A DNA stretch of 64,000 nucleotides from Fimbriimonadaceae bacterium (GTDB lineage: Bacteria; Armatimonadota; Fimbriimonadia; Fimbriimonadales; Fimbriimonadaceae): NCBI GenBank assembly GCA_019187105.1, contig JABAQM010000001.1, positions 620,001 through 684,000 on the forward strand, written 5' to 3'. Positions 1 to 64,000 of the stretch are shown here, in pieces. How positions within the stretch are numbered: the stretch's first letter is position 1; each line of letters opens with the position of its first letter. Below the pieces are notes generated by a model. The model worked only from the letters and a program-made list of their open reading frames with translations. It searched no databases and was not told the DNA's origin. Made by a program: the position numbers and the translations under genes.

Positions 1-1
1 T

Positions 2-754
2 TGGGACATCCCTCGGCAGCCAGAAATCATCAGCAGGGAACTTGGTGTCACCATCAAATATGCGAGGATGTCCGATGAAGTTTTGTCGATCCCTCGAGGG
101 ATCGATCTCAATAAAGCTGGCGGAACGGGATTCTTCGTCCCCAGGCCCAAACCGACCATTGTTTTGCCACTGCGGCAGACTGGCCCGGTGACCCGGGATC
201 TCTTCACATGGGCCCACGAACTAGGTCATTTCTTGGTTTGGGAAAGTCTTCGAATTGTGCCCGGCAACGACTATTGGGCGCACGAAGCTGCGTGCAACTG
301 GTTTGCTGGCGAGTTTCTCGTTCCCGAGAACATCGCCCGGGATATCGCCGGATCGCCAAGCCGAGAGTGGCTTACTGCGGTCGATGATCTTGCGGCCAAA
401 TGTGATGTCTCGTGGATCGTAGCTGCGAACTCCTTGACCTCTGTCAGCGCCGGACGAGTTGTGTTCTTGTGGATGGAGGCCCGCGGTACTAAGGTGATTG
501 CAAAGAATCCGTCAGTTCTCCACTACTGTGGCAAGCCCCTTGGCAACAGGGCGTCTTTCGACGACGCAGAGCTATGTCGCATTATTCAGCGGCTTGGCCA
601 TGGAGCGACTACTGTAACGACGCTATCATCAGACTTTGGCCAGTTGCCCACGAAGGATGGTATTGCGTTGTTAAGAAGGACTAATGTTGGAGTCCAAGCC
701 ATGGTTCGGCTACATCGCAAATCTGCCCTTCCGAAAGAGAACACGCACAGCTAG
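2..754 (+). CDS. ImmA/IrrE-family metallopeptidase (5' partial)
   Basis: Zinc-dependent peptidase of the ImmA/IrrE (COG2856) type. Members commonly cleave repressors in mobile elements or in stress and toxin-antitoxin modules. The reading frame is open to the left window edge; counting from the internal ATG at 68, the catalytic HELGH motif lies at residues 50-54 and the third-ligand region HEAACNWFAGEFLVP begins near residue 72. The segment before the ATG at 68 still reads like the usual N-terminal part of the family, so the true start is probably upstream of the window. The region after residue 100 resembles the C-terminal extension of longer members. A cognate helix-turn-helix repressor would be expected upstream and cannot be seen. 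It converges with the GHKL ATPase gene across a hairpin-containing spacer. Confidence 0.85.
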   Translation, partial: WDIPRQPEIISRELGVTIKYARMSDEVLSIPRGIDLNKAGGTGFFVPRPKPTIVLPLRQTGPVTRDLFTWAHELGHFLVWESLRIVPGNDYWAHEAACNWFAGEFLVPENIARDIAGSPSREWLTAVDDLAAKCDVSWIVAANSLTSVSAGRVVFLWMEARGTKVIAKNPSVLHYCGKPLGNRASFDDAELCRIIQRLGHGATTVTTLSSDFGQLPTKDGIALLRRTNVGVQAMVRLHRKSALPKENTHS

Positions 755-813
755 TTGCGAAGTCCTCAAGGCTACCTGAGCAAACATGTGTCAGACGGCG
801 GCAAGCTGAACGT

Positions 814-838
814 CCGCCCCGCCTACGAGGCGGGGCGG
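814..838. terminator. Hairpin between convergent genes, possible bidirectional terminator
   Basis: Perfect inverted repeat: CCGCCCCGCC (814-823), loop TACGA, GGCGGGGCGG (829-838). It lies 60 bases after the stop codon of the metallopeptidase gene. No T-run follows on the plus strand, so intrinsic termination is uncertain. A mobile-element remnant is the alternative. Confidence 0.4.
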
Positions 839-1017
839 ATGGCCACGGTTTTGGGTGCCCTGGGTTCGCAGGCGAGCCTAGGCGCAATGGCATTCCGGCA
901 TCAGTGCCTCCTGCAATAAGAGATTCCGCTCTAAACTCAATCGCGACCGCCAGCAATGCCTTCGGCCCACGGGTTAGCTTCGCGAACCCGTGCCACCCGA
1001 CGTGCCACCCTGCAGGT

Positions 1018-1046
1018 ACCCCCGGTTCCGGAGGGTAACCGGGGGT
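1018..1046. other. Perfect 10-bp hairpin near the 3' end of the GHKL gene
   Basis: ACCCCCGGTT (1018-1027) pairs with AACCGGGGGT (1037-1046) across a 9-nt loop. It lies 65 bases beyond the minus-strand stop codon of the GHKL ATPase gene and could act as its terminator or mRNA-stabilising end. No U-tract is seen. Confidence 0.4.
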
Positions 1047-1110
1047 GGTAGGAGCTGGCATTTGCGCCAATTGATGCGGGCGCGCGAGCCGGTCAATCGC
1101 AGGCCAGAGG

Positions 1111-2610
1111 TTACGCAAGCAGTGCCCATAGCGTCGCATTTAGCTGTTGCTTTACGGCTTCAGCAGACTCCGGCATCATCAGGTGCGTCATGCAAAGCCC
1201 AAACGTGATGTAGTCCAGTAGGGCGATAACTTTCGGGTCGTCGGAATGCGCCACCAATTCGCGCCAAAATGGGTGCTCTCTGTTGTACGTGATGATCACA
1301 GTAGACCTGTCCTGCTTGACCTGATAGTAACCAGCATCACCGTACTCACCTTCTTCGAAGACCACCTTGAGCCCCGTAGGGGTTTTAAACTCCTGGTGTC
1401 GCGGCTCTCGTTCTCGCGCGCCGTCGCCTTGGGAATGCGTTCCCTGGTTGCGCCGCGGTTCTCGCTTCTCTAACAAAGCCGGAGGCTTTGGTATCAGCTT
1501 CGACTTTCGGCTGATCATGTCCTCCGCAATGCGGTGATCCAGGCCCCCCCTTGAGACGTTTGCCCGCCGCCGTTTGCGTAGCGCCGACTGCTTCACTAGC
1601 GTCTGGCAAACTTCTTTCACCTTATCGATGAACGCTTGATTAGCCACATCAATGCGACTCTTCGTAACGTCAACCTTGAAGTAGCCGTCGAGCGAACCGT
1701 CGAAGCTGATTTCCGCACGGAAGTGCGCCACTTCTGCGTGCTTCGTAAATAGGTCAAACGACTCTGCGGCAATGATTTCTCGGTTGTTCCTGACAACGTA
1801 AAAGCCCGCGTTGCGCGGCGTGATACCCAAGTCCGTGTTGCCAGCCAAGCCGAGGTCGGGAAGCTCTACTGCCTTAATTGCGATGATGTGGTCGTTGTCC
1901 AGCACAAAAGTGTCGTCGAGTACGACCTCTGTCTCCGAATGGTTCTGCATCAAGGGATCGATCGGCTCTGCCAATTTGCCCTTGATGCGAATTCGGACTC
2001 CTGCACGGAGAAACTTCCGATATGTTTGGCCAACCCGTTTCCGCAGCGTGTTTGCAAAGGTCGTTGGGTCCCAATTGCTCAAGGAGTCGATCCTCAACAG
2101 TCGGATCACCGTGCCTTGAGGTCGCCGATCGGCGCCGTCTTCGGCCGGTCGGAGCCAAATGTCGAACCGGTTTGATTCGCTGATGGCGTCCAGATCGAAA
2201 CCCCCGGCTAGAATCGGGCCATTGGCGGTGCGCGTAAGAACCTCGACTCGCCGAGCTTGACTGATCGATGCGGTTACTAGTCCGAGACCGAAGGCACCCA
2301 AGTCTGTAGGATCGTGCTCCGTCTCCGATCCCAGTCGCAGAGCCTCTTTAAGCGTGGCTTCGTCCATTCCGCGCCCGTTGTCGGACACGGTGATTACCAT
2401 GTCCCCTTTGTCCCTCGAGCCGGTGATGTCCAGCACGACCTCGGAGGCGTCGGCATCTAAGCAGTTATCAATGAGGTCCATAACAGCACGGTAGCTGTCG
2501 TAACCTAGGTTGCGCAAACTCGACATGAGTCTTCTTGCGCTAGGCGGGTTCTCGATCACGCCCATGGCATGGTCGTGCTGCTGTATTACTGCAGCGGAAG
2601 GTGTATTCAT
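1111..2610 (-). CDS. GHKL-type (Hsp90/MutL/MORC-like) ATPase
   Basis: 499-aa protein with an N-terminal Bergerat-fold ATPase. The N-box is DLIDNCLDADA (residues 45-55), the G1 box is SDNGRGM (D77, G79, G81) and the lid glycines are in GAFGLG (105-110). A transducer-like region follows, then a basic, disordered linker (about 370-420) and a C-terminal domain with no recognised family. There is no phosphoacceptor domain, which argues against an ordinary two-component kinase; the overall look is closer to MutL/MORC-type DNA-associated ATPases. Start chosen at 2610 because AGGAG stands 7 bases upstream. An in-frame extension to 2838 is open but its sequence is not protein-like. The neighbouring metallopeptidase suggests an accessory or defence setting. 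Exact role unknown. Confidence 0.8.
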   Translation of the reverse strand: MNTPSAAVIQQHDHAMGVIENPPSARRLMSSLRNLGYDSYRAVMDLIDNCLDADASEVVLDITGSRDKGDMVITVSDNGRGMDEATLKEALRLGSETEHDPTDLGAFGLGLVTASISQARRVEVLTRTANGPILAGGFDLDAISESNRFDIWLRPAEDGADRRPQGTVIRLLRIDSLSNWDPTTFANTLRKRVGQTYRKFLRAGVRIRIKGKLAEPIDPLMQNHSETEVVLDDTFVLDNDHIIAIKAVELPDLGLAGNTDLGITPRNAGFYVVRNNREIIAAESFDLFTKHAEVAHFRAEISFDGSLDGYFKVDVTKSRIDVANQAFIDKVKEVCQTLVKQSALRKRRRANVSRGGLDHRIAEDMISRKSKLIPKPPALLEKREPRRNQGTHSQGDGAREREPRHQEFKTPTGLKVVFEEGEYGDAGYYQVKQDRSTVIITYNREHPFWRELVAHSDDPKVIALLDYITFGLCMTHLMMPESAEAVKQQLNATLWALLA

Positions 2611-2803
2611 TTTTGTCTCCTGACCTCGATGCCATTGGCACCAAGGTGCTGTTCTTACTGTGCCAACCCAGCAAAGCGCCCGATTGGCGGCCAAATTATG
2701 GCACACGGCAAGAGTCGGATGCCCAACTGCTGAGGCGCCCCTCGACATACCATTGCTTCTCGAACCCGTGCCACAGCCCGACCGCCACGCCATAATCCCA
2801 TCC

Positions 2804-3388
2804 ATGAGCTGGGCACTTGTCGCCGTCGCTTTGGTCACGGTCCAGGCCGGACAGCGTCCGGATCAAGCCCTGGTGCCGGATGATCGGCTCGTCATCGAAA
2901 CCGCGCTTCTCCACTTTTACACCGAAAAAGGGATCAAGTCCAAGTTCATCCCGGGCGTGTCGAGGGTCGTCATGCTGCATCGATGGAGCCCGGAAAAGAC
3001 GGGATTCCTGATGGAGGAGCAGATCGACTCCGAGCTCCGCCCCCGAAAGCTCCCCCGGGAACTCATCCGCAGTTTGATGGCTCGTAACCAGGGCAAGCAG
3101 GAGTTTGATGCGATCGTGCGGGACTGGAAGCCCATGAAGTTCAACCCCCGGATCGAGGTCGGGGAGTATGGTTCGCTGATGGGTCGCCGTAGGGGACCGG
3201 AAGCGCTTGAGCGCCGGTCACTGGGCGTGTTCGATTGCTACGCGCCCGGGTATTCGCGGGATAAATCAACTGCCGTTCTCCGCGCCGGCTTCTCTCCATC
3301 TGCCCACGGGGCGATGGCGACGTATCTTCTTAAACGAAAGGGCTCGGGGTGGCGGGTCCTGTGGTGCAAGTTCAGCTATTTCGCGTAG
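2804..3388 (+). CDS. Secreted protein of unknown function
   Basis: 194 aa. The N-terminus (MSWALVAVALVTVQA) looks like a short signal peptide, so export is likely. The mature part is basic, with alternating beta-like stretches and a C-terminal LLKRKGSGWRVLWCKF segment reminiscent of the last strands of small alpha+beta (NTF2- or DUF4440-like) folds, but no family can be named. Start placed at 2804 because the hydrophobic segment begins there; the frame is open upstream to 2660 without protein-like sequence. It points toward the palindromes of the neighbouring transposase unit. Confidence 0.6.
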   Translation: MSWALVAVALVTVQAGQRPDQALVPDDRLVIETALLHFYTEKGIKSKFIPGVSRVVMLHRWSPEKTGFLMEEQIDSELRPRKLPRELIRSLMARNQGKQEFDAIVRDWKPMKFNPRIEVGEYGSLMGRRRGPEALERRSLGVFDCYAPGYSRDKSTAVLRAGFSPSAHGAMATYLLKRKGSGWRVLWCKFSYFA

Positions 3389-3435
3389 TTTGGGGGAGCG
3401 GGGTTCGGCTTTGGCGTTCGGGGTTCGGGGTTGCT

Positions 3436-3521
3436 CACCCCGATTAGGGGTGGAAGATCTTAGCCCGGGGTCGATGACCCCGGGAAAGCGATGGCGCCCG
3501 ACCACGACCCCAGCGGGGTCG
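3436..3521. repeat. Left REP-like palindrome cluster
   Basis: Three stem-loops: CACCCC/GGGGTG at 3436-3452 (5-nt loop), CCCGGGGTC/GACCCCGGG at 3464-3484 (3-nt loop) and CGACCCC/GGGGTCG at 3505-3521 (3-nt loop). All share a GGGGTC core with the right-hand cluster. They lie just downstream of the transposase stop codon. Confidence 0.7.
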
Positions 3522-3557
3522 CAGATTTCCATGCGGTCATAAACAAAGCGGTGCCGA

Positions 3558-4013
3558 TCAATCCAAGAATCGCTCATCGTAGGGCACGCCAAACTCCGCG
3601 AGAATCTTCCGAAGTTCCTCCAAGGAGGACACCTTCCGGTGGTGTTCCTCCTGATTGGCAATGTAGGCAACCACCGCGCCGAGGTCCAGCGGGCTTATGC
3701 TAAAAGCGGCGTATCCCGTTTGCCAAGCAAAGGCCGGGCAGCGTTCCTGCACCCACACCGATGAGGCCTTCTTGACCTCGCGAATGAGGTCGGCCACGTT
3801 TTGAGTTGCTTTCAATCCCACGAGCAGATGAATGTGATCGGCGACCCCGCCAACGGCGATCGGCACCCCGCCAAGACCACGTACGGTCCCACCAATGTAG
3901 GCGTGAAGCTCGGCTCGCCATCCTTGACCAATGGTCGCGGCGCGACCCTTGGTTGCGAAGATGACGTGGGCGTTCAGGCTAAGGTAGGTCGATGACACGG
4001 CTGATTCTGGCAC
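3558..4013 (-). CDS. IS200/RAYT-type Y1 transposase
   Basis: 151-aa HUH single-strand transposase. The metal-binding HUH pair is H60-I-H62 in ADHIHLLV, the catalytic tyrosine is Y117 in AYIANQEEHH, and the conserved WQTGYAAFSIS block is at 97-107. Length and motifs match complete IS200/Y1 family members, so it looks intact. The GTG at 4013 is used; a second GTG at 3998 is possible. There is no TnpB partner. Flanking paired palindromes suggest it acts on REP sequences. Confidence 0.9.
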   Translation of the reverse strand: MPESAVSSTYLSLNAHVIFATKGRAATIGQGWRAELHAYIGGTVRGLGGVPIAVGGVADHIHLLVGLKATQNVADLIREVKKASSVWVQERCPAFAWQTGYAAFSISPLDLGAVVAYIANQEEHHRKVSSLEELRKILAEFGVPYDERFLD

Positions 4014-4048
4014 CGCGCTGCGGTGCGGGGATATTGGGGGGACTGCTA

Positions 4049-4095
4049 CCTGGGGTCAAGACCCCAGGCTAAGTTCATTGACCCCTTCGGGGTCA
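4049..4095. repeat. Right REP-like palindrome pair
   Basis: Stem-loops CCTGGGGTC/GACCCCAGG at 4049-4068 and TGACCCC/GGGGTCA at 4079-4095 lie directly upstream of the transposase. They share the GGGGTC core, order and orientation with the left pair, supporting a common origin as transposase recognition sites. Confidence 0.7.
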
Positions 4096-4153
4096 GTCTA
4101 CGGCCGCAGGCGGGGGGATCGGGTTTCGGGGTTGGGCAATGCCCCCCGTTGAG

Positions 4154-4459
4154 CTATTTCGACTCGTTGATTCGCTTCACTTCCTTGATCAAGAACTCGA
4201 TGTTAATGAACGGGGCGCCACCGGTGCGCTTCCAGCGAACGCGCCCCATCGTGTCGATCAGGATCGTCGAATGGAGCTCCATGTCCTCGAAATCGTCGTA
4301 CGACGCAAAGCGACGCGCGTTCTCGTGATTCCGATCGGATAGGAACGTGACGTTCACGCCCTCCAAGGTTGCCGACGTTTTGAGTTTGTCGGGCGCGGCA
4401 CTGCACACCGCGAGCACGACGGTGTTCTGCGCCTCGAAGTCCGAAGCCTTCTCGTTGAT
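4154..4459 (-). pseudogene. Thioredoxin-like tail cut off by in-frame TAG
   Basis: This stretch is in the same frame as the upstream TPR gene, directly after its TAG at 4460-4462. It encodes about 101 more residues that complete a thioredoxin/AhpC-like fold, including the run from INEKASDFEAQN through a TILIDTMGRVRW strand to VKRINESK. There is no frameshift and the sequence remains protein-like, so the interruption looks recent. It may be a disabled gene end, a rare readthrough product or a sequence error. An independent start at 4417 would miss the first part of the fold and the CxxC site. Confidence 0.65.
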
Positions 4460-6322
4460 CTACTTCAGCTGGCCGACGCAATGGACGCAAGCTTCACCCA
4501 AAAAGAAGACGAGGAGCACATTCTTGCCCGCGTAGTCCTTGAGCTGGACGGGCTTACCTTCGACGCTCACGACTTGTAGATTGGGCGCGGTAAACGGACG
4601 CCAGTTCATCGGGCCGAGCTTGTCGAGGTCCTTGGGACGATAGATCCGCTCCGGTCGCGGGGTTTCGGCGACGGGCTTGGTCTTCAGCTTCAGCTTCCGA
4701 ACATCATCCAGCCACCTCAAGTTGGGATCGTCCTGAGACCAGACAGCTTCCAGCCGGCTCGCATAGTGGGTTGCCCGCTCGATGTTGCCGGCGGCATGGT
4801 GGGCGAGGGCCAGGCCGGACAGCGTGAAGCCGTCGTTCGGCTCTTCTTTCAATGCCCGTTCGTAGCATTCGATCGCGAGCTTGTTGTCGCCTCGCTTGCG
4901 ATAGTCGTCGCCGAGCAACCGAATGACCCGCCACGGACTCCAGGGTGGATCGCCTCCGACGACCTTGGCATCCTGCTCGGCGGCATTCAGGAGTGCCTTA
5001 TGTCCTTCCAGCAAGCGGTTTTCGGATAGGGCGACCAAGCCTTCGGCGGTATTGATACCCATCGCGAACATAAGGTTCGGAAAGCTGTTAGGATCCTTGT
5101 CTGTCGCGGCAACCTTGATTTGCAACGCCTTCAAGTCTTGCAGCCGTTCCTTCGCTTCTCGGATCTTGCCCAAGCCGTTCAGGGCAAGGGTCTCGGCAAA
5201 AGCCTGATCAAATTTTCCGAAGTCGTCTTTCGGGTCCCAATCCACGACCCCCGGCTTCATGATTTCATCCCAGCGCTCGAACTTGATGAGGGCACGCACG
5301 AGCGCCATGTGGCCCTCGGCAACCGTGCGGCTCGCGGAAAGGTTCTCGGGGTCGCGGGGTGAAGCGAGCATATCGCGGGCGCCCTGCAGGGACGCCTCTG
5401 CCATCCCGAGCTGCTCTTGGATGTAGCACAGGTAGTTCCGATTGTGCGGATAGTTCCACGTTTCGAACGGCAGCGCGAGCCGGTCGTTCATGTAGCGGAG
5501 TTCGATGCGGGTCGCCGAATCCATCGCGATCGCGGCTTCGTGCCACATCCCGATCTTGGAGTAGATATGCCCGGGCATGTGCAGGGCGTGGCCGATACCC
5601 GGCGCTGACTTCCCATACAGTTCGCAGCTCCGAATGGCTTGCTCAGAAGAGACCCCATCCCAATTGTGGATGCTGGTGTGGTGGGCGCCCGGGTGCATCG
5701 GGTTCTTGGCCAGGACCTGGTCGATCAGCAGCTGATTGGCGAAAGCGCTGCCCTGCCAGATATTGAAGAGGGCAAGATGAGCCTTCGCTTCGATGTCGTC
5801 CGGATACTTGATGACAAGGTTCTGGAGGAGCTGGACGAGGACCTTTGGCGCTTCCTTCACGCCGGGCGCGGTTGCCTGTGCCCAGGCCTCGATGTACATG
5901 CGCTCGCGATCCGTGACCTTGTCCGCGCGCCGAACCGCTTCCCTGAGAAACACCTTGTATCGATCGAACTCCTTGTCGTCGAAGTTGGGCGAGCCCATGG
6001 TGAACCAGTTGAATCCGCAACGAGCGAGGCTCCAATAGGCCATCGCGCAGTCAGGATCGAGCTTCAAGCACCAACGGAACGACCGCTCGGCCTCTTCGAA
6101 CCAAAAGGAATGAAGCAGCGCGTTGCCCTGGTTGAACCACTTCTGCACCTCCGGGTTCTTGGACGTGATGGGGAATGGAGCTTCGCCAAGGCCTTCCATG
6201 ACCCATGGCCGCAACCGCATCCCGGAGTCGAACGCCGATCCGTGCCTCGAATGGCCCGGGTCATCGTCGGCCAGTCCGATAACGGAAGCCATGAGGAGCA
6301 GAAAGATAGCAAGGTGGCGCAT
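4460..6322 (-). CDS. Secreted TPR protein with truncated thioredoxin-like domain
   Basis: 620 aa as read. A signal peptide (MRHLAIFLLLMASVIGLA) is followed by a large TPR-type helical repeat region, then a linker and the beginning of a redoxin domain with a CVHC motif. The protein stops three residues after the motif at a TAG, while the rest of the redoxin domain continues in frame to 4154. Family members with this architecture normally end in the complete redoxin domain, about 730 residues here. Start at 6322 chosen for the signal peptide; an ATG at 6346 is the alternative. The intact protein would be expected to act outside the cytoplasm as a thiol-redox protein; as written only the TPR part would be made complete. 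Confidence 0.75.
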   Translation of the reverse strand: MRHLAIFLLLMASVIGLADDDPGHSRHGSAFDSGMRLRPWVMEGLGEAPFPITSKNPEVQKWFNQGNALLHSFWFEEAERSFRWCLKLDPDCAMAYWSLARCGFNWFTMGSPNFDDKEFDRYKVFLREAVRRADKVTDRERMYIEAWAQATAPGVKEAPKVLVQLLQNLVIKYPDDIEAKAHLALFNIWQGSAFANQLLIDQVLAKNPMHPGAHHTSIHNWDGVSSEQAIRSCELYGKSAPGIGHALHMPGHIYSKIGMWHEAAIAMDSATRIELRYMNDRLALPFETWNYPHNRNYLCYIQEQLGMAEASLQGARDMLASPRDPENLSASRTVAEGHMALVRALIKFERWDEIMKPGVVDWDPKDDFGKFDQAFAETLALNGLGKIREAKERLQDLKALQIKVAATDKDPNSFPNLMFAMGINTAEGLVALSENRLLEGHKALLNAAEQDAKVVGGDPPWSPWRVIRLLGDDYRKRGDNKLAIECYERALKEEPNDGFTLSGLALAHHAAGNIERATHYASRLEAVWSQDDPNLRWLDDVRKLKLKTKPVAETPRPERIYRPKDLDKLGPMNWRPFTAPNLQVVSVEGKPVQLKDYAGKNVLLVFFLGEACVHCVGQLK

Positions 6323-6494
6323 ACGTAGCCCCGAATGATAGCCCAAATAGCAATCCGCATTCCCTTATTGGGCTCCAACGCTTGTCCCCTCCATATCACG
6401 GACCGGCACGAGGATGGTGGCTTCTGAACCGCCTTAGGGTAACGTGGGCTCAGCCGAAGGCATTTTTGCTAGCTTTCGGTCAAAGGAGAAGACG

Positions 6495-7286
6495 ATGAGA
6501 CTTCTAGCAACGCTTGCGGCATCGGCAGCAGCCCTATCCGCGCATGCGATCATCGATGATTTCGAGACCTACCTGGCCGGCACGTTCCCGAGCGCAAACT
6601 GGGAGGATGCGTCCCTAATTGCGCCGGTTAACGGACCGCCACCGAATCCTTCCTGTGTTGTGGACAAGACGACCGACGCCTTTGGCAATGGCACCCTGGC
6701 CCTGCATCTGGATTCCACCTGGGTGGGTGCGTCCAGCGGGGTGTGGCGCAAGGAATCGATTGCGGCTGTCACCGAGCTGACTTTCGACTTCCGCATCGAC
6801 AGCTTTGGCTCCGGCGCCACCGGGGATGTGACAGACTGGGCTTTCGACGCCATGATCGGCAAAGCCCGCGACGACATCCACGTCGGCGCGTGGAACTCGA
6901 TGCAGATCTACGCTTCCAACATGAGCCAGGACTTCCGCGGCTATACGATCGACAGCGGCCAGTTCGAGGACGACCTACCCTACGGGCTCAAGCTCGAGAC
7001 GAAGAAGTGGTACCACGTCCGGGCCACGTTCGATAAAACCATCGGCAGCATCCGCTCCGAGGTCTGGGACATCGCCGCGAACGCCCTGCTGTTGGATGCG
7101 ACCGTGCAGGATGCCGGCTGGACCTTGGCGGACGGCGACTTCAACGCGGTCTCGTTCAATCAGGGCGAGCTTTCGGCGCTGGAATCGGCCGACGCGTGGA
7201 TTGACAATATCAATGTCGTGCCGGAGCCGGCGACACTCGCGGTTCTTGGCTGCGCGTTGGCAGCGCTGGTTCGTCGGCGGCGCTAG
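6495..7286 (+). CDS. PEP-CTERM sorting-domain protein
   Basis: 263 aa. An N-terminal signal peptide (MRLLATLAASAAALSAHA) is followed by a beta-rich extracellular region and a C-terminal PEP-CTERM tag: VPEPATLAVLG, a short hydrophobic helix and RRRR. Such proteins are processed by exosortase and anchored or released at the cell surface; no exosortase lies in the window. The body (FDDFETY..., WRKES..., DAWIDNINV) resembles LamG/concanavalin-like secreted domains, but no family is certain. ATG at 6495 chosen because AAAGGAGAA precedes it; the open frame to 6444 is not signal-like. Confidence 0.85.
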   Translation: MRLLATLAASAAALSAHAIIDDFETYLAGTFPSANWEDASLIAPVNGPPPNPSCVVDKTTDAFGNGTLALHLDSTWVGASSGVWRKESIAAVTELTFDFRIDSFGSGATGDVTDWAFDAMIGKARDDIHVGAWNSMQIYASNMSQDFRGYTIDSGQFEDDLPYGLKLETKKWYHVRATFDKTIGSIRSEVWDIAANALLLDATVQDAGWTLADGDFNAVSFNQGELSALESADAWIDNINVVPEPATLAVLGCALAALVRRRR

Positions 7287-7422
7287 GCTCCACACCCTAC
7301 CCCCACTCCCTCGGGCGTAGGCGCTATGGGACGGGGGTTGGGACTGGAAGCCCGGGGCACTGTCCCGTTCACCGGACCGCCATTTGAGGAACCCCGCCTT
7401 CAACCTCTGCGTTGCAAAGAAC

Positions 7423-8439
7423 ATGTTCTTGGCGTTCGTCGTCGCCATGATCGTTCTTGGCCAAACCGTTGAGAAGCCGCCCTTATCCATCGTCGAGGCC
7501 GAGAATCGCTGGAAAAGCATGAGCGGCCCTGTGGCATCGCTCGGTCGCTCTGTGAAGGTCTGGACCGCGTCGCCAACCCAACTTAAGCAATGGGCCATGG
7601 ACATGGATCGGCAGGTGCGATCGCTGGCCATCGACGAAGCCGCCCGCCGGGGGCCGGTAACCCTGCTAACCATCAGTGAGATCGTGCTCGGCAATGATTG
7701 GACGACCGAGAGCAAGCATGGCCTGGAGGTCATCCTGGCACTGAAGCGATGGAACACCCCCGGGACAACCCAACTGATGGCGAAGCTCTTCCAGCATCCG
7801 GATCGCATGGTGCGATGGTGGGCGGCTACGGAGCGCCTCGCAAAGCAGGACGCCAGAGGTCTCAAGCTCGTCGGCGAAGCCCTGCGGGAAGGGGACCCGA
7901 ACCTGAAGATGGAAGCGGCGCAGATCGCCGCAAGCGGCGGATACAAGACCCTGGTTCCCGATCTGCAGATCGCTCAGCGCCGCCTCGAATCCATGCCGAC
8001 GGGTGGCCATACGCACGCGTCGCAGGCCCATGTGCGAGAGGTCATCCGGATCGCACGAGGCTGGCTCGGCGATCCGATTATGCTGAAGGAGTTCCGGCGC
8101 TACAAAACGCCGACGCGGGATGAGCTGCGTGTCATCGCAGCGGTCGAAGGAAGGAAGGCGCGGCCCCTACTTGAGGCATGCCTCAACCGGAGCCTGTGGC
8201 ATCGAATCGTTGCCCTCGGCTACCTGACTCGTCTAGCTGACCGGCGATCGATTGCGGCGCTTCGATTGGCGGCAAGAACGCAGGTTCCCGACGATGCCAA
8301 TAGCAGGATCGGCACCTCTTTGCACACTTGGGCACTCAACCTCGCCGATGACCTTGAGGCGGGCAGGCGGCCGGTTGTACCCCGCTTGCAAGTCGAGGAC
8401 CCCTTTCTGCCTCGAGCTCTGCATCGGGTCCCACGCTAA
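7423..8439 (+). CDS. Exported HEAT-like repeat protein, function unknown
   Basis: 338 aa. MFLAFVVAMIVLGQT looks like a signal peptide or N-terminal anchor. The rest is helical with repeated patterns such as DRQVRSLAIDEAARRG, DRMVRWWAATERLAKQD and LWHRIVALGYLTRLAD, which read like HEAT/armadillo units used for protein binding. ATG at 7423 is preferred over the TTG at 7384 because the hydrophobic segment begins there. No operon partner is evident. Confidence 0.65.
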   Translation: MFLAFVVAMIVLGQTVEKPPLSIVEAENRWKSMSGPVASLGRSVKVWTASPTQLKQWAMDMDRQVRSLAIDEAARRGPVTLLTISEIVLGNDWTTESKHGLEVILALKRWNTPGTTQLMAKLFQHPDRMVRWWAATERLAKQDARGLKLVGEALREGDPNLKMEAAQIAASGGYKTLVPDLQIAQRRLESMPTGGHTHASQAHVREVIRIARGWLGDPIMLKEFRRYKTPTRDELRVIAAVEGRKARPLLEACLNRSLWHRIVALGYLTRLADRRSIAALRLAARTQVPDDANSRIGTSLHTWALNLADDLEAGRRPVVPRLQVEDPFLPRALHRVPR

Positions 8440-8513
8440 CACGAGATTTGGCGTGGTGCACTGAACGAGGCTTCACGAGGAGGAGGACCCAAATCCGCCA
8501 TAATTTGAATTCA

Positions 8514-10373
8514 ATGGCCCAGGACATCACCCGCATTGTCGCCACCGACTGCGGCTCGACCACCACCAAGGCAATCCTCATCGAGCGCAACGACGCCGGC
8601 GAGTACCGTCTCGTCGCTCGTGGCGAGGCGCCCACGACCGTCGAGAAGCCGTTCGAGGACGTCACCGTCGGCGTGCTCAACGCGGTGACCGAACTGGAAG
8701 AGCTCACCGAGCATGCCGTTCCCGAGGGCTTCCCCAAGGCACGCCGCAACCTCATGAAAGGGGGCCAGGTCTGGCGTCGCCTGAAAGAAGGCACCGAGCT
8801 TGAGCCCAAGCCCGGCGGCAACGACAGTTCGGACCTCTATGTCAGCACCAGTTCGGCAGGGGGTGGCCTGCAAATGATGGTGGCGGGTGTCGTGAAGGCG
8901 ATGTCGGCAGAATCGGCGGAGCGCGCGGCCCTGGGCGCCGGTGCAATCCTGATGGATACCCTCGCGATCGACGACGGCCGAAAAGAATACGAGAAAGTCG
9001 ACCGGTTGCGACAGCTTCGGCCAGACATTATCCTGATGTCGGGCGGAACCGATGGCGGCACGAAAAGCCACCTGATCGAAATGGCGGAGGTCATTCGTCG
9101 CGCCGATCCCAAGCCTCGGTTCGGCGATATGAAGCTACCGGTGATTTACGCCGGCAACAAGGATGCTCGGCCGGAGGTCGGCGAGGTTCTTGGTACGAGC
9201 ATTGAGCTGCAGATCGTCGACAACCTGCGTCCGACGCTGGATAAGGAAAACCTCGCTCCCGCACGCGAAGAGATCCATGAAATGTTCCTCGAGCACGTGA
9301 TGCAGCAGGCGCCCGGCTACAGCAAGCTGCTCGAGTGGACGAGCGAAGAAATCATGGCGACGCCGAACGCGGTTGGCAAGTTGCTGAAGGAATACGCCAT
9401 CAACGAGGGGATCAACATCCTCGGCGTGGATATCGGCGGCGCGACGACCGACGTCTTCTCCGTCTTTATGAACCCCCAGGGCGAGCGGATCTATAACCGC
9501 ACGGTCAGCGCGAACTTGGGCATGAGCTATTCGATCTGCAACGTGCTGAAGGAGACCGGCATCGAGAACATTGCCCGCTGGCTGCCCTTCAGCATCGACC
9601 CGTTTGAGGTCCGCAACCGGCTTCGCAACAAAATGATCCGGCCGACCACGATTCCGCAGACCTATGAGGATCTGCTGGTGGAGCATGCGGTCGCGCGGGA
9701 AGCCTTGCGGCTTGCCTTCATCCACCACAAGTCGCTGGCCCGGAATCTAACCGGCGTGCAATCGGAGAGCAACATCGACCGGCTGTTCAAGCAGGAGGAC
9801 ACCGGTCAGACGCTCGTCCAGATGATGCTTCTGGACATGATCATCGGCTCGGGCGGCGTGCTCTCCCATGCCCCCCAGCGTGCGCAATCGGCGCTAATGA
9901 TGATGGACGCCTACGAACCGGAAGGCATCACGATGCTCACCGTCGACTCGATCTTCATGATGCCGCACCTCGGCGTGCTTTCGGAGCATTTCTTCGAAGC
10001 GGCAAGGCAGGTCTTCGAACACGACTGCATCGTTCAGTGCGGCCACTGCATCTCGCCGGTCGGCCTGGCCAAGCCGGGTGAGATTGCGGTTACGGTAAGC
10101 GGCGATGGGGTGAAGGAAGCGGTGCCGTTCGGCGCCATCAAGGTCATCCCATGCGGTCGCGGCGAATTCAAGACGCTAACCATCGAGCCGGGCAAGAACT
10201 TCGACGTCGGCGAGGGCAAGGGCAAATCGGTCCAGCGGAAGCTCGAAGGAGGAACTGTCGGCATAATGATCGATGCGCGCGGCCGACCCTTGCAGCTACC
10301 TTCCACCGACAGTGAGCGTATTGGCAAGCTGAAGGAGTGGCTGGCCGCGTTCGGCCTGCCACTCCCCAACTGA
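8514..10373 (+). CDS. glmL: GlmL/MutL-family ATPase (mutase-associated)
   Basis: 619-aa member of the GlmL/MutL family (TIGR01319/PF13941 type) of actin-fold (ASKHA) ATPases. Phosphate-binding loops are TDCGSTTTKA (about residues 11-20) and GVDIGGATTDV near 305; the conserved MSGGTDGGTKSHL and VQCGHCISPVG blocks are also present. In other bacteria the gene sits beside B12-dependent glutamate or ornithine mutases and is thought to protect or reactivate them. No mutase subunit is found in this window, so it is an orphan here. Start taken at the ATG at 8514, because the frame upstream is not protein-like; the AGGAGGAGG at 8478-8486 is too far away to be its ribosome-binding site. Confidence 0.85.
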   Translation: MAQDITRIVATDCGSTTTKAILIERNDAGEYRLVARGEAPTTVEKPFEDVTVGVLNAVTELEELTEHAVPEGFPKARRNLMKGGQVWRRLKEGTELEPKPGGNDSSDLYVSTSSAGGGLQMMVAGVVKAMSAESAERAALGAGAILMDTLAIDDGRKEYEKVDRLRQLRPDIILMSGGTDGGTKSHLIEMAEVIRRADPKPRFGDMKLPVIYAGNKDARPEVGEVLGTSIELQIVDNLRPTLDKENLAPAREEIHEMFLEHVMQQAPGYSKLLEWTSEEIMATPNAVGKLLKEYAINEGINILGVDIGGATTDVFSVFMNPQGERIYNRTVSANLGMSYSICNVLKETGIENIARWLPFSIDPFEVRNRLRNKMIRPTTIPQTYEDLLVEHAVAREALRLAFIHHKSLARNLTGVQSESNIDRLFKQEDTGQTLVQMMLLDMIIGSGGVLSHAPQRAQSALMMMDAYEPEGITMLTVDSIFMMPHLGVLSEHFFEAARQVFEHDCIVQCGHCISPVGLAKPGEIAVTVSGDGVKEAVPFGAIKVIPCGRGEFKTLTIEPGKNFDVGEGKGKSVQRKLEGGTVGIMIDARGRPLQLPSTDSERIGKLKEWLAAFGLPLPN

Positions 10374-10388
10374 GGCTGTCAGGTTCCG

Positions 10389-11354
10389 CTATCGAACGCG
10401 GAAGCCGACTTCTTTCTGCGTCGAGCCGTCGGGCGAAACCACGGTCATCCGATAGCTGCCGTTCGGCAGGCTAAGCTTGGTGCTCCACCGCCGATTTTGG
10501 ACGCTTACCGAAGTCCGTGTGACCTGTTCAGCGCCACGAAACACCGTGAGCATCACCGAGCTCGAATTCGATCGGCCGGAGACGGTCACGCTCGGACCAT
10601 CGACGGTCGCCCCGTTGCGGGGAGCGGTGATGGCGATCGATCCACCCACCGTGCTGCCAGTCGCGATCGGTCGGCGGTCGTCCCAGTCGTTCCAGTTCCA
10701 GCGTTCGCCGTTCTGGCCCCAGCTTCCATTCGCTCGCTGAACGCTGAACCGGACTTCGTCGCCGGTCTCCCAGCCGCCGCGCGAAGCGACCACTCGGAAG
10801 TTGCCGGCGGGAAGATTGAGCCGGGTTACCCACCGGCCATTCATATTGGGGTGGATCGTCGTGCTGGAACGCTCACGGCCACGGCGGTCGAAGACGGTGA
10901 GCTCAAACGGCTCACGTCCATCGGCCCATCCCGAGAAGGTGACGTTGCGGCTCTGGACGTTCTCATACCACCGAGGTCGCTCGATGCGAACGTCGGCGCT
11001 CTGGCTTTCCGGTGAGCGTATCCAGTCAGAATTTGAATTGAGGTTCGTACCATCGGCAAAGTCGATCTGCGCATCCCTCGTGGTGAGGTTGTTGCGATGG
11101 ACTTTGATGGTAAAGGTAAAGGGCATGCCGCCCCACCCGTTGTTCCGGGAGGCGACTCCACGGCCTTGGACCCTTGCTTCGGAGAGAGATAAGAAGGATT
11201 CTCTTACATCCGTGAAGTAAACGCGAGTCCATTGGGTTTCATCGCGTATTAAGCTGCTAATAGAGTTTTGTGCGGAATCTGTGACGCGACTAGCTATCGC
11301 CGAAGCGATGGCAAGCATCGTCAAGAGAGCCACCGTTAGTAAGCGGTATCTCAT
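10389..11354 (-). CDS. Secreted protein with Ig-like domains, unknown function
   Basis: 321 aa. A signal peptide (MRYRLLTVALLTMLAIASAIAS) precedes two or three beta-rich modules. The last (SIAITAPRNGATVDGPSVTVSGRSN to the C-terminus) looks like a bacterial Ig-like domain; an earlier one contains FSGWADGREPFELTVFDRRG. No catalytic motif is seen. ATG at 11354 preferred over 11375 because the signal peptide starts there. Probably a cell-surface or periplasmic binding or structural protein. Confidence 0.65.
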   Translation of the reverse strand: MRYRLLTVALLTMLAIASAIASRVTDSAQNSISSLIRDETQWTRVYFTDVRESFLSLSEARVQGRGVASRNNGWGGMPFTFTIKVHRNNLTTRDAQIDFADGTNLNSNSDWIRSPESQSADVRIERPRWYENVQSRNVTFSGWADGREPFELTVFDRRGRERSSTTIHPNMNGRWVTRLNLPAGNFRVVASRGGWETGDEVRFSVQRANGSWGQNGERWNWNDWDDRRPIATGSTVGGSIAITAPRNGATVDGPSVTVSGRSNSSSVMLTVFRGAEQVTRTSVSVQNRRWSTKLSLPNGSYRMTVVSPDGSTQKEVGFRVR

Positions 11355-11553
11355 GCCGACATTATGCCAACGCAAAGGCTGAAACCCGCGCTACGTTTAC
11401 GCTCTTTCTACGGCACAGCCTGCACAATCTTACAGCTTGTTGACGTCAACACGGCTGATAAACGATCTACCCACGATTCTGCGGCTTCTCTCAATTGTTT
11501 GCATTCCCATATTGCATACAAGCCGCGATCCCCGCCATACAATAGGGTCTCAG

Positions 11554-12366
11554 TTATCTATTTTTTTCGATCTTACCAGTAGCCAGGTAGGCGATCCCAA
11601 TCAGCCAGTGGGTGTTTAAACAGCAGCAGGGAATGATTCCCAGGTACCACCAAGGTGAACGCCTCCGGCCGAGTAGATCGGCACTCATCCACACGATCCA
11701 TAGGAAGCGATTGGCAAGGTCGAGGACCTGGAGCCACGATGGAACCGCCCGCTCGATGCTCTCAAAGTATTTGGCGCTAAACACCTCGCCGCCGGACTCC
11801 ATCGCAACCGGCAAGACGGCGACAAGAGTAACGATAAACAACGCCAGCCCCAGCAGGGTTAGGAACCACCCCACCATCGGCCATGTCGTACCGAGCCCCT
11901 CGATCCAGGACGGGCGGGGAGTTGGCGACGGACTGTCGAACTGGAACGCCTCGCCAACAATCGGCGGAGATGATACCTGCGGCGGCGTTTCCGCCATAGT
12001 TGGCGCCACCGACTCCGATTCGAGCAGCTTGAGAAGCTGCTGACTGGCAGAGTGAGTGGGATCACTGGCGAGTGCGGCTGCGACCTGCTCCGCGGCCTCC
12101 CGCTTTTGCCCCACCCGGTAGAGGTGGGTTGCGAGGTTGTAGCGGGCCCTCGCGCTGTCGGGAGCACAGAGGACGGCATTGCGGAGAGCGGATATGGCAT
12201 CGGGGTCATTGCCAAGCGTCGCGTGGGCGATGCCCAGCAGGAGATAGCCGTCCGCATTATCAGGATCGCCCTGCAATAGCTCTCTGGCGAGCAGCAACGC
12301 CCTCTCCGGGTCGCTGGCTTGAAGGGCGGCTGACGCCGATTGAATGATTTCGGAACGGTTATCCAT
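11554..12366 (-). CDS. TPR protein with C-terminal membrane segments
   Basis: 270 aa. The N-terminal 110 residues form three TPR-like units (ALLLARELLQGDPDNADGY, ALRNAVLCAPDSARARYNLA, AAEQVAAALASDPTHSA). A Pro/Ser-rich linker follows, then a strong membrane helix (MVGWFLTLLGLALFIVTLVAVL) and a further hydrophobic segment near the C-terminus with a CCC run. It is likely an inner-membrane protein with a cytoplasmic TPR domain. ATG at 12366 used. It is divergent from livJ, sharing a 107-base promoter region. Confidence 0.7.
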   Translation of the reverse strand: MDNRSEIIQSASAALQASDPERALLLARELLQGDPDNADGYLLLGIAHATLGNDPDAISALRNAVLCAPDSARARYNLATHLYRVGQKREAAEQVAAALASDPTHSASQQLLKLLESESVAPTMAETPPQVSSPPIVGEAFQFDSPSPTPRPSWIEGLGTTWPMVGWFLTLLGLALFIVTLVAVLPVAMESGGEVFSAKYFESIERAVPSWLQVLDLANRFLWIVWMSADLLGRRRSPWWYLGIIPCCCLNTHWLIGIAYLATGKIEKNR

Positions 12367-12429
12367 TGTGAGTTCGCGGGGAAGGAACGCGGAGAGCTTC
12401 GGTTTTCTGTATACTTCACCAGTCACGAA

Positions 12430-12448
12430 CCAGGCTTGCGATGCCTGG
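12430..12448 (+). promoter_or_regulatory. Leader hairpin upstream of livJ
   Basis: CCAGGC (12430-12435) pairs with GCCTGG (12443-12448) across a 7-nt loop, ending 9 bases before the AGGAGG ribosome-binding site of livJ. A TATACT hexamer at 12410-12415 could be the -10 element; no clear -35 is seen. A role in control is possible but unproven. Confidence 0.3.
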
Positions 12449-12473
12449 CTGCAAACAGGAGGTGTTTAGGGTG

Positions 12474-13751
12474 ATGCAATTTTCAAGCAAGCGGCTACAG
12501 ATTACAGCCGTCATGGCACTGGCTGCCCTCTTTAGCGTCGTCGGCTGCAAGCCGGAGGAACCGGCAAGCGGCGGCACGACGAGTACAACTTCGACAACCG
12601 AGAACTCGTCCGGAACGTCCGCTCCCGCCGCGCGCAAGATGCCGACGGCGGAAGGCAATTCCGCGACTGGCGATACGCTCAAGCTTGGCCTTGTCGCGAG
12701 CCTCAACGGCGACCAGAAACCGTGGGGCGAGGACAGCGAGCGCGGAGCACGTCTGGCGGTTGAGGAATTCAATGCCGCCGGTGGCGCCAATGGCAAGAAC
12801 GTCGAGCTTCTGGTCGGGGATTCCAACTCGCAGCCCGAAGCCGGCAAAAGCGCAGCCGAAAAGCTAATCGCCGATGGCTCGCTTGGTCTGATTGGCGAGG
12901 TCGCAAGCGGCATTACCATCCAGATGGCCAAGACCGCTTTCGATAAGGGTGTGCCCGTTGTCGCCATTGGCGCGACCAAGAACGAAGTCACCGACGAAGG
13001 CGCCCACGTCTTTCGCGTCTGCTATACCGATGCCTTCCAGGGTCCGGTGATGGCGGAGTTCGCCTACAAGGAGTGCGGCAAGCGGAAGATGGCGATCATG
13101 ACCGATAAGAAGCTGCCTTACTCGACCGGTCTCACCGAAACTTTCAAGGCCCACTTCCTGAAGCTCGGCGGCGAGATCGTGGCTGAGGAGTTCTATGAGC
13201 AGGGCCAGTCGCAATTCAGCGCACAGCTCACGAACCTCAAGGCCAAGAATCCGGATGGCATCTTCCTCAGCGGCTACTTCCCAGAAGTCGGCCCGATTTG
13301 CAAGCAAGCCAAGGAACAAGGCCTCAACACCCAGTTCTTTGGTGGCGACGGCTGGGACAGCCTCGAAATCATCAACACCGGTGGCGAAGCGATCATCGGC
13401 GGGTTCTTCTGCAACCACTACAACAACCGGGATAACAAGCCCGAAGTGAAGAACTTCCTCGACAAGTGGAAGGCGAAGTACGGCAAGGAGCCGGGCACCA
13501 CCATGGGTGCGCTGAGCTATGACGCCACCAAGCTGATGTGCGAGGCTCTAAAGCGAGCGACTGCTCCCAATTCGAAGGCGCTGATCGAGGCTATCGAAGC
13601 CACCGAGAACTTCAAGGGAGTTTCCGGCGACGTCACGCTAAAGGGCATGGGAGGCAACCCGCCGAAGCGGGCCCTCGTCGTCGAAGTCAAGCCGCTGCCG
13701 GAAGGCTTTGTCTTCAGAAAGGCCTACGAAGCCTCAGACATCACAAAGTAA
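12474..13751 (+). CDS. livJ: Branched-chain amino-acid ABC transporter substrate-binding lipoprotein
   Basis: 425 aa. A lipoprotein signal (ALFSVVGC, Cys25) and a Ser/Thr-rich tether precede a type I periplasmic binding fold of the Liv family (Peripla_BP_6): KLGLVASLNGDQKPWGEDSERGARLAVEEFNAAGG, then IGEVASGITIQMAKTAF. It captures leucine/isoleucine/valine or a related amide in the periplasm and delivers it to LivHM. It is the first gene of livJHMG. AGGAGG stands upstream; the ATG at 12474 is used, but the GTG at 12471 has slightly better spacing. Confidence 0.92.
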   Translation: MQFSSKRLQITAVMALAALFSVVGCKPEEPASGGTTSTTSTTENSSGTSAPAARKMPTAEGNSATGDTLKLGLVASLNGDQKPWGEDSERGARLAVEEFNAAGGANGKNVELLVGDSNSQPEAGKSAAEKLIADGSLGLIGEVASGITIQMAKTAFDKGVPVVAIGATKNEVTDEGAHVFRVCYTDAFQGPVMAEFAYKECGKRKMAIMTDKKLPYSTGLTETFKAHFLKLGGEIVAEEFYEQGQSQFSAQLTNLKAKNPDGIFLSGYFPEVGPICKQAKEQGLNTQFFGGDGWDSLEIINTGGEAIIGGFFCNHYNNRDNKPEVKNFLDKWKAKYGKEPGTTMGALSYDATKLMCEALKRATAPNSKALIEAIEATENFKGVSGDVTLKGMGGNPPKRALVVEVKPLPEGFVFRKAYEASDITK

Positions 13752-13758
13752 GTCCGGC

Positions 13759-14931
13759 ATGCACCTCGCTGAATCGCTCTTGGCAGGGTTGAACTTTTCA
13801 ACTCTGCCAAGTCAGTTGGTAAACGGCCTCCTGTTGGGCGCCATCTATGCCCTGATCGCTCTGGGCTACACGATGGTCTATGGCGTCCTCCGCCTCATCA
13901 ACTTTGCCCACGGCGAGGTTTACATGCTGGGCGCTTATAGCGCCCTCTTCACATCGTGGTACCTCGGGTTTGAAAGCGGCAAGACAAACAACCTGACGAC
14001 CAGCCCACTGAATCTGATCGTCATGCTGCTGGCCGCGATGGTCATCTGTGCCCTCGTGGGCGTTGTTATCGAGCTGTTCGCCTATCGACCGATGCGCAAC
14101 CAGCCGCGTATCGCATCGCTGATCACCGCGATCGGCGTCTCCCTGTTTCTGCAGTACGGGGGTGCGCTCTTCTTGCCCAACGATCCGCCCCGCGCGATCA
14201 ACGAGCAGATCAACCCTTACCGGGGATCCATGAGCGTCACCCTCAAGGATGCCGCGAAAGAGGTCACGGCACCCCTCGCCGCTGCAAAAGTCGAACTTGC
14301 TGAGGCGGACTCCAAATATGCGGATCAGCTGAAGAACGAAGCCGACCAATTCAATCTCTCGCCGGCCGGCGTCGAGCTGCGCGACAAGAAGTTCGTAGCC
14401 GAACGCAAGGTCAACGAGTTGCAGGGCAAAGCCAATGCCCAGAGCGTCAGCCTTACCGTTCCAAAAGGGCAGCTCATCATGCTGGGTGCGAGTGTGGTAC
14501 TCATGCTCCTGCTGCGTCAGCTTGTCTTAAAGACAGCCACCGGTCGGGCGATGCGCGCGGTATCTCACGACTTCGATTCGGCATCTCTCATGGGGGTCAA
14601 CGTCGGCAGGGTTATCGTCATCACCTTTGTCATCGGATCCGCCCTTGCCGGGGCCGCAGCCATGATGACCGCCACGTTTATGGGCACGCCGGTATCCGCT
14701 CGCTATGGCGTGCTTCCCGGCATCAAGGCGTTTGTGGCAGCAGTCTTGGGTGGCATCGGCAATATCCCTGGTGCTGTTCTTGGCGGCATTCTCATGGGCG
14801 TGGCTGAGACGGTTGTTATTTGGTCCGGCTATGGCGGCTACAAAGATGCCGTTGCATTCGTGATCCTCATTGGTGTTCTGCTCTTTAAACCAACCGGCCT
14901 GATGGGCTCGGCGAAGATGGAGAAGGTTTGA
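13759..14931 (+). CDS. livH: Branched-chain amino-acid ABC permease LivH with inserted loop
   Basis: 390-aa inner-membrane permease. The start (QLVNGLLLGAIYALIALGYTMVYGVLRLINFAHGEVYMLGAY) and end (GIKAFVAAVLGGIGNIPGAVLGG) are classic LivH. Usual length is about 290-310 residues; here a charged, helical insert of about 70 residues lies at roughly 155-230 (KEVTAPLAAAKVELAEADSKY...), in what should be the loop between the two halves of the membrane domain. ATG at 13759 is 7 bases after the livJ stop codon. It overlaps livM in TGATG. Confidence 0.9.
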   Translation: MHLAESLLAGLNFSTLPSQLVNGLLLGAIYALIALGYTMVYGVLRLINFAHGEVYMLGAYSALFTSWYLGFESGKTNNLTTSPLNLIVMLLAAMVICALVGVVIELFAYRPMRNQPRIASLITAIGVSLFLQYGGALFLPNDPPRAINEQINPYRGSMSVTLKDAAKEVTAPLAAAKVELAEADSKYADQLKNEADQFNLSPAGVELRDKKFVAERKVNELQGKANAQSVSLTVPKGQLIMLGASVVLMLLLRQLVLKTATGRAMRAVSHDFDSASLMGVNVGRVIVITFVIGSALAGAAAMMTATFMGTPVSARYGVLPGIKAFVAAVLGGIGNIPGAVLGGILMGVAETVVIWSGYGGYKDAVAFVILIGVLLFKPTGLMGSAKMEKV

Positions 14932-16139
14932 TGTTCTGGATCATCCGTCTCCTTTCCATTGCCGCTGCGATCGGCGGATGCTTCCTTATCGAGAAGCTGG
15001 CGCTAGGGATGGACACCTATTCCCAGCGGCTGATCGTTCTCGCCGGACTCTATGTGACGCTCTCCGTCAGCCTGAACCTCATCAACGGCATCACCGGCCA
15101 ATTTTCAATCGGTCACGCGGCCTTCTATCAAGTGGGTGCGTATACGGCCGCGTATTTCACGGTCACGTTCTTCAAAACCCAATCCCTTTCCCTGATGCCG
15201 TGGATGATCCTGATGATGGTGGTCGGTGCGATCGGGGCGGCGGTGGCCGGCTTTGTCGTGGGATTGCCGTCGCTGCGACTGAGGGGCGACTATCTGGCGA
15301 TCGTGACCCTCGGCTTTGGCGAGATCATCCGTATTGTCACCCAAAACATCGAGAACATCGGCAATACGAAAATCGGCGGCGCCTATGGCATGAATGTGGA
15401 GCCAAAGGCCCAGTTCATCTGGCTGGTCTGGCTGCTCGCAATCATTTGCATCGCCGTCTGCCGCAACTTGCTCCGAACGGCCCATGGGCTCCCCTTCCTC
15501 GCCGTCCGCGAGGATGAGATCGCATCGTCGGCGATGGGGGTCAACACCGCCCGGATCAAGGTCACCGCATTCGTGATCGGCTCGGCCTTCGCCGGAGCCG
15601 CAGGAGCCCTATTCGCCCACAACGAAGGTTTCATCAGCCCGGCGACCTTTCCAATGGACCTCAGCTTTATCGTACTCACCATGGTCGTTCTCGGAGGAAC
15701 GGGTTCGATCACGGGCTCGGTTGGAGCGGGTCTGCTCCTGTTCTACTTCCCCGAGTGGCTGCGCGGCCTGAAGGATGCCCAGGGCGGTCCCTTAACTATC
15801 ACCGGCAACTGGATCGTAGCGGCCATGGTTGCCGCGATCGGCATGATCGCCGCCATCAAGTGGATTAGCGACCACTACCATGGGACCAAGGCGACCAGGG
15901 CAGCCTTCTATGTTGGAGCGGTTGCGGGAGCGGTGCTTTTGCAGTTCCTGCTTTCCATGCTGTTGGCTAACGTCAGCGGTCTAGCTTCTGCCACTTATGA
16001 GGTGCAGAAGCTGCGCATGATCATTTTCGCACTCATGCTGATCTTCCTGATGCTCGTCCGACCCCAGGGCGTCTTTGGACACCACGAATTCTCGTGGAAC
16101 CTCTTCCGTTCGCATCGACCACGGGAGGCATCCGCCTGA
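14931..16139 (+). CDS. livM: Branched-chain amino-acid ABC permease LivM
   Basis: 402-aa inner-membrane permease paired with LivH. Family hallmarks are LNLINGITGQFSIGHAAFYQVGAYTAAY, LRLRGDYLAIVTLGFGEIIRI and VLGGTGSITGSVGAG. About ten hydrophobic segments are visible, with a C-terminal extension ending in VRPQGVFGHHEFSW. The start codon overlaps the livH stop (TGATG), so the two are translationally coupled. Confidence 0.92.
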   Translation: MFWIIRLLSIAAAIGGCFLIEKLALGMDTYSQRLIVLAGLYVTLSVSLNLINGITGQFSIGHAAFYQVGAYTAAYFTVTFFKTQSLSLMPWMILMMVVGAIGAAVAGFVVGLPSLRLRGDYLAIVTLGFGEIIRIVTQNIENIGNTKIGGAYGMNVEPKAQFIWLVWLLAIICIAVCRNLLRTAHGLPFLAVREDEIASSAMGVNTARIKVTAFVIGSAFAGAAGALFAHNEGFISPATFPMDLSFIVLTMVVLGGTGSITGSVGAGLLLFYFPEWLRGLKDAQGGPLTITGNWIVAAMVAAIGMIAAIKWISDHYHGTKATRAAFYVGAVAGAVLLQFLLSMLLANVSGLASATYEVQKLRMIIFALMLIFLMLVRPQGVFGHHEFSWNLFRSHRPREASA

Positions 16140-16900
16140 GCCTGCTCGTCCTCGATCATGCAACCATCAGGTTTGGCGGCCTGGTTGCCGTCAATGATGT
16201 GTCGTTCGCTTTGGAAAAGGGCGACCTCTTTGGCCTCATCGGGCCGAACGGCGCCGGCAAGACCACCTGCTTCAACTTGATCACAGGAGTCTATGAGCCC
16301 ACTTCAGGACTTATCCAGTTTCAGGGCAAACGGCTAAACGGCCTTCCCTGTCATAAGATCGCGGACATGGGAATCGCCCGCACCTTCCAAAACATCCGAT
16401 TGTTCCCTTCCCTCTCCGTGCTGGAAAACGTTGTGGTTGGACGGATGCTACGGTCCAAGACCAGCCTTGCCAGCGCGATGTGCTACCTTCCCTCGGCGAT
16501 TAATGAGACCAAGTCCATGCGCGATGAAGCGATGCATTACTTGGAGGTCCTTGACATCGCCGATGTCGCTCACGTTCGCAGTGCCGACCTTCCCTACGGC
16601 AAGCAGCGCCGGCTGGAAATCGCCCGCGCTCTTGCGACTCGGCCCGAGCTACTTCTCCTCGATGAGCCAGCCGCAGGAATGAACCCGCAGGAAAAGGAAG
16701 ACTTGCTTCTAACGGTGCGGCGGCTAAGGGACGAGTTTCATAAGACCGTCCTGGTTATCGAGCACGACATGAAGTTTGTTATGAACCTCTGCGAGCGCAT
16801 CGTCGTTCTCGATCGGGGGATAGAAATCGCCCAGGGCCCCCCTTCGGCGATACGAAACGACCCGAAAGTCATTGAGGCCTACTTGGGCGAAGCCGTTTAG
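16094..16900 (+). CDS. livG: Branched-chain amino-acid ABC ATPase LivG
   Basis: ABC ATPase of the LivG type. Walker A is GPNGAGKTT, the Q-loop region is ARTFQNIRLF, the signature is degenerate (LPYGKQRRLEIARAL in place of LSxGxQ), Walker B is LLLLDEPAAGMN and the H-switch is VIEHDM. The only usual start in this frame is GTG at 16094, which overlaps livM by 46 bases. A better-placed candidate is CTG at 16136 (CTGA overlap with the livM stop) with GGGAGG 8 bases upstream; this would begin right at the family's normal N-terminus. LivF, the usual second ATPase, does not follow; mgtE does. Confidence 0.9.
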   Translation: MEPLPFASTTGGIRLSLLVLDHATIRFGGLVAVNDVSFALEKGDLFGLIGPNGAGKTTCFNLITGVYEPTSGLIQFQGKRLNGLPCHKIADMGIARTFQNIRLFPSLSVLENVVVGRMLRSKTSLASAMCYLPSAINETKSMRDEAMHYLEVLDIADVAHVRSADLPYGKQRRLEIARALATRPELLLLDEPAAGMNPQEKEDLLLTVRRLRDEFHKTVLVIEHDMKFVMNLCERIVVLDRGIEIAQGPPSAIRNDPKVIEAYLGEAV

Positions 16901-16941
16901 CTCGTCCGGAACAGTAAACTCACGCAGGGTCAGGGAGGATC

Positions 16942-18315
16942 ATGCGGAACGACGACAAGGCTTTCATCCAAATCCTTAAGTCGCTCGCCAAGATCGACAA
17001 CCCCGACGTCATCCGGGAGGAGCTTGAGGATTTCCGGCCCGAAGACGTCGCCGAGGCCTTTCCGCGTTTAACTGTCGAGGAACAGGTTGGCGTGCTTCGC
17101 CAGCTCGACGCCGAAACCGCTGCCTACGTCCTCGTCGAGCTTCCCCGCGATACCACCCGCGGCTTGCTGGACGAGCTCCCTGACTTTGCCCTCGCCCACT
17201 ACCTCGACATCCTGCCGATGGACGAGGCGGTCGAGCTCAAGGAAGACCTCGACCCGGAGCGGTTCGAGAACCTCCTTGAGCTGATCCCCCGCGAAGACGC
17301 TCAGGAAATTCGGCGCCTCCTCATGTACCCCGAGGACTCCGCCGGACGCTTGATGACCGAGGACTTTGTCGAGGTCCAGCCCGACGAATCGATAGAATCC
17401 CTAATCGATCACATCCGAAAGGCACCTGAAGGCGAGTACGAAACCGTCAACGACATCTATGTCCTGAACGAGGATCGCCACCTGCTTGGCGTCTTCAGCC
17501 TTCGGCAAGCTCTGCGAGCACCGCAGGGCGCAACGGCGCGCGACGTGATGAACGACAACATCATCGGCAGCACGGCTTCGACACCGGCGGAAGAGGTCGC
17601 CCGCCAAATCGCGCGCTACGGCTTCTATGCGATGCCAATTCTCGATGAGCGGGGCCGGATGCTAGGGATCTTCACAGTTGACGATGCCCAGGCGCTCCTC
17701 AAGGAAGAGGAAACCGAGGACATGCTCAAACTGGCCGGCGTTTCGGGATCCGTTGAAGCATATCTATCCCTTGACGTGTTCCAACTCGTCAAGCGACGGC
17801 TCCCCTGGCTGATGGCTCTATTCGTGGCCGAATTTCTGACCGGGACCGTCATGCGCCATTATGGCAACGCAACCGGCCAGAACGTGCTGAACCCAATCAC
17901 GTTCTTCATTCCGCTGCTCATCGGCGCCGGTGGTAACTGCGGTTCCCAGGTCACCACCACGATCACGCGCTCGCTCGCCGTGGGCGAAATCCGAACCTCT
18001 GACGTGTTGCTGGTGGTCCGGCGCGAACTCATGGTTGCAACCGTCATCGGCTTAACTCTTGGAATCTGCGGCTATATCCGTGCGGTGATGTGGAACTCCG
18101 GTGCATCGCTCTCGATGGTGGTGGGTCTCGCGCTACCCGCTATCGTGATCTGGGCAACGACAATTGGCTCGATGCTGCCGCTCGCTGCCAAGCGGGTGGG
18201 CATCGACCCCGCCGTGATGAGCGCGCCGTTCATTACCACCTTTGTCGACGCTACGGGCCTGATCATCTACTTTGAGATCGCCAAGCAGTTTCTAGGTCCC
18301 CACTTAGGCGCATGA
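16942..18315 (+). CDS. mgtE: Magnesium transporter MgtE
   Basis: 457-aa MgtE channel-type Mg2+ transporter. The cytosolic N-domain (about 15-130, with paired DxxE helices), two CBS domains (about 135-255; motif MTEDFVEVQPDESI and SAGRLM) and a plug helix are followed by five membrane segments with the conserved PLLIGAGGNCGSQ pore region. Mg2+ bound at the N and CBS domains closes the pore in known homologues. ATG at 16942 has GGGAGG upstream. It lies 41 bases after livG and may be co-transcribed. Confidence 0.95.
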   Translation: MRNDDKAFIQILKSLAKIDNPDVIREELEDFRPEDVAEAFPRLTVEEQVGVLRQLDAETAAYVLVELPRDTTRGLLDELPDFALAHYLDILPMDEAVELKEDLDPERFENLLELIPREDAQEIRRLLMYPEDSAGRLMTEDFVEVQPDESIESLIDHIRKAPEGEYETVNDIYVLNEDRHLLGVFSLRQALRAPQGATARDVMNDNIIGSTASTPAEEVARQIARYGFYAMPILDERGRMLGIFTVDDAQALLKEEETEDMLKLAGVSGSVEAYLSLDVFQLVKRRLPWLMALFVAEFLTGTVMRHYGNATGQNVLNPITFFIPLLIGAGGNCGSQVTTTITRSLAVGEIRTSDVLLVVRRELMVATVIGLTLGICGYIRAVMWNSGASLSMVVGLALPAIVIWATTIGSMLPLAAKRVGIDPAVMSAPFITTFVDATGLIIYFEIAKQFLGPHLGA

Positions 18316-18332
18316 AGCTGTTGACGACTTTC

Positions 18333-19712
18333 CTAGCTCCTTGCGCCGCCAGTGGGTAGGCCAAAGACTATATCCGGTTGATCCTTGTCAGCCCCGCCCT
18401 GAACCCCTGTTCCGTGGTCATCGACGCCGTTATGGCCGACGCTCCAATAGATGCCCCGCGCCGGATCGACGCGCAGCGGCTTGCCGGAGAACGGATCCTT
18501 CGACTCCGGGAAGGACTTCTTGCCATCGGCAATCCACCGGGCTATAAGGCGGGTCCCTTCGCGATGGGTGCGACGGCTAAAATCCGCAGCGACACAGTGG
18601 GGGTAGATGAGGAGCAGCTGCCCCGCAACCAATCGACCGAACGGGTTGGTCTCGTTCGCGAGCGCCGACCGAGCCTCGTCAATCTCCGAATCGGTTGCCG
18701 GCGTACCTCCGCCCTCGATCACCGCTTTTGGCCATCTGGCGAGCCATTGCTCCCAAGGTGCAAGGTCACCCTCGATCGGACGATAGACCAAGGGATCCTG
18801 TGACATTAGGGGGCGGACCGCAGCATTCAGGTCTCTCGCCGTTTGGCGGATGTCGTAGGGCTTCTCGTGGCGTCCCAAGATTCTTCCCAGTTCTCCCACC
18901 TTCAGGCCCGGAAGCATGCTTTCGGCGCCCAATGGCAGCGTCGATGTTCGAAGGCTTTCGTTCGTCTCGGTTTCGTCGATTCCGAGTAGGATCCCGATTG
19001 TCGGCTGAGCTACATCCGAACCGATGGAGTCCTGATAGCCTGAAGGTTCACCGGCAGTCTCCTCGATCAGGCGGGCAATCTGGGCTGCCCTCGAGGCCAG
19101 GAATCCTCGACGTAGAAGCCGAAGGACCTCCGCCATGCATTCCGTTTCGATTGCGATCGCCACCAGGTATGGGATGAGGATTGGCTTTCCGTCGCGCAGG
19201 CGCTGACAGAAACGCAGTACGAGGCTGAGCCGATCAAGGGCATCCTTGTCGCGGCCCATCTCGGCGTCGCCCCGCATCGCCAGAGTCTTAACGCCGGTGA
19301 CATACTTCCAGGCTAACAGTTCGGGAAACCTGACCTCCGCGCCGGGGACGAAAGGAGGCTGGCAATAAGGCATCGTCAGACCCCGAGCGATCGCTTGTGC
19401 CATAGGCGCGATCCGCTTCTCCATCGTGAAGATTTCCTCGCCATCGGAAGGAGTCAACTCCGGCTTCTTTTGCAGCTCCTTTAGCCGATCACTAAGCCGC
19501 TTTGGCGGTATCGACTCTCGTCCAGTCTTTTGCCAAAGAATCCAGGCGTTCTCTTCGTCTGGAACCGCCTTCATGCTGCGCAGCCGTGGGTCGAGCTCGG
19601 CAAGCAATTCGGCGCGCGTCGGTGGCATCGCCGGCATGGAGGGATTCTTGCCGCAACCTTGCGCCAAGGCTATGAGTGGCAGCAAAGGCACCAGCATGCG
19701 CGAGAAGACCAC
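18333..19712 (-). CDS. Lipoprotein of unknown function with pseudopilin-like end
   Basis: 459 aa. The N-terminus (MLVPLLPLIALAQGCGK) is a lipoprotein signal. The middle is helical without a named family. The C-terminus, with DPFSGKPLRVDPARGIYWSVG, then HNGVDDHGTG and PDIVFGLP, resembles the calcium-binding tail of type II secretion pseudopilins that also ends many uncharacterised secreted proteins. Start GTG at 19712, ATG at 19697 possible. It is probably anchored to a membrane and periplasmic or surface-exposed. Confidence 0.65.
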   Translation of the reverse strand: MVFSRMLVPLLPLIALAQGCGKNPSMPAMPPTRAELLAELDPRLRSMKAVPDEENAWILWQKTGRESIPPKRLSDRLKELQKKPELTPSDGEEIFTMEKRIAPMAQAIARGLTMPYCQPPFVPGAEVRFPELLAWKYVTGVKTLAMRGDAEMGRDKDALDRLSLVLRFCQRLRDGKPILIPYLVAIAIETECMAEVLRLLRRGFLASRAAQIARLIEETAGEPSGYQDSIGSDVAQPTIGILLGIDETETNESLRTSTLPLGAESMLPGLKVGELGRILGRHEKPYDIRQTARDLNAAVRPLMSQDPLVYRPIEGDLAPWEQWLARWPKAVIEGGGTPATDSEIDEARSALANETNPFGRLVAGQLLLIYPHCVAADFSRRTHREGTRLIARWIADGKKSFPESKDPFSGKPLRVDPARGIYWSVGHNGVDDHGTGVQGGADKDQPDIVFGLPTGGARS

Positions 19713-19745
19713 TCTGGCTTGGACCTTACCCCGGGTTTGGTTGCG

Positions 19746-21110
19746 TCAAGACGGTTCTGAACTCGGATTGTCCTCGTCCCACAGCCGCACGTTCCTTTCC
19801 TCTTTAATGAGAAATCCGCCAATGCAGGCCGTAATCAGGGCGATGCCGATGGGATAGGCCAATCCCATATACATGTTGCCCGTGCCCTTTTCAAGAGCCG
19901 TCGAGATGAGCGGCACGAGTCCGCCGAAAATGCCGTTGCCGATGTGGTAGGGGACGCTGAGCGACGTGTAGCGAATGCGGGTGGGAAACAACTCTACCAG
20001 GAAGGCCGCGATCGGGCCGTAGACCATCGTCACGAACAAAACTTGGACGAGGATCAACAGAGAAAGCAGGACCACGTTCGGGTTGACCGACGCGGTTCCG
20101 TTCCAGCCCGCCGCATGAGTCATCCCCATGTAGATCGGAACGTAGAAGGCGGCCGCCAAGACCATGCCCGACAAGATGATCGGCTTCCGGCCAATGCGAT
20201 CTGACCATGCGCCAAACACCAGGAAGAAGGGGGTTCCGAGCAGCAGCGCAATTGCGACAATCTGAAAGGCAACCGCTTTGTCGATTTTGAGTACCGTCTG
20301 CAGAAAATACAGCGCATAGAATTGGCCCGTGTACCAGACGACGCCCTGTCCCGCCGTTGCACCGAAGAGGGCCAGGAGCACCAACTTTCGATTCTGGGGG
20401 TCGCCGAAGCTTTCCTTCAGCGGATTGACCGAGACCTTTCCTTCCGACTTCAATCGAGCGAACATCGGCGACTCTTCCATGCGGCGACGTATCGCATAGC
20501 TGAAGATCACGAGCACGATGCTGAGCAGGAACGGAATGCGCCATCCCCAACTGTCGAATTCGGCCGCGGTAGTTCCCGAACTCACCAACAGGATCACGCC
20601 CAATGAGACGAAAAGCCCGAGGGTCGCCGTGGTCTGAATGAACGAGGTGTAAAAGCCTCGCCGGCCATCCGGCGAGTGTTCGGCGACATAAGTAGCGGCG
20701 CCACCATACTCCCCGCCCAAAGCCAAGCCTTGGAGCAGCCGCAGAAGTAGGAGCAGCGCCGGCGCCAGAACCCCTGCCGTCGCATACGTTGGCAGCAGTC
20801 CAATGGCGAATGTCGATCCGCCCATCAGCAACAGGGTCAACAGAAAGGTGGTCTTGCGCCCGACGACGTCGCCAAGGCGACCAAAAACTATTGCACCAAA
20901 GGGCCGCACCACGAAGCCGGTGGCGAACGTTGCCAACGTGCTAAGCAGGGCCCAGGTCGGATTATCTTTTGGAAAAAACTGGGTCGCAAGTGTCGTCGCC
21001 AGACTGCCAAAGATATAAAAGTCGTACCACTCGATCAGCGTTCCCGCCGAACTTGCACCGATGACTTTCCAAATGCCCTGCTGCGCCTGCTGCCCCATCA
21101 TCCTTAACAC
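19746..21110 (-). CDS. MFS metabolite:proton symporter (MHS family)
   Basis: 454 aa, about twelve membrane segments. N-terminal ASSAGTLIEWYDFYIFG and the loop RLGDVVGRKTTF are the hallmarks of the metabolite:H+ symporter group (ProP, KgtP, ShiA, YhjE relatives). A second GRLGD-like loop is SDRIGRKPI. Substrate cannot be told from sequence; dicarboxylates, osmolytes or shikimate are typical of the group. Start GTG 21110 with ATGs at 21101 and 21098 as alternatives. Confidence 0.88.
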   Translation of the reverse strand: MLRMMGQQAQQGIWKVIGASSAGTLIEWYDFYIFGSLATTLATQFFPKDNPTWALLSTLATFATGFVVRPFGAIVFGRLGDVVGRKTTFLLTLLLMGGSTFAIGLLPTYATAGVLAPALLLLLRLLQGLALGGEYGGAATYVAEHSPDGRRGFYTSFIQTTATLGLFVSLGVILLVSSGTTAAEFDSWGWRIPFLLSIVLVIFSYAIRRRMEESPMFARLKSEGKVSVNPLKESFGDPQNRKLVLLALFGATAGQGVVWYTGQFYALYFLQTVLKIDKAVAFQIVAIALLLGTPFFLVFGAWSDRIGRKPIILSGMVLAAAFYVPIYMGMTHAAGWNGTASVNPNVVLLSLLILVQVLFVTMVYGPIAAFLVELFPTRIRYTSLSVPYHIGNGIFGGLVPLISTALEKGTGNMYMGLAYPIGIALITACIGGFLIKEERNVRLWDEDNPSSEPS

Positions 21111-21243
21111 GGATCACTAAGGGTAGAAGCTGCGGTGATCGTTTGGCCTTTCCGATCGGCGACGACTAAAAGGGTCGGCAAGTCGTGGTGGTCTCGGGCC
21201 CTCGGTACGGAAACCAAGGGCCGACCCAAACGCCGGCCTTTGA

Positions 21244-22434
21244 TCAGGCCTGGGGGGTTCCCTCGCTATCGGGGTGATGCCACGGGGGAAGAATCTTCAC
21301 AAGTACATAAAGGATGGCGATCGGCAAGGCGAGGAGAAAGACAGTTCCCAGCACGCCCTCGTACCCGACCAGTTCCAACCGGTATGTCGTTAGCCCTTTC
21401 AAGCTCTTCGAGAAGAGCTGGCCACCGATTACGACATTCCACCGCATGGCGAACACGCCCAAGAGGACGAAGGAGGCGGCGGCCGTATAAATGGCCCCCC
21501 GGACCGCTGGATGTGGCCAGAACCACCGGGTGATCGCGATCATCAGCAACGGTACGAATCCACCAAGGACCAGCTGCAAGCCGATGATCGTCCAGAACAG
21601 ATAACCCGAGGTGAGCATCGACATGATCTCCACCCATTCGCCTGCCTCGTAAATCCGATGGACGATGTCCAAGGTTTCCAGGGTGAGGTCGAATATCAGG
21701 GCGAACATAAGGTATCGCGCGATCGCGTCGAGACACGGCACGTTCTGGGGAACCTTCCTGAGTTTCGACGATACGATGAAGATCAGCATCACGAGAGCGA
21801 TGCCACTAACGATCGCCGACAGCAGGAAGATAATCGGCATCAGCACGCTGGACCACCAAGGATTGCTCTTAAGTGAGCCGAAGATGAAACCCACGTATCC
21901 ATGGAGGAGAACAGCCGACGGGATACCGATAATCGTGAGAAATCTTCCCGCCTTGTCATCGAAGTCAAGTGCCTTTTTCGAGACGTCCTTAACCCCAAGC
22001 GTCAGCATCGTGTAAAAAAGCCGCACGATCCCTCTCGTGCTCTGGGATTTCAGCACGATTTCGCCGCGGAAATCGAACCATATCTCCAAAAGGAGTACGA
22101 CCATCAAATACCATAGGTAGACGAAGCCGAAGATCGCCATCGCAGAGCTGAGGTGTGGCGTGATCATGATCTCCCACGCGCGCTCTGGATGCCCCAAGTG
22201 CGAAACGAGCGGAATTGGTGCGCAAATAAGAAACGCAAGAGAAGTTAACAATGCGATCCGGTACGTCGGCGCCACCGGCTTGGCGTTGAAAACCCTCACC
22301 AGCGACGCCAGGATAAAGGCGCCCGCCACAAGCCCGGTCAGAAACGGGTAGAGAACGATAAGGATGCTCCACTGAAGCTCCTTTTCGTTTGGAAAAACAA
22401 AGCCAGAGTTTGCGAGGGGCAGCAGTCCCACCAT
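21244..22434 (-). CDS. nrfD: NrfD/PsrC-type quinone-interacting membrane subunit
   Basis: 396-aa polytopic protein of the NrfD/PsrC family. About nine or ten hydrophobic segments are visible, with SHLGHPERAWEI near residue 78 as the conserved loop. Family members exchange electrons between membrane quinones and an Fe-S partner. It is the last gene of a three-gene unit with a four-cluster Fe-S protein and a tetraheme cytochrome c; its ATG is 2 bases after the Fe-S gene's stop codon. Confidence 0.88.
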   Translation of the reverse strand: MVGLLPLANSGFVFPNEKELQWSILIVLYPFLTGLVAGAFILASLVRVFNAKPVAPTYRIALLTSLAFLICAPIPLVSHLGHPERAWEIMITPHLSSAMAIFGFVYLWYLMVVLLLEIWFDFRGEIVLKSQSTRGIVRLFYTMLTLGVKDVSKKALDFDDKAGRFLTIIGIPSAVLLHGYVGFIFGSLKSNPWWSSVLMPIIFLLSAIVSGIALVMLIFIVSSKLRKVPQNVPCLDAIARYLMFALIFDLTLETLDIVHRIYEAGEWVEIMSMLTSGYLFWTIIGLQLVLGGFVPLLMIAITRWFWPHPAVRGAIYTAAASFVLLGVFAMRWNVVIGGQLFSKSLKGLTTYRLELVGYEGVLGTVFLLALPIAILYVLVKILPPWHHPDSEGTPQA

Positions 22435-22436
22435 GA

Positions 22437-23234
22437 CTAGACAACCTCCTTGCTAAGCCCTTTGTATCGGACTTTCGCCTCCGTTTTCAAGTGCGGCTTC
22501 ATGACCATCGTCGGGTTCTCGCTAATGAACTTTGAAACCGGGCTCTTCTCGTCGCTGAGGTCTCCAAAGATGCGGGCTCCGGTCGGACACACCTCGACGC
22601 ACGCGGGCAACTTGCCCTGCTTCAGCCGGTGGTAGCACAGAGTGCACTTGTCGGCTGTGTTCTTGACGGGATTCCAGAACCGGGATCCGTATGGACAGGC
22701 TTGGATGCAGTATCGGCAGCCCACGCACCAGTCGTAATCGACGAGGACGACCCCTTCCTTCGTCTCGAATGTTGCTCCCACAGGGCACACCTGGGTGCAG
22801 GGCGAATCATCACAGTGGTTACAAAGCTTTGGCACAAAGTAGGCCCGCTCCACATCGGCGTCGTCAATTTCATCTTCGAACCCGTCCATCCCGCCGTTTG
22901 GCGAGGTAATCACGACGGATCCGTCCTTCTTCACCACGTACCTCTCGATCCAGGTTCGGAAATGGCCGGAAGGGACATTGTTTTCCACCGAGCACGCTTG
23001 AACGCACAGTCCGCAGCCAATGCACTTCTCGATATCGATCGCCATCGCATACCAAGGCGATCCTGGGTATTCGGCTCCCTTCTTGCTGGCGTTGAGCTTC
23101 ATCTCTCGGCGGCAGTTCTGCAGGGACGTGACCGCGGCCGCACCTCCCGCTACGCCGGCCGCAATCAACAGGACTGACCTGCCGACGGTCTGGAGCATTT
23201 CCTTTCGGCTCATCTCATAACTTTCGTCGCTCAT
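22437..23234 (-). CDS. nrfC: Four-cluster [4Fe-4S] electron-transfer protein (NrfC/PsrB-like)
   Basis: 265 aa. Sixteen cysteines form four ferredoxin-type sets: 71/74/77/81, 138/141/146/150, 170/173/176/180 and 197/200/212/216, as in NrfC, PsrB and DmsB. The N-terminus has an SRKEML segment before a hydrophobic stretch, which may be a Tat signal with RK instead of RR, giving a periplasmic protein. It should pass electrons between the cytochrome and NrfD. Its ATG overlaps the cytochrome stop codon by 4 bases. Confidence 0.9.
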   Translation of the reverse strand: MSDESYEMSRKEMLQTVGRSVLLIAAGVAGGAAAVTSLQNCRREMKLNASKKGAEYPGSPWYAMAIDIEKCIGCGLCVQACSVENNVPSGHFRTWIERYVVKKDGSVVITSPNGGMDGFEDEIDDADVERAYFVPKLCNHCDDSPCTQVCPVGATFETKEGVVLVDYDWCVGCRYCIQACPYGSRFWNPVKNTADKCTLCYHRLKQGKLPACVEVCPTGARIFGDLSDEKSPVSKFISENPTMVMKPHLKTEAKVRYKGLSKEVV

Positions 23235-23683
23235 TGCCCCTCCTCCCCATCCTCTTGCGGATGGATCTCATGGCAAGCCACGCACTTGGAATCCGGGTTA
23301 TGGCTCTTCGGGTCGATTTGTGGATACCAGTCAGGTCGAGAGACGATCTTAGCGTGACACCGGGAACAGTCGTCTCTTGTGGCTGGCATCGCCGGTTTCG
23401 CCTTCTCATAATCCGTCGCATGGACGGAGGCTGGGCCATGGCAGGATTCGCAGTGGACGCCGGCCTTCACGTGGAGTGTCGTCCCGAACTTGTCCTCGTG
23501 ACAATCGCGACAGGCTTCCATTCCGGCGAAGCTGACTGTGCTGGCGGCTACAGCGGCTGGACCAACTGATCGGTAAAAGCCACCCTCATCGAAGCCCGGC
23601 GGCTTCAGCTGTGACCTGAGACCCATGAAGAGTCCCAGAAATCCTACGAACAAAATCAGTATTCGTACTACCTGCGGAGCCAT
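23231..23683 (-). CDS. Tetraheme cytochrome c
   Basis: 150 aa with one N-terminal membrane anchor (residues 6-23) and four CxxCH heme sites at 58-62, 78-82, 106-110 and 134-138, resembling small NrfH/NapC-like or class III-like electron carriers. ATG at 23683 chosen because GGGGGAC precedes it; the TTG at 23707 is poorer. It is the first gene of the cytochrome/Fe-S/NrfD unit. No molybdopterin or other catalytic subunit is nearby. Confidence 0.88.
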   Translation of the reverse strand: MAPQVVRILILFVGFLGLFMGLRSQLKPPGFDEGGFYRSVGPAAVAASTVSFAGMEACRDCHEDKFGTTLHVKAGVHCESCHGPASVHATDYEKAKPAMPATRDDCSRCHAKIVSRPDWYPQIDPKSHNPDSKCVACHEIHPQEDGEEGQ

Positions 23684-23860
23684 TTCGTCCCCCACGAACA
23701 GCCCCAACGTTGCGCAAACCTCCGAAACTCGTCGGGGCGGTTACTTTTTTGCGATCGTACCTACGGCAACTTCACCGCTAGCGGTCCCAAGCGCCAACTG
23801 TGATTGAAAGGGATTACATTAGGCAGTGCAAAAGTCTGGCGGACCTTGCCGAGTCGGGCG

Positions 23861-24742
23861 CTAGTACTTTACTCTCACATAGACCGTGAACTGAACCATC
23901 GGCTCGACCGGTGCCGGTCCGAGAACGGTGTCGAAGTCTTTCCCCTCCAGGCCGTGGTAATAGAAGCTGCGCGGCTTGCGTGCCAGCTGTATGACTTGGT
24001 TTGGCCGATAGCCATAAAGGCTTTCCGATTCCTGGGCCTGATAGGCGTCGTACATTTCCGAGGGGTAATAGACGCTGAACTGGGGAGGCATCACGCCGCT
24101 TACACGAATCGATCCTTGGTCGAAAAGCTTCTCGATTTCGGCCGCCCGACGCTTGATAACCGTTGCCGCCTCTTCCATCAAAGCGGCCTGTACCTTGGCA
24201 TGGTCCTTTACGATGTAATCGACCTTGACGAGGTCGAACACTTCCGCCTTGGCCGCCGCCTCGATGAGCGGATCGAGCATCTCCTTATCCCGGTACCGAA
24301 AGGCGATGTTCTTCTTGACTTCGAATCCGGCAACTACCTCTCGAACAACGCTGTTCCCCGCATCCTCGTAGCCATAGATACGGTTCTGGGCAACGAAGTC
24401 CACATAGGAATCCTTGCCAAGGATACGTAGAGCTGCCATCCCGTCGGTGAACTTCTTAACCGTCGCGTCCATCGCGCTACGCGCTGCCGCCAAGGTTTTC
24501 CCTTCCATGCTCACCGAGAACATCGCCACGTACTCGTCAGCGGGCACATTGGCAAGCACGCTCGCCTCCAGGTAGCGACCGTCTTCCTGTCTCCACGTGC
24601 TCCGCTTGGCGAGTTCCGCCTGGCGCGCAGCCTGGTATCCGGATGGACGATTCTGCTGATAGGCCGCGCTGCCACCGCCGACCTGAGCCGCTGGGCTCTT
24701 GGCCATCGTGGCTGCAACGAAAAGCGAGAGCAATAGGTGCAT
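23861..24742 (-). CDS. Exported SIMPL-domain (DUF541-like) protein
   Basis: 293 aa with a signal peptide (MHLLLSLFVAATMA). The region around DEYVAMFSVSMEGKTLAAARSAMDATVKKFTDGMAAL matches the SIMPL/DUF541 pattern: a strand, then a helix with regularly spaced Ala/Val, then a strand. Such proteins are periplasmic and of uncertain function. It ends 178 bases before the cytochrome operon on the same strand. The family call is moderate because homology is judged by eye. Confidence 0.6.
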   Translation of the reverse strand: MHLLLSLFVAATMAKSPAAQVGGGSAAYQQNRPSGYQAARQAELAKRSTWRQEDGRYLEASVLANVPADEYVAMFSVSMEGKTLAAARSAMDATVKKFTDGMAALRILGKDSYVDFVAQNRIYGYEDAGNSVVREVVAGFEVKKNIAFRYRDKEMLDPLIEAAAKAEVFDLVKVDYIVKDHAKVQAALMEEAATVIKRRAAEIEKLFDQGSIRVSGVMPPQFSVYYPSEMYDAYQAQESESLYGYRPNQVIQLARKPRSFYYHGLEGKDFDTVLGPAPVEPMVQFTVYVRVKY

Positions 24743-24990
24743 GATTCCTTCCCCGCCCCACTGGGCTATCGGCTTGGACGGCGAGGGGTGCTACGCGGGT
24801 TACAGTCAGTTCCGGCATCACGATGCCGTTCCAACGCGGGATTGGCTGCAGCCCTCCAGTTCCGAATGACTGGCAAAACACAGACACAACTCTACTAATC
24901 CGGGCGTAGAATAAATGCGGGGATAACCCGAAGAAAAATCGCGACAAAACCAAAAAGCTCGTCGTCCTTACTCTGCCAACTTAGAGGGGA

Positions 24991-25016
24991 CCCGATTCAC
25001 AAAACGTGCAATCGGG
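24991..25016 (+). promoter_or_regulatory. Hairpin overlapping nrdJ ribosome-binding site
   Basis: CCCGATT (24991-24997) pairs with AATCGGG (25010-25016), with a possible inner CAC/GTG pairing in the loop. The 3' arm covers part of GGGGA (25014-25018), the only Shine-Dalgarno-like sequence before the ATG at 25030. The layout would allow translation control of nrdJ. A second hairpin CGGCAT/ATGCCG lies at 24813-24828. No B12-riboswitch box or NrdR box was recognised in this 287-base leader. Confidence 0.35.
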
Positions 25017-25029
25017 GATGTGACTATCC

Positions 25030-28000
25030 ATGAAAATCGACCGACTCTTCACCCGCAACGGCAGTGACCCTTACGAGGGCATCGAATTCGAAGCCAGAAG
25101 GAGCGAAATCCGCAACCCCGATGGGTCCCTCGTCTTCGAGATGCCGAACGTAATGGTGCCGAAGGGCTGGTCGCAGGTCGCAACTGACATTCTCGCCCAA
25201 AAGTACTTCCGGAAGGCTGGGATCGGGCCAGATGGCAAGGGGCACGAGACCGACAGCCGCGAGGTCTTCAACCGCTTAGCCGGTTGTTGGCGGCATTGGG
25301 GTGAGTCCCACGACTATTTCGACAGCGAGGCGGACGCCGAAGCTTTTTATGACGAGCTCGTCCACATGCTCGCGATGCAGATGGCGGCGCCCAACAGCCC
25401 GCAGTGGTTTAACACCGGTCTCCACTTCGCCTATGGCATCACCGGCTCGCCACAAGGCCACTATTACGTCAATCCCAAGACTGAAGAGCTCGAGCAGTCG
25501 ACCAACGCCTATGAGCGGCCACAACCGCACGCCTGCTTCATCCTGAGCGTCAAGGACGACCTCGTCAATGAGGGCGGGATCATGGACCTATGGACGCGCG
25601 AAGCTCGCATCTTCAAGTACGGCTCCGGTGTTGGCACGAACTTTTCGCGACTCCGCGGAGAGCGTGAGCCTCTCTCCGGAGGTGGAAAGAGTTCGGGACT
25701 CATGAGCTTCCTGCGGGTAGGCGACCGATCGGCCGGAGCAATCAAGAGCGGTGGCACAACGCGACGAGCGGCAAAGATGGTCTGCCTCGACATCGACCAC
25801 CCGGACGTCGAGCACTTTATCACGTGGAAGGTCCGAGAAGAGCAGAAGGTCGCGGCGCTGGTAACTGGCTCGGCGCTTAACAACCGACACATCAACGCCA
25901 TCATCCGCACCTGCCACATCGGCGACGAGAGCCTGAGTGGCGACGACCGCTACAATCCGCGGAAGAACGAGTCGCTTCGCATGGCTATTGCCGAAGCCAA
26001 GCTGGATGCGATCAGCCCGAACTACATTCAGCGAGCCATTCAGTTGGCCCGCAATGGTGTCACCTCGGTCGACTTTCCCGTCTTCGACACCGGCTATGAG
26101 AGCGAGGCCTACGTAACCGTCAGCGGACAAAACAGCAACAACTCCATTCGGGTCACGAACGACTTCCTGCGGGCGGTCGAGAACGATGGCGAATGGGAGC
26201 TCAAGTCTCGCACGGATGGCAGCGTCCAGAAGCGCATGAAAGCGCGTGACCTGTGGGAGCAGATTTGCGAGAGTGCCTGGCAATCGGCCGACCCCGGCAC
26301 CCAGTACGACACGACCATCAACGAGTGGCACACCTGCCCGGCGGATGGGCGCATTAACGCCAGCAATCCATGCAGCGAGTACATGTTCCTCGACGACACT
26401 GCGTGCAACCTGGCCTCGATCAATTTGATTCGGTTCTATGACCCGGAGATGGGCGAGTTCGATATCAAGGCCTACCGCCACGCCATTCGCCTCTGGACGA
26501 TCGTGCTGGAGATCAGCGTACTGATGGCACAGTTCCCCAGCCGCGAGATTGCACGCCTTAGCTACGAATTTCGGACCCTAGGCCTCGGCTACGCCAACCT
26601 GGGCGCACTGCTCATGCAGATGGGCATCCCATACGACTCGTCGCAGGGATTCGCCATTGCCGGTGCCCTCACTGCGGTGCTGGGCGGTGACAGCTATGCC
26701 ACCAGCGCGGAACTGGCGCGAGAACTTGGCCCCTTCCCTGGCTATCAACGCAACAAAGAGTCGATGCTGCGAGTCATCCGCAACCATCGCCGTGCGGCCT
26801 ACAACTCGCCGAAGGACCAATTCGAAGGGCTGGAGACGATCCCGATGGGAATCGATCCCGACGAGTGCCCCACCTACATGTTAAAGGCGGCTCGAGAGGC
26901 TTGGGACGAGGCCCTCGAGCTGGGTCAGGCCCACGGCTACCGCAATGCGCAGGTGACCGTGCTCGCCCCCACCGGCACGATAGGTCTCCTAATGGATTGC
27001 GACACGACCGGCATCGAGCCGGACTTCGCCCTCGTGAAGTTCAAGAAGCTAGCCGGCGGCGGGTACTTCAAGATCATCAACCAGAGCATTCCGCCCGCCC
27101 TTGAGCGGCTAGGCTATAACCCCGAACAGATCGAGGACATCATTGCCTACTGCGTGGGTCGGAAATCACTGGCAGATGCCCCTCACATCAATCACGAGTC
27201 TCTGCGTGATAAGGGCTTTACCCCCGACGCGATCGCAAAGATCGAAGCCGCACTGAGCAGCGCGTTCGAACTGCAGTTCGTTTTCAACAAGTACACGCTG
27301 GGCGAGGAATTCTGTCGAAGTTACCTGGGCTTCTCGGATGAACAGCTGAACGACTGGACCTTCGACATGCTCTCCGCCCTGGGGTTCAGCAAGATCGAGA
27401 TCGACGAAGCCAATGACTATGTCTGCGGCACCATGACGATTGAAGGTGCGCCCCACCTGAAGCTTGAACACTATCCGGTTTTCGATTGTGCGAATAAGTG
27501 CGGCAAGAACGGCCAGCGGACGATATCATCGTCCGGTCACATCCACATGATGGCGGCGGCCCAGCCGTTCATTTCTGGCGCGATCAGCAAGACCATCAAT
27601 CTGCCGGCAGAGGCTTCGATAGAAGCCATCGACGAAGCCTACATGCTGTCTTGGAAACTTGGTCTCAAGGCCAACGCCCTTTACCGAGACGGCAGCAAGC
27701 TCAGCCAGCCGCTCAATTCGAGCACCGACGATGCTGCGGCAGCCATCCTGGAGACGTCACTCGCCGGCGAGTATGGCCTTTCAGAAGAAGAGGCGAGCAT
27801 CAAGCATGCCGCGACCAAGCTGGTCTATCGCTACATAGCCAAACGGCGCATGCTCCCAGCGCGAAGGCGCGGCTACACCCAAAAGGCGCGTGTCGGCGGG
27901 CACAAGGTCTACGTCCGCACCGGTGAGTATGACGACGGCTCGCTCGGCGAAATCTTTATCGACATGCATCGCGAAGGCGCAGCCTTCCGTTCGCTGATGA

Positions 28001-28596
28001 ACTGCTTTGCCATCGCGATCTCACTCGGACTCCAATACGGTGTGCCGCTCGAGGAATTTGTCGAAGCGTTCGTGTTTACGCGCTTCGAACCGAACGGCTC
28101 GGTGACGGGACACGACAATATCAAGATGTCGACCTCGGTCATCGATTTCATCTTCCGGGAGCTGGCGCTGAGCTACCTCGACCGCACCGACCTCGTGCAG
28201 GTCAAGCCGGAAGACCTTCGCTCTGACACCGTCGGGAAGCCGTCACAGGAACCGGAATTCACCGACGAGGAGGTCAAGGGCGAAATCCAGGGCTCTGCGC
28301 CCGGTATCGCCAGCGAGAAGCACGACTCGAAGGGCTATCGGGCCAACCAGAATGCGGAAGACGAGGACGAAGGCGATGAGCCGGAATCCGTAATGGTGAC
28401 TTCCCTGTTTGGGCCCGCCGTAGCCGAGCCGGTGGCCGCTTCCACGATCGCTTTGAATCTCGAGGCAAAGATCCGTGAGGCGAAGCTGAAGGGCTACGAG
28501 GGTGATGCGTGCCGCGAGTGCGGCAGCTTCACGCTCGTACGCAACGGCGTGTGCCTCAAATGCGATACCTGCGGTGCGACATCGGGCTGCTCGTAG
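25030..28596 (+). CDS. nrdJ: Adenosylcobalamin-dependent (class II) ribonucleotide reductase
   Basis: 1188 aa. It reduces ribonucleotides to deoxyribonucleotides using a B12-derived radical, so it needs no oxygen-dependent NrdB subunit. Diagnostic features are NPCSEY (446-451, active-site Cys and Glu), ACNLASINL, the TSCPD domain (about 945-1050; [22 protein letters not shown] and [14 protein letters not shown]), and the cysteine-rich tail CRECGSF...[13 protein letters not shown] that takes up reducing equivalents. Length matches long class II enzymes. A downstream acidic linker (1075-1125) is typical. The leader carries a hairpin at the ribosome-binding site. Confidence 0.95.
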
Positions 28597-28652
28597 AAAG
28601 TCGTACTTTATAGGTACAGCGTGCATATAGATTAGCGTCCCATAATCCAAAA

Positions 28653-30101
28653 ATGGACGCCCGTGAAACAGATCTTCCTCTCGTCATTCAGGGAGGAATG
28701 GGCGCCGCCGTTTCTGGCTGGGCGTTGGCGCGCGCCGTCTCACTTCGAGGGCAGCTCGGTGTCGTCTCCGGCACGGGAGCCGACGCCGCTTTCGCCCGAC
28801 GGCTGCAGCTCGGAGATGTGGGAGGGCACCTTCGCAGGGCAATCGACGCTTTCCCTCTGCCCGAAATGGCACATCGCGTCCGGGATCGATACTTTCGAGC
28901 CCATGGCAAGGCACCCGAAGCCCCGTTCAAGTCGAAGCCGATGCCCATGCTGCGTCCTTCGAAGGCGCTTACCGAGCTCAACGTCCTTGCCAACTTTGCC
29001 GAGGTCTATCTTGCCAAGTTCGGTCACCAGGGCCGTATCGGCATCAACCTGCTCGAGAAGATTCAGCTCCCCACCCTCCCCGCCCTTTTCGGGGCGATGC
29101 TCGCCGGAGTGGATTTCGTCCTCATCGGCGCGGGCATCCCCCGGCAGATTCCCGCTGTACTGGATTCCCTTTCCCGGCTCGAGCCCACCCAGCTTCGCCT
29201 CGACGTCTCGGGAGCAGAACCGGGAGAGGAGTTCTTCGCTGAACTCGATCCTCGGGACTACGCGCCTGAAGCCCTCGAGCGACTAAACCGACCCCAATTT
29301 ATCGCCATCGTGTCTTCCACCGCGCTGGCCACGACCCTCGTCCGCAAATGTTCGCCACCGGTGGATGGCCTCGTGATCGAGGGGCCGACCGCTGGGGGCC
29401 ATAACGCACCGCCGAGGGGCACGCTCATCCTCGACGATAACCGCGAGCCTATCTACGGCGCCAAGGACTTGCCTGATCTGGAAGCCATTCGCGCACTGGG
29501 CGTCCCGTTCTGGCTCGCCGGTTCCTATGGCAGCCCAGAAAAGCTCCGCGAAGCGATTGGTCTCGGTGCCACTGGAATCCAAGTCGGCACCGCTTTCGCG
29601 TTCTGCGAGGAATCCGGCATCACCCCCGAGCTGAAGCGCGAGGTATTGCAGCAGAGCGCAGCCGGCACCCTCCAGGTCTTCACCGATTCGCAGGCCTCTC
29701 CCACTGGCTTTCCGTTCAAGGTGATCCATATCGACGCCACGCTGTCGGAACCCTCCGTGTTCGAAGGCCGGACTCGCATCTGCGACCTCGGATATCTTCG
29801 CCAGCTTTATCGTAAAGAGGATGGCACGGTCGGCTATCGCTGCCCCGGCGAGCCGATTGACGACTTTGTCGCGAAGGGAGGCAACTCCGGGGACTGCTCA
29901 GGTCGCAAGTGCCTCTGCAATGGCTTGATGGCAACGGTTGGCCTGGGCCAGGTTCGGAAGGGAGTAGCCGAGCCGCCGATCGTAACGGCCGGCGACGATG
30001 CTGCTTCGGTCGCTGCCTTCCTGCCCCCAGGTCGCACCACCTACAATGCCGGCGATGTACTGGACAAGCTTCTCGGAACTTGTCCGCAGCCTGCGGCTTA
30101 G
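28653..30101 (+). CDS. Nitronate monooxygenase (2-nitropropane dioxygenase family)
   Basis: 482-aa FMN-dependent TIM-barrel enzyme. LVIQGGMGAAVSGWALARAVS at the N-terminus, then EGPTAGGHNAPPRG and GATGIQVGTAFAFCEESG fit the family, which oxidises alkyl nitronates or acts as related enoyl-type reductases. The C-terminal GDCSGRKCLCNGLMATVG cysteine block is found in a longer subgroup. ATG at 28653. It overlaps the convergent caspase-like gene by 4 bases. Confidence 0.88.
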   Translation: MDARETDLPLVIQGGMGAAVSGWALARAVSLRGQLGVVSGTGADAAFARRLQLGDVGGHLRRAIDAFPLPEMAHRVRDRYFRAHGKAPEAPFKSKPMPMLRPSKALTELNVLANFAEVYLAKFGHQGRIGINLLEKIQLPTLPALFGAMLAGVDFVLIGAGIPRQIPAVLDSLSRLEPTQLRLDVSGAEPGEEFFAELDPRDYAPEALERLNRPQFIAIVSSTALATTLVRKCSPPVDGLVIEGPTAGGHNAPPRGTLILDDNREPIYGAKDLPDLEAIRALGVPFWLAGSYGSPEKLREAIGLGATGIQVGTAFAFCEESGITPELKREVLQQSAAGTLQVFTDSQASPTGFPFKVIHIDATLSEPSVFEGRTRICDLGYLRQLYRKEDGTVGYRCPGEPIDDFVAKGGNSGDCSGRKCLCNGLMATVGLGQVRKGVAEPPIVTAGDDAASVAAFLPPGRTTYNAGDVLDKLLGTCPQPAA

Positions 30102-33094
30102 CCGCCGGCAGACAGCGCCGGCTTTGCCACCCACACCCACCGAAAGATTTTCTCGTCATAGAGGCATATCGGGGTGCCGACTTCCGTAAGCCGCTTAACC
30201 TTGGCGTACCACGGAAGCGGCGCCAGCTTTCCCTCCATGGTCCACTTGGTGCCCTTGCCCACAACCGTACCGGAGAGGTTTCCAAACTCGTCGACTTTGC
30301 CCTTCACGCTGTAGCGGTCGCCCTTTTCGCTGACGAAATCGCCCGACACCTCGCCCCCTACACCGACTGTAAGCTTCAACTCGCCGCTTCCGCGTTCCTG
30401 GCGATCGTTCCAGTGAAGCACGCTGAAATCGTGCTTACCTTCAAAGTCCGATACCTTCGGATCGGCGGAAAAACCGAACCGAGCAAACGTCGGACTCCCG
30501 GGTTGCGAGAGTCCCGCTTCATAAGCCATTTCGGCAAGCAGATCGGGCCGTTTGGTATCCATATACCGCTTGGCCAGTGCATGGCACCCTCGGGCATGAA
30601 CGTACATATAGCCCCAGGATCGCAACTGGCGGGACTTCTCCAAGAGAGGCTCCGCTTTCTCCCAATCCCCTAACTTCGCCCAGGCCAAACCAGCCATCGC
30701 TTCGCCAAAGGGCAGGGTCGTGCCAAGTGTCTCCAGTCGCTTTCTCGCTTCCGCATTTTTGCCCAGCTCTGCGTCGCACCACGCCATAAGGGCGTCGACA
30801 TTCGGCTGGAAGTCCGAGTCGGCCTTCGGAATGCCGCCGATCACCGCGGAAGCCTCGGCAAACCGGCCCTGGTAGGCCAGGTACACCGCCCACATCCGCT
30901 TGGCATCCATCCCCGCGAGGGTGGTGATCAGCGCCGACTGGGCCAGGGCCTCGACCTTGGCGGTGTCAGACATGTTGCCGTAGATGATCTGCAAGGTGCA
31001 GTCAAGCAAGGCGTCACCCGAGGCCGTGCTGCCCAACAGCTTGTCGGCAAGCTTCGCAAGCTGCATTTGACGCTCGGCGAGTCCACCGTATTGGTTGGCG
31101 GCAAACCACGCATCGGGCCGCCGGCCCCACTTGTCCGCGATCAGGCTCAGGCCAAGAAAGGCCATATCACAAAACTGGCTCTGCTTGATCGGTTCCAGTG
31201 CCTCCAAGCTGACGAGATCAGTCATGATCCCGTTGTACAGGTCAAAGGCCGTAACCACGTAGGCAACATCGTCCTCGCAGTACTTGGCGCCCTCGTTGAT
31301 CGCTTCGAGCAGGCCCTCTTCTCCCTTGCGAAGCGAAGTCGCGAAGGTGGACGCGAGAATCGCTTGCCACGAAAACGGATGCCGCTTTGCCGCTTCCACA
31401 ACCTCGTCCACAATCCCGGCGCCGCCTGCACCCGCAATCGTCAACGCTCGCAGCAGGTCTCCGGGATCGGGTTTGGCCGCCAATGCCTTCTTCAGCCACT
31501 CCATCATCGCGGGCTTGTCGTTAGCGACCTTCTGTCGTTCGGCTTTTTCGAGGTACCAGAATGCCTCCACCTCCTTGTCCTTTAGCCGTCGCTCGATCAG
31601 GGCCGCATAGCCGGCAAAGTCGTGGGCGGACTGGAGCATCACGCCTGCCAGCACATACAGGAGGTCATCGGACGGCATCGTAGAGGATCCGTCGGCCGCC
31701 TTCTCCATTAGTTCCGCGGCTTTTGCAAAGCTGCCCTCAAGCGCGGCCGCCTCGGCTTGCAGATACGCTTTCTGCTTAGGCGTCAACAGTGAGAGATCGA
31801 GAGCTTCCTTGACAAACTGCTTTTTCCGATCCGGTTTGGCAAACCGCTTGATCGAGGTCCACGCAAGGAATGCCGTGGACCAGCTTGGTTCACTTTTCCA
31901 CATTGCCTCCGCCGCCTGCAGCCGTTCGGCAGGCTTCAGCAGGTTGCTGGAATCGGTGGCGAGGCTCAGTTGCTTCCAATACGAATCCGGCCCGTTGCGC
32001 AATCGCTCGTGAGCTTGGAACGACTCGCGGGTCCGGTCGCACAGGTAAAGGGCAACGGCCAGAGTATACAGGTCGGTTGCGGCGAGCGGCTTGACCCGAT
32101 CCAACGTACGCAGGACCTCCACGGATTCACGGTATCGGTCTGCATCGAAGAGCTGGTCGGCATACTGCGACATCGCCGATTCGTAAAGGGGAGTGGTCAG
32201 GCCCTCTGCCTGTTTCTTGAAGTCCTCGATACCCGCCTTCGACAGGTCAGCCGGGGGATAAGCCCCAAGCAGCACATCGTCGGCAGCGCTGCCCCACACG
32301 GCTGGAACCTGCTTGTCATCGCCGTAATCGCGCTCCGAGTACGAAGACGTGTGTTCCTTCGCCGCCTTGGCCACGGCCGAAGCCCACAAGGCGCCGGAGC
32401 TCGGCTCACGGTTTGCGGGATCGCGCATCGCCTCAAGGAGATGGTAGGTAAAGACGCTGTGCTTAAGGGCCGGTGCCTCGTAGCTCCGGCCACCTGGCTC
32501 GCTCCCGAGGATTACCGCCATGTTGGACTTACGACCCAGCTCCAAGAGAGCGGCACCGAAGGGGTTTTTCTTGCCGCTGCGGCAGGCGTCGGCGACGATC
32601 AGCACATTCTTGAGTCCTGCCTCGACGAACCGCGAAATCACCTCGGCAACCGGTAGACCAACCCGTTCGGCGCTGGCTTCTCTCGCGTCGGTCGGCAGAA
32701 GGTAGTCGCCCTTCGGCGTACCGACCCCATGGCCGCTAAAGTAGAAGATGAAGAGATCGCCCTTATCGAGGGTCTTTCCGGCAAGGATGTCCTCGACTTC
32801 GCCAATGATGTTGCCGGACGAGGGTTCTGTACGCCGATCTCGATCGCCTCCGTCGCAAAGGAGCCGGACATTCCCAGGCTCGAACCCGAAATCGTTCACC
32901 AGCGCTGCCGAGAACGCGCGAGCGTCGTCATCGGCGAAGCTTAGCTGGCTGTAGTGAAGGTATTCGCTCGCTCCGACCACGATTGCCCACCGCTTGCCGG
33001 GCACAAATGGCTTGTCCGAAGGGATTTCCGGCTTGGTTTGGGCTTGGACCAAGGCCGGTAGGAGCAATAGGACGAGGGCCGCCTTGCGAAGCAT
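30098..33094 (-). CDS. Secreted caspase-like (C14) protease with TPR-type repeats
   Basis: 998 aa. After a signal peptide (residues 1-19) comes a caspase/metacaspase-fold domain (about 32-270): KRWAIVVGASEY, catalytic His122 in YFSGHG and Cys171 in ADACRSG, plus a SVFTYHLLEAM helix. The remainder is a long helical repeat region (TPR/SEL1-like, about 280-870) and a beta-rich tail (about 880-998). The dyad is intact, so Arg/Lys-specific protease activity is plausible. ATG at 33094 preferred over GTG 33097. Domain order caspase-TPR is common in bacterial orthocaspases, though export is less so. Targets unknown. Confidence 0.88.
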   Translation of the reverse strand: MLRKAALVLLLLPALVQAQTKPEIPSDKPFVPGKRWAIVVGASEYLHYSQLSFADDDARAFSAALVNDFGFEPGNVRLLCDGGDRDRRTEPSSGNIIGEVEDILAGKTLDKGDLFIFYFSGHGVGTPKGDYLLPTDAREASAERVGLPVAEVISRFVEAGLKNVLIVADACRSGKKNPFGAALLELGRKSNMAVILGSEPGGRSYEAPALKHSVFTYHLLEAMRDPANREPSSGALWASAVAKAAKEHTSSYSERDYGDDKQVPAVWGSAADDVLLGAYPPADLSKAGIEDFKKQAEGLTTPLYESAMSQYADQLFDADRYRESVEVLRTLDRVKPLAATDLYTLAVALYLCDRTRESFQAHERLRNGPDSYWKQLSLATDSSNLLKPAERLQAAEAMWKSEPSWSTAFLAWTSIKRFAKPDRKKQFVKEALDLSLLTPKQKAYLQAEAAALEGSFAKAAELMEKAADGSSTMPSDDLLYVLAGVMLQSAHDFAGYAALIERRLKDKEVEAFWYLEKAERQKVANDKPAMMEWLKKALAAKPDPGDLLRALTIAGAGGAGIVDEVVEAAKRHPFSWQAILASTFATSLRKGEEGLLEAINEGAKYCEDDVAYVVTAFDLYNGIMTDLVSLEALEPIKQSQFCDMAFLGLSLIADKWGRRPDAWFAANQYGGLAERQMQLAKLADKLLGSTASGDALLDCTLQIIYGNMSDTAKVEALAQSALITTLAGMDAKRMWAVYLAYQGRFAEASAVIGGIPKADSDFQPNVDALMAWCDAELGKNAEARKRLETLGTTLPFGEAMAGLAWAKLGDWEKAEPLLEKSRQLRSWGYMYVHARGCHALAKRYMDTKRPDLLAEMAYEAGLSQPGSPTFARFGFSADPKVSDFEGKHDFSVLHWNDRQERGSGELKLTVGVGGEVSGDFVSEKGDRYSVKGKVDEFGNLSGTVVGKGTKWTMEGKLAPLPWYAKVKRLTEVGTPICLYDEKIFRWVWVAKPALSAGG

Positions 33095-33241
33095 CACTGA
33101 ATTATCGGACGGGTTGGGCTATCCTTTTGTTGGAGATGGGACACCAGCAGGCGCTTTCTGCCCAACGCCCTTGCTGCGACTCCGTGTCGACTCTGGGTCG
33201 GCCCGGGTCGAGTCCTTGCGCCAGTTTCAAGCCTGTTATCT

Positions 33242-34543
33242 ATGGATAGCCATCTTGTGGCGCCGGTCATCGTCAGCCTCCTGCTCGTTCTGTTCAACGC
33301 CTTCTTCGTTGCTGCCGAGTATGCGACGGTCGGATCCAAGCGCGCCCGGATTGAGGCTCTCGCGCGTCAGGGAAATCGGTCCGCAAGGCTCTTCATCCGT
33401 GAACAGCAAGATGTCCAGAAGATGGTTGCCGGAATCCAGGTCGCGATCACGCTGATCGGTCTCGGTATGGGAGCGGTGACGGAGCCGTTTATAACCTCGA
33501 TCCTTCGCAACATCTTTGGCGATGCTATACCGCGCGTCGCGTCAACCACGATCGCCTTGATCATCACGACGTACGTCCTCGTGGTGTTCGGCGAGCTTGT
33601 TCCCAAGTACTTGACCCTGCAGGCGGCCGACCGAGTCGCCCTCGCCGTTATCCGGCCCCTCATCCTCTTCAATCGGATCATGACGCCGCTGGTCTGGCTG
33701 GTCGACAAGTCGGGTGCGCTGGTTCTGCGACCGTTTGGCATCCGTCCCAAAGGTGGGGATCAGGACGCGGTCTCGAAAGAAGAGCTGCTGTTGCTCTTAA
33801 GGTCTGGGACGACGCAAGGGATCCTGGAAGAGACCCATGCCCGCTTCGTATCGCGTGCCGTCCGGTTGGACAACTTGGCCGCCGACGACATCATGGTTCA
33901 CCGGCTCGATATCAAGTGGCTCCCGATCGACACGCCGCCTGATGAACTGGCCACTGCAGTGGCCGCAATTCCCCACAGCCGAATACCCGTGTGCAACGGA
34001 GATATCGACGAGCTTGTCGGCATTCTCTATCTGCAGGACTTCGTGAAACACTGGTGCAAGGGGCCGGTAAACCTGGCGGACATTCTGAGGCCCGCTGTTG
34101 CGATTCCGGAGACGGCATCGGTGGACCAGATTATCGAGCGGATGCGCGACGACAAGACTCAGATACTGATCGTCATGGACGAGTACGGCGGAACATCAGG
34201 ACTGCTCACCCTCGAAGACGTGGTCGAGGAGATTTTCGGAGAGCTGGAGGATCAAATCGAGAGCGAGCGGCCGCCCATTGAGCGCTTTGGCACCCACCGG
34301 GTTTCGGCCAAGTCCGATGTCCGCATCGACGAACTACTGGACTTCCTGGGTAAGGACCACGAAGTTTGGCCAACGACCGACACGTTGGCCGAGGTCGTCG
34401 TGAACGAGCTAACGCGCGTCCCGCGGCTTGGGGACAGCGTCTCGACACCGATCGGAACCCTTCGCGTCGAAAACATGGCTCGGCGACGGATAACGAGAGT
34501 TTCGCTTCAGCTGCTTGCGGACGAGGCAGAGGAAGAGCTGTAG
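33242..34543 (+). CDS. CNNM/CorC-family membrane protein (hemolysin-type, CBS domains)
   Basis: 433 aa. An N-terminal DUF21/CNNM membrane domain (about 1-190, four hydrophobic segments; LFNAFFVAAEYATVGSKRARIEAL) is followed by two CBS domains (about 200-335; IMVHRLDIKWLPIDTPPDEL, MDEYGGTSGLLTLEDVVEEI) and a CorC_HlyC C-terminal domain (about 350-433). Homologues are linked to Mg2+/Co2+ efflux; the 'hemolysin' label is historical. It overlaps the convergent phoU gene by 37 bases at the 3' end. Confidence 0.92.
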   Translation: MDSHLVAPVIVSLLLVLFNAFFVAAEYATVGSKRARIEALARQGNRSARLFIREQQDVQKMVAGIQVAITLIGLGMGAVTEPFITSILRNIFGDAIPRVASTTIALIITTYVLVVFGELVPKYLTLQAADRVALAVIRPLILFNRIMTPLVWLVDKSGALVLRPFGIRPKGGDQDAVSKEELLLLLRSGTTQGILEETHARFVSRAVRLDNLAADDIMVHRLDIKWLPIDTPPDELATAVAAIPHSRIPVCNGDIDELVGILYLQDFVKHWCKGPVNLADILRPAVAIPETASVDQIIERMRDDKTQILIVMDEYGGTSGLLTLEDVVEEIFGELEDQIESERPPIERFGTHRVSAKSDVRIDELLDFLGKDHEVWPTTDTLAEVVVNELTRVPRLGDSVSTPIGTLRVENMARRRITRVSLQLLADEAEEEL

Positions 34544-35169
34544 TGAATTTGAAGTCGATCGACCATCGCGATAGCATGGTCGGCAGCGTGCTCGCAAGCC
34601 TGAAAAATCGACAGGGTACGGATTAGTGCTTCGGCTTCGCCGGGACTCTCTTCGATCATCTTGAAGATCCGGTTCCGTACCGCCTTGACTTCCTGGTCCA
34701 CCCTTGCCTCATAGGCCCGGACCTCGTTAACCACCTCGGGATCGAATCCGGTGTAGAGCCGAATTGCCGAGCCCAGAACGAAATTGGTTTGCACGCCAAG
34801 CTGCACAAGGTCGTTGATCAACTCAGCCCGAAATTGCTGGCCAACCTTGATGGAGCGTCTCGCTAGCTTGACCGCGTCGTCACCGTATTTCTCGATTTCA
34901 CCGACGATACCGAGCGTGGCCGTCAACCGCTTTAGATCTGCGGCTACCGGCGCCTCCTGCATGACGAGGAAACAGGTGTCCCGGAGGATATCTTCTTCCA
35001 GCTGGTCGATCTCATTGTCCGACCCAATGACCTGCCGCGCGAGGCCACGGTCATGGGTCGCGGTCGCTTTGATCGCGGCCGTCAGCATGTCCGAGACGCC
35101 ATTGCCCATTTGCACGATCGATTGTTCGATTTCATGCAGCTTCTCATCGAAATGGTGGCGAATCGTCAT
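34507..35169 (-). CDS. phoU: PhoU-family phosphate signalling protein
   Basis: 220 aa, two PhoU three-helix bundles: DEKLHEIEQSIVQMGNGVSDML (1st) and LGVQTNFVLGSAIRLYTGFDPEVV (2nd), with the metal-binding E/D patterns DNEIDQLEEDI and EARVDQEVKAVR. PhoU links phosphate uptake to PhoR signalling. No pst transporter genes are adjacent. The last residues are a Ser-rich tail coded inside the overlap with the CNNM gene. Confidence 0.9.
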   Translation of the reverse strand: MTIRHHFDEKLHEIEQSIVQMGNGVSDMLTAAIKATATHDRGLARQVIGSDNEIDQLEEDILRDTCFLVMQEAPVAADLKRLTATLGIVGEIEKYGDDAVKLARRSIKVGQQFRAELINDLVQLGVQTNFVLGSAIRLYTGFDPEVVNEVRAYEARVDQEVKAVRNRIFKMIEESPGEAEALIRTLSIFQACEHAADHAIAMVDRLQIHYSSSSASSASS

Positions 35170-35236
35170 GGTTGGAGAATGCGCCGCCGCAAGGCGGCGA
35201 GCCGCTCAGTTTACTCGCCAATAAGAGGGTCGGCGA

Positions 35237-35872
35237 TCAGCCTTTCGCCGGTATGGCCCGAGCAAGGAAGGGACCAAACCGCTCGGCGTCAACCGAGGAA
35301 CCGTCGAATTCCACCGCAAAGAACAGGAGGCCCTCGACCGCTCCGCCATGGATGATGGGCGAGGCGATGTTCGCAAACGGGACCAGCGAGTCCTCGATCC
35401 TGACTTCTGACTTGAAGTACCAAGGCGCACTCGTTTTCCTAACCATGGCGATGGCCTCTTCAACAGCCTCCTTGCCCCTTGGATCAATGGTCGTACGGAT
35501 GTTCTCACCGATCCAGACCTCGGCAGGCTGGGAAATGGGTGCCCGGCTTAGAAACCGGATCGTCCCATCCAGGTCGGTCACGCAGACCGTTCCTGGCAGG
35601 GCGCCGCAAAGAGCCAGGAAGCATTCGCCGAAACTGATGGACTGCGGTGCCGTATCCGTCGCTACACCCACCTCACGCACATACGCAACCATTGCCTGGC
35701 TGCGGTTAAGGCCACCGGATTTGATCCGAATCCGCTGCCAATAGGTTCGTACCGTTGGAAGCTTGACCTTGAGTTTGGTTGCGATGACGCGATCCGTATG
35801 GCCTTGTACCGCAAGCCGCAAAACGTCTGACTCACGGATCGTGAGCAGAGACCGGATGGAGCGCTTCTCCAT
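35237..35872 (-). CDS. LuxR-type HTH regulator with C-terminal PAS-like domain
   Basis: 211 aa. The DNA-binding LuxR/FixJ-type helix-turn-helix is at the N-terminus (residues 8-62; LTIRESDVLRLAVQGHTDRVIATKLKVKLPTVRTYW). The rest (about 80-205) resembles a PAS domain (LPGTVCVTDLDGTIRFLSRAPI, then FKSEVRIEDS). The usual order in such regulators is sensor first and HTH last, so the architecture is reversed. Ligand unknown. It sits between phoU and pth on the same strand, with 67 and 48-base gaps. Confidence 0.75.
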   Translation of the reverse strand: MEKRSIRSLLTIRESDVLRLAVQGHTDRVIATKLKVKLPTVRTYWQRIRIKSGGLNRSQAMVAYVREVGVATDTAPQSISFGECFLALCGALPGTVCVTDLDGTIRFLSRAPISQPAEVWIGENIRTTIDPRGKEAVEEAIAMVRKTSAPWYFKSEVRIEDSLVPFANIASPIIHGGAVEGLLFFAVEFDGSSVDAERFGPFLARAIPAKG

Positions 35873-35920
35873 CGATGCCAGATCGATATGTCGACTGATT
35901 GTTTTCTCCCCTTGCGTGCG

Positions 35921-36520
35921 TTAGTCAGTGACTCTGATCGATGCTTGGACCATCGCCGCCGCTACGCCTTGCTGCAAGACGACTCCGATCCTATCGATCG
36001 CGATGTTAATCACCTTGTCCACGAGCGTTCGCTCCTCAGAATCGAATCTACCTAGCACGTGGTCGATAACGATGTCGTCTTTTCCGATTCCAATTTTGAA
36101 CCGTGGATAGGAATTTGTGCCAAGGGTGTTAATCAGCGACTTATGGCCGTTGTGACCGCCAGGATTACCGCTATCTCGAAAGCGGAGCACCCCAAGGGGG
36201 AGGTCGAGATCGTCGGCAACTACGAGCACGCGCTCAGGCCGCAGGCCAAAGGACTGCATTAGCGGCAGTACCGCTCGTCCACTTAGGTTCATGAACGTCA
36301 ACGGCTTGGCGATCGCTATCGGAATTCCAAGTGCTTCGCCGACTCCGTACACGGCCTGAAACTTACGCTGATCGAGCTTAATGTGGTGCTTTTCAGCCAA
36401 TTTTTCGATGGTTTCGAAGCCGACGTTGTGGCGAGTACCCCGATACTCTGGCCCTGGATTGCCCAGGCCCACGACAAGCCATTCGGGCTGCACGGTCGGT
36501 CTAGGGCGCCGACGAAACAT
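35921..36520 (-). CDS. pth: Peptidyl-tRNA hydrolase
   Basis: 199 aa. It releases tRNA from peptidyl-tRNA that has dropped off ribosomes. Conserved blocks: VVGLGNPGPEYRGTRHNVGF with the catalytic His, KPLTFMNLSGRAV, VADDLDLPLG and GNPGGHNGHKSL. Length fits the family. It starts within the last 20 bases of uppP, so the two are coupled. Confidence 0.96.
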   Translation of the reverse strand: MFRRRPRPTVQPEWLVVGLGNPGPEYRGTRHNVGFETIEKLAEKHHIKLDQRKFQAVYGVGEALGIPIAIAKPLTFMNLSGRAVLPLMQSFGLRPERVLVVADDLDLPLGVLRFRDSGNPGGHNGHKSLINTLGTNSYPRFKIGIGKDDIVIDHVLGRFDSEERTLVDKVINIAIDRIGVVLQQGVAAAMVQASIRVTD

Positions 36521-37373
36521 GGACCTCCACAGGGGATTCTGCCACCTTTTCCTCGCTGGGAAGATGCTGGTTGGACGTCAAGAACAGGATAGCAATGCCT
36601 AGCAAGATCCGGTAAGCGACGAAGACCATCAGGGACCCTCGGCGGAGGTAACCGAGGAGTGCCGCGATTGTTAAATAGCCACTGAAAAATGCGACAGTCG
36701 AAGCGACAAAAACCGGGGTTGCGAGCGGTCCTGTGAACATTTCTCGATGTTCCACTGCGTTGAACAGCCCGGCCGCCGTAATGCTCGGCACGCTTAGGAG
36801 AAACGAAACACGGGCGGCGCTGGCGCGGTCGAAGCCCATCAGCATCGCACCGATCATCGTGGAACCACTCCGGCTCGCGCCCGGCACCAGCGAGAGAACT
36901 TGAGACAAACCGATGATCCAGCCGTCCCGCACCTTGACGTCCGACTCGTCGCGGACATGTGGTGCCATTCGGTCGACGATTCCCAGAAGAATCCCCACGA
37001 CAATCAGCATCCATCCGATAACGGTCAGGGATCGCCACTCACCCTCGATCTGGTCGCGAAAGACAAGTGCCATCACGACGATTGGAATCGTGCCCACGAA
37101 GACGGCCCAACCCATCCGGGCTTCCGGGGTCTTTGCCGCTTCCCCGCCCCTAAAACTACCTAGCCAGCCCTTGAGCGCCCTCCACAAATCCTTTCCAAAG
37201 TACAAGAGAACGGCCAGAACCGTTCCCAATTGAATGACGGCCGTAAAGGCCGCTCCGGGGTCCGGTCGGCCCATCAGCGCCGGGACAATTCTCAAGTGGG
37301 CCGTACTGCTTATTGGGAGCCATTCGGTTACCCCCTGAACGAGGCCCAGGATGACCGCTTCTAGGAGGTCCAC
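36501..37373 (-). CDS. uppP: Undecaprenyl-diphosphatase (BacA type)
   Basis: 290-aa integral membrane phosphatase that recycles undecaprenyl-PP to undecaprenyl-P for wall and polysaccharide synthesis. Catalytic motifs are VTEWLPISSTAH (residues 15-26) and PGASRSGST. Multiple membrane segments are evident. The start is GTG at 37373 with AGGA upstream; it overlaps wecB by 13 bases and pth by 20. Confidence 0.95.
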   Translation of the reverse strand: MDLLEAVILGLVQGVTEWLPISSTAHLRIVPALMGRPDPGAAFTAVIQLGTVLAVLLYFGKDLWRALKGWLGSFRGGEAAKTPEARMGWAVFVGTIPIVVMALVFRDQIEGEWRSLTVIGWMLIVVGILLGIVDRMAPHVRDESDVKVRDGWIIGLSQVLSLVPGASRSGSTMIGAMLMGFDRASAARVSFLLSVPSITAAGLFNAVEHREMFTGPLATPVFVASTVAFFSGYLTIAALLGYLRRGSLMVFVAYRILLGIAILFLTSNQHLPSEEKVAESPVEVHVSSAP

Positions 37374-38491
37374 ATCTGTTCCTCACGGCTGTCGATCCCC
37401 AACATTCGCAGGGCAAGATACCGGATACGCGCGGAGGCTCGCCCATCGCCATAGGGGCTCACGGCTTGCGACATTCGCCGGTAGTCCGACTCGTCACGCA
37501 GCAATTGGCTTGCCTTTTCGAAAATTCGTTCCTCGTCAGACCCGACAAGCTCCGCGACTCCCGCCGTGACCCCCTCCGGCCGTTCGGTTGTTTCGCGTAG
37601 AACCAGAACCGGCTTGCCGAAAGCCGGCGCCTCCTCCTGCACCCCTCCGGAGTCTGTGAGTATAAGGTCGCTGCGGCGCATTAGGGTCACGAAGTCTGGA
37701 TAATCGGGGGGTTCGATCAGCGCAGCCCGTTCACAGCCCTGAAGGACCGACCGAAGCCTCTCCCGCACATCCGGGTTGCGGTGCATCGGGACGACCAGCA
37801 GGACGTCGTGGAATGTCTGAACAATTCGTCGTGCCGCCCTGGCAATCCGCAACTGCGGTTCACCCCAATTCTCGCGACGATGGGTCGTGAGTAGGACGAT
37901 GCGTCCTGCATGTTCAGGAAACCAGTCCTGCTGCCGATTGTTCGCCATGGCAAGCACCGCATCGATCCCGGTGTTTCCGGTGACAAACACTCCCTCCGCA
38001 TGTCCCTCCCGTGCGAGCGCCTCCGCCGACTCTCTCGTGGGAGCGTAGTGGTGAGTCGCAAAGAGCGAAACTGCACGCCGGTTGAACTCCTCTGGAAATG
38101 GGTTCCAGATGGAATCCGTGCGTAGGCCCGCCTCGATGTGACAAAACGGGATCTTGCGATAAAAAGCAGCAAGCCCGGCGGCGAAAGTGGTTGTCGTGTC
38201 GCCCTGGGCCATCAGGATGTCGGCGCCGGTTTCCGCGAGAAACGCGTCGATTCCCGACAAGGATCGAGACGTGACGTCGCAAAGCGTTTGCCCATGCTGC
38301 ATGATCGATAGATCGTGGTCGGCAACCAAGCCAAACGCGGCCAGAGCCTGGTCGAGCATTTCCCGGTGTTGTCCGGTCGTGAGCAGCACCGTGTCGACAT
38401 CGGCCCACTTCTTCAGCTCAAGAACGACGGGCGCTGACTTGATCGCGTCCGGTCGCGTCCCCGCCACACAGACGATTCGAGGCTTAGCCAT
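37361..38491 (-). CDS. wecB: UDP-N-acetylglucosamine 2-epimerase (non-hydrolysing)
   Basis: 376 aa, GT-B-like fold. It makes UDP-ManNAc from UDP-GlcNAc for surface polysaccharides or wall polymers. Markers are GTRPDAIKSAPVV at the start, QGDTTTTFAAGLAAFYRK, HIEAGLRT, THRRENWG and the DSGGVQEEAPAFGKPVLVLRETTERPEG block. ATG at 38491 chosen; the open frame to 38521 runs into the previous gene. It overlaps the wecA-like gene by 8 bases. Confidence 0.95.
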   Translation of the reverse strand: MAKPRIVCVAGTRPDAIKSAPVVLELKKWADVDTVLLTTGQHREMLDQALAAFGLVADHDLSIMQHGQTLCDVTSRSLSGIDAFLAETGADILMAQGDTTTTFAAGLAAFYRKIPFCHIEAGLRTDSIWNPFPEEFNRRAVSLFATHHYAPTRESAEALAREGHAEGVFVTGNTGIDAVLAMANNRQQDWFPEHAGRIVLLTTHRRENWGEPQLRIARAARRIVQTFHDVLLVVPMHRNPDVRERLRSVLQGCERAALIEPPDYPDFVTLMRRSDLILTDSGGVQEEAPAFGKPVLVLRETTERPEGVTAGVAELVGSDEERIFEKASQLLRDESDYRRMSQAVSPYGDGRASARIRYLALRMLGIDSREEQMWTS

Positions 38492-39512
38492 AAAGTCGGA
38501 CGACAACCAGGAGCGCCCCACAGAGGGCGAGGGCGGCGACGTAAAGCACCCATACGGTTTGGCGCTGGGACAGGCCTCGGTGCAGTAGCTGATGGTGGAG
38601 GTGGCGCTTATCGCCCTGAGTTAACGGTTGACCTTCCTTCAGTCGGCGGAAAATGACCTGGATCGCGTCGATGATCGGTATCCCAAATGCCAGTACCGGT
38701 ACGAAGATCGCCACCGCAGCTGCCGTCTTCATCGCCCCGACAATGCTTAGGCAGGCGAGCACGAAACCAAGCAGTTGCGAACCCCCGGTACCGAGAATGA
38801 TCTTCGCCGGATTGTAATTGTGCCGAAGAAATCCGATTGCCGAACCCGCCAGTGCCGCCGCCACCAGGGCGACCCTAGGCTGACCCTCGTAAGTGGCAAT
38901 CACCGAAAGGGTTGCTCCGCTGATGGCGGCAATGCCGGAGGCCAGGCCATCCACGCCGTCGATCGTATCCATCGTCTTCGTGATCACGAAGATGTAGATC
39001 GCCGTTACTGGAATCGCAATCCACCCGAAATCCTGCCAAGTTCGGGAATCGGAAAACAGTGGCGTTGCGATCCCGGAAATTTGGATACGCGACTTGTCAT
39101 CGAAGATGAACTGGATGGCGACGCCGATCGCCAGGAGAAAAAGAGCTTGGATCTTCGCTTTGTACTGGTACAGATCGTCCATGGCGCCGACGACTACGAT
39201 CACCGCACCAAGAAGAAGGATCCCGATCAGATACATCGGAAACGGCCGCTGCGGAAACGCGAACGGCAGGACGGCGAGGAGGCTGATCGTCAGGCCGCCA
39301 TAGATGGCCAAACCGCCCCATCGAGGAAGCGGGTTCTTATGGATTCGACGCTCGTCTTGGTTCGGATCGTCCATCGCCCCCCGTTGAATGGCGAGCCTGC
39401 GGACCTGCGGCGTCAGCAGCCAGCTGACGAGAAGGGCCACCGCAGCTGCCAGCAGGGGCGCCCTGAACCCATCCAACCATCGGCCCTCTGTAGCCGCAAG
39501 CCAAACATTCAT
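38484..39512 (-). CDS. wecA: WecA/MraY-family glycan-phosphate transferase
   Basis: 342-aa polytopic enzyme that attaches a sugar-1-phosphate (probably GlcNAc-1-P) to undecaprenyl phosphate. Signatures are DDPNQDERRIHKNPLPRWGG, GAMDDL, TMDTIDGVDGLASGIAAISG, and HLHHQLLHRGLSQRQ, the WecA/TagO-type C-terminal histidine motif. ATG at 39512 overlaps the comEB stop codon (ATGA); the long frame upstream to 39665 belongs to comEB in another frame. Its neighbour wecB supports a surface polymer pathway. Confidence 0.93.
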   Translation of the reverse strand: MNVWLAATEGRWLDGFRAPLLAAAVALLVSWLLTPQVRRLAIQRGAMDDPNQDERRIHKNPLPRWGGLAIYGGLTISLLAVLPFAFPQRPFPMYLIGILLLGAVIVVVGAMDDLYQYKAKIQALFLLAIGVAIQFIFDDKSRIQISGIATPLFSDSRTWQDFGWIAIPVTAIYIFVITKTMDTIDGVDGLASGIAAISGATLSVIATYEGQPRVALVAAALAGSAIGFLRHNYNPAKIILGTGGSQLLGFVLACLSIVGAMKTAAAVAIFVPVLAFGIPIIDAIQVIFRRLKEGQPLTQGDKRHLHHQLLHRGLSQRQTVWVLYVAALALCGALLVVVRLYG

Positions 39513-39988
39513 CGGGTCGAGAGCTCTACCGCCTCCAAAACACCCTGGCGATACCGGTGCACGTCCATTTCGGCATCGCGAAAGATCTCCAGCGTGAAGT
39601 CGTCCGGATAATCCCCTTCGTAGATGACACGCTTGATTCCGGCGTTGACGATCATCTTTGCGCACGTGTTACACGGCTGACAGGTCACGTACATCGTCGA
39701 CCCTTCGCATGCAATGCCCAGCAGGGCAGCCTGCAACAACGCGTTTTGTTCGGCATGAAGCGCTCGTATGCAGTGCCCAGCACGCATGCATCCGACCGGC
39801 CAGTCGTGCTCAGGTCCCTCCACGGGACAATGCGGCAATCCCCGAGGGGCGCCGTTGTAACCGGTGCATAAGATCCGGCGGTCTTTTACGATCACCGCGC
39901 CGACCTGACGGCGGGGGCAGGTCGCTCGGGTTGCGACCAAATGGGCGATCTGCACAAAATAATCCTCCCAACTGGGCCGCTCGCGCAT
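39509..39988 (-). CDS. comEB: dCMP deaminase / ComEB family
   Basis: 159 aa, zinc cytidine-deaminase fold. Zinc ligands are H78 in HAEQNA and C106/C109 in CQPCNTC, with E80 catalytic. It converts dCMP to dUMP for dTTP supply; in competence operons it is called ComEB. Start ATG 39988, ending with an ATGA overlap into wecA. Zinc is also likely bound by the extra C54/H53 region of this subfamily. Confidence 0.92.
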   Translation of the reverse strand: MRERPSWEDYFVQIAHLVATRATCPRRQVGAVIVKDRRILCTGYNGAPRGLPHCPVEGPEHDWPVGCMRAGHCIRALHAEQNALLQAALLGIACEGSTMYVTCQPCNTCAKMIVNAGIKRVIYEGDYPDDFTLEIFRDAEMDVHRYRQGVLEAVELSTR

Positions 39989-39999
39989 CGGAAGTTCGA

Positions 40000-40560
40000 T
40001 TATGGCTTTTCCGATGGCGTCGAAGGGTTGCGGATCACGAGTTGTGGCTCGCTAAGGTCGACATTCCCGAGCGTGTCTAATGGCTTGCCTTCGACCAGGA
40101 ACCTCGCGGAGACGATGTCGTGAAACTGGCCAAGCACGGTCAGAATCCCATTAAGGATGGTCTGTTCGTCTTCGGTGCCATAGGTGGTCCGAAAGGCCGC
40201 GTTGAAGTCGAGATCGGCAATGCCATCGTTGACCTTTGCTGAGACAAGGCTCGCCCCCTCTGGGGTTACGGTCGACTCCTTCAAGTACTCGTTAACCGAA
40301 TACACGATGGGATCGTGGCCCTCGGGAACTTCGACCGACCGCTTCGTGAACTTCAAATTCCCTTGCTCGTAATGCGGCTTATAGGCATCGACCGTATCGG
40401 AACGACTGCTTGCTGCAGGGTCCCGGGACAGGTCAACCGGGACTCGGTCGGCGGGAACACCCTTCACATAGGCCACGAGGGCGCCAAGGCCAAGGGCGCC
40501 GATCAAGACCAGCATCCACGGAGTGAGATCTGACTTTCTCTGAGTCGCTTTACTTGCCAT
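40000..40560 (-). CDS. Membrane-anchored GerMN-domain protein
   Basis: 186 aa. A basic N-terminus, then one membrane helix (WMLVLIGALGLGALVAYVKG), then a GerMN domain (about 65-185), recognised by NEYLKESTVTPEGASLVSAKVNDGIADLDFNAAFRTTYGTEDEQTILNGI. In other phyla GerMN domains occur in spore germination and envelope proteins; here its overlap with an amidase gene argues for a role in wall remodelling. Start ATG 40560, overlapping the amidase gene by 11 bases. Confidence 0.88.
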   Translation of the reverse strand: MASKATQRKSDLTPWMLVLIGALGLGALVAYVKGVPADRVPVDLSRDPAASSRSDTVDAYKPHYEQGNLKFTKRSVEVPEGHDPIVYSVNEYLKESTVTPEGASLVSAKVNDGIADLDFNAAFRTTYGTEDEQTILNGILTVLGQFHDIVSARFLVEGKPLDTLGNVDLSEPQLVIRNPSTPSEKP

Positions 40561-42181
40561 CGCCTAAAAACACCTTGATTCCTTTAACCGTGGATGCGGC
40601 CACTTTTGCTCCGAACTCATCAGACGCCATCTTCGAACGGTCTGAACTGTGATTGATAAACCCTAGCTCCAAGAGAACGGCCGGCATTCGCGCATACCGC
40701 AGAACGGCGAAACCTGTTCGATAGATCCGAGTATCGCTCCAGACGCCGATGCCGGGAATGCCCGTGCCCTTGGCGAGCTCTGCCTGGATGCAGGTGGCCA
40801 GCAGTCTGGGCACGGCCTGGTTGGCATGGTAGAAGGAAATCGATCCGCTCCTGCTATTGGCAAGCTTGTTGGAATTGATGTGCACACTGACAAAGAGGTC
40901 CGCGTTGGCGCGGTTCGCAATCGCAGGTCGCTCCTTGAGCGGGATCAGGGTGTCATCGGTCCGTGTCAGGATGACGCTGGCACCGGCTGAGGTAAGGGCC
41001 TTTGCAAGGGCCTTTGCGATCTTGAGCGTCAGGTCCTTCTCCCTGACCTTGGAGTGAGCAGCTCCCGTATCCGTCCCTCCATGACCGGCATCGACCACAA
41101 TCAGGCGCCCCTTGAGCGAACCACCCGCCAGTCTAGGGCGTTCGAGCCGTAAGGTCACAATGTTGCCGGCGAAGCCCAGTTCATACGCGGCGGGATCACG
41201 CAAGCGAATGAGCAGTCGGGTGCTGTCTGCGGACTCCCCGGCGGCTAAAACCTCGATCGAATCGACCAGCGAACCTGCCTCCGCCGACGGCAATGTTAGA
41301 TCGGGCGCGATGGTCGCGCCGGGAATGGAGACCTCGATCTCGCTAGGAGTCCGATACACCGCGATCGGGCGGACGGCGGGCGACGCGGATAGCGTGATCG
41401 ATACCCTCGACTCTTCAAAATTCGAATGCTCGATTCGAACGTTGGAGAGCACGGGCAGCGGGTTCGCAAGGACCTCGTCAGGACGGGTCAGGATCGGAAG
41501 CGGCACATTGGGATCGCTGGCCGGATCCATTCCAGGTTCGGTGAATTCCGAGGATGCGGCCGAGGGCGTTAACCGAATCCGAGCAAATCTCGTTGGGGGA
41601 AAGTCTCCCAACTGCGCGGCGGGCGCAAGCGACCCGTCGATCACGATGCGAACGACATTCCCTTGGTACTGGGAAGCCCGCACCCCGGCGGGAAACCTGA
41701 AATCGGCAGGCAAGGAGAGTTTTGCGCCTGTCAGGTCGACGACGATCCGGTCGGGATTGGACAGCCGAAACACCCTGCCCTTTGCGGCAAGAGTGGAGTC
41801 GATCGCGAGCTCGCTGTCCTGGATTACGAGCGACCGCACCTGCCCCAGCACGTTGAGAACTCCGGTCTCCGACCACTCGGCATGGGCTCCAAGTTGCACC
41901 CAGGCTTCCGATAAATCCACCATCGGACGCCCGTTCGACTGCGTAACCGAAAGCCTCAGTTCGCGTCCTTCCGCCATGATCCGGACTTGGTCTCCGTCGT
42001 ATTCGGAGGTCCATCCTAGCTTCTTCAACACGGGTATGGCCGCCAGCAGGCCATCGCCGCGACGCTCAAGGTCACGTGTCACCACAACCGAATGGGAATA
42101 GGCCAACTCCGGCGGGTCATCCGCCGTAGCCGATACTGCCGTCGCCATCCATGGAACCAGACAGATGAGGATTCGCCTCAT
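40550..42181 (-). CDS. amiC: Exported N-acetylmuramoyl-L-alanine amidase with AMIN-like domains
   Basis: 543 aa. A signal peptide is followed by a copper-amine-oxidase-N-like segment, an AMIN domain (about 110-210, FRLSNPDRIVVDLTGAKLSLPADF), a second AMIN-like stretch, and a C-terminal Amidase_3 zinc domain (about 365-540): DAGHGGTDTGA, REKDLTLKIA, SVHINS and LLELGFINH. It cuts the bond between MurNAc and the stem peptide, as in cell separation. ATG 42181 with GGTGAG upstream preferred over GTG 42190. Confidence 0.93.
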   Translation of the reverse strand: MRRILICLVPWMATAVSATADDPPELAYSHSVVVTRDLERRGDGLLAAIPVLKKLGWTSEYDGDQVRIMAEGRELRLSVTQSNGRPMVDLSEAWVQLGAHAEWSETGVLNVLGQVRSLVIQDSELAIDSTLAAKGRVFRLSNPDRIVVDLTGAKLSLPADFRFPAGVRASQYQGNVVRIVIDGSLAPAAQLGDFPPTRFARIRLTPSAASSEFTEPGMDPASDPNVPLPILTRPDEVLANPLPVLSNVRIEHSNFEESRVSITLSASPAVRPIAVYRTPSEIEVSIPGATIAPDLTLPSAEAGSLVDSIEVLAAGESADSTRLLIRLRDPAAYELGFAGNIVTLRLERPRLAGGSLKGRLIVVDAGHGGTDTGAAHSKVREKDLTLKIAKALAKALTSAGASVILTRTDDTLIPLKERPAIANRANADLFVSVHINSNKLANSRSGSISFYHANQAVPRLLATCIQAELAKGTGIPGIGVWSDTRIYRTGFAVLRYARMPAVLLELGFINHSSDRSKMASDEFGAKVAASTVKGIKVFLGDGK

Positions 42182-42271
42182 AAGGCTCACCGGAAACTAT
42201 ACTTGCTTTTGGCGCAAATCTACACCAATGCCTGGAAAAAGGCTTTGGCGGTACCCTCCTGGATTAAGCCA

Positions 42272-42347
42272 GGGCGGTTAGCTCAGTTGGTAGAGCGCCT
42301 CGCTTACAACGAGGATGTCGGGGGTTCGAGTCCCTCACCGCCCACCA
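42272..42347 (+). tRNA. tRNA-Val (anticodon TAC)
   Basis: Complete cloverleaf: acceptor GGGCGGT/ACCGCCC, D-arm GCTC...GAGC, anticodon stem CCTCG/CGAGG with loop CTTACAA (TAC at 42305-42307), T-arm with GTTCGAGTC, discriminator A and encoded CCA. It lies upstream of the SRPBCC gene, divergent from amiC. Confidence 0.96.
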
Positions 42348-42381
42348 AAGCGGGTTCATAAGTGATGCTGGGTGGGGTGTG

Positions 42382-42855
42382 ATGCCGGTTTCGGTATTTA
42401 GGACGAGCACGCTGATTGACGCACCCCTCGAAGTTGTATTTGATTTCTTCAGCCGGGCCGAGAATTTAGAACGGATCACGCCGCGCTCGCTACGGTTCGA
42501 GATTCTCACCTCGCTTCCAATCGAAATGCAGGCGGGAGCGATTATCGAGTACCGAATCCGACTGTTTGGTGTGCCTTTCAAATGGCTCACCGAAATCACG
42601 GCGTGGGAGCCAGGGCGCCGGTTCGTGGACGTACAGCGGAAGGGACCATACCGCGTTTGGGAGCACGAACACCGCTTCGAGGCCGAAAAGGGGATGACCC
42701 GGATGTTTGATACCGTCCGTTTCGAGCCTAGGGGTTGGGTACTTTCGCCCTTGATCAACGCCCTGTTTGTTCGCGGTCAGGTTCGCCGGATATTCGAACA
42801 CCGAACCGAGGCTATTCGGCGCGAACTTGAGCATGGCTCGAAGGCGCCCGCATAG
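42382..42855 (+). CDS. SRPBCC (START-like) ligand-binding protein
   Basis: 157 aa. FRTSTLIDAPLEVVFDFFSRAENLERITPRSL is the standard opening of the SRPBCC/polyketide cyclase-like fold, with strand pattern and a C-terminal helix (FVRGQVRRIFEHRTEAIRREL) as in family members. Such proteins bind hydrophobic ligands; relatives sit beside NAD-dependent epimerases, which is not the case here. ATG 42382 follows a GTG at 42379. Confidence 0.88.
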   Translation: MPVSVFRTSTLIDAPLEVVFDFFSRAENLERITPRSLRFEILTSLPIEMQAGAIIEYRIRLFGVPFKWLTEITAWEPGRRFVDVQRKGPYRVWEHEHRFEAEKGMTRMFDTVRFEPRGWVLSPLINALFVRGQVRRIFEHRTEAIRRELEHGSKAPA

Positions 42856-42912
42856 CGAATTCGTCGCGGATCGCGCCGAACCCGATTAGCCGAATCAGCG
42901 TCTCCACCAAGC

Positions 42913-43668
42913 ATGCTGGCTTGCACAATTGCGCTTATCGCTGGAGCGGTATCACCTATCGACGCCTCGGAGTGGACATTCGAGGTGGCTGGTACAACGC
43001 GAGAGGCCACCATTTACTCCAGCCCTGGTAAAGGACCAAAGCCAGTGGTGTTCGCCTTCCATGGGCACGGAGGCAATCGTCGCAACGCGGCACGCACGTT
43101 CCAGATCCATCAGCTCTGGCCCGAGGCTATCACCGTCTATATGCAGGGAATCCCGATTGCCGGACGAACCGACCCACAGGGCGTTCGCAACGGATGGCAG
43201 AAGAACCCGGGCGAAGTTGGCGACCGAGACCTGAAGTTCTTCGATCAGGTCTTTGAGCGGGTCATGCGCGAGGCTGGCGGCGACCCCAACCGGGTCTTCG
43301 CCTGCGGCCACTCGAATGGCGGTCGGTTTACTTACCTGCTCTGGTCGGAGCGGGGATCCAAGTTTGCGGCATTCGGTCCATCGGCCAGCCCAGGGACTCT
43401 GCTGACGCGACGAATGGAGCCGAAGCCGGCGTTCATCATCGCCGGGGAAAAAGACCAGCTCGTTTCGTTCGCCTCACAAGAGGCAACTATCAACGCGATC
43501 AAGAGGATGAACGGCGTCAGCGGCGGTCCGATTGAGCAGAACGGTTACCTATCGCTGTTCAAAGGCAAAAAGGGGGAGTTGCGCACATACATCTATCCCG
43601 GCGACCATTCCTATCCTCGCGAAGCGAATCCCCTTCTTGTCGATTTCTTCAAGTCGGTAGGCAAATAG
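42913..43668 (+). CDS. Exported alpha/beta-hydrolase esterase (LpqC/PHB-depolymerase-like)
   Basis: 251 aa with a short signal peptide (MLACTIALIAGAVSPIDA). The alpha/beta-hydrolase nucleophile elbow is GHSNGG, with VVFAFHGHGGNRRNA as the oxyanion region, GEKDQLVSF for the acid and PGDHSYP for the catalytic His. This matches secreted LpqC-type polyhydroxybutyrate depolymerase/feruloyl esterase relatives. Substrate not determined by sequence. Confidence 0.85.
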   Translation: MLACTIALIAGAVSPIDASEWTFEVAGTTREATIYSSPGKGPKPVVFAFHGHGGNRRNAARTFQIHQLWPEAITVYMQGIPIAGRTDPQGVRNGWQKNPGEVGDRDLKFFDQVFERVMREAGGDPNRVFACGHSNGGRFTYLLWSERGSKFAAFGPSASPGTLLTRRMEPKPAFIIAGEKDQLVSFASQEATINAIKRMNGVSGGPIEQNGYLSLFKGKKGELRTYIYPGDHSYPREANPLLVDFFKSVGK

Positions 43669-43729
43669 ACCGAGAATCACCTAACCGGTTGCAAACCGGG
43701 TCGGGAGATGTCATACTTTCACGAGCCAA

Positions 43730-43805
<76 letters not shown>

Positions 43806-43810
43806 TTCCT

Positions 43811-43886
43811 GCCGCGGTAGCTCAGTTGGTAGAGCAAAGCACTGAAAATGCTTGGGTCGCCGGTTCAAGTCCGGCCTGCGGCACCA
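43811..43886 (+). tRNA. tRNA-Phe (anticodon GAA)
   Basis: Cloverleaf with acceptor GCCGCGG/CTGCGGC, anticodon stem AAGCA/TGCTT, loop CTGAAAA (GAA at 43844-43846), T-arm GGTTCAAGTCC, discriminator A and CCA. It is followed by the export protein gene. Confidence 0.96.
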
Positions 43887-43990
43887 CCTTCTTCTGCGGT
43901 CGAGAAACCCCGAGAGTACTGGCCCTCGCCACATTGCCTGTTCCCATTGCTTGCCTCCGGGCACTTTCGCTGCCCAAAATCTCGTCAGTA

Positions 43991-45025
43991 ATGCAAAGGA
44001 TGCGTGCCCTCTTCGCGGTCTGCCTATTGATACTGACCGCGTGCTCTTTTGGGCAAGTGAGTCCGGGCGCAATCAAGCCAGGCGACCGCATCAAGATCAT
44101 TTGCGAACAGGAGGCTTCGCTCAGCAAGGACTACGTCGTGACGAAGGACGGCGTCGTGGTGCTGCCTTTCCTGGGAGCAGTCATGGTCGCCGGCTGGACG
44201 CCGGAAGAGGCGGCAGCCCGGATCCGTGATCGCCTTCTGGATGAGCGCATTCTCACCGAAGCGACAGTAACAGTTACGTTTGCCACCCAAACCAACCGAC
44301 CCGTTACCTACCGTGGGGCCGTTAAGTTCCCAGGGGAGGCGCCATGGCGCCTGGGAATAAGCCTTCAAGACATCTTGGCCATTGCAAAGCCCACGGAGGT
44401 CGCCGATCTGGAGCGCATTGAGATCACGCCCGTCAACGGTGAGAAGATCACGGTCAACGCTGCTCTGGTCGACTCGAGTCCCACGACGCTGCGACCTGGC
44501 GACGCACTATACGTTCCAGTTCGAGCGAAATCGGAAGAGGTCTTCGTACTCGGTGGGGTCGTAAAGCCGGGCGTCGTCGAATGGTCCAAGCCGGTAACCG
44601 TCAGAACCGCCCTTCAACTCGCCGGAGGATTGAATGGGCAGGGCGATCCAGAAGGTATCACGCTCAGGCGCGGAAAGCAGCCGCCACGAAATGTGGCTGC
44701 ATCCAGCGGCGAGCCACTGGAGCCTGGCGATACCTTGGTCGTCGCACTCCTGCCGGAAAGGCGCTGGATCATGGTTGACGGTGCGGTCAAGAAGCCTGGT
44801 CCGGTGGACTTCCGCGAGGGCATCACTCTTTCGGCAGCCATCCACGAGGTGGGTGGCATCCTCCCGCTCATCCCCCTGGACCGGGCCGAGCTCAAACGCA
44901 CGGTCAACGGCAAAGATCAAATCACCAAGCTGAACATCGACCAGATCCTTCGTGGACTGGGTGGCGACCCGAAACTCCAGCCTGGAGATCGCATCACGAT
45001 CGTGCCAAAGAAACGCCGAAAGTGA
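43991..45025 (+). CDS. Polysaccharide export lipoprotein-like (Wza/SLBB family)
   Basis: 344 aa. A likely lipoprotein signal (LLILTAC) leads into a Poly_export domain (about 25-110; IKPGDRIKIICEQEASLSKDYVVTKDGVVVLP) and three SLBB-type units (VTYRGAVKFPGEAPW, EVFVLGGVVKPGVVEWSKPVTV, IMVDGAVKKPGPVDF). Such outer-membrane proteins form exopolysaccharide channels. ATG at 43991 is used: an earlier frame extends back into tRNA-Phe and is not real. The rest of an export locus (Wzc-like kinase) is not adjacent. Confidence 0.9.
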   Translation: MQRMRALFAVCLLILTACSFGQVSPGAIKPGDRIKIICEQEASLSKDYVVTKDGVVVLPFLGAVMVAGWTPEEAAARIRDRLLDERILTEATVTVTFATQTNRPVTYRGAVKFPGEAPWRLGISLQDILAIAKPTEVADLERIEITPVNGEKITVNAALVDSSPTTLRPGDALYVPVRAKSEEVFVLGGVVKPGVVEWSKPVTVRTALQLAGGLNGQGDPEGITLRRGKQPPRNVAASSGEPLEPGDTLVVALLPERRWIMVDGAVKKPGPVDFREGITLSAAIHEVGGILPLIPLDRAELKRTVNGKDQITKLNIDQILRGLGGDPKLQPGDRITIVPKKRRK

Positions 45026-45053
45026 CAAAGGGTGAGCGGTATGATCCTACAGC

Positions 45054-45791
45054 ATGCGCGTAAAGTGGGACCGGTCCAAGGGCGCACCCGAACCGATCCG
45101 AGCGCTTAACCGAATACCGGAACGAGAATCCCACGAACCGCTGGTCGACCTGCGTGAGGTCGCTCCCCAAATCATGCTCCCAAGGGAGACGACGATTCCA
45201 TTTGTTCGAAAAACCGTCGGCGAGATGGTGGTCAGAGCGGCCCTTCTCCTCCCCAAGGGCGTGCATCTCGCCGTAACCGATGCCTATCGCCCGGTGATCC
45301 GCCAGAAGCTGATCTACGATTGGCTCTCCGCCTGCGCCCTTGAAGTCTGGCCCAACATCACCCATGCCGTCTTGAGGCGAAAGGTCAATCGATGGGTTGC
45401 GCCATTTGACCAAAAGGCCCCGCCGGGACACAGCACCGGAGGAGCGATCGACGTTCTGCTCCAGGACGAAAGCGGCGAGCCGCTCGATGTGCACTCACCA
45501 TACGATCGCTTCAGTGCCGCGCCGACCTACACAATCGGGCTGAGCCCGGAAGCCGAAAGGAACCGCATGCTGCTGGTGGAAACGATGCTGGCGGCCGGCT
45601 TCTCCAATTGCCGTGACGAATGGTGGCACTACAGCTACGGCGACGCCGGCTGGGCGGTAAGAACCGGTGCGGCAGAATGCTTCTACGGAAGGATCGATTT
45701 GCCGGAAGAGCTTTACGCTCATATGCAGGAGGTGTGGCTGCGCAACCTCCACGAAAGACCCAACCCATTCAAGCCCCACCGAGCTAGCTAA
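45054..45791 (+). CDS. D-Ala-D-Ala dipeptidase (VanX/DdpX-like, M15D)
   Basis: 245 aa. Zinc-binding motif SxHxxGxAxD is GHSTGGAID (H126, D133) and the second set is EWWH (E189, H192); DAYRP (R79) binds the substrate carboxylate. It cleaves D-alanyl-D-alanine; non-resistance homologues recycle wall dipeptide or feed on it. No van ligase/dehydrogenase is adjacent, so resistance is not implied. It is followed 9 bases later by a GH4 gene. Confidence 0.9.
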   Translation: MRVKWDRSKGAPEPIRALNRIPERESHEPLVDLREVAPQIMLPRETTIPFVRKTVGEMVVRAALLLPKGVHLAVTDAYRPVIRQKLIYDWLSACALEVWPNITHAVLRRKVNRWVAPFDQKAPPGHSTGGAIDVLLQDESGEPLDVHSPYDRFSAAPTYTIGLSPEAERNRMLLVETMLAAGFSNCRDEWWHYSYGDAGWAVRTGAAECFYGRIDLPEELYAHMQEVWLRNLHERPNPFKPHRAS

Positions 45792-45800
45792 ACTGGAGGC

Positions 45801-47174
45801 ATGGCTGCTGCCACGCTCTCCTACCAAGCTGAAGGGCTCGCCGGCTCGATCGATCGACCCATCCACGTCACCATGATCGGTGCGGGGAGCTTCTTCACCG
45901 CATCGATCCTGAAAGACATCCTGCTGATCCCCGAAAATCTCGGCGGCCAACTTCGCCTGGTTGATATCGACGGGCGACGCCTCGAACTCTCCCGGCGACT
46001 GATTGAGCGGCTCCTGAACGAGCTGCCCGGTGGGGAGCGCTGGACCGTGAAGGCCTCGACCGACCGCGCCGAGCTCCTTCCCGGCACGGACTATATCGTC
46101 AATGCGATCGAGGTCAGCGGCTTGGAGTGCGTGCGGTACGACAACGACATTCCTCTTGAATTCGGGGTGAGCCAGAACATCGGCGACACCATCGGTCCGG
46201 GAGGGCTGATGAAGGCCCTTCGAACGGTTCCGGTTTGGTTGGAGATCCTGCGTGACGCCGAGCGGCTATGTCCCCAGGCCGTCGTGCTCAACTACACCAA
46301 CCCGATGAACATCATGTGCCTGGCCGGCCAGCGCGTGTCGTCGATGAAGGTGATTGGCCTTTGCCATTCGGTCCAAGGCACGTCGAGGATGCTCGCGAGA
46401 TTCGTCGACATCCCCTACGAGCAGATGCGATGGACCTGCGCGGGCATCAACCACCTGGCCTGGTTTGTCAAGCTCGAGGGCCCGGAGGGCGACCTCTATC
46501 CCCAGCTGATGGCGATGGCCCGGGACCGCACGTCGGAATTTGCCAAGGCCGAGCCGGTCCGCAGCGACATGATGCTTCACTTCGGCGCCTTCATTACCGA
46601 AAGCAGTGGCCACCTCAGCGAATACCTCCCCTACTATCGCAAGCGTCGGGATCTCTTGGAAACCTATACCGACACCGGCTACCGAGGACAGGAAAGCTTT
46701 TACGCCGACAACTGGCCGGGCTGGCGACAGGAGCAGGATGCGCGCCGCGAGCGCATCATTGCCGGCGAAGAGGCTATCGAACCCAAGCGCTCCCTCGAAT
46801 ATGGCGCGTGGATCATCGAGTCGATCGAGAAGCATGTGCCGATCGTCGTCCACGGCAACGTGTCGAACGAGGGCGGGCTGATCGATAACCTGCCGCACGA
46901 CGGCTGCGTGGAAGTGGCGTGCTTGATCGATCGCAACGGCATCCAACCCACCCGGTACGGCCGCCTGCCCAAGCCGATGGCCGCCATCTGCGACGGGAAC
47001 ATGCGGATGTTCGACCTCGCCGCCGACGCCTGCATCCAGCGGTCCTTCGAGCTGGCCCGGCAGGCGCTGCTGCTCGATCCGCTTACCGCGGCGTGCTGCT
47101 CGCCGGCCGAGATCTTCGCGATGGCGGATCGCCTGTTTGAGGCCGAGGCCTCGTACCTGCCTGGGTTTGCTTAG
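45801..47174 (+). CDS. GH4 family NAD-dependent glycosidase (alpha-galactosidase-like)
   Basis: 457 aa. A Rossmann NAD-binding start (HVTMIGAGSFFTASILKDIL), NYTNPMN metal-site region, the GH4 signature CHSVQ (188-192, as in MelA-type alpha-galactosidases) and GINHLAWF. GH4 enzymes need NAD+ and Mn2+ and cleave glycosides by an oxidation/elimination route. The CHSVQ form favours alpha-galactosidase or alpha-glucuronidase over phospho-glucosidase. Ribosome-binding site TGGAGG precedes ATG 45801. Confidence 0.92.
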   Translation: MAAATLSYQAEGLAGSIDRPIHVTMIGAGSFFTASILKDILLIPENLGGQLRLVDIDGRRLELSRRLIERLLNELPGGERWTVKASTDRAELLPGTDYIVNAIEVSGLECVRYDNDIPLEFGVSQNIGDTIGPGGLMKALRTVPVWLEILRDAERLCPQAVVLNYTNPMNIMCLAGQRVSSMKVIGLCHSVQGTSRMLARFVDIPYEQMRWTCAGINHLAWFVKLEGPEGDLYPQLMAMARDRTSEFAKAEPVRSDMMLHFGAFITESSGHLSEYLPYYRKRRDLLETYTDTGYRGQESFYADNWPGWRQEQDARRERIIAGEEAIEPKRSLEYGAWIIESIEKHVPIVVHGNVSNEGGLIDNLPHDGCVEVACLIDRNGIQPTRYGRLPKPMAAICDGNMRMFDLAADACIQRSFELARQALLLDPLTAACCSPAEIFAMADRLFEAEASYLPGFA

Positions 47175-47262
47175 GGCCACAAATCCCGGCCACGCGACGA
47201 CAAGACTAGGGGTCAAGTTTTCTGCACCTTCTGTCGTCCGGGTGCCGTCTTTCTTCTCTGCC

Positions 47263-47880
47263 ATGGATGTTTCCGCTATGTTAAGCCTCCTTCCGCAGCC
47301 CGACAACCCTCTGGGCTTTACCGATAAAGATCGACTCACACTGATGAACCAGTATGCGATTCTTGAGTTGCTTGTTCGCGCCCATCCAGGGATTGCTAGC
47401 TACGAAGGTTCGGCTCACAATGATCCCGCTTACTACATCAGGCTCCAGAGGTATGTGCGGTTCGGCTACGATTACCTTCTCAAAAATGAGATAGCGAACC
47501 AGGTTGCCCCACGAACATTGTCAACCCAGGACCAGATTGACGTCTGTGACACTTTGGAGATGTGGGAAATCATCCAGAGCTCTTACGACCAATTGGAGGA
47601 GAAGGAAGGCCTGAGTGAGCAGGACGTGACCTTCCCTGGTTGGGACAGCAATAGTGATGGCGGGGAGCTCAACTTTGTCCATCTCTATTGTAATGGAACC
47701 GGTGAGAGACGCCACTCTGCGATTAGACCTCGGCCAGATTACGACGCACACATGAAGTACTACTTGCGTTATCCCAGCATGCTGATTCGTTTCCGCGAAC
47801 TGGGTGCAAAGACTCACCTGGGAACCGTGAGCCGACTGACTGCTCAAGAAATAAAGTACATCCTCGCAGCCCCCTTCTAA
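47263..47880 (+). CDS. YfbU family protein
   Basis: 205 aa. From LTLMNQYAILELL on, the sequence follows the E. coli YfbU pattern: DTLEMWEIIQSSYDQLEE, VTFPGWDSN, YLRYPSMLIRFRELG and the C-terminal LTAQEIKYILAAPF. YfbU is a small, mostly helical cytosolic protein linked to stress or cell-death phenotypes in E. coli; function unclear. Start at 47263 (MDVSAML); 47278 is possible. Base composition is more AT-rich than the flanking GH4 and glnA genes, pointing to accessory origin. Confidence 0.8.
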   Translation: MDVSAMLSLLPQPDNPLGFTDKDRLTLMNQYAILELLVRAHPGIASYEGSAHNDPAYYIRLQRYVRFGYDYLLKNEIANQVAPRTLSTQDQIDVCDTLEMWEIIQSSYDQLEEKEGLSEQDVTFPGWDSNSDGGELNFVHLYCNGTGERRHSAIRPRPDYDAHMKYYLRYPSMLIRFRELGAKTHLGTVSRLTAQEIKYILAAPF

Positions 47881-47943
47881 GGGGGGTAGTTCTTGGCGAC
47901 GCATCGGGATGGCCACCTGACCGTGAACGAGGAGGACCAATAG

Positions 47944-48486
47944 CTAGCCCATTTGCGATCGAACGCTATGAAGGATCTGCTTTGCACGAGACGTACTGAG
48001 GTCCATGCCTGCCTTACCGTCCACGGTCAGAAAATAGCGACCCAACTGAATCATGGGCTCTAGCATCCGGCCAATAATGTCTAGTTCGTCCGCAGAAAAC
48101 ACGAAGCTGCTACGCTTCGCCAGGGCCACGAGACCGTGGCCCTTTGGCGCATTCTCTTTCGTATCCTCGGCAATGCGACCCTTAAGATAACACTCTAAAG
48201 CCATCGCGGCCAGCATCATCGCGGGCCTGATCTGCATGCGGTCGCGCAGCGCCGCCGTGAACGGTGCGGACTCCTCGGGCGCCAGTTCGGGCGATCCCCC
48301 AGCGGTGATTCGCCTGTTCTGTTTCCTCACAAGCTGTTTCATCCGTTCGCCTCCGCCGCGAGCGCGAGTCTCGACCAACGAAAAGGCATACTCCAAGTCG
48401 CTACCCATCCTATACCAAAGGTCGGCGCTATCGAGCGTGTAGCCAACTGCCTGAAAAGCTAGGCCCACATCCTTATACTTCGCCAT
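47944..48486 (-). CDS. HEPN-like domain protein
   Basis: 180 aa. The C-terminal half (AALRDRMQIRPAMMLAAMALECYLKGRIAED...GHGLVALAKRSSFVFSADELDIIGRMLEPMIQLGRY) resembles HEPN/AbiV-like helical proteins, which often act with nucleotidyltransferases or as RNases in mobile and defence loci. The RxxxxH RNase motif is not evident. It starts 3 bases after the stop codon of the upstream unknown gene, so the pair is an operon. No MNT partner is present. Confidence 0.6.
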   Translation of the reverse strand: MAKYKDVGLAFQAVGYTLDSADLWYRMGSDLEYAFSLVETRARGGGERMKQLVRKQNRRITAGGSPELAPEESAPFTAALRDRMQIRPAMMLAAMALECYLKGRIAEDTKENAPKGHGLVALAKRSSFVFSADELDIIGRMLEPMIQLGRYFLTVDGKAGMDLSTSRAKQILHSVRSQMG

Positions 48487-48489
48487 ACC

Positions 48490-49458
48490 CTACGGCCTCG
48501 TCACCTTCACCGCACGCGAGCCCTTCTCATTCCCCGTGGTCAGCTTCACGAAAACCTTATACCAAACGTGCGAGCCCGACGCCACGAGCCCGTCGTCCGA
48601 CAGAAACTCCAAGATTCCCGGAAGGTTGTTGCCGAGAACCACCGCCTCGTCGTCCTTCCACTTTGTCGAGCCGAGGCAGCCGCGCAGTTCGTACTCCTGC
48701 AGGTCGGGGTCGTCGCTCGTGGTGTAGTTGATCTTCGCCTTCTCCAGCACCGCATCCCACATCGCCGACACGTTGACGGCCTTCGGCGTATGGCCGGCGG
48801 GCGGCGTGAGCTTCGGCAGCGACTGCACCAGCGGATGGTTGGCCGGAAACGTCGCGAGCACGGCCTGCCGGTATTGCTTCAGCCGCTCATAGATCGGGGT
48901 CCAGGTGAAATCCCGCGCCTCCAGCGACTGCTGAAACGCCTGCTCGTTCGTGCCGACCGTCGTGAACGCGGTGTTCAACGTCGTCTGGTCGCCCGTGAAG
49001 AGCAGCACGCTGTACGAGCCCGACAGCGCGAGCGGCGGCGTGAACCCCGAGATCGGCGGCACGTTGACATTGATCGTCGTCCAGAGGTCCTTCATGTCCT
49101 GCATCAGCTCCCGCCACTTGCCGGGTCCATCGAGGAACTTCGGCGTCAGCGGGATCGAGCGGATGTAGCGCGTGCCGGGCAGAAAGCCGCGTACGGCCGG
49201 GCCGAACTGAAGCATGCGGGCGCGCACGTTCGCCCGCTTGATGTCGCGGTCGCCCCGCGCGGTCTGCAGCAGGTTGAGCTTGCCGGGCACGGCGTTCAGG
49301 GCGGCCTCCAGGGTCGCCCGGTCGGTGACCAGCGTCGCACGGACGTAGCCACCGAGCAGCGTCAGCTCGCTCGGGGCAAGGGCAGCGTTTACGTCCAGCC
49401 AATGCTGGAGAAATTCATCAATTACGACGAGCCATGATCCGATTCCTGTGACGGGCAT
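48490..49458 (-). CDS. Protein of unknown function, operon partner of HEPN-like gene
   Basis: 322 aa. MPVTGIGSWLVVIDEFLQHWLDVNAAL begins at 49458 after a good ribosome-binding site (GGAGG). The interior is helical (RATLEAALNAVPGKLNLLQTARGDRD...); the C-terminal 100 residues are beta-rich with VWYKVFVKLTTGNEKGSRAVKVTRP at the end, reminiscent of fibronectin type III edges. No family recognised. Directly upstream lies a 21-bp-period repeat on the same strand. Confidence 0.65.
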   Translation of the reverse strand: MPVTGIGSWLVVIDEFLQHWLDVNAALAPSELTLLGGYVRATLVTDRATLEAALNAVPGKLNLLQTARGDRDIKRANVRARMLQFGPAVRGFLPGTRYIRSIPLTPKFLDGPGKWRELMQDMKDLWTTINVNVPPISGFTPPLALSGSYSVLLFTGDQTTLNTAFTTVGTNEQAFQQSLEARDFTWTPIYERLKQYRQAVLATFPANHPLVQSLPKLTPPAGHTPKAVNVSAMWDAVLEKAKINYTTSDDPDLQEYELRGCLGSTKWKDDEAVVLGNNLPGILEFLSDDGLVASGSHVWYKVFVKLTTGNEKGSRAVKVTRP

Positions 49459-49522
49459 TTCAATATCCTCCGACCTACGGACGAAACGCCCGCGCAAAGA
49501 GGAGCGCCAAAGCGCAAGAAAT

Positions 49523-49753
49523 TGTTGCTGCACGCCTTTTTAACTCCGCCAGTGGCCTTACTGACGTGGCTAGGCGGGTTCTTGATGTCACTAGCTGCCA
49601 CCCTAATCCCGCCAAGGACATTCCTAATCTCAATAGTTGTGTCCCTAATGGCGCTTTCCGTGCCTATTACTTCGCTTGGGGACCTCCTAACGTGTCTTGT
49701 TGCGCTTCACACGCCGCTTGCCGAGGCCCTAACGTCACTCTTCGAGCCCCTAA
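49523..49753 (-). repeat. Degenerate 21-bp-period tandem repeat (11 units)
   Basis: On the minus strand, a motif close to RTTAGGNNN starts every 21 bases without exception at 49753, 49732, 49711, 49690, 49669, 49648, 49627, 49606, 49585, 49564 and 49543. The first 6-7 bases are conserved, the rest drift. Translated on the minus strand it gives heptads of the type (V/I)-R-x-x-x-x-x with one stop; on the plus strand Leu heptads. There is no spacer diversity, so it is not CRISPR. It fills most of the 394-base gap between two minus-strand genes. It may be decayed coding sequence or a DNA-binding array with two-turn spacing. Confidence 0.7.
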
Positions 49754-49851
49754 CTCGACGTTAGACGGTCCGGGAGTGAAGTAAGGCGCACTTGGAGTTA
49801 CGTGGCTCGCGCACAACTTGCCGAAGGTGGCGGTGTCAGCCGGCTGCGCCG

Positions 49852-50121
49852 CTACCGGGCATCCGGGTGAGCGGTGAGGCGTTTCATGTCGCTCGGCTTG
49901 GCCAATTGAAGCTGAAGGACTTCCTGCGTCAGCCGCATGCCTTCCCAGGTCAGTCGGGTTTCGATCATCACCATATCGCCCCGTCTCAGGGACTTGAGGC
50001 GATCGACCATGGCCTCCTCGGCGGCAAGGACGGTGAACTCCACGTCGTGCGGGTCGATCAGCTGGAGCACGGTGCCCGCCCGCCGAAGGTCGACCACCTG
50101 ATAAGGTCCCCTGAGTGCCAT
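49852..50121 (-). CDS. Small protein of unknown function
   Basis: 89 aa from ATG 50121. The stretch GTVLQLIDPHDVEFTVLAAEEAMVDRLKSLRRGDMVMIETRLTWEG alternates strands and short helix like a small OB or SH3-type barrel. No family recognised; cytosolic because no signal or membrane segment is seen. It lies downstream of another small minus-strand gene (50238-50453), with a 116-base gap. Confidence 0.5.
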   Translation of the reverse strand: MALRGPYQVVDLRRAGTVLQLIDPHDVEFTVLAAEEAMVDRLKSLRRGDMVMIETRLTWEGMRLTQEVLQLQLAKPSDMKRLTAHPDAR

Positions 50122-50237
50122 ATCCTCAGCGATGGATTGTACAGCGAGCGTACGCCGACCGGCGCAAGCTTGCCCTCTTCAGTCCTTGAAGCATTGGATT
50201 GCTCTCCGGCAAGCTCTGCACACGGGCCGCCCGTCGG

Positions 50238-50453
50238 CTATTTGAAGACGATGTGGGGGCGGTTCGACTCGTCGAAGTTCGCTTCGACGTAGGACTCAGC
50301 GAATTGGCGGGCCTCCTCCTGCGTTCGAAACGCGAACAACTCCACGTTGGCAGCGGCATCCGTTTTCACAACGGCCGGCACGCCAACCCTGACGATCCAG
50401 ATGTCGTCATGACCCTCAGGGGTTATGAGATGAATGCTGATTTCTAACAACAA
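50238..50453 (-). CDS. Small protein of unknown function (TTG start)
   Basis: 71 aa. TTG at 50453 has GGAGG at short spacing (4 bases), and no ATG occurs early, so a TTG start is likely. The sequence (DDIWIVRVGVPAVVKTDAAANVELFAFRTQEEARQFAESYVEANF) looks like a beta-beta-alpha unit of a small cytosolic protein. No family recognised. Confidence 0.5.
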   Translation of the reverse strand: MLLEISIHLITPEGHDDIWIVRVGVPAVVKTDAAANVELFAFRTQEEARQFAESYVEANFDESNRPHIVFK

Positions 50454-50626
50454 GCCTCCGGCTGTCCCCGGTTCGGTGGCTGTAGCTTATCTTAGAGGCT
50501 GGGACAAAGCGATAGGTGAACTATAAACATTCAGGTCACCGCCATATTGATTCTCTCTGCAGCGTGGCTCGCGTCAGTGTCGAGGGTCGGGCCGGGGCCG
50601 ATAAGGACCCATAATAACCCTGACTC

Positions 50627-51091
50627 ATGAGAGCCTTCGCCCTCGGGCTGTGTCTGCTGATTGCCGGCTGCGGCGGGACCGGAATCAATTTCCTCGACGA
50701 CTTCGACGGGGTGGTGATCGAGCCGATTGGCAAGTCCTTCTCCTCGCTGGGTGACCGCGTCAAGTTCGAGGTCCCCGCCAATGCCTTTGCGCAGACCGTG
50801 ACGATGACGATTGCGGAGGCGTTGGGGCTGCCGACCCTGCCCTTCATCCTCCTCGCCACCGCCTTCGACGTGAGGGTCACCGGCGGGGTGGCGCAAAAGG
50901 ACATCGGCATCACCGTTGCGTTCAACCCTGCGGATCTTGGCAACATCGCCGAGAGCACGCTCACGATCTTTCGGATCGTCAACGGCGACGCCCAAGCGAT
51001 TTCCAATCCCGTCGTGGACGAAGCCGCCAACACCGTCACCGTGCAGGTGGGCGACCCTAACGGGACCTTCGTCGTCGGCCATCAACCGTAA
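50627..51091 (+). CDS. Lipoprotein of unknown function
   Basis: 154 aa. The lipobox LIAGC (Cys15) follows a short hydrophobic stretch. The mature part is beta-rich (VKFEVPANAFAQTVTMTIAEAL...STLTIFRIVNGDAQAI...NTVTVQVGDPNGTFVVGH), like the ZU5/autoproteolytic-type beta domains seen in secreted proteins. Predicted outer- or inner-membrane anchored. No partner nearby. Confidence 0.65.
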   Translation: MRAFALGLCLLIAGCGGTGINFLDDFDGVVIEPIGKSFSSLGDRVKFEVPANAFAQTVTMTIAEALGLPTLPFILLATAFDVRVTGGVAQKDIGITVAFNPADLGNIAESTLTIFRIVNGDAQAISNPVVDEAANTVTVQVGDPNGTFVVGHQP

Positions 51092-51229
51092 ATCCGAGCG
51101 GCGAACGGCCCCGCGCATTCGTCATAATTCCGTAGTCGGACGCAATGGAGCGGATCGAAACAGCGATGACGCCGATCGCGCCTTGGTGCGAGGGGCGTCT
51201 TTCTCTTTTTCCAGGGAACCAGGGAGGAT

Positions 51230-52639
51230 ATGACACCAAAAGAAGCCATTAACTTTGTTCACGAGAACGAAGTTCAAATCATCGACATCCGTTTTACCGA
51301 CCTGTTTGGAATGTGGCACCACTTCAGCATTCCGGCGACAGACTTCAGCGAGGCGCTTTTCGAAGACGGTATCGGCTTCGATGGTTCCAGCATCCGCGGC
51401 TTCCAGGCCATCAACGAGTCGGACATGCTGCTGATTCCCGATCCAGACACGATCTTCCTGGATCCCTTCAGCGAATACTGCCAGGCCGCGATCATCTGCG
51501 ACATCGAGGACCCGATCACTCGCGAACGGTACAGCCGCGATCCTCGGCAGGTGATCCACAAGTGCGAGCAGTACGTCAAGTCGACGGGAATCGGCGACAC
51601 CGTTTTCGTCGGACCCGAAGCCGAGTTCTTCCTCCTCGACAAGCTCCGCTATGAGAATTCGCCGCAAGGCGCCTTCTACGAGATCGACAGCGAAGAAGCC
51701 CACTGGAACTCCGGTGCGGAATGGTCCACCGGCTACACCCACCGCCAGAAGGGAGGGTACTTCCCTTGCTCACCGGCCGACCGGCTCCAGGACATCCGGA
51801 GCGAGATGCTGATGAAGCTCATGGAGATGGGAGTCCACATCGAGGTCCACCATCACGAAGTGGGAAGCGCGGGCCAATGCGAGATCGACATGCGTTTCGA
51901 CACCCTCAAGGTGATGGCGGACAAGCTCCAGAAATACAAGTACGTGGTTCGGAACGTCGCCGCCGCTCACGGAATGGCCGCGACCTTCATGCCCAAGCCA
52001 TTGTTCGGCGACAACGGCAGCGGCATGCACGTCCACTGGTCAATCTGGAAGAACGGGGAGACCCTGATGTACGATGAAGCCGGTTATGCGGGCCTGAGCG
52101 ACCTTTCTCGATGGGCCATCGGGGGCATCCTGCGCCACGCTTCAGCCCTGCTCGCCTTCTGCGCGCCCTCCACGAACAGCTATCGGCGCCTGGTTCCGGG
52201 TTACGAGGCTCCGATCAATCTGATCTATTCGGCGCGCAACCGGTCGGCTTGCGTGCGCATTCCGATGTTTAACAAGTCGCCAAAGGCGAAGCGGATCGAG
52301 TTCCGGGCGCCAGACCCAAGCGCGAACGGCTATCTCGCATTTTCGGCGATTACGATGGCCGCTCTCGACGGCATTCAGAACCGGATAGAGCCTCCAAAGC
52401 CGATCGACAAGGACCTTTACGAACTTCCGCCCCTGGAGAAGGCGGATATCGCGCAGACTCCCGGATCGCTTCGAGAGGTTCTGGTCGCGCTGAAGAACGA
52501 CCACGAGTTCCTGCTGCGAGGCGACGTGTTTACCAAAGACCTATTGGACACCTACATCGCTTACAAGATGGAGCATGAGGTTGAAGCGATCGACCTTCGT
52601 CCGCATCCCTACGAGTTCTACCTTTACTCGGACGTCTAA
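51230..52639 (+). CDS. glnA: Glutamine synthetase type I
   Basis: 469-aa GSI enzyme making glutamine from glutamate and ammonia with ATP. Catalytic blocks: FDGSSIRGF, GPEAEFF, GSAGQCEIDMRFD, NGSGMHVHWS, and the latch loop APTNSYRRLVPGYEAP-like segment (SYRRLVPGYEAP). The adenylylation Tyr is present at residue 397 in DKDLYELP, so GSI-beta type control by GlnE is possible. GGGAGGAT precedes ATG 51230. It overlaps the convergent nitrilase-family gene by 4 bases. Confidence 0.97.
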   Translation: MTPKEAINFVHENEVQIIDIRFTDLFGMWHHFSIPATDFSEALFEDGIGFDGSSIRGFQAINESDMLLIPDPDTIFLDPFSEYCQAAIICDIEDPITRERYSRDPRQVIHKCEQYVKSTGIGDTVFVGPEAEFFLLDKLRYENSPQGAFYEIDSEEAHWNSGAEWSTGYTHRQKGGYFPCSPADRLQDIRSEMLMKLMEMGVHIEVHHHEVGSAGQCEIDMRFDTLKVMADKLQKYKYVVRNVAAAHGMAATFMPKPLFGDNGSGMHVHWSIWKNGETLMYDEAGYAGLSDLSRWAIGGILRHASALLAFCAPSTNSYRRLVPGYEAPINLIYSARNRSACVRIPMFNKSPKAKRIEFRAPDPSANGYLAFSAITMAALDGIQNRIEPPKPIDKDLYELPPLEKADIAQTPGSLREVLVALKNDHEFLLRGDVFTKDLLDTYIAYKMEHEVEAIDLRPHPYEFYLYSDV

Positions 52640-53469
52640 TCGACAAGCGGCCGATAGACCGCTGGGTTCCGGGCAGCGAACGAGTTCGTCTCGTAGATGC
52701 CCGGAATCATTACATTTTGCTTGTTCCTCGGCCAGGCAAGATCCAGATTCCCATAGATCATGCCTTCACCGTCAGCCTGGTAGGCCAGCACCTCACCGGC
52801 CGGGTCGACGATCTGGCTGCCGCCAATGAACTGGAATCCGTTCTCTGTCCCTGCACGGTTGCATGCGGCCAAATAGACCTTGTTCTCTATCGCCCTGGCC
52901 CTGGCCAGTAGGTCCCGGTTGGCTTGGGCTCCGTCGGGCCAATTGGTTGGCAGCGCAATGAGGTCCGCACCTTTTAGCGCAAGGACCCGCGCGGCTTCGG
53001 GGAACCTCAGATCGAAGCAGATGATCACCCCCAGCCTGAGCGTATCGCCATCCCGGGTGGGAAGCTCGAATATAGGTAGGGTGTCGCCGGGAGTGGCAAA
53101 GCGGTCGAAGCCAAGTAAAGGGAGATGGGTCTTGGAGTACATCCCCGGCTGGCTCCCTGGTATGACAATCATCGCGCGGTTGTAGATTCCGGTGTCTTCG
53201 AAAGCGGTGTAACCGACCACGGCAGCACACCGGTGAAGATCGACGGCTTCCTGGATGATCGCGGTTGGAGTGCGCAAGTCCTCTTCGCCAAGCGCGAGCT
53301 CGCCCGCCACTTCTGCCGAATCAGCACAGTAGCCGCTGAGGAACGCCTCGGGGAAAATCAGCAGTTCGCATCCGGTTTCCGCGGCTTCGCCAATCGCTCT
53401 TGCCGCTCGCTCGGCATTCTCGCACGGCGCCATCCAGTGAACATCGAGCTGGGCGCAACCGATTCTCAC
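52636..53469 (-). CDS. Carbon-nitrogen hydrolase (nitrilase superfamily)
   Basis: 277 aa. Catalytic triad Glu41 (FPEAFLSG), Lys113 (YSKTHL) and Cys151 (IICFDLRFPE) is intact. The fold and length match amidases of the nitrilase superfamily, such as omega-amidase or aliphatic amidase types; specificity is not clear. Next to glnA it may feed nitrogen metabolism by releasing ammonia from amides (inference). It overlaps glnA by 4 bases, tail to tail. Confidence 0.9.
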   Translation of the reverse strand: MRIGCAQLDVHWMAPCENAERAARAIGEAAETGCELLIFPEAFLSGYCADSAEVAGELALGEEDLRTPTAIIQEAVDLHRCAAVVGYTAFEDTGIYNRAMIVIPGSQPGMYSKTHLPLLGFDRFATPGDTLPIFELPTRDGDTLRLGVIICFDLRFPEAARVLALKGADLIALPTNWPDGAQANRDLLARARAIENKVYLAACNRAGTENGFQFIGGSQIVDPAGEVLAYQADGEGMIYGNLDLAWPRNKQNVMIPGIYETNSFAARNPAVYRPLVD

Positions 53470-53553
53470 AGGGGAAGGCTACCATCGGCGGAAACCTGAA
53501 GTCCCCCTTCACGAGTAATGAGAATGACGACTCACCAGGAGGTTAACAGGGAA

Positions 53554-54612
53554 ATGATGATCAAGAAGTCGCAGCTTTGGGCATTAGCGGGCGTAGTCGC
53601 GGTCGCCGGCAGCGTTTACGCACGCGTGTCGCCGCAGGAGGCACCACCCGCACCAGGTTCGCCCGTCACCCAGGATAAGATCGGCAAACGAGTCTCATGC
53701 TCGTTCCAAAACGCCACCGTTGCCGAGGTTCTGAAGTGGCTTTCCACGCAAGGGCAGAGCTTCGTCGCCGATGAGAGCGTGGCCGCCTCAAAGCGCAAGG
53801 TCACCGTCAACATCGTCAATCAGCCGATTGAGGATGTCCTGGACGCGATCGCGGATGGGCTGAGCTGCAAGTGGGAGAAGAAGGGCGAGGTGCTCGTCCT
53901 CAAAAACTCGGATATCTACAGCGTCTTTGCACCATCACTCCGTGAAAGAACCTTGACGCCGGACGCTCCAATGGAGTGGAGAATCACGCCTAAGATCGAT
54001 GCACCGCTTGCGATTCCGAAGGTCGACTCCAAGTGGCTAACCCCACAAGCCCAGAAGGAGCTCAAGTCGGAAATCGAGAGGGCGATGCAAGACGCAAAGA
54101 AAGCCATCGACGAGGCTCACAAGTCAGGAAAGGCCGAGAAGATGACAACTGAGGAGCGCGCCCAGTTCGAAAAGGAGATGGTCAAGGCGAAGGCCGAGAT
54201 CCAGAAGGCCATGAAAGAGCTTGAAAAGGAACTCAAAAATGAGCGCTCCTTCGTCCTAGCTCCGGATGCGAAGTCATTAAAACGGCTTGAGATGGATCTT
54301 CCCAAGCTCAAAGAATTCCGAGGCACGGTTCCCAAAATGGAACAGTTCAAGTGGAACGACAAGAATGCTTATGTGGTGCCGCGAGTACTCACCGCACCCA
54401 ATAGCAAGCTGTTCGTTGGCACCTCGGACGTTCAGTCTCTTCTCAAGAGTCTGACCAAGGCCCAGAAGGACAAAGCGGCTAAGCAAGGCTATCTGAAGCC
54501 GAGTGACCTGACTCCGGCTCAACGCAAACTTCTCGGCGAACTGCCGTCAGGGACCAATTGGTCGATCGTCTACGATATCGACGGCCAGAAGATCACGATC
54601 AAGGGCAAATAA
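53554..54612 (+). CDS. Exported STN-domain protein with coiled coil
   Basis: 352 aa. A signal peptide (LWALAGVVAVAGSVYA) is followed by an STN-like domain (about 45-120; VSCSFQNATVAEVLKWLSTQGQSFVADESV), seen at the N-termini of secretins and TonB receptors, then a Lys/Glu-rich coiled coil (about 160-240) and a C-terminal region with no family. No secretin barrel follows, so this is a stand-alone STN protein. ATG 53554 (also 53557) chosen because AGGAGG precedes it; 53518 would put extra residues before the signal. Confidence 0.7.
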   Translation: MMIKKSQLWALAGVVAVAGSVYARVSPQEAPPAPGSPVTQDKIGKRVSCSFQNATVAEVLKWLSTQGQSFVADESVAASKRKVTVNIVNQPIEDVLDAIADGLSCKWEKKGEVLVLKNSDIYSVFAPSLRERTLTPDAPMEWRITPKIDAPLAIPKVDSKWLTPQAQKELKSEIERAMQDAKKAIDEAHKSGKAEKMTTEERAQFEKEMVKAKAEIQKAMKELEKELKNERSFVLAPDAKSLKRLEMDLPKLKEFRGTVPKMEQFKWNDKNAYVVPRVLTAPNSKLFVGTSDVQSLLKSLTKAQKDKAAKQGYLKPSDLTPAQRKLLGELPSGTNWSIVYDIDGQKITIKGK

Positions 54613-55942
54613 CCGGCTCAACTTGCAGAAGCGGCCTCAGCGAAAAGACGCTGGGGTCGCCTGCTTTTGCAACCCGCTCGCCAAACGCGTGAACGCCATG
54701 AACTTCGTCGATACGGACATCGACGATCCGCCGAGCCAAGGTTGAAGGTCCAGCGAAGCGAACTTCCAAGTAGTTGTCGGTTAGTCCGATGAGCAGGCCG
54801 TCCTTGTCGGGCTTGGATTCCACGAGAGCGCTGAGGACCCGACCTACAAATCTCGTCGCATGACGAGCACCGGTCTCGGCGGCAGCCCCATTTAGTCTGG
54901 ACACGCGATCCTGTTTCTCCTTGTCGCTCACAGGATCGCCCCACTGATCGGCGAGGGTTCCTGGCCGCGGGCTGAAACGAAAGGCATGGACTCTGAAGAA
55001 CCGAGCCTCCTTCACGACATCGAGTGTCGACTGAAACCTCACTTCGGTTTCTGTAGGAAAACCGACCATGATATCGGTTGTCAGCGTTAGGTCTGGGATA
55101 GCCCGATAGAGCCGTTCGCAAAGGCCCAAATAATCGCTTTGCGAGTACGGTCGATTCATGTCGCTAAGCACACCGGAGTCGCCGCTTTGCAGCGGGATGT
55201 GCAGGTGCGGGACCACCAGGCCGTCTTTGATCAGCCCGATCAGACGGTCGGTGACCTGGCGCATCTCGATGCTGCTGATACGGACGCGCTCGATCCCAGC
55301 GACTCGCGCGACGAGAGAAACGAGTTCCTCAAAGTCAGGACCGCCACTTCCCGACTCCGGCCCGTATGCCCCGATAAGGACACCGGTCAGGATAACTTCT
55401 CGGTAGCCGAGGTCCGCTAAACAGCGAATCTCCTCGAGAACCTCACTGGCGGGCCTGCTCTGAAGCCCTGGTCGCGTATGGGGAATGGAACAGTAGCTGC
55501 AACAAACGCTGCAGCCGTCCTGAACCTTCACCGTTGCACGCGATCGCCCACCGAATGGATCGGTCTTCTGCCTTGGCTGGTCACCGATCGGAATAGCCCC
55601 CGGGAATGCCTCGCGGAACCGCTCGAGGGTCTTGAGCTTTTCGGGGTTGGCGACGACGAGATCGGCTCCGTCGATCGCGCTCTTCTGATTGAGGGCCATT
55701 TGGGCTGCGCAACCCGTCACCACAACTTTGGCGTCGGGATTCGTACGCCTTGCCCGACGTAGGGTGTACCGGCTCTTACTCTCGGCGATCGCGGTGACGC
55801 TGCAAGTGTTGACCACATAAACGTCCGCGGCGGCATCAAACGGAACCACCTCGAAACCTGCGGCCTCAAAGTCGGCGAGGATGCGCTGGGTCTCGTACTG
55901 ATTGACCTTGCAGCCAAGCGTGGTGAATGCTGCCGTAGGCAC
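54599..55942 (-). CDS. mtaB: tRNA t6A37 methylthiotransferase MtaB
   Basis: 447-aa radical SAM enzyme that turns t6A37 into ms2t6A in tRNA-Lys. The N-terminal UPF0004 domain starts TTLGCKVNQYETQ with the Fe-S ligands C11, C47 and C78 region (NTCSVT, VTGCAAQ). The radical SAM motif is CSVCCSYCSIPHTRP. Ends in a TRAM-like tail. GTG start at 55942. It overlaps the STN gene by 14 bases, tail to tail. Confidence 0.94.
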   Translation of the reverse strand: MPTAAFTTLGCKVNQYETQRILADFEAAGFEVVPFDAAADVYVVNTCSVTAIAESKSRYTLRRARRTNPDAKVVVTGCAAQMALNQKSAIDGADLVVANPEKLKTLERFREAFPGAIPIGDQPRQKTDPFGGRSRATVKVQDGCSVCCSYCSIPHTRPGLQSRPASEVLEEIRCLADLGYREVILTGVLIGAYGPESGSGGPDFEELVSLVARVAGIERVRISSIEMRQVTDRLIGLIKDGLVVPHLHIPLQSGDSGVLSDMNRPYSQSDYLGLCERLYRAIPDLTLTTDIMVGFPTETEVRFQSTLDVVKEARFFRVHAFRFSPRPGTLADQWGDPVSDKEKQDRVSRLNGAAAETGARHATRFVGRVLSALVESKPDKDGLLIGLTDNYLEVRFAGPSTLARRIVDVRIDEVHGVHAFGERVAKAGDPSVFSLRPLLQVEPVICP

Positions 55943-56001
55943 CTGGGAAGTTTACTGACAATTGCGGCCCCCGCTTGGCAGCGGGAGCCACATGAGTAAG
56001 G

Positions 56002-57318
56002 CTACGGTGTAACGATCTGCCAGTCGGTCAGGTCCACCTTGATTTGCGAGCCAGGGGACCGCTCCAAGCCATCGGAGATGGTCTGCACGTTTTCCCAAGT
56101 GATACGCGCCTTTACACGGCCCGTTGTCTGGTCGACGTACTTCACCGGATTGGAGCCAACCGATGCGGTGCGGATGGTGTCGACCGTCGTGGTGGCTGCC
56201 GTGTTGAAAAGATCCCATCGATTCATCTCGTAATTCCACAGGTCGATTTTCTGTCGCAGCCCCGGCCGGTTCGACGCGGATTCACATCGGAACGTATAGC
56301 CAAGCGGTTGAAAGTCCGGCGAATCGCTCTCGACCACCAACTGCGCGTATTTCTGGCGGTTGGTGACATTGATTACCAGGTAGCTGTTGTTCGAGAACTT
56401 CAAAGACGTCAGGTTGCCGCTCACGTAGTTTCCTGCTGTGATCGTGTAAGTATCGGGCTGAACCGTGTGGACGGTACCACCCACGGTAATACCGAGAAGG
56501 AAACTGGATGCGGTCACCGTCTCGAACTGCTCGGCTTCTGTTTCGACGTAGATTCCGTTGGTCGGCTCGAAGTCAAACCAGAACATGTCTTCGGTCGAAC
56601 CGATGGTGCTGGCGCCGTCACAAAAGACCATGGTGATCGAATCGATGAAGGGGCCTTCTCCGTTCGCCTGTTGGGTCCGGAACTGGGTACCGAGCCCAAA
56701 TTCGCCGTCGGCCACTCGGCACCCCATGATACTGATATCGAAGGTGACCTTCCAAGTCCCTTGACCGACGTCGTTCACGTACCCGCCAAAATCGTGGCTG
56801 TCCGGGAGCGGAAACGGATACCAAGCTGAGCTATTGGCGCCATGTCCACCCTCATAGGTGTCATAGACTTGCCAGCGAATCAGGAATCGCAGTCCGTTTT
56901 CGTTGTGGATGCCCATCGTGATCTTCTTCCAAGGCTGGTTATCGCCTTGCGAAGCCATCACCACATCGTCGAGAGCACTTGGGCAGGACATACCGTTGAT
57001 GTAGTAGTTGCCGTCCCCGTTGTCGCGCAGATAAGCGGTTGCCTCTGCTGGATCTTCGGTCCCGTCGTTTTGGTGGCCGAAAGCCAAGTCGCCCTTGGAG
57101 CCGCCACCGGCAGGCGGTAGCGGGTCGCCGAACCGTCTCGCGATAACTCGCTCAGCCGTATAGGGAATCCGCATACCGGCGACGGAATGGCGAACCCCGT
57201 CCCTAACGACATACCCGTGTGTGAGAATCATCTCGCCGTGGATCGTTTCAGCCCTGGCGATGGTGACGCTGCATATGAGCAGGCCAAGTAATCCGAATGT
57301 GCTCCAGTTCTTGAGCAT
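56002..57318 (-). CDS. Secreted protein of unknown function
   Basis: 438 aa. The signal peptide begins at MLKNWSTFGLLGLLICSVTIARA (57318), with GGAGG 6 bases upstream. The mature chain is beta-rich with Asn/Gly/Trp-rich turns (NDGTEDPAEATAYLRDNGDGNYYINGM, GQGTWKVTFDISIMGCRV) and no PEP-CTERM tail. Together these suggest a surface or periplasmic protein; no family recognised. A 15-bp palindrome lies upstream (57344-57358). Confidence 0.65.
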   Translation of the reverse strand: MLKNWSTFGLLGLLICSVTIARAETIHGEMILTHGYVVRDGVRHSVAGMRIPYTAERVIARRFGDPLPPAGGGSKGDLAFGHQNDGTEDPAEATAYLRDNGDGNYYINGMSCPSALDDVVMASQGDNQPWKKITMGIHNENGLRFLIRWQVYDTYEGGHGANSSAWYPFPLPDSHDFGGYVNDVGQGTWKVTFDISIMGCRVADGEFGLGTQFRTQQANGEGPFIDSITMVFCDGASTIGSTEDMFWFDFEPTNGIYVETEAEQFETVTASSFLLGITVGGTVHTVQPDTYTITAGNYVSGNLTSLKFSNNSYLVINVTNRQKYAQLVVESDSPDFQPLGYTFRCESASNRPGLRQKIDLWNYEMNRWDLFNTAATTTVDTIRTASVGSNPVKYVDQTTGRVKARITWENVQTISDGLERSPGSQIKVDLTDWQIVTP

Positions 57319-57343
57319 GAATGCCTCCAACTCTCGTGGCAGA

Positions 57344-57358
57344 GACAACTCAGTTGTC
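57344..57358. promoter_or_regulatory. Palindrome upstream of secreted protein gene
   Basis: GACAACT (57344-57350), a central C, AGTTGTC (57352-57358): a perfect 7+1+7 palindrome 26 bases upstream of the minus-strand ATG at 57318. Position suits an operator for a dimeric regulator. The regulator is unknown. Confidence 0.35.
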
Positions 57359-57575
57359 GGAACCTGCCGAATGTATTGTACAAGTGCTTTTTATGAATGC
57401 CTATGACTCGTCAAAGAGCCTCTATTGACGTTGATATGACGGCGCTTGCGAGAGGAACTGTTCCGGAAATCTCACCGCGCCGGCATTTCTTCCGTGGCGA
57501 TTTGCGGCCAAAACGGGGCGATGGACGGCAGCCCAATCGCGGAAAGGCTCACAATAGTGACGAGGGTCTGTCAGA

Positions 57576-58322
57576 TTGATTATCGACGAGACGGGTTGGA
57601 CGGAAGCTGCGCTGCAGGGCGACATGGAAGCACTCGACCGCTGCTTTGCTTACCTGCGCCCCCGATTGCAGCGCTACTTCGAGCGCCGCGTGCGCACCCT
57701 TGACGACGCGGAGACCTTGGTTCAGCGGACCATGGCAGCGTCCATAACCTCGCTCTCGGCTTTCCGCGGTGAATGCCCCTTCGACCGCTGGGTATGGCGC
57801 ATCGCAGCCCACGAGTGTATCGCGTACTATCGGCAGGCAAAACGGGGCGCGTCGACGGTGTCCTTGGATGACCCGGAACGAGATTTTTCGGAAAAACTGC
57901 AACACGAACCGGGACTTTCGCCTCATGAAGATGCAGAAGCCCGCACCTGGATGACCCAGCTATTGGAAGTCGCCCAAGAAGCGTGCTCGCAAGAGGAATG
58001 GCGCGTCATGCTCGCTTACTACCGAACCGAATCCTTCGACGAAGTTGCAGAAATCTTAAAGATCAATCCAGCAACCGTACGAAGTCACTTCCTTCGGGGT
58101 CGCTCAAAGCTTCTCGCTGCGTTAATTCTCGAAAATCCGGAGCTGGTCGGGGGCGAAAGGGCCATTAAGGCTGCGATTTCAGCCGCCTTGGCAGATCCGG
58201 ATTCAGGATTGACGCAACGAGACTTGGACGTCATTAAAGGAATGGACCGAAGCAGTGTCCAGGTTCGAGAGGTCTGCATGAAGATCGCCAAACACCTCCC
58301 CAATCCGCTGGCCCAGATGTAA
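57576..58322 (+). CDS. ECF-type RNA polymerase sigma factor
   Basis: 248 aa. Sigma region 2 runs about 10-80 (DRCFAYLRPRLQRYFERRV...FRGECPFDRWVWRIAAHECIAYYRQAKR) and region 4 about 120-180 (EEWRVMLAYYRTESFDEVAEILKINPATVRSHFLRGRSKLL), as in extracytoplasmic-function sigma factors. A C-terminal extension (about 185-248) is not part of the core. TTG at 57576 is taken as start because the helix begins right after it; ATG 57624 is inside it. Its stop is 5 bases before the zinc-protein gene, and a TPR-CHAT protease follows. Confidence 0.85.
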   Translation: MIIDETGWTEAALQGDMEALDRCFAYLRPRLQRYFERRVRTLDDAETLVQRTMAASITSLSAFRGECPFDRWVWRIAAHECIAYYRQAKRGASTVSLDDPERDFSEKLQHEPGLSPHEDAEARTWMTQLLEVAQEACSQEEWRVMLAYYRTESFDEVAEILKINPATVRSHFLRGRSKLLAALILENPELVGGERAIKAAISAALADPDSGLTQRDLDVIKGMDRSSVQVREVCMKIAKHLPNPLAQM

Positions 58323-58327
58323 CGACC

Positions 58328-59194
58328 ATGAAAGAACCGCTGCTTCCGATCGAGACCGCCGTGCAGAAGTCCGGCACGTCCGTATTGCCCGGGTGCCCCG
58401 ACGCTGAGATCATCATCGATCTTGCCGAGAATGGCGCCGGCAGCAAGCATGTCGACCAACTGACCCACGTTCTAGCCTGTGCGGATTGCTTCAGTCTGTT
58501 CCAAACGTTCCGTGCAGTCGAAGTTGCCCGAGCCGAGGCCGAACCGTGGTGGTCCAAACTCGGACTCACTTCTGTTGCTCAGCAGATCAAAGAGGGCGCC
58601 CAATTGCTTCCAGAATGGTTCGCCGGCATCGTTTCGGCCCTTTCGCCTAAGCCCGCGGTCGCTTACAACTATCGCCGATCCGTTGGCGGCACACCGATTT
58701 CGCTCGACCATCCCGACTTAGCCAACCGCAAGTTGCAAACCAGTGAGCTTCGATTCACATGGAAACCGGTGGAAGGAGCCTCGACTTACCGATCGCGGCT
58801 CACGTCCGAAGGCAGGGACCTTTCCGATCTCATCGAGCAGAACCCCGGTGATATTCGGCTCCGCGCCGACGCCCGGCTGGAAGCCGGAGCGACCTACCGG
58901 TTCCAAGTGACAGCCGAACTCGATGCCGACAGCGCGGATTGGCTGGCCACACCGGTGGAGCTGACCTGCACGTTCGGCGTCCTGTCCAGCGACGAACAGG
59001 TCCAGCTCGAATGGGCTCGAGCCAATACGACTACAGCCCCGGTAGCCGCGATGCTCACGTTCTATTGTCTGGAGCGCTATGCCGATGCGCAAATGGCGCT
59101 TGGCCATTGCCCCCAAGGCGGCGAGCTCGATATGTGGCGCGAGGCAGTTGCCAAAGCTGTCGAACTGCGGCGCAACTTTCCCGAAGAAGCCTGA
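58328..59194 (+). CDS. Putative anti-sigma factor with HxxxCxxC zinc motif
   Basis: 288 aa. Near the N-terminus, HVLACADC (H47, C51, C54) is the canonical HxxxCxxC of zf-HC2/ZAS anti-sigma factors, with C23 as a possible fourth ligand. It directly follows an ECF sigma gene. Unlike most such anti-sigmas it shows no clear membrane helix and carries a C-terminal beta-rich segment (about 125-225; LRFTWKPVEGASTYRSRLTSEG...GATYRFQVTAELDADSADW) resembling fibronectin-type domains, then a helical tail. It should be cytosolic. Candidate substrate of the downstream CHAT protease (inference). Confidence 0.65.
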   Translation: MKEPLLPIETAVQKSGTSVLPGCPDAEIIIDLAENGAGSKHVDQLTHVLACADCFSLFQTFRAVEVARAEAEPWWSKLGLTSVAQQIKEGAQLLPEWFAGIVSALSPKPAVAYNYRRSVGGTPISLDHPDLANRKLQTSELRFTWKPVEGASTYRSRLTSEGRDLSDLIEQNPGDIRLRADARLEAGATYRFQVTAELDADSADWLATPVELTCTFGVLSSDEQVQLEWARANTTTAPVAAMLTFYCLERYADAQMALGHCPQGGELDMWREAVAKAVELRRNFPEEA

Positions 59195-59212
59195 TTCGGA
59201 TAGGCTACGGCA

Positions 59213-61435
59213 GTGAGGGAGGGAGCGTATGCCCAAGCTCTTGCCGCTAAGGAAGCGGGCGATTGGCCCAAAGCCTACCGGCTTGCAGTTCGGGCCCACG
59301 ATGAAAATCCAGACGAACATCCTGCTGCGGGACACGCCTCCCTGCTCGCCGGAGTCGCCGCATACGAAATGGGTCGAGCAGACGAGGCTGTCCGCTGCTA
59401 TCGCGCTGCAGCAACATCCTTCCATGCCGCCGGCAATACCGAACGGCTAGCAGCAGCCCGCTTCAACGAGGGCCTCGCTCTGTTCCGCGCTTCGCGGCTC
59501 GTGGAGGCAATTGCTGCTTACGAAGCAGCCCTCGGGTTGTTTGAGGCCATGGGCCACGAACGTCATCGAGCCACCTGCCTAATGAACTTAGGGAATGCCT
59601 GCCGGCATGCCGGAAAGATGGCAGAAGCCTTGGCGCTCTACCAGCAGGCCCGATCGGCATTTCAGGCGGTAGGCGATGAAGACCGATTGGGCCGGTGTTT
59701 TCTTAACGCGGGCAACGTGCTTGCCGACCTCGGCCGATTGCGAGAAAGTGCGTCCATGTTCGAACGGGCGCGAGAGACCTTCAACCGCATCGGGGTCGCT
59801 CAACATGAAGCCGGCGCGATTGTAAATCTTGCCGACCTTGCGTTGCGGGATGGCCGGCACGAAGAGGCCCTTGATCTCATCCGATCCGCCCGTGGGCATT
59901 TTGAAACCGCCCGAATGCAGCGTTTCCTGGTGGAATGCGACTTCCTCGAAGGCAAGGCCACGAACTCGCTTGAGCTGGTTCGACGGGCGGTCGATGGATA
60001 CGAGTCGTTTGGCGACCGCCGCCAAGCTGCAGCCGCACGAGTCGTCGCCGCTGACCTCTTAAACGACGCGGCCTCCAGCCTTGACGACCTTCGTCAAGCC
60101 GCCGAGCAGCTGATCGGTTTTAGAGAGGAGTTTCATGATCCATCCTCGGCAGCCCAGGCTTCAAAGCCGCTGGCAGAGGTTGGTGGCCGGCTGGTTCACG
60201 CCCTATGCACGCTTGGCGACGTCGCCGGCGCCTGGGAGTGGCTACAGAAGCTGCGCGAGCGTCGACCAAGCGCTCCGGCCGATCGAACCGACAGCGAAAG
60301 GTCCAGGGAGCTTCGAGCGGAGATCGAAGCCATTGGTCGAGATTTGGCTGCTGCGACGGACGGCCACGACGCCTTGAGACGGCGTCAGGAGGTTGCACTC
60401 GCCGAGCTGAGCGCGGGCGAGTTCCGATCATCTTCCACGGCGGGATCGGTCGAGTGGTGCGAGATCCCCGATCTAACCCAAGCAAGATCGTCAATCGAGC
60501 CCAACGTCGTGCTGGTCGAAGCCGTCGTCTCCCCGACTGCCATCCACATGATTGCGGTTTCGAATGATGAACTTCGACATCGGCAGCTGGATGCCCCGCA
60601 GGAGGATGTGGCCGATGCCGTGGCTGCCTGCCGACAAGCCATCAGTGGCCCAGGAGGACGCTGGGTTGCCCACCCGCTGCTCGAACCTCTCGCCAAACAC
60701 CTGCGCGAACTCAGCAACGGGTTCGAATTGCTGGTGTGGTGCCCAGATGGTGCCCTTGAAGGCGTCCCGATCGGCCCGTGGCTGCTCGAAGGCGAGACGG
60801 CTTGGATGCAGTCGGGCTCGTCCTGCTATTGGCTGTCCACGGTACCAACGGCGGCTGGAAGGCCATTGGTCGCTGGCATTTCGGAACATTCGTCCTCACT
60901 GGGGCACCTCCCCGAGGCGAGACGAGAAGCGGAATTAGTGGCCGGCATCCTGGGTGATTGTCGACTTCTCTTGGATGAGGAGGCTACAGTCGCTAACGTC
61001 CGCGCGGGTTCCACCGTCGCACGGATCCTGCACGTTGCGACCCACGCCGTTGCCAACGAATCGGTGCCACTTTTCAGCCGACTCGAAATGGCATCTGGCC
61101 CGCTATATGGCAGAGATCTGCTCGACTGGGGACTGGCCAGCGAACTTGTTTTTCTGTCGGCGTGCTCGACCGCCGAAGGCCAGCGCTCTGCAAGTGGCAG
61201 TTCGTTGGGCCTCGCATGGGCGATGCTGGCCGGCGGCGCTCGCACCGTCGTGGCAAGCTCCTGGCCCGTTCACGACCACGCCGCCCAAATCTGGGTCGAG
61301 AGGTTCTACCAGTCCTATGTCGTCAACGGAAATGCGGCCCAAGCCCACCAGGCCGCATGCCGGTACCTGGCTTCGGAGTCTCCGTACGACGCGCCGCACT
61401 ATTGGGCAACATGGAAAGTTCTAGGTAGCCGATAG
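59213..61435 (+). CDS. TPR-CHAT caspase-like protease
   Basis: 740 aa. The N-terminal 330 residues are TPR units (AYEMGRADEAVRCYRAAA, AALGLFEAMGHERHRATCLMNLGNACRHAGKMAEALALYQQA, ...). The C-terminal CHAT domain (about 440-740) has the catalytic His611 in VATHA and Cys651 in LSACSTAEG, and SSLGLAWAMLAGGARTVVASSW. No signal peptide, so cytosolic. GTG at 59213. The 18-base gap and same strand place it in one operon with the sigma factor and zinc protein. The only other enzyme of this general type known to act with a sigma/anti-sigma pair is the craspase TPR-CHAT (Csx29); homology beyond domain class has not been tested. Confidence 0.88.
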   Translation: MREGAYAQALAAKEAGDWPKAYRLAVRAHDENPDEHPAAGHASLLAGVAAYEMGRADEAVRCYRAAATSFHAAGNTERLAAARFNEGLALFRASRLVEAIAAYEAALGLFEAMGHERHRATCLMNLGNACRHAGKMAEALALYQQARSAFQAVGDEDRLGRCFLNAGNVLADLGRLRESASMFERARETFNRIGVAQHEAGAIVNLADLALRDGRHEEALDLIRSARGHFETARMQRFLVECDFLEGKATNSLELVRRAVDGYESFGDRRQAAAARVVAADLLNDAASSLDDLRQAAEQLIGFREEFHDPSSAAQASKPLAEVGGRLVHALCTLGDVAGAWEWLQKLRERRPSAPADRTDSERSRELRAEIEAIGRDLAAATDGHDALRRRQEVALAELSAGEFRSSSTAGSVEWCEIPDLTQARSSIEPNVVLVEAVVSPTAIHMIAVSNDELRHRQLDAPQEDVADAVAACRQAISGPGGRWVAHPLLEPLAKHLRELSNGFELLVWCPDGALEGVPIGPWLLEGETAWMQSGSSCYWLSTVPTAAGRPLVAGISEHSSSLGHLPEARREAELVAGILGDCRLLLDEEATVANVRAGSTVARILHVATHAVANESVPLFSRLEMASGPLYGRDLLDWGLASELVFLSACSTAEGQRSASGSSLGLAWAMLAGGARTVVASSWPVHDHAAQIWVERFYQSYVVNGNAAQAHQAACRYLASESPYDAPHYWATWKVLGSR

Positions 61436-61469
61436 TGTAGTCGGTTTATTGTCTCACAAGAAGCAATAC

Positions 61470-61499
61470 TTCATGGCCACTACTAAATCGCTCCATGAA
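61470..61499 (+). terminator. Weak hairpin after CHAT operon
   Basis: TTCATGG (61470-61476) pairs with CCATGAA (61493-61499) across a 16-nt loop, 35 bases after the CHAT stop codon. No U-run follows, so it is only a possible end structure. Confidence 0.25.
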
Positions 61500-61576
61500 T
61501 GTTAAGAACTAGCCAACACGCGTGTACCATGATGCATGGCAGGTTCTTGGGACTGCTGTGATAGGGCGGGCCAGCA

Positions 61577-62314
61577 ATGAAGAAGGCGTTCTTAGTTTGT
61601 ACATGGGTTGCAGGATTGGCTGCCATCGCAATGGCCGACCCAATCATTTATTACGGGGACGGAGGCACCAACACCTGGAGCGACGGCTTAGGCGGCGTTG
61701 GTGGCGGCACGTTCACTTCTGCAGTGGGAAGTAACGGTGCTGAAGACAGCGGCGCCGGTCATGGTCCTACTAACGATAGCGCCGAGGCCCTCGGACCGGA
61801 TGTACCGTTTTTCGGCAAGGGAGCGATGATCACGAGTTGGGACAACTCGATCGGCGGCCCCTCCGGGCAGAACAAGGCGGGAATGGATTTCATGTACGAT
61901 GCCGACCCCGATTTCAACGGCACGAACATCTTCATGAGCATCTGGCTGCCACGTGAAATCGACCGGTTTGGTCTCACCCTTATCGACGGTGGCGGCAACT
62001 CGCGAGGGTGGTTTCTATCGGTGGTCCCCAGGGAGAATTGGCTTGATGTCAGTATCGACCCGACGATTGGGTTTCAAGGACCTTGGGACGGATTCTTCCA
62101 GGACCCCGGCTTTAATCTCACCAACGTTCTTAACTTCCGCATCACGGCGAGCGCGACAGTTGGTGATGACTTTTTCGTCCCGAACCCCGATCCACATATG
62201 GACCCAAATTTTGAGTTCTTCGCAATCGGTCACATCCAAATCTCCCCCGAACCAGGAACCATTGCCGTGATCGGTTTCGGGCTTGCGGCTCTGATTCGAC
62301 GGCGACGCAGATAA
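61577..62314 (+). CDS. PEP-CTERM sorting-domain protein
   Basis: 245 aa. Signal peptide MKKAFLVCTWVAGLAAIAMA, a Gly/Asp-rich beta domain (GDGGTNTWSDGLGG, MSIWLPREIDRFGLTLIDGGGN), and a C-terminal PEP-CTERM tag: SPEPGTIAVIGFGLAALI then RRRRR. The tag implies processing by an exosortase encoded elsewhere. The body shows no enzyme motif. Confidence 0.85.
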   Translation: MKKAFLVCTWVAGLAAIAMADPIIYYGDGGTNTWSDGLGGVGGGTFTSAVGSNGAEDSGAGHGPTNDSAEALGPDVPFFGKGAMITSWDNSIGGPSGQNKAGMDFMYDADPDFNGTNIFMSIWLPREIDRFGLTLIDGGGNSRGWFLSVVPRENWLDVSIDPTIGFQGPWDGFFQDPGFNLTNVLNFRITASATVGDDFFVPNPDPHMDPNFEFFAIGHIQISPEPGTIAVIGFGLAALIRRRRR

Positions 62315-62384
62315 TTGCGGGTCGAAAGTCCCGGGAGCCTTGGGCGCTCCCGTAATACCATGTATGCTTGCGTCAGCGCAGGAA

Positions 62385-62840
62385 ATGGACCTTACGAGCG
62401 TTCTCGCCAATAACTACGTGTTTCGGGGCTTGCCGGACGAATCCATCGAGTGGCTTGCCGACCTGTCCGTCATGCAGGAATTCCGGCCTGGCGAAAATGT
62501 CGTCGAGGAATTCGGTATCGACAACGACCTCTACGTGATCATCGACGGCGAAGGAACCATCCGCAACGCTTCGGGCAAGATTGTGGCGGAATTCGGGCCC
62601 GGCAGCATTGTGGGTGAAATCAGTCTCATCGACGAGGGCCCACGGTCCGCTACCGCCTCCTGTATCACGACGGTACGGGCGGCGAGATTGAAAGCTAACG
62701 TCATCCGGGGAACGATGGCGGCGGACGCGGCTTTTGCCGCGGTAGTGCTGAAGAATCTCGCAAAGGTGCTGTGCATGCGCATGCGATCGACCAACCTGCT
62801 AATCGACGCTATCGCGATCGATCCCGTTGGCCAGAGCTGA
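62385..62840 (+). CDS. Cyclic nucleotide-binding domain protein
   Basis: 151 aa. It is a stand-alone cNMP-binding fold: FRGLPDESIEWLADLSVMQEFRPGENVVEEFG, and the phosphate-binding cassette GEISLIDEGPRSATA with the key Arg in PRSAT. There is no DNA-binding HTH behind it, so it is not a CRP-type regulator. A C-terminal helix (VVLKNLAKVLCMRMRSTNLLIDA) may be a dimer helix. ATG 62385 chosen (RBS-like AGGA); 62364 is possible. Convergent with the next gene. Confidence 0.85.
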   Translation: MDLTSVLANNYVFRGLPDESIEWLADLSVMQEFRPGENVVEEFGIDNDLYVIIDGEGTIRNASGKIVAEFGPGSIVGEISLIDEGPRSATASCITTVRAARLKANVIRGTMAADAAFAAVVLKNLAKVLCMRMRSTNLLIDAIAIDPVGQS

Positions 62841-62871
62841 ACCGCAACGAAGACCAACCTGACCACGGCGG

Positions 62872-63672
62872 TTACAGCCCATGATCTTGTCGCTGCTCCA
62901 CTTCGCCAGGTGTGGAGAGCTCGGGCAGGGTTGCTTGGCTCAGTCGTTCTACGACATCGGTGGCAGAGGTTGCAAGTCGACGGCGTAAACGGCCGATGAT
63001 CCACTGCATTCGTTCTTGCCGCCTTCGCAGGCTTCGCGCCGACAGAACTCGGATGGCGGCCGTAATGCCCCCAAAAATCAAGGCAACTGAGCCAATCCCC
63101 AGTAACACGGAAGCAAAGGCCTTTCCCAGGATGGCGCCGCCGATCACAGCTACAAACGAACCGATCAGATAGCCGAGGATCGGAGCCTCGGGGAAGCGAG
63201 ACTGCAACCGCGCCCGCACGGAGTCGCCAGCCTGGGTGAGGGTTACCGTGTTTGCATCCATGCCACCGCCAGTGCCAGACCATTCGCGGGTGTTGCCGCG
63301 CTGCTCCATTGCGCCAGTTTCACCATACAGCTGACGCAGTTCGGCAACCGTCTCCTCCCAGGCTTCGTCGCTGAGGTTCCCATCGAGGATCGCTTCAGAT
63401 TCTAAAGAGAACGGTCCTCCCCAAAAACCGGCCCGCTCCTGGACGGCAATGCTCTCTTCCTCCTCAAGGATCTCGTCGAGGACTTCGGGAGCGATGCCCA
63501 ACTCGCTTGCGGCTGCTCTTAGCTCGTCCTCAGAGACTCCTTCTAGCGAGCCATCCGCCCGGTCTGCCGTTTGCCGCTCCGCCGCCCGGCGCATAATCTC
63601 GGCGGTCTGCTTCTCCGTAAATCGCCGTCCGGGCACATCGTTTGGACGGGGTTCGGGGAGCGGTCGTTGCAC
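62872..63672 (-). CDS. Membrane protein with N-terminal helical domain, unknown function
   Basis: 266 aa. The N-terminus RFTEKQTAEIMRRAAERQ...GVSEDELRAAASELGIAPEVLDEILEEE matches a short helical motif found in front of many membrane proteins and possible kinases. Two membrane helices lie at about 165-210 (LGYLIGSFVAVIGGAILGKAFASVLLGIGSVALIFGGI), followed by a basic cytosolic tail. Function unknown. Start GTG 63672. Confidence 0.65.
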   Translation of the reverse strand: MQRPLPEPRPNDVPGRRFTEKQTAEIMRRAAERQTADRADGSLEGVSEDELRAAASELGIAPEVLDEILEEEESIAVQERAGFWGGPFSLESEAILDGNLSDEAWEETVAELRQLYGETGAMEQRGNTREWSGTGGGMDANTVTLTQAGDSVRARLQSRFPEAPILGYLIGSFVAVIGGAILGKAFASVLLGIGSVALIFGGITAAIRVLSARSLRRRQERMQWIIGRLRRRLATSATDVVERLSQATLPELSTPGEVEQRQDHGL

Positions 63673-63896
63673 GGTTTTTGGACTCGCACAGGTGCGCCCA
63701 GCAACTCAGCGAACACAGGCGGTGGGATACGACGTACCGCGGGTGGCATTAGCAAGGGAAATCATGCGCGGGGATATCGTGACCCACAGTCGCTAGAGCC
63801 AACATTGGCGGGGGCAGGCAGCCTGGCTGGCTGCTCCTCAATTCTTATATGGCATCCAGCAATGTTTGCTGGATAATGTTGGGCAGAGGTTTCCCC

Positions 63897-64000
63897 ATGA
63901 TGTTCGTGCCCGCTCTCTTGCTGTCCCTTCAAGCCAAACCCGCTCTACTCTTCTACGAGCGAATCTATATCCCTTACAGAGTCGAGCAAGCGAGTTTAGA
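63897..64000 (+). CDS. Start of a secreted protein (3' partial)
   Basis: ATG at 63897 (second ATG at 63900) with AGAGG upstream. The first residues (MFVPALLLSLQAKPALLFYERIY) look like a short signal peptide followed by the start of a mature chain. The frame stays open to the window edge. Family cannot be told from 34 residues. Confidence 0.5.
   Translation, partial: MMFVPALLLSLQAKPALLFYERIYIPYRVEQASL

Follow-up and report, generated by a model that had tools for sequence, protein, structure and literature searches.

Can a sigma factor, an anti-sigma-like protein and a TPR-CHAT protease encoded side by side form a proteolytic switch outside of any CRISPR system? In the type III-E craspase, a CHAT protease cuts the inhibitor of a sigma factor encoded at the same locus (PMC10028731), and the substrates of CHAT proteases are commonly encoded close to the protease gene (PMC9729208). 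The locus described here lies within a 64-kb window (the whole stretch of DNA that was analysed), and its initial annotation consisted of three genes, separated by 5 bases (sigma/288-aa gene) and 18 bases (288-aa gene/CHAT gene), that were compared to the output arm of craspase. The open reading frames bear this arrangement out (Table 1); as a description of the locus it is nonetheless incomplete, for it missed a fourth gene encoding a PEP-CTERM protein.

Table 1. Features of the cassette, in window positions.
Feature	Position	Strand	Basis
ECF-type sigma factor gene, 248 aa	57576..58322	+	TTG start; TIGR02937 E 9e-17
Conserved C-terminal extension of sigma, about residues 183-248	58122..58319	+	Alignment of 18 homologs
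Soluble anti-sigma-like protein, 288 aa	58328..59194	+	31-member family alignment; AlphaFold2 model pLDDT 90
Zinc anti-sigma-like domain, presumed ligands C23, H47, C51, C54	58388..58543	+	Four-ligand pattern
Flexible linker, residues 106-125, with R116-R117-S118; candidate cleavage site	58643..58702	+	Lowest-pLDDT block; Arg conservation
Fibronectin-III-like domain, about residues 126-220	58703..58987	+	PDB profile search; model strands
C-terminal TPR-like helices, residues 221-283	58988..59176	+	Conserved motif, TPR_2 matches, model
TPR-CHAT cysteine protease-like protein, 740 aa	59213..61435	+	GTG start; PF12770 E 8e-37; no signal peptide
Codon of catalytic His611	61043..61045	+	Invariant in 18/18 homologs
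Codon of catalytic Cys651	61163..61165	+	Invariant in 18/18 homologs
Exported PEP-CTERM protein, 245 aa (fourth gene)	61577..62314	+	TIGR02595 over cut-off

A conserved four-gene cassette

The assignment of the first gene to the ECF sigma factors is confirmed by TIGR02937 together with Pfam Sigma70_r2, which scores over its cut-off, and by a PDB profile search in which the sigma family profile matches solved ECF sigma factors (E 1e-24). The C-terminal extension of the protein is common to the sigma factors of the module, in whose genes it is recovered by a separate HMM. At the other end of the cassette, the 245-aa product of the fourth gene combines a signal peptide, a PEP motif, a transmembrane (TM) helix and an Arg tail, and an exosortase is found in the same genome (PF09721, E 4e-45).

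Linkage was counted over 32 relatives of the 288-aa protein, all of them from Armatimonadota. An ECF sigma gene lies directly upstream of the anti-sigma gene in 27 of the 32 loci, and a TPR-CHAT gene is found at most 5 kb away in 22 of them, versus about 0.5 expected; the sigma, anti-sigma and CHAT genes thus form a conserved module, and the linkage across related genomes that had been set as a check is present. In seven loci (the window, L028, L036, L039, L044, L046 and L090) the CHAT gene follows the anti-sigma gene with ends that overlap or almost touch. Where the anti-sigma protein is of the soluble type, all four genes are arranged head to tail (5 of 5 loci) and a homolog of the PEP-CTERM gene comes directly after the CHAT gene (5 of 5); among the 291 genomes searched, full-length members of this PEP-CTERM family occur only in these five loci. 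Unrelated genes might have become adjacent by accident, given how widespread CHAT genes are in Armatimonadota, with 156 of 291 genomes containing them, but such chance adjacency is refuted by the linkage counts, is further opposed by the confinement of the full-length fourth-gene family to these cassettes, and has a negligible probability.

Domains and active-site residues

Searched singly against Pfam, NCBIfam and PADLOC, the 288-aa protein yields no match. Its N-terminal helical domain displays the zinc anti-sigma (ZAS) pattern C/H-x(n)-H-x3-C-x2-C, consisting of H47-x3-C51-x2-C54 and the presumed fourth ligand C23, whose position is occupied by C or H in those relatives that retain H47, C51 and C54; as noted above, genes of the family also adjoin those of ECF sigma factors. 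Across family members the zinc ligands are either kept together or lost together, and all of them are gone from the soluble relatives L046 and L044. Sequence comparison with solved ZAS proteins retrieves only 3hug_B, weakly (E 0.7) and in exact register; this entry, annotated as a membrane protein, is presumably RslA. No transmembrane segment is predicted in the 288-aa protein (maximum 19-residue hydropathy 1.18), in line with its original description as an apparently soluble HxxxCxxC anti-sigma-like protein, and the C-terminal region that had been called beta-rich proves to be a fibronectin-III (FN3)-like domain that matches fibronectin in a profile search of PDB sequences (E 8e-13). The TPR-like tail that follows carries a conserved WAR...AP...Y...A motif and is matched by TPR_2 in 6 of 21 homologs. 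A plasmid search with the anti-sigma protein gave no match, and a scan of named genomes with a 4-row alignment recovered just close kin and two FN3-only matches with no sigma or CHAT gene nearby.

The structure model of the CHAT protein (pLDDT 85) finds its best PDB matches in craspase Csx29 (8eey, E 3e-15) and DdvA, and separase is also among its fold matches. Together with the PF12770 hit, this identifies a CHAT-domain protein in which, as stated in the initial annotation, both His611 and Cys651 are intact; they are invariant in 18 of 18 homologs and align to the His and Cys of DdvA, which argues for catalysis. The ranking of DdvA, a transmembrane anti-sigma factor by description, among the best structural matches also implies that an anti-sigma factor and a TPR-CHAT moiety can be one signalling protein. 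It thereby lends some weight to an alternative in which CHAT is a sensing or scaffolding arm that binds the FN3/TPR-like tail, a natural docking element, and affects the binding of sigma through a conformational change, a possibility that also applies to DdvA; set against the invariant His/Cys pair, this alternative appears unlikely. PADLOC reports just a weak BovA CHAT similarity for the protein, and with no defence context seen, its identification as part of a defence system was dropped.

Relation to craspase, DdvA and other systems

Neither Cas1 nor RAMP (Cas7-type) proteins are matched in the whole genome (99.6% complete) and no CRISPR-like repeats occur in the 64-kb window, which agrees with the earlier statement that no cas gene or CRISPR array is visible in it. 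The proposed likeness to the craspase output arm holds in part. Like type III-E craspase (Csx29, Csx30, CASP-sigma), the cassette co-encodes a TPR-CHAT protein with a His/Cys dyad, a putative sigma-binding partner and an ECF-type sigma factor, and the CHAT fold is nearest to that of Csx29; membership of the Csx29 and Csx30 families, on the other hand, is not supported. The CHAT protein reaches 14.8 bits against the Csx29 family NF041237, far under the cut-off of 300, and the genome has no match to the Csx29 family at E 0.001, in a search in which no positive control was scored; Csx30 turns up neither when the 288-aa protein is compared by fold with the PDB (50 top-ranking matches) nor in the PDB profile search with it. 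Unlike craspase, moreover, the present system has no Cas1 or RAMP match and includes an extra PEP-CTERM gene, and its anti-sigma protein is of a zinc/FN3/TPR-like type that differs from Csx30.

A parallel at least as close, and one that the initial annotation does not mention, is provided by Myxococcus xanthus DdvA (PDB 8rot, 8rw5). The DdvS–DdvA pair likewise brings an ECF sigma factor, an anti-sigma factor and a TPR-CHAT moiety into one signalling unit, with the His and Cys in aligned columns, and DdvS is active once DdvA has been inactivated in response to an unknown signal (PMC4374960). Whereas DdvA holds its TPR-CHAT inside a transmembrane anti-sigma polypeptide, here a cytoplasmic CHAT protein is separate from a soluble FN3-containing anti-sigma protein; in every locus examined, separate genes are found rather than a single polypeptide composed of anti-sigma domain, TM helix and TPR-CHAT. 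ECF54 sigma factors, compared by their description only, also have a CHAT gene in their context, or alternatively subtilase or carboxypeptidase genes, and proteolytic control has been proposed for them; they are described as lacking an anti-sigma factor (PMC8999054), whereas here an anti-sigma-like gene sits between the sigma and CHAT genes.

With Csx29 and DdvA as closest known fold relatives, the cassette is not the first example of a sigma system linked to CHAT; it is real, and a novel form within an established type. In the type III CRISPR system CalpL/CalpT/CalpS, made up of a Lon-SAVED protease, an anti-sigma factor and a sigma factor, the protease cuts the anti-sigma factor and frees the sigma factor, as proposed for the present cassette; that system differs in its protease family and in its CRISPR second-messenger trigger.

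Proposed mechanism and candidate cleavage site

Of the mechanisms considered, cutting of the anti-sigma protein by CHAT is the most probable one for the cassette, and the reading of the cassette as a CRISPR-independent stress- or surface-sensing switch, in which this cut frees the sigma factor, is given a probability of about one half. The 288-aa protein would keep the ECF sigma factor inactive by way of its N-terminal zinc helical domain. An incoming signal, which might reflect the condition or the export of the dedicated PEP-CTERM surface protein, would be received by the TPR part of the cytoplasmic TPR-CHAT protein and would switch on the His611/Cys651 site of that protein. The flexible linker between the zinc and FN3/TPR-like domains would be the most likely place for CHAT to cut the anti-sigma protein; the freed zinc fragment would then be destroyed or release the sigma factor, which would turn on its regulon.

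If this is true, anti-sigma cutting by a separase-like protease would be a general bacterial signalling device rather than a CRISPR speciality, and type III-E CRISPR systems may have taken it over; surface proteins sorted by exosortase, the regulation of which appears unstudied in Armatimonadota, would also become connected to a protease switch. Because the cassette is small, soluble and conserved, the idea is directly testable in E. coli. A more specific and quite tentative version holds that the cytoplasmic CHAT protein, as a caspase/separase-like enzyme, monitors the exported PEP-CTERM protein, so that failed or attacked display or export would lead to cutting of the soluble zinc anti-sigma protein and a sigma response; a sister form, with exported CHAT and transmembrane anti-sigma proteins, would act outside the membrane, and craspase would then represent an older signalling module that had been captured by CRISPR.

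A PEP-CTERM gene follows the gene of a cytoplasmic CHAT protein in 9 of 11 loci, and in one clade CHAT and a PEP-CTERM gene make up a unit of their own, encoded on the other strand from the sigma/anti-sigma genes, as might be expected if CHAT were instead an output, namely an effector that is controlled by the sigma/anti-sigma pair and in fact acts on the PEP-CTERM protein or on a different substrate. This is rather improbable in view of the seven loci in which the CHAT gene overlaps or nearly touches the anti-sigma gene, an arrangement suggesting joint expression with the regulators; moreover, a search for a common ECF-type promoter upstream of the sigma and of the CHAT/PEP-CTERM genes found none, and the PEP-CTERM protein is exported whereas CHAT is not.

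Membrane topology bears on the proposed cut as well. Most relatives of the 288-aa protein are membrane-anchored, a majority absent from the initial annotation, which is incomplete also in this respect, and the soluble form seen here is in the minority. Each of the five soluble anti-sigma proteins is paired with a CHAT protein that has no signal peptide, so that both would share one compartment; this match is suggestive only (Fisher p 0.045, uncorrected for kinship), and as evidence it rests on very few independent events, with only one well-supported independent pair on the tree.

Within the 288-aa model, the lowest pLDDT (63) is that of linker residues 111-120, and R116-R117-S118 fits the conserved Arg-small pair of the family: 28 of the 31 sequences have an Arg, mostly followed by a small residue, 12-17 residues ahead of the invariant P129, and in 16 of them it is exactly at -15. 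Support for this Arg as a cut site is mixed, and it is put forward as a candidate and a lead only. In craspase, separase D2151 is replaced by K670 (PMC9729208), which is Trp+8 in the printed alignment; in the CHAT protein, Trp684+8 corresponds to the non-acidic Q692, at a variable position, and the acidic residue that binds a P1 Arg in separase-type specificity is thus missing. The invariant D688, considered as a separase-like P1-Arg aspartate, was rejected because the same count places the site at Q692. The linker Arg is also kept in a clade (L030, L031, L032, L035, L037 and L083) in which the anti-sigma protein spans the membrane and an apparently cytoplasmic CHAT protein is encoded on the opposite strand; there the linker should lie outside and CHAT inside, so that only the inner part of the anti-sigma protein would be reachable by CHAT.

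A conserved sigma/anti-sigma/CHAT gene cassette

The gaps of 5 and 18 bases that the initial annotation reported between three head-to-tail genes are borne out by the ORF coordinates in the window; its gene set stands, but its count of three does not, as one further gene, encoding a PEP-CTERM protein, belongs to the cassette.

Coordinates of the cassette genes and of features at related loci
Locus	Feature	Coordinates	Arrangement	Basis
Window	ECF sigma factor gene	57576-58322	head to tail with next two	family scans
Window	288-aa anti-sigma-like protein gene	58328-59194	middle of three ORFs	no family-scan match on its own
Window	740-aa TPR-CHAT protein gene	59213-61435	third ORF	family scans
Window	PEP-CTERM protein gene	61577-62314	directly after CHAT gene	neighbour comparison and profile
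L046	homolog of 288-aa protein	9489-10409	cassette kept	
L044	homolog of 288-aa protein	7337-8071	cassette kept	
L114 (G000:C1:2893000-2908000)	ECF sigma gene	2977-3573	directly before CHAT gene	
L114 (G000:C1:2893000-2908000)	CHAT gene	3842-6781	directly after sigma gene	
L029	C14 and WD40 protein genes	3155-6322 (-) and 9198-12887 (+)	flank sigma/anti-sigma pair	
L033	Ser/Thr kinase with TPR repeats	152-1825	near anti-sigma-like gene without CHAT	

Conserved co-occurrence, which the annotation had proposed to check, is evident within the fetched loci: of 32 anti-sigma-like genes, 27 immediately follow a sigma gene of the same orientation, and a CHAT gene lies within 5 kb of 22, downstream on the same strand in 12 cases. 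CHAT numbers and genome sizes predict linkage by chance at ~0.5 loci vs the 22 observed; the corresponding P of 5e-29 is too optimistic because the loci are related, and the excess itself is not in doubt. The sigma, anti-sigma-like and CHAT genes belong together. The sigma factors of the module share a C-terminal extension of ~60 residues, and the His and Cys described as intact in the window CHAT protein are kept in 18/18 CHAT partners.

Searches for CRISPR components agree with the annotation: the 64-kb window contains no CRISPR-like repeats, and the whole host genome (3.3 Mb, 2 contigs, 99.6% complete, 2 CHAT genes) gave no match to RAMP proteins or to Cas1, the latter in a search where 9 of 14 controls gave signal. 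By its named relatives, the host falls near Fimbriimonadia, within the Armatimonadota. The cassette is real, conserved and CRISPR-free.

The anti-sigma-like family and its two layouts

Homologs of the 288-aa protein occur in 14 of 61 genomes searched, and further ones came from a profile search that covered 291 genomes of the phylum. By alignment, the protein is a member of an anti-sigma-like family with a single architecture, in which an N-terminal domain is followed by a variable middle, a fibronectin-III (FN3)-like domain and a conserved TPR-like tail. The N-terminal domain carries four presumed zinc ligands (Cys or His at 23, His47, Cys51 and Cys54), the first occurring wherever the other three do. 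All four are jointly missing from the L046 and L044 homologs, although these are otherwise preserved and still sit in the cassette; zinc may therefore be dispensable. A confident AlphaFold2 model of the 288-aa protein (pLDDT 90) places helices within residues 7-78 and another at 98-104, followed by a weak stretch (~111-120), a sandwich of the FN3 type and terminal helices; resemblance to a zinc anti-sigma protein of solved structure is no more than suggestive.

In most family members, the zinc domain is followed by a transmembrane helix, which hydropathy does not detect in the proteins of five soluble-type loci (window, L028, L036, L044 and L046); there, the CHAT gene lies directly behind the anti-sigma-like gene and its product has no signal peptide. 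At L039, L090, L086, L042, L043, L045, L085 and L087, a membrane-anchored anti-sigma protein is paired with a CHAT protein bearing a signal-like N-terminus. As a result, the FN3/TPR-like part and CHAT are predicted on the same membrane side at 13/19 loci; the exceptions form one clade (L030, L031, L032, L035, L037 and L083), in which the anti-sigma protein is a membrane protein and CHAT, encoded on the opposite strand, has no signal peptide. Since membrane segments were assigned by hydropathy alone and trees indicate very few independent events, this matching is a pattern, not a test. L042, L043, L045, L085 and L087 also contain, between anti-sigma and CHAT, a ~520-aa gene weakly similar to the sigma profile (no Pfam match in the one product tested), and in several of them a further anti-sigma gene, or the first part of one, comes after CHAT.

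The PEP-CTERM gene

The fourth gene of the cassette encodes a predicted exported protein with a PEP-CTERM tail, and the host genome encodes an exosortase. Neighbour comparison showed its conservation at L036, L044 and L046; L028 was added by a profile search, completing the soluble-type set. Across the 291 genomes, full-length members (E 7e-90 to 2e-121) map to exactly these five loci; the next match has E 5e-9, and most remaining ones cover the sorting tail only. In the exceptional clade, a PEP-CTERM gene of another family follows CHAT at 4/6 loci. Overall, a PEP-CTERM gene of either family follows 9/11 signal-less CHAT genes, and a convincing PEP-CTERM gene follows 0/8 signal-bearing ones (p 0.0007, no kinship correction). 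This co-occurrence of cytoplasmic CHAT and PEP-CTERM proteins suggests a role in surface-protein control. At L028, L036 and L046, TATAAT-like -10 sites lie just past the CHAT stop codon, so that the PEP-CTERM gene there may have its own housekeeping promoter.

Relation to known systems and proposed mechanism

The best match of the CHAT structure model (pLDDT 85) is craspase Csx29 (8eey, E 3e-15), a protease that cuts Csx30, the inhibitor of an ECF sigma factor (PMC10028731). The cassette is not a craspase by membership. The next-best match is DdvA (8rw5, 8rot), reported to be an anti-sigma factor that spans the membrane, with His and Cys in columns aligned with the CHAT dyad; with its sigma factor DdvS, it is the M. 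xanthus pair that drives a type III-B CRISPR-Cas system. A review describes one M. xanthus ECF sigma/anti-sigma pair in that role (PMC8156234). DdvS is active once DdvA is inactivated, the signal not being known (PMC4374960). With DdvS-DdvA as a precedent, a sigma system linked to CHAT is less of a novelty than originally supposed. CHAT genes also lie near ECF54 sigma factors, for which proteolytic control without an anti-sigma factor has been proposed (PMC8999054). L114, with the only other CHAT gene of the host genome, resembles that arrangement, no anti-sigma gene being recognised between sigma and CHAT. A search of open-licence papers found no description of the cassette's arrangement.

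Gene pairing, catalytic residues and these precedents support the reading that we favour, at a probability of about one half: CHAT would cleave the soluble anti-sigma protein in response to a trigger, and the cut would release the sigma factor to act on its targets. The main rivals are that CHAT is a non-proteolytic sensor in sigma/anti-sigma signalling, a role it may play in DdvA, and that CHAT is instead an output of the sigma factor. If CHAT does cleave, a conserved Arg in the flexible linker of the anti-sigma family, mostly with a small residue after it, would be a natural candidate site; against this, the Arg is likewise retained at loci whose linker would be out of reach of CHAT, and the residue with which separase recognises Arg is missing from CHAT.

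At L029, the sigma/anti-sigma pair has a caspase-family (C14) and a WD40 protein as neighbours rather than CHAT, as though CHAT had given way to a different clan CD protease. Elsewhere in the phylum, exported-looking CHAT genes adjoin zf-HC2/TM/FN3 proteins (L093, L095, L098 and L101), with no sigma gene detected nearby. Upstream of sigma, L030, L031, L034, L035 and, in part, L032 share a GACTCG...GTTGCA element, possibly an autoregulatory promoter of the sigma gene.
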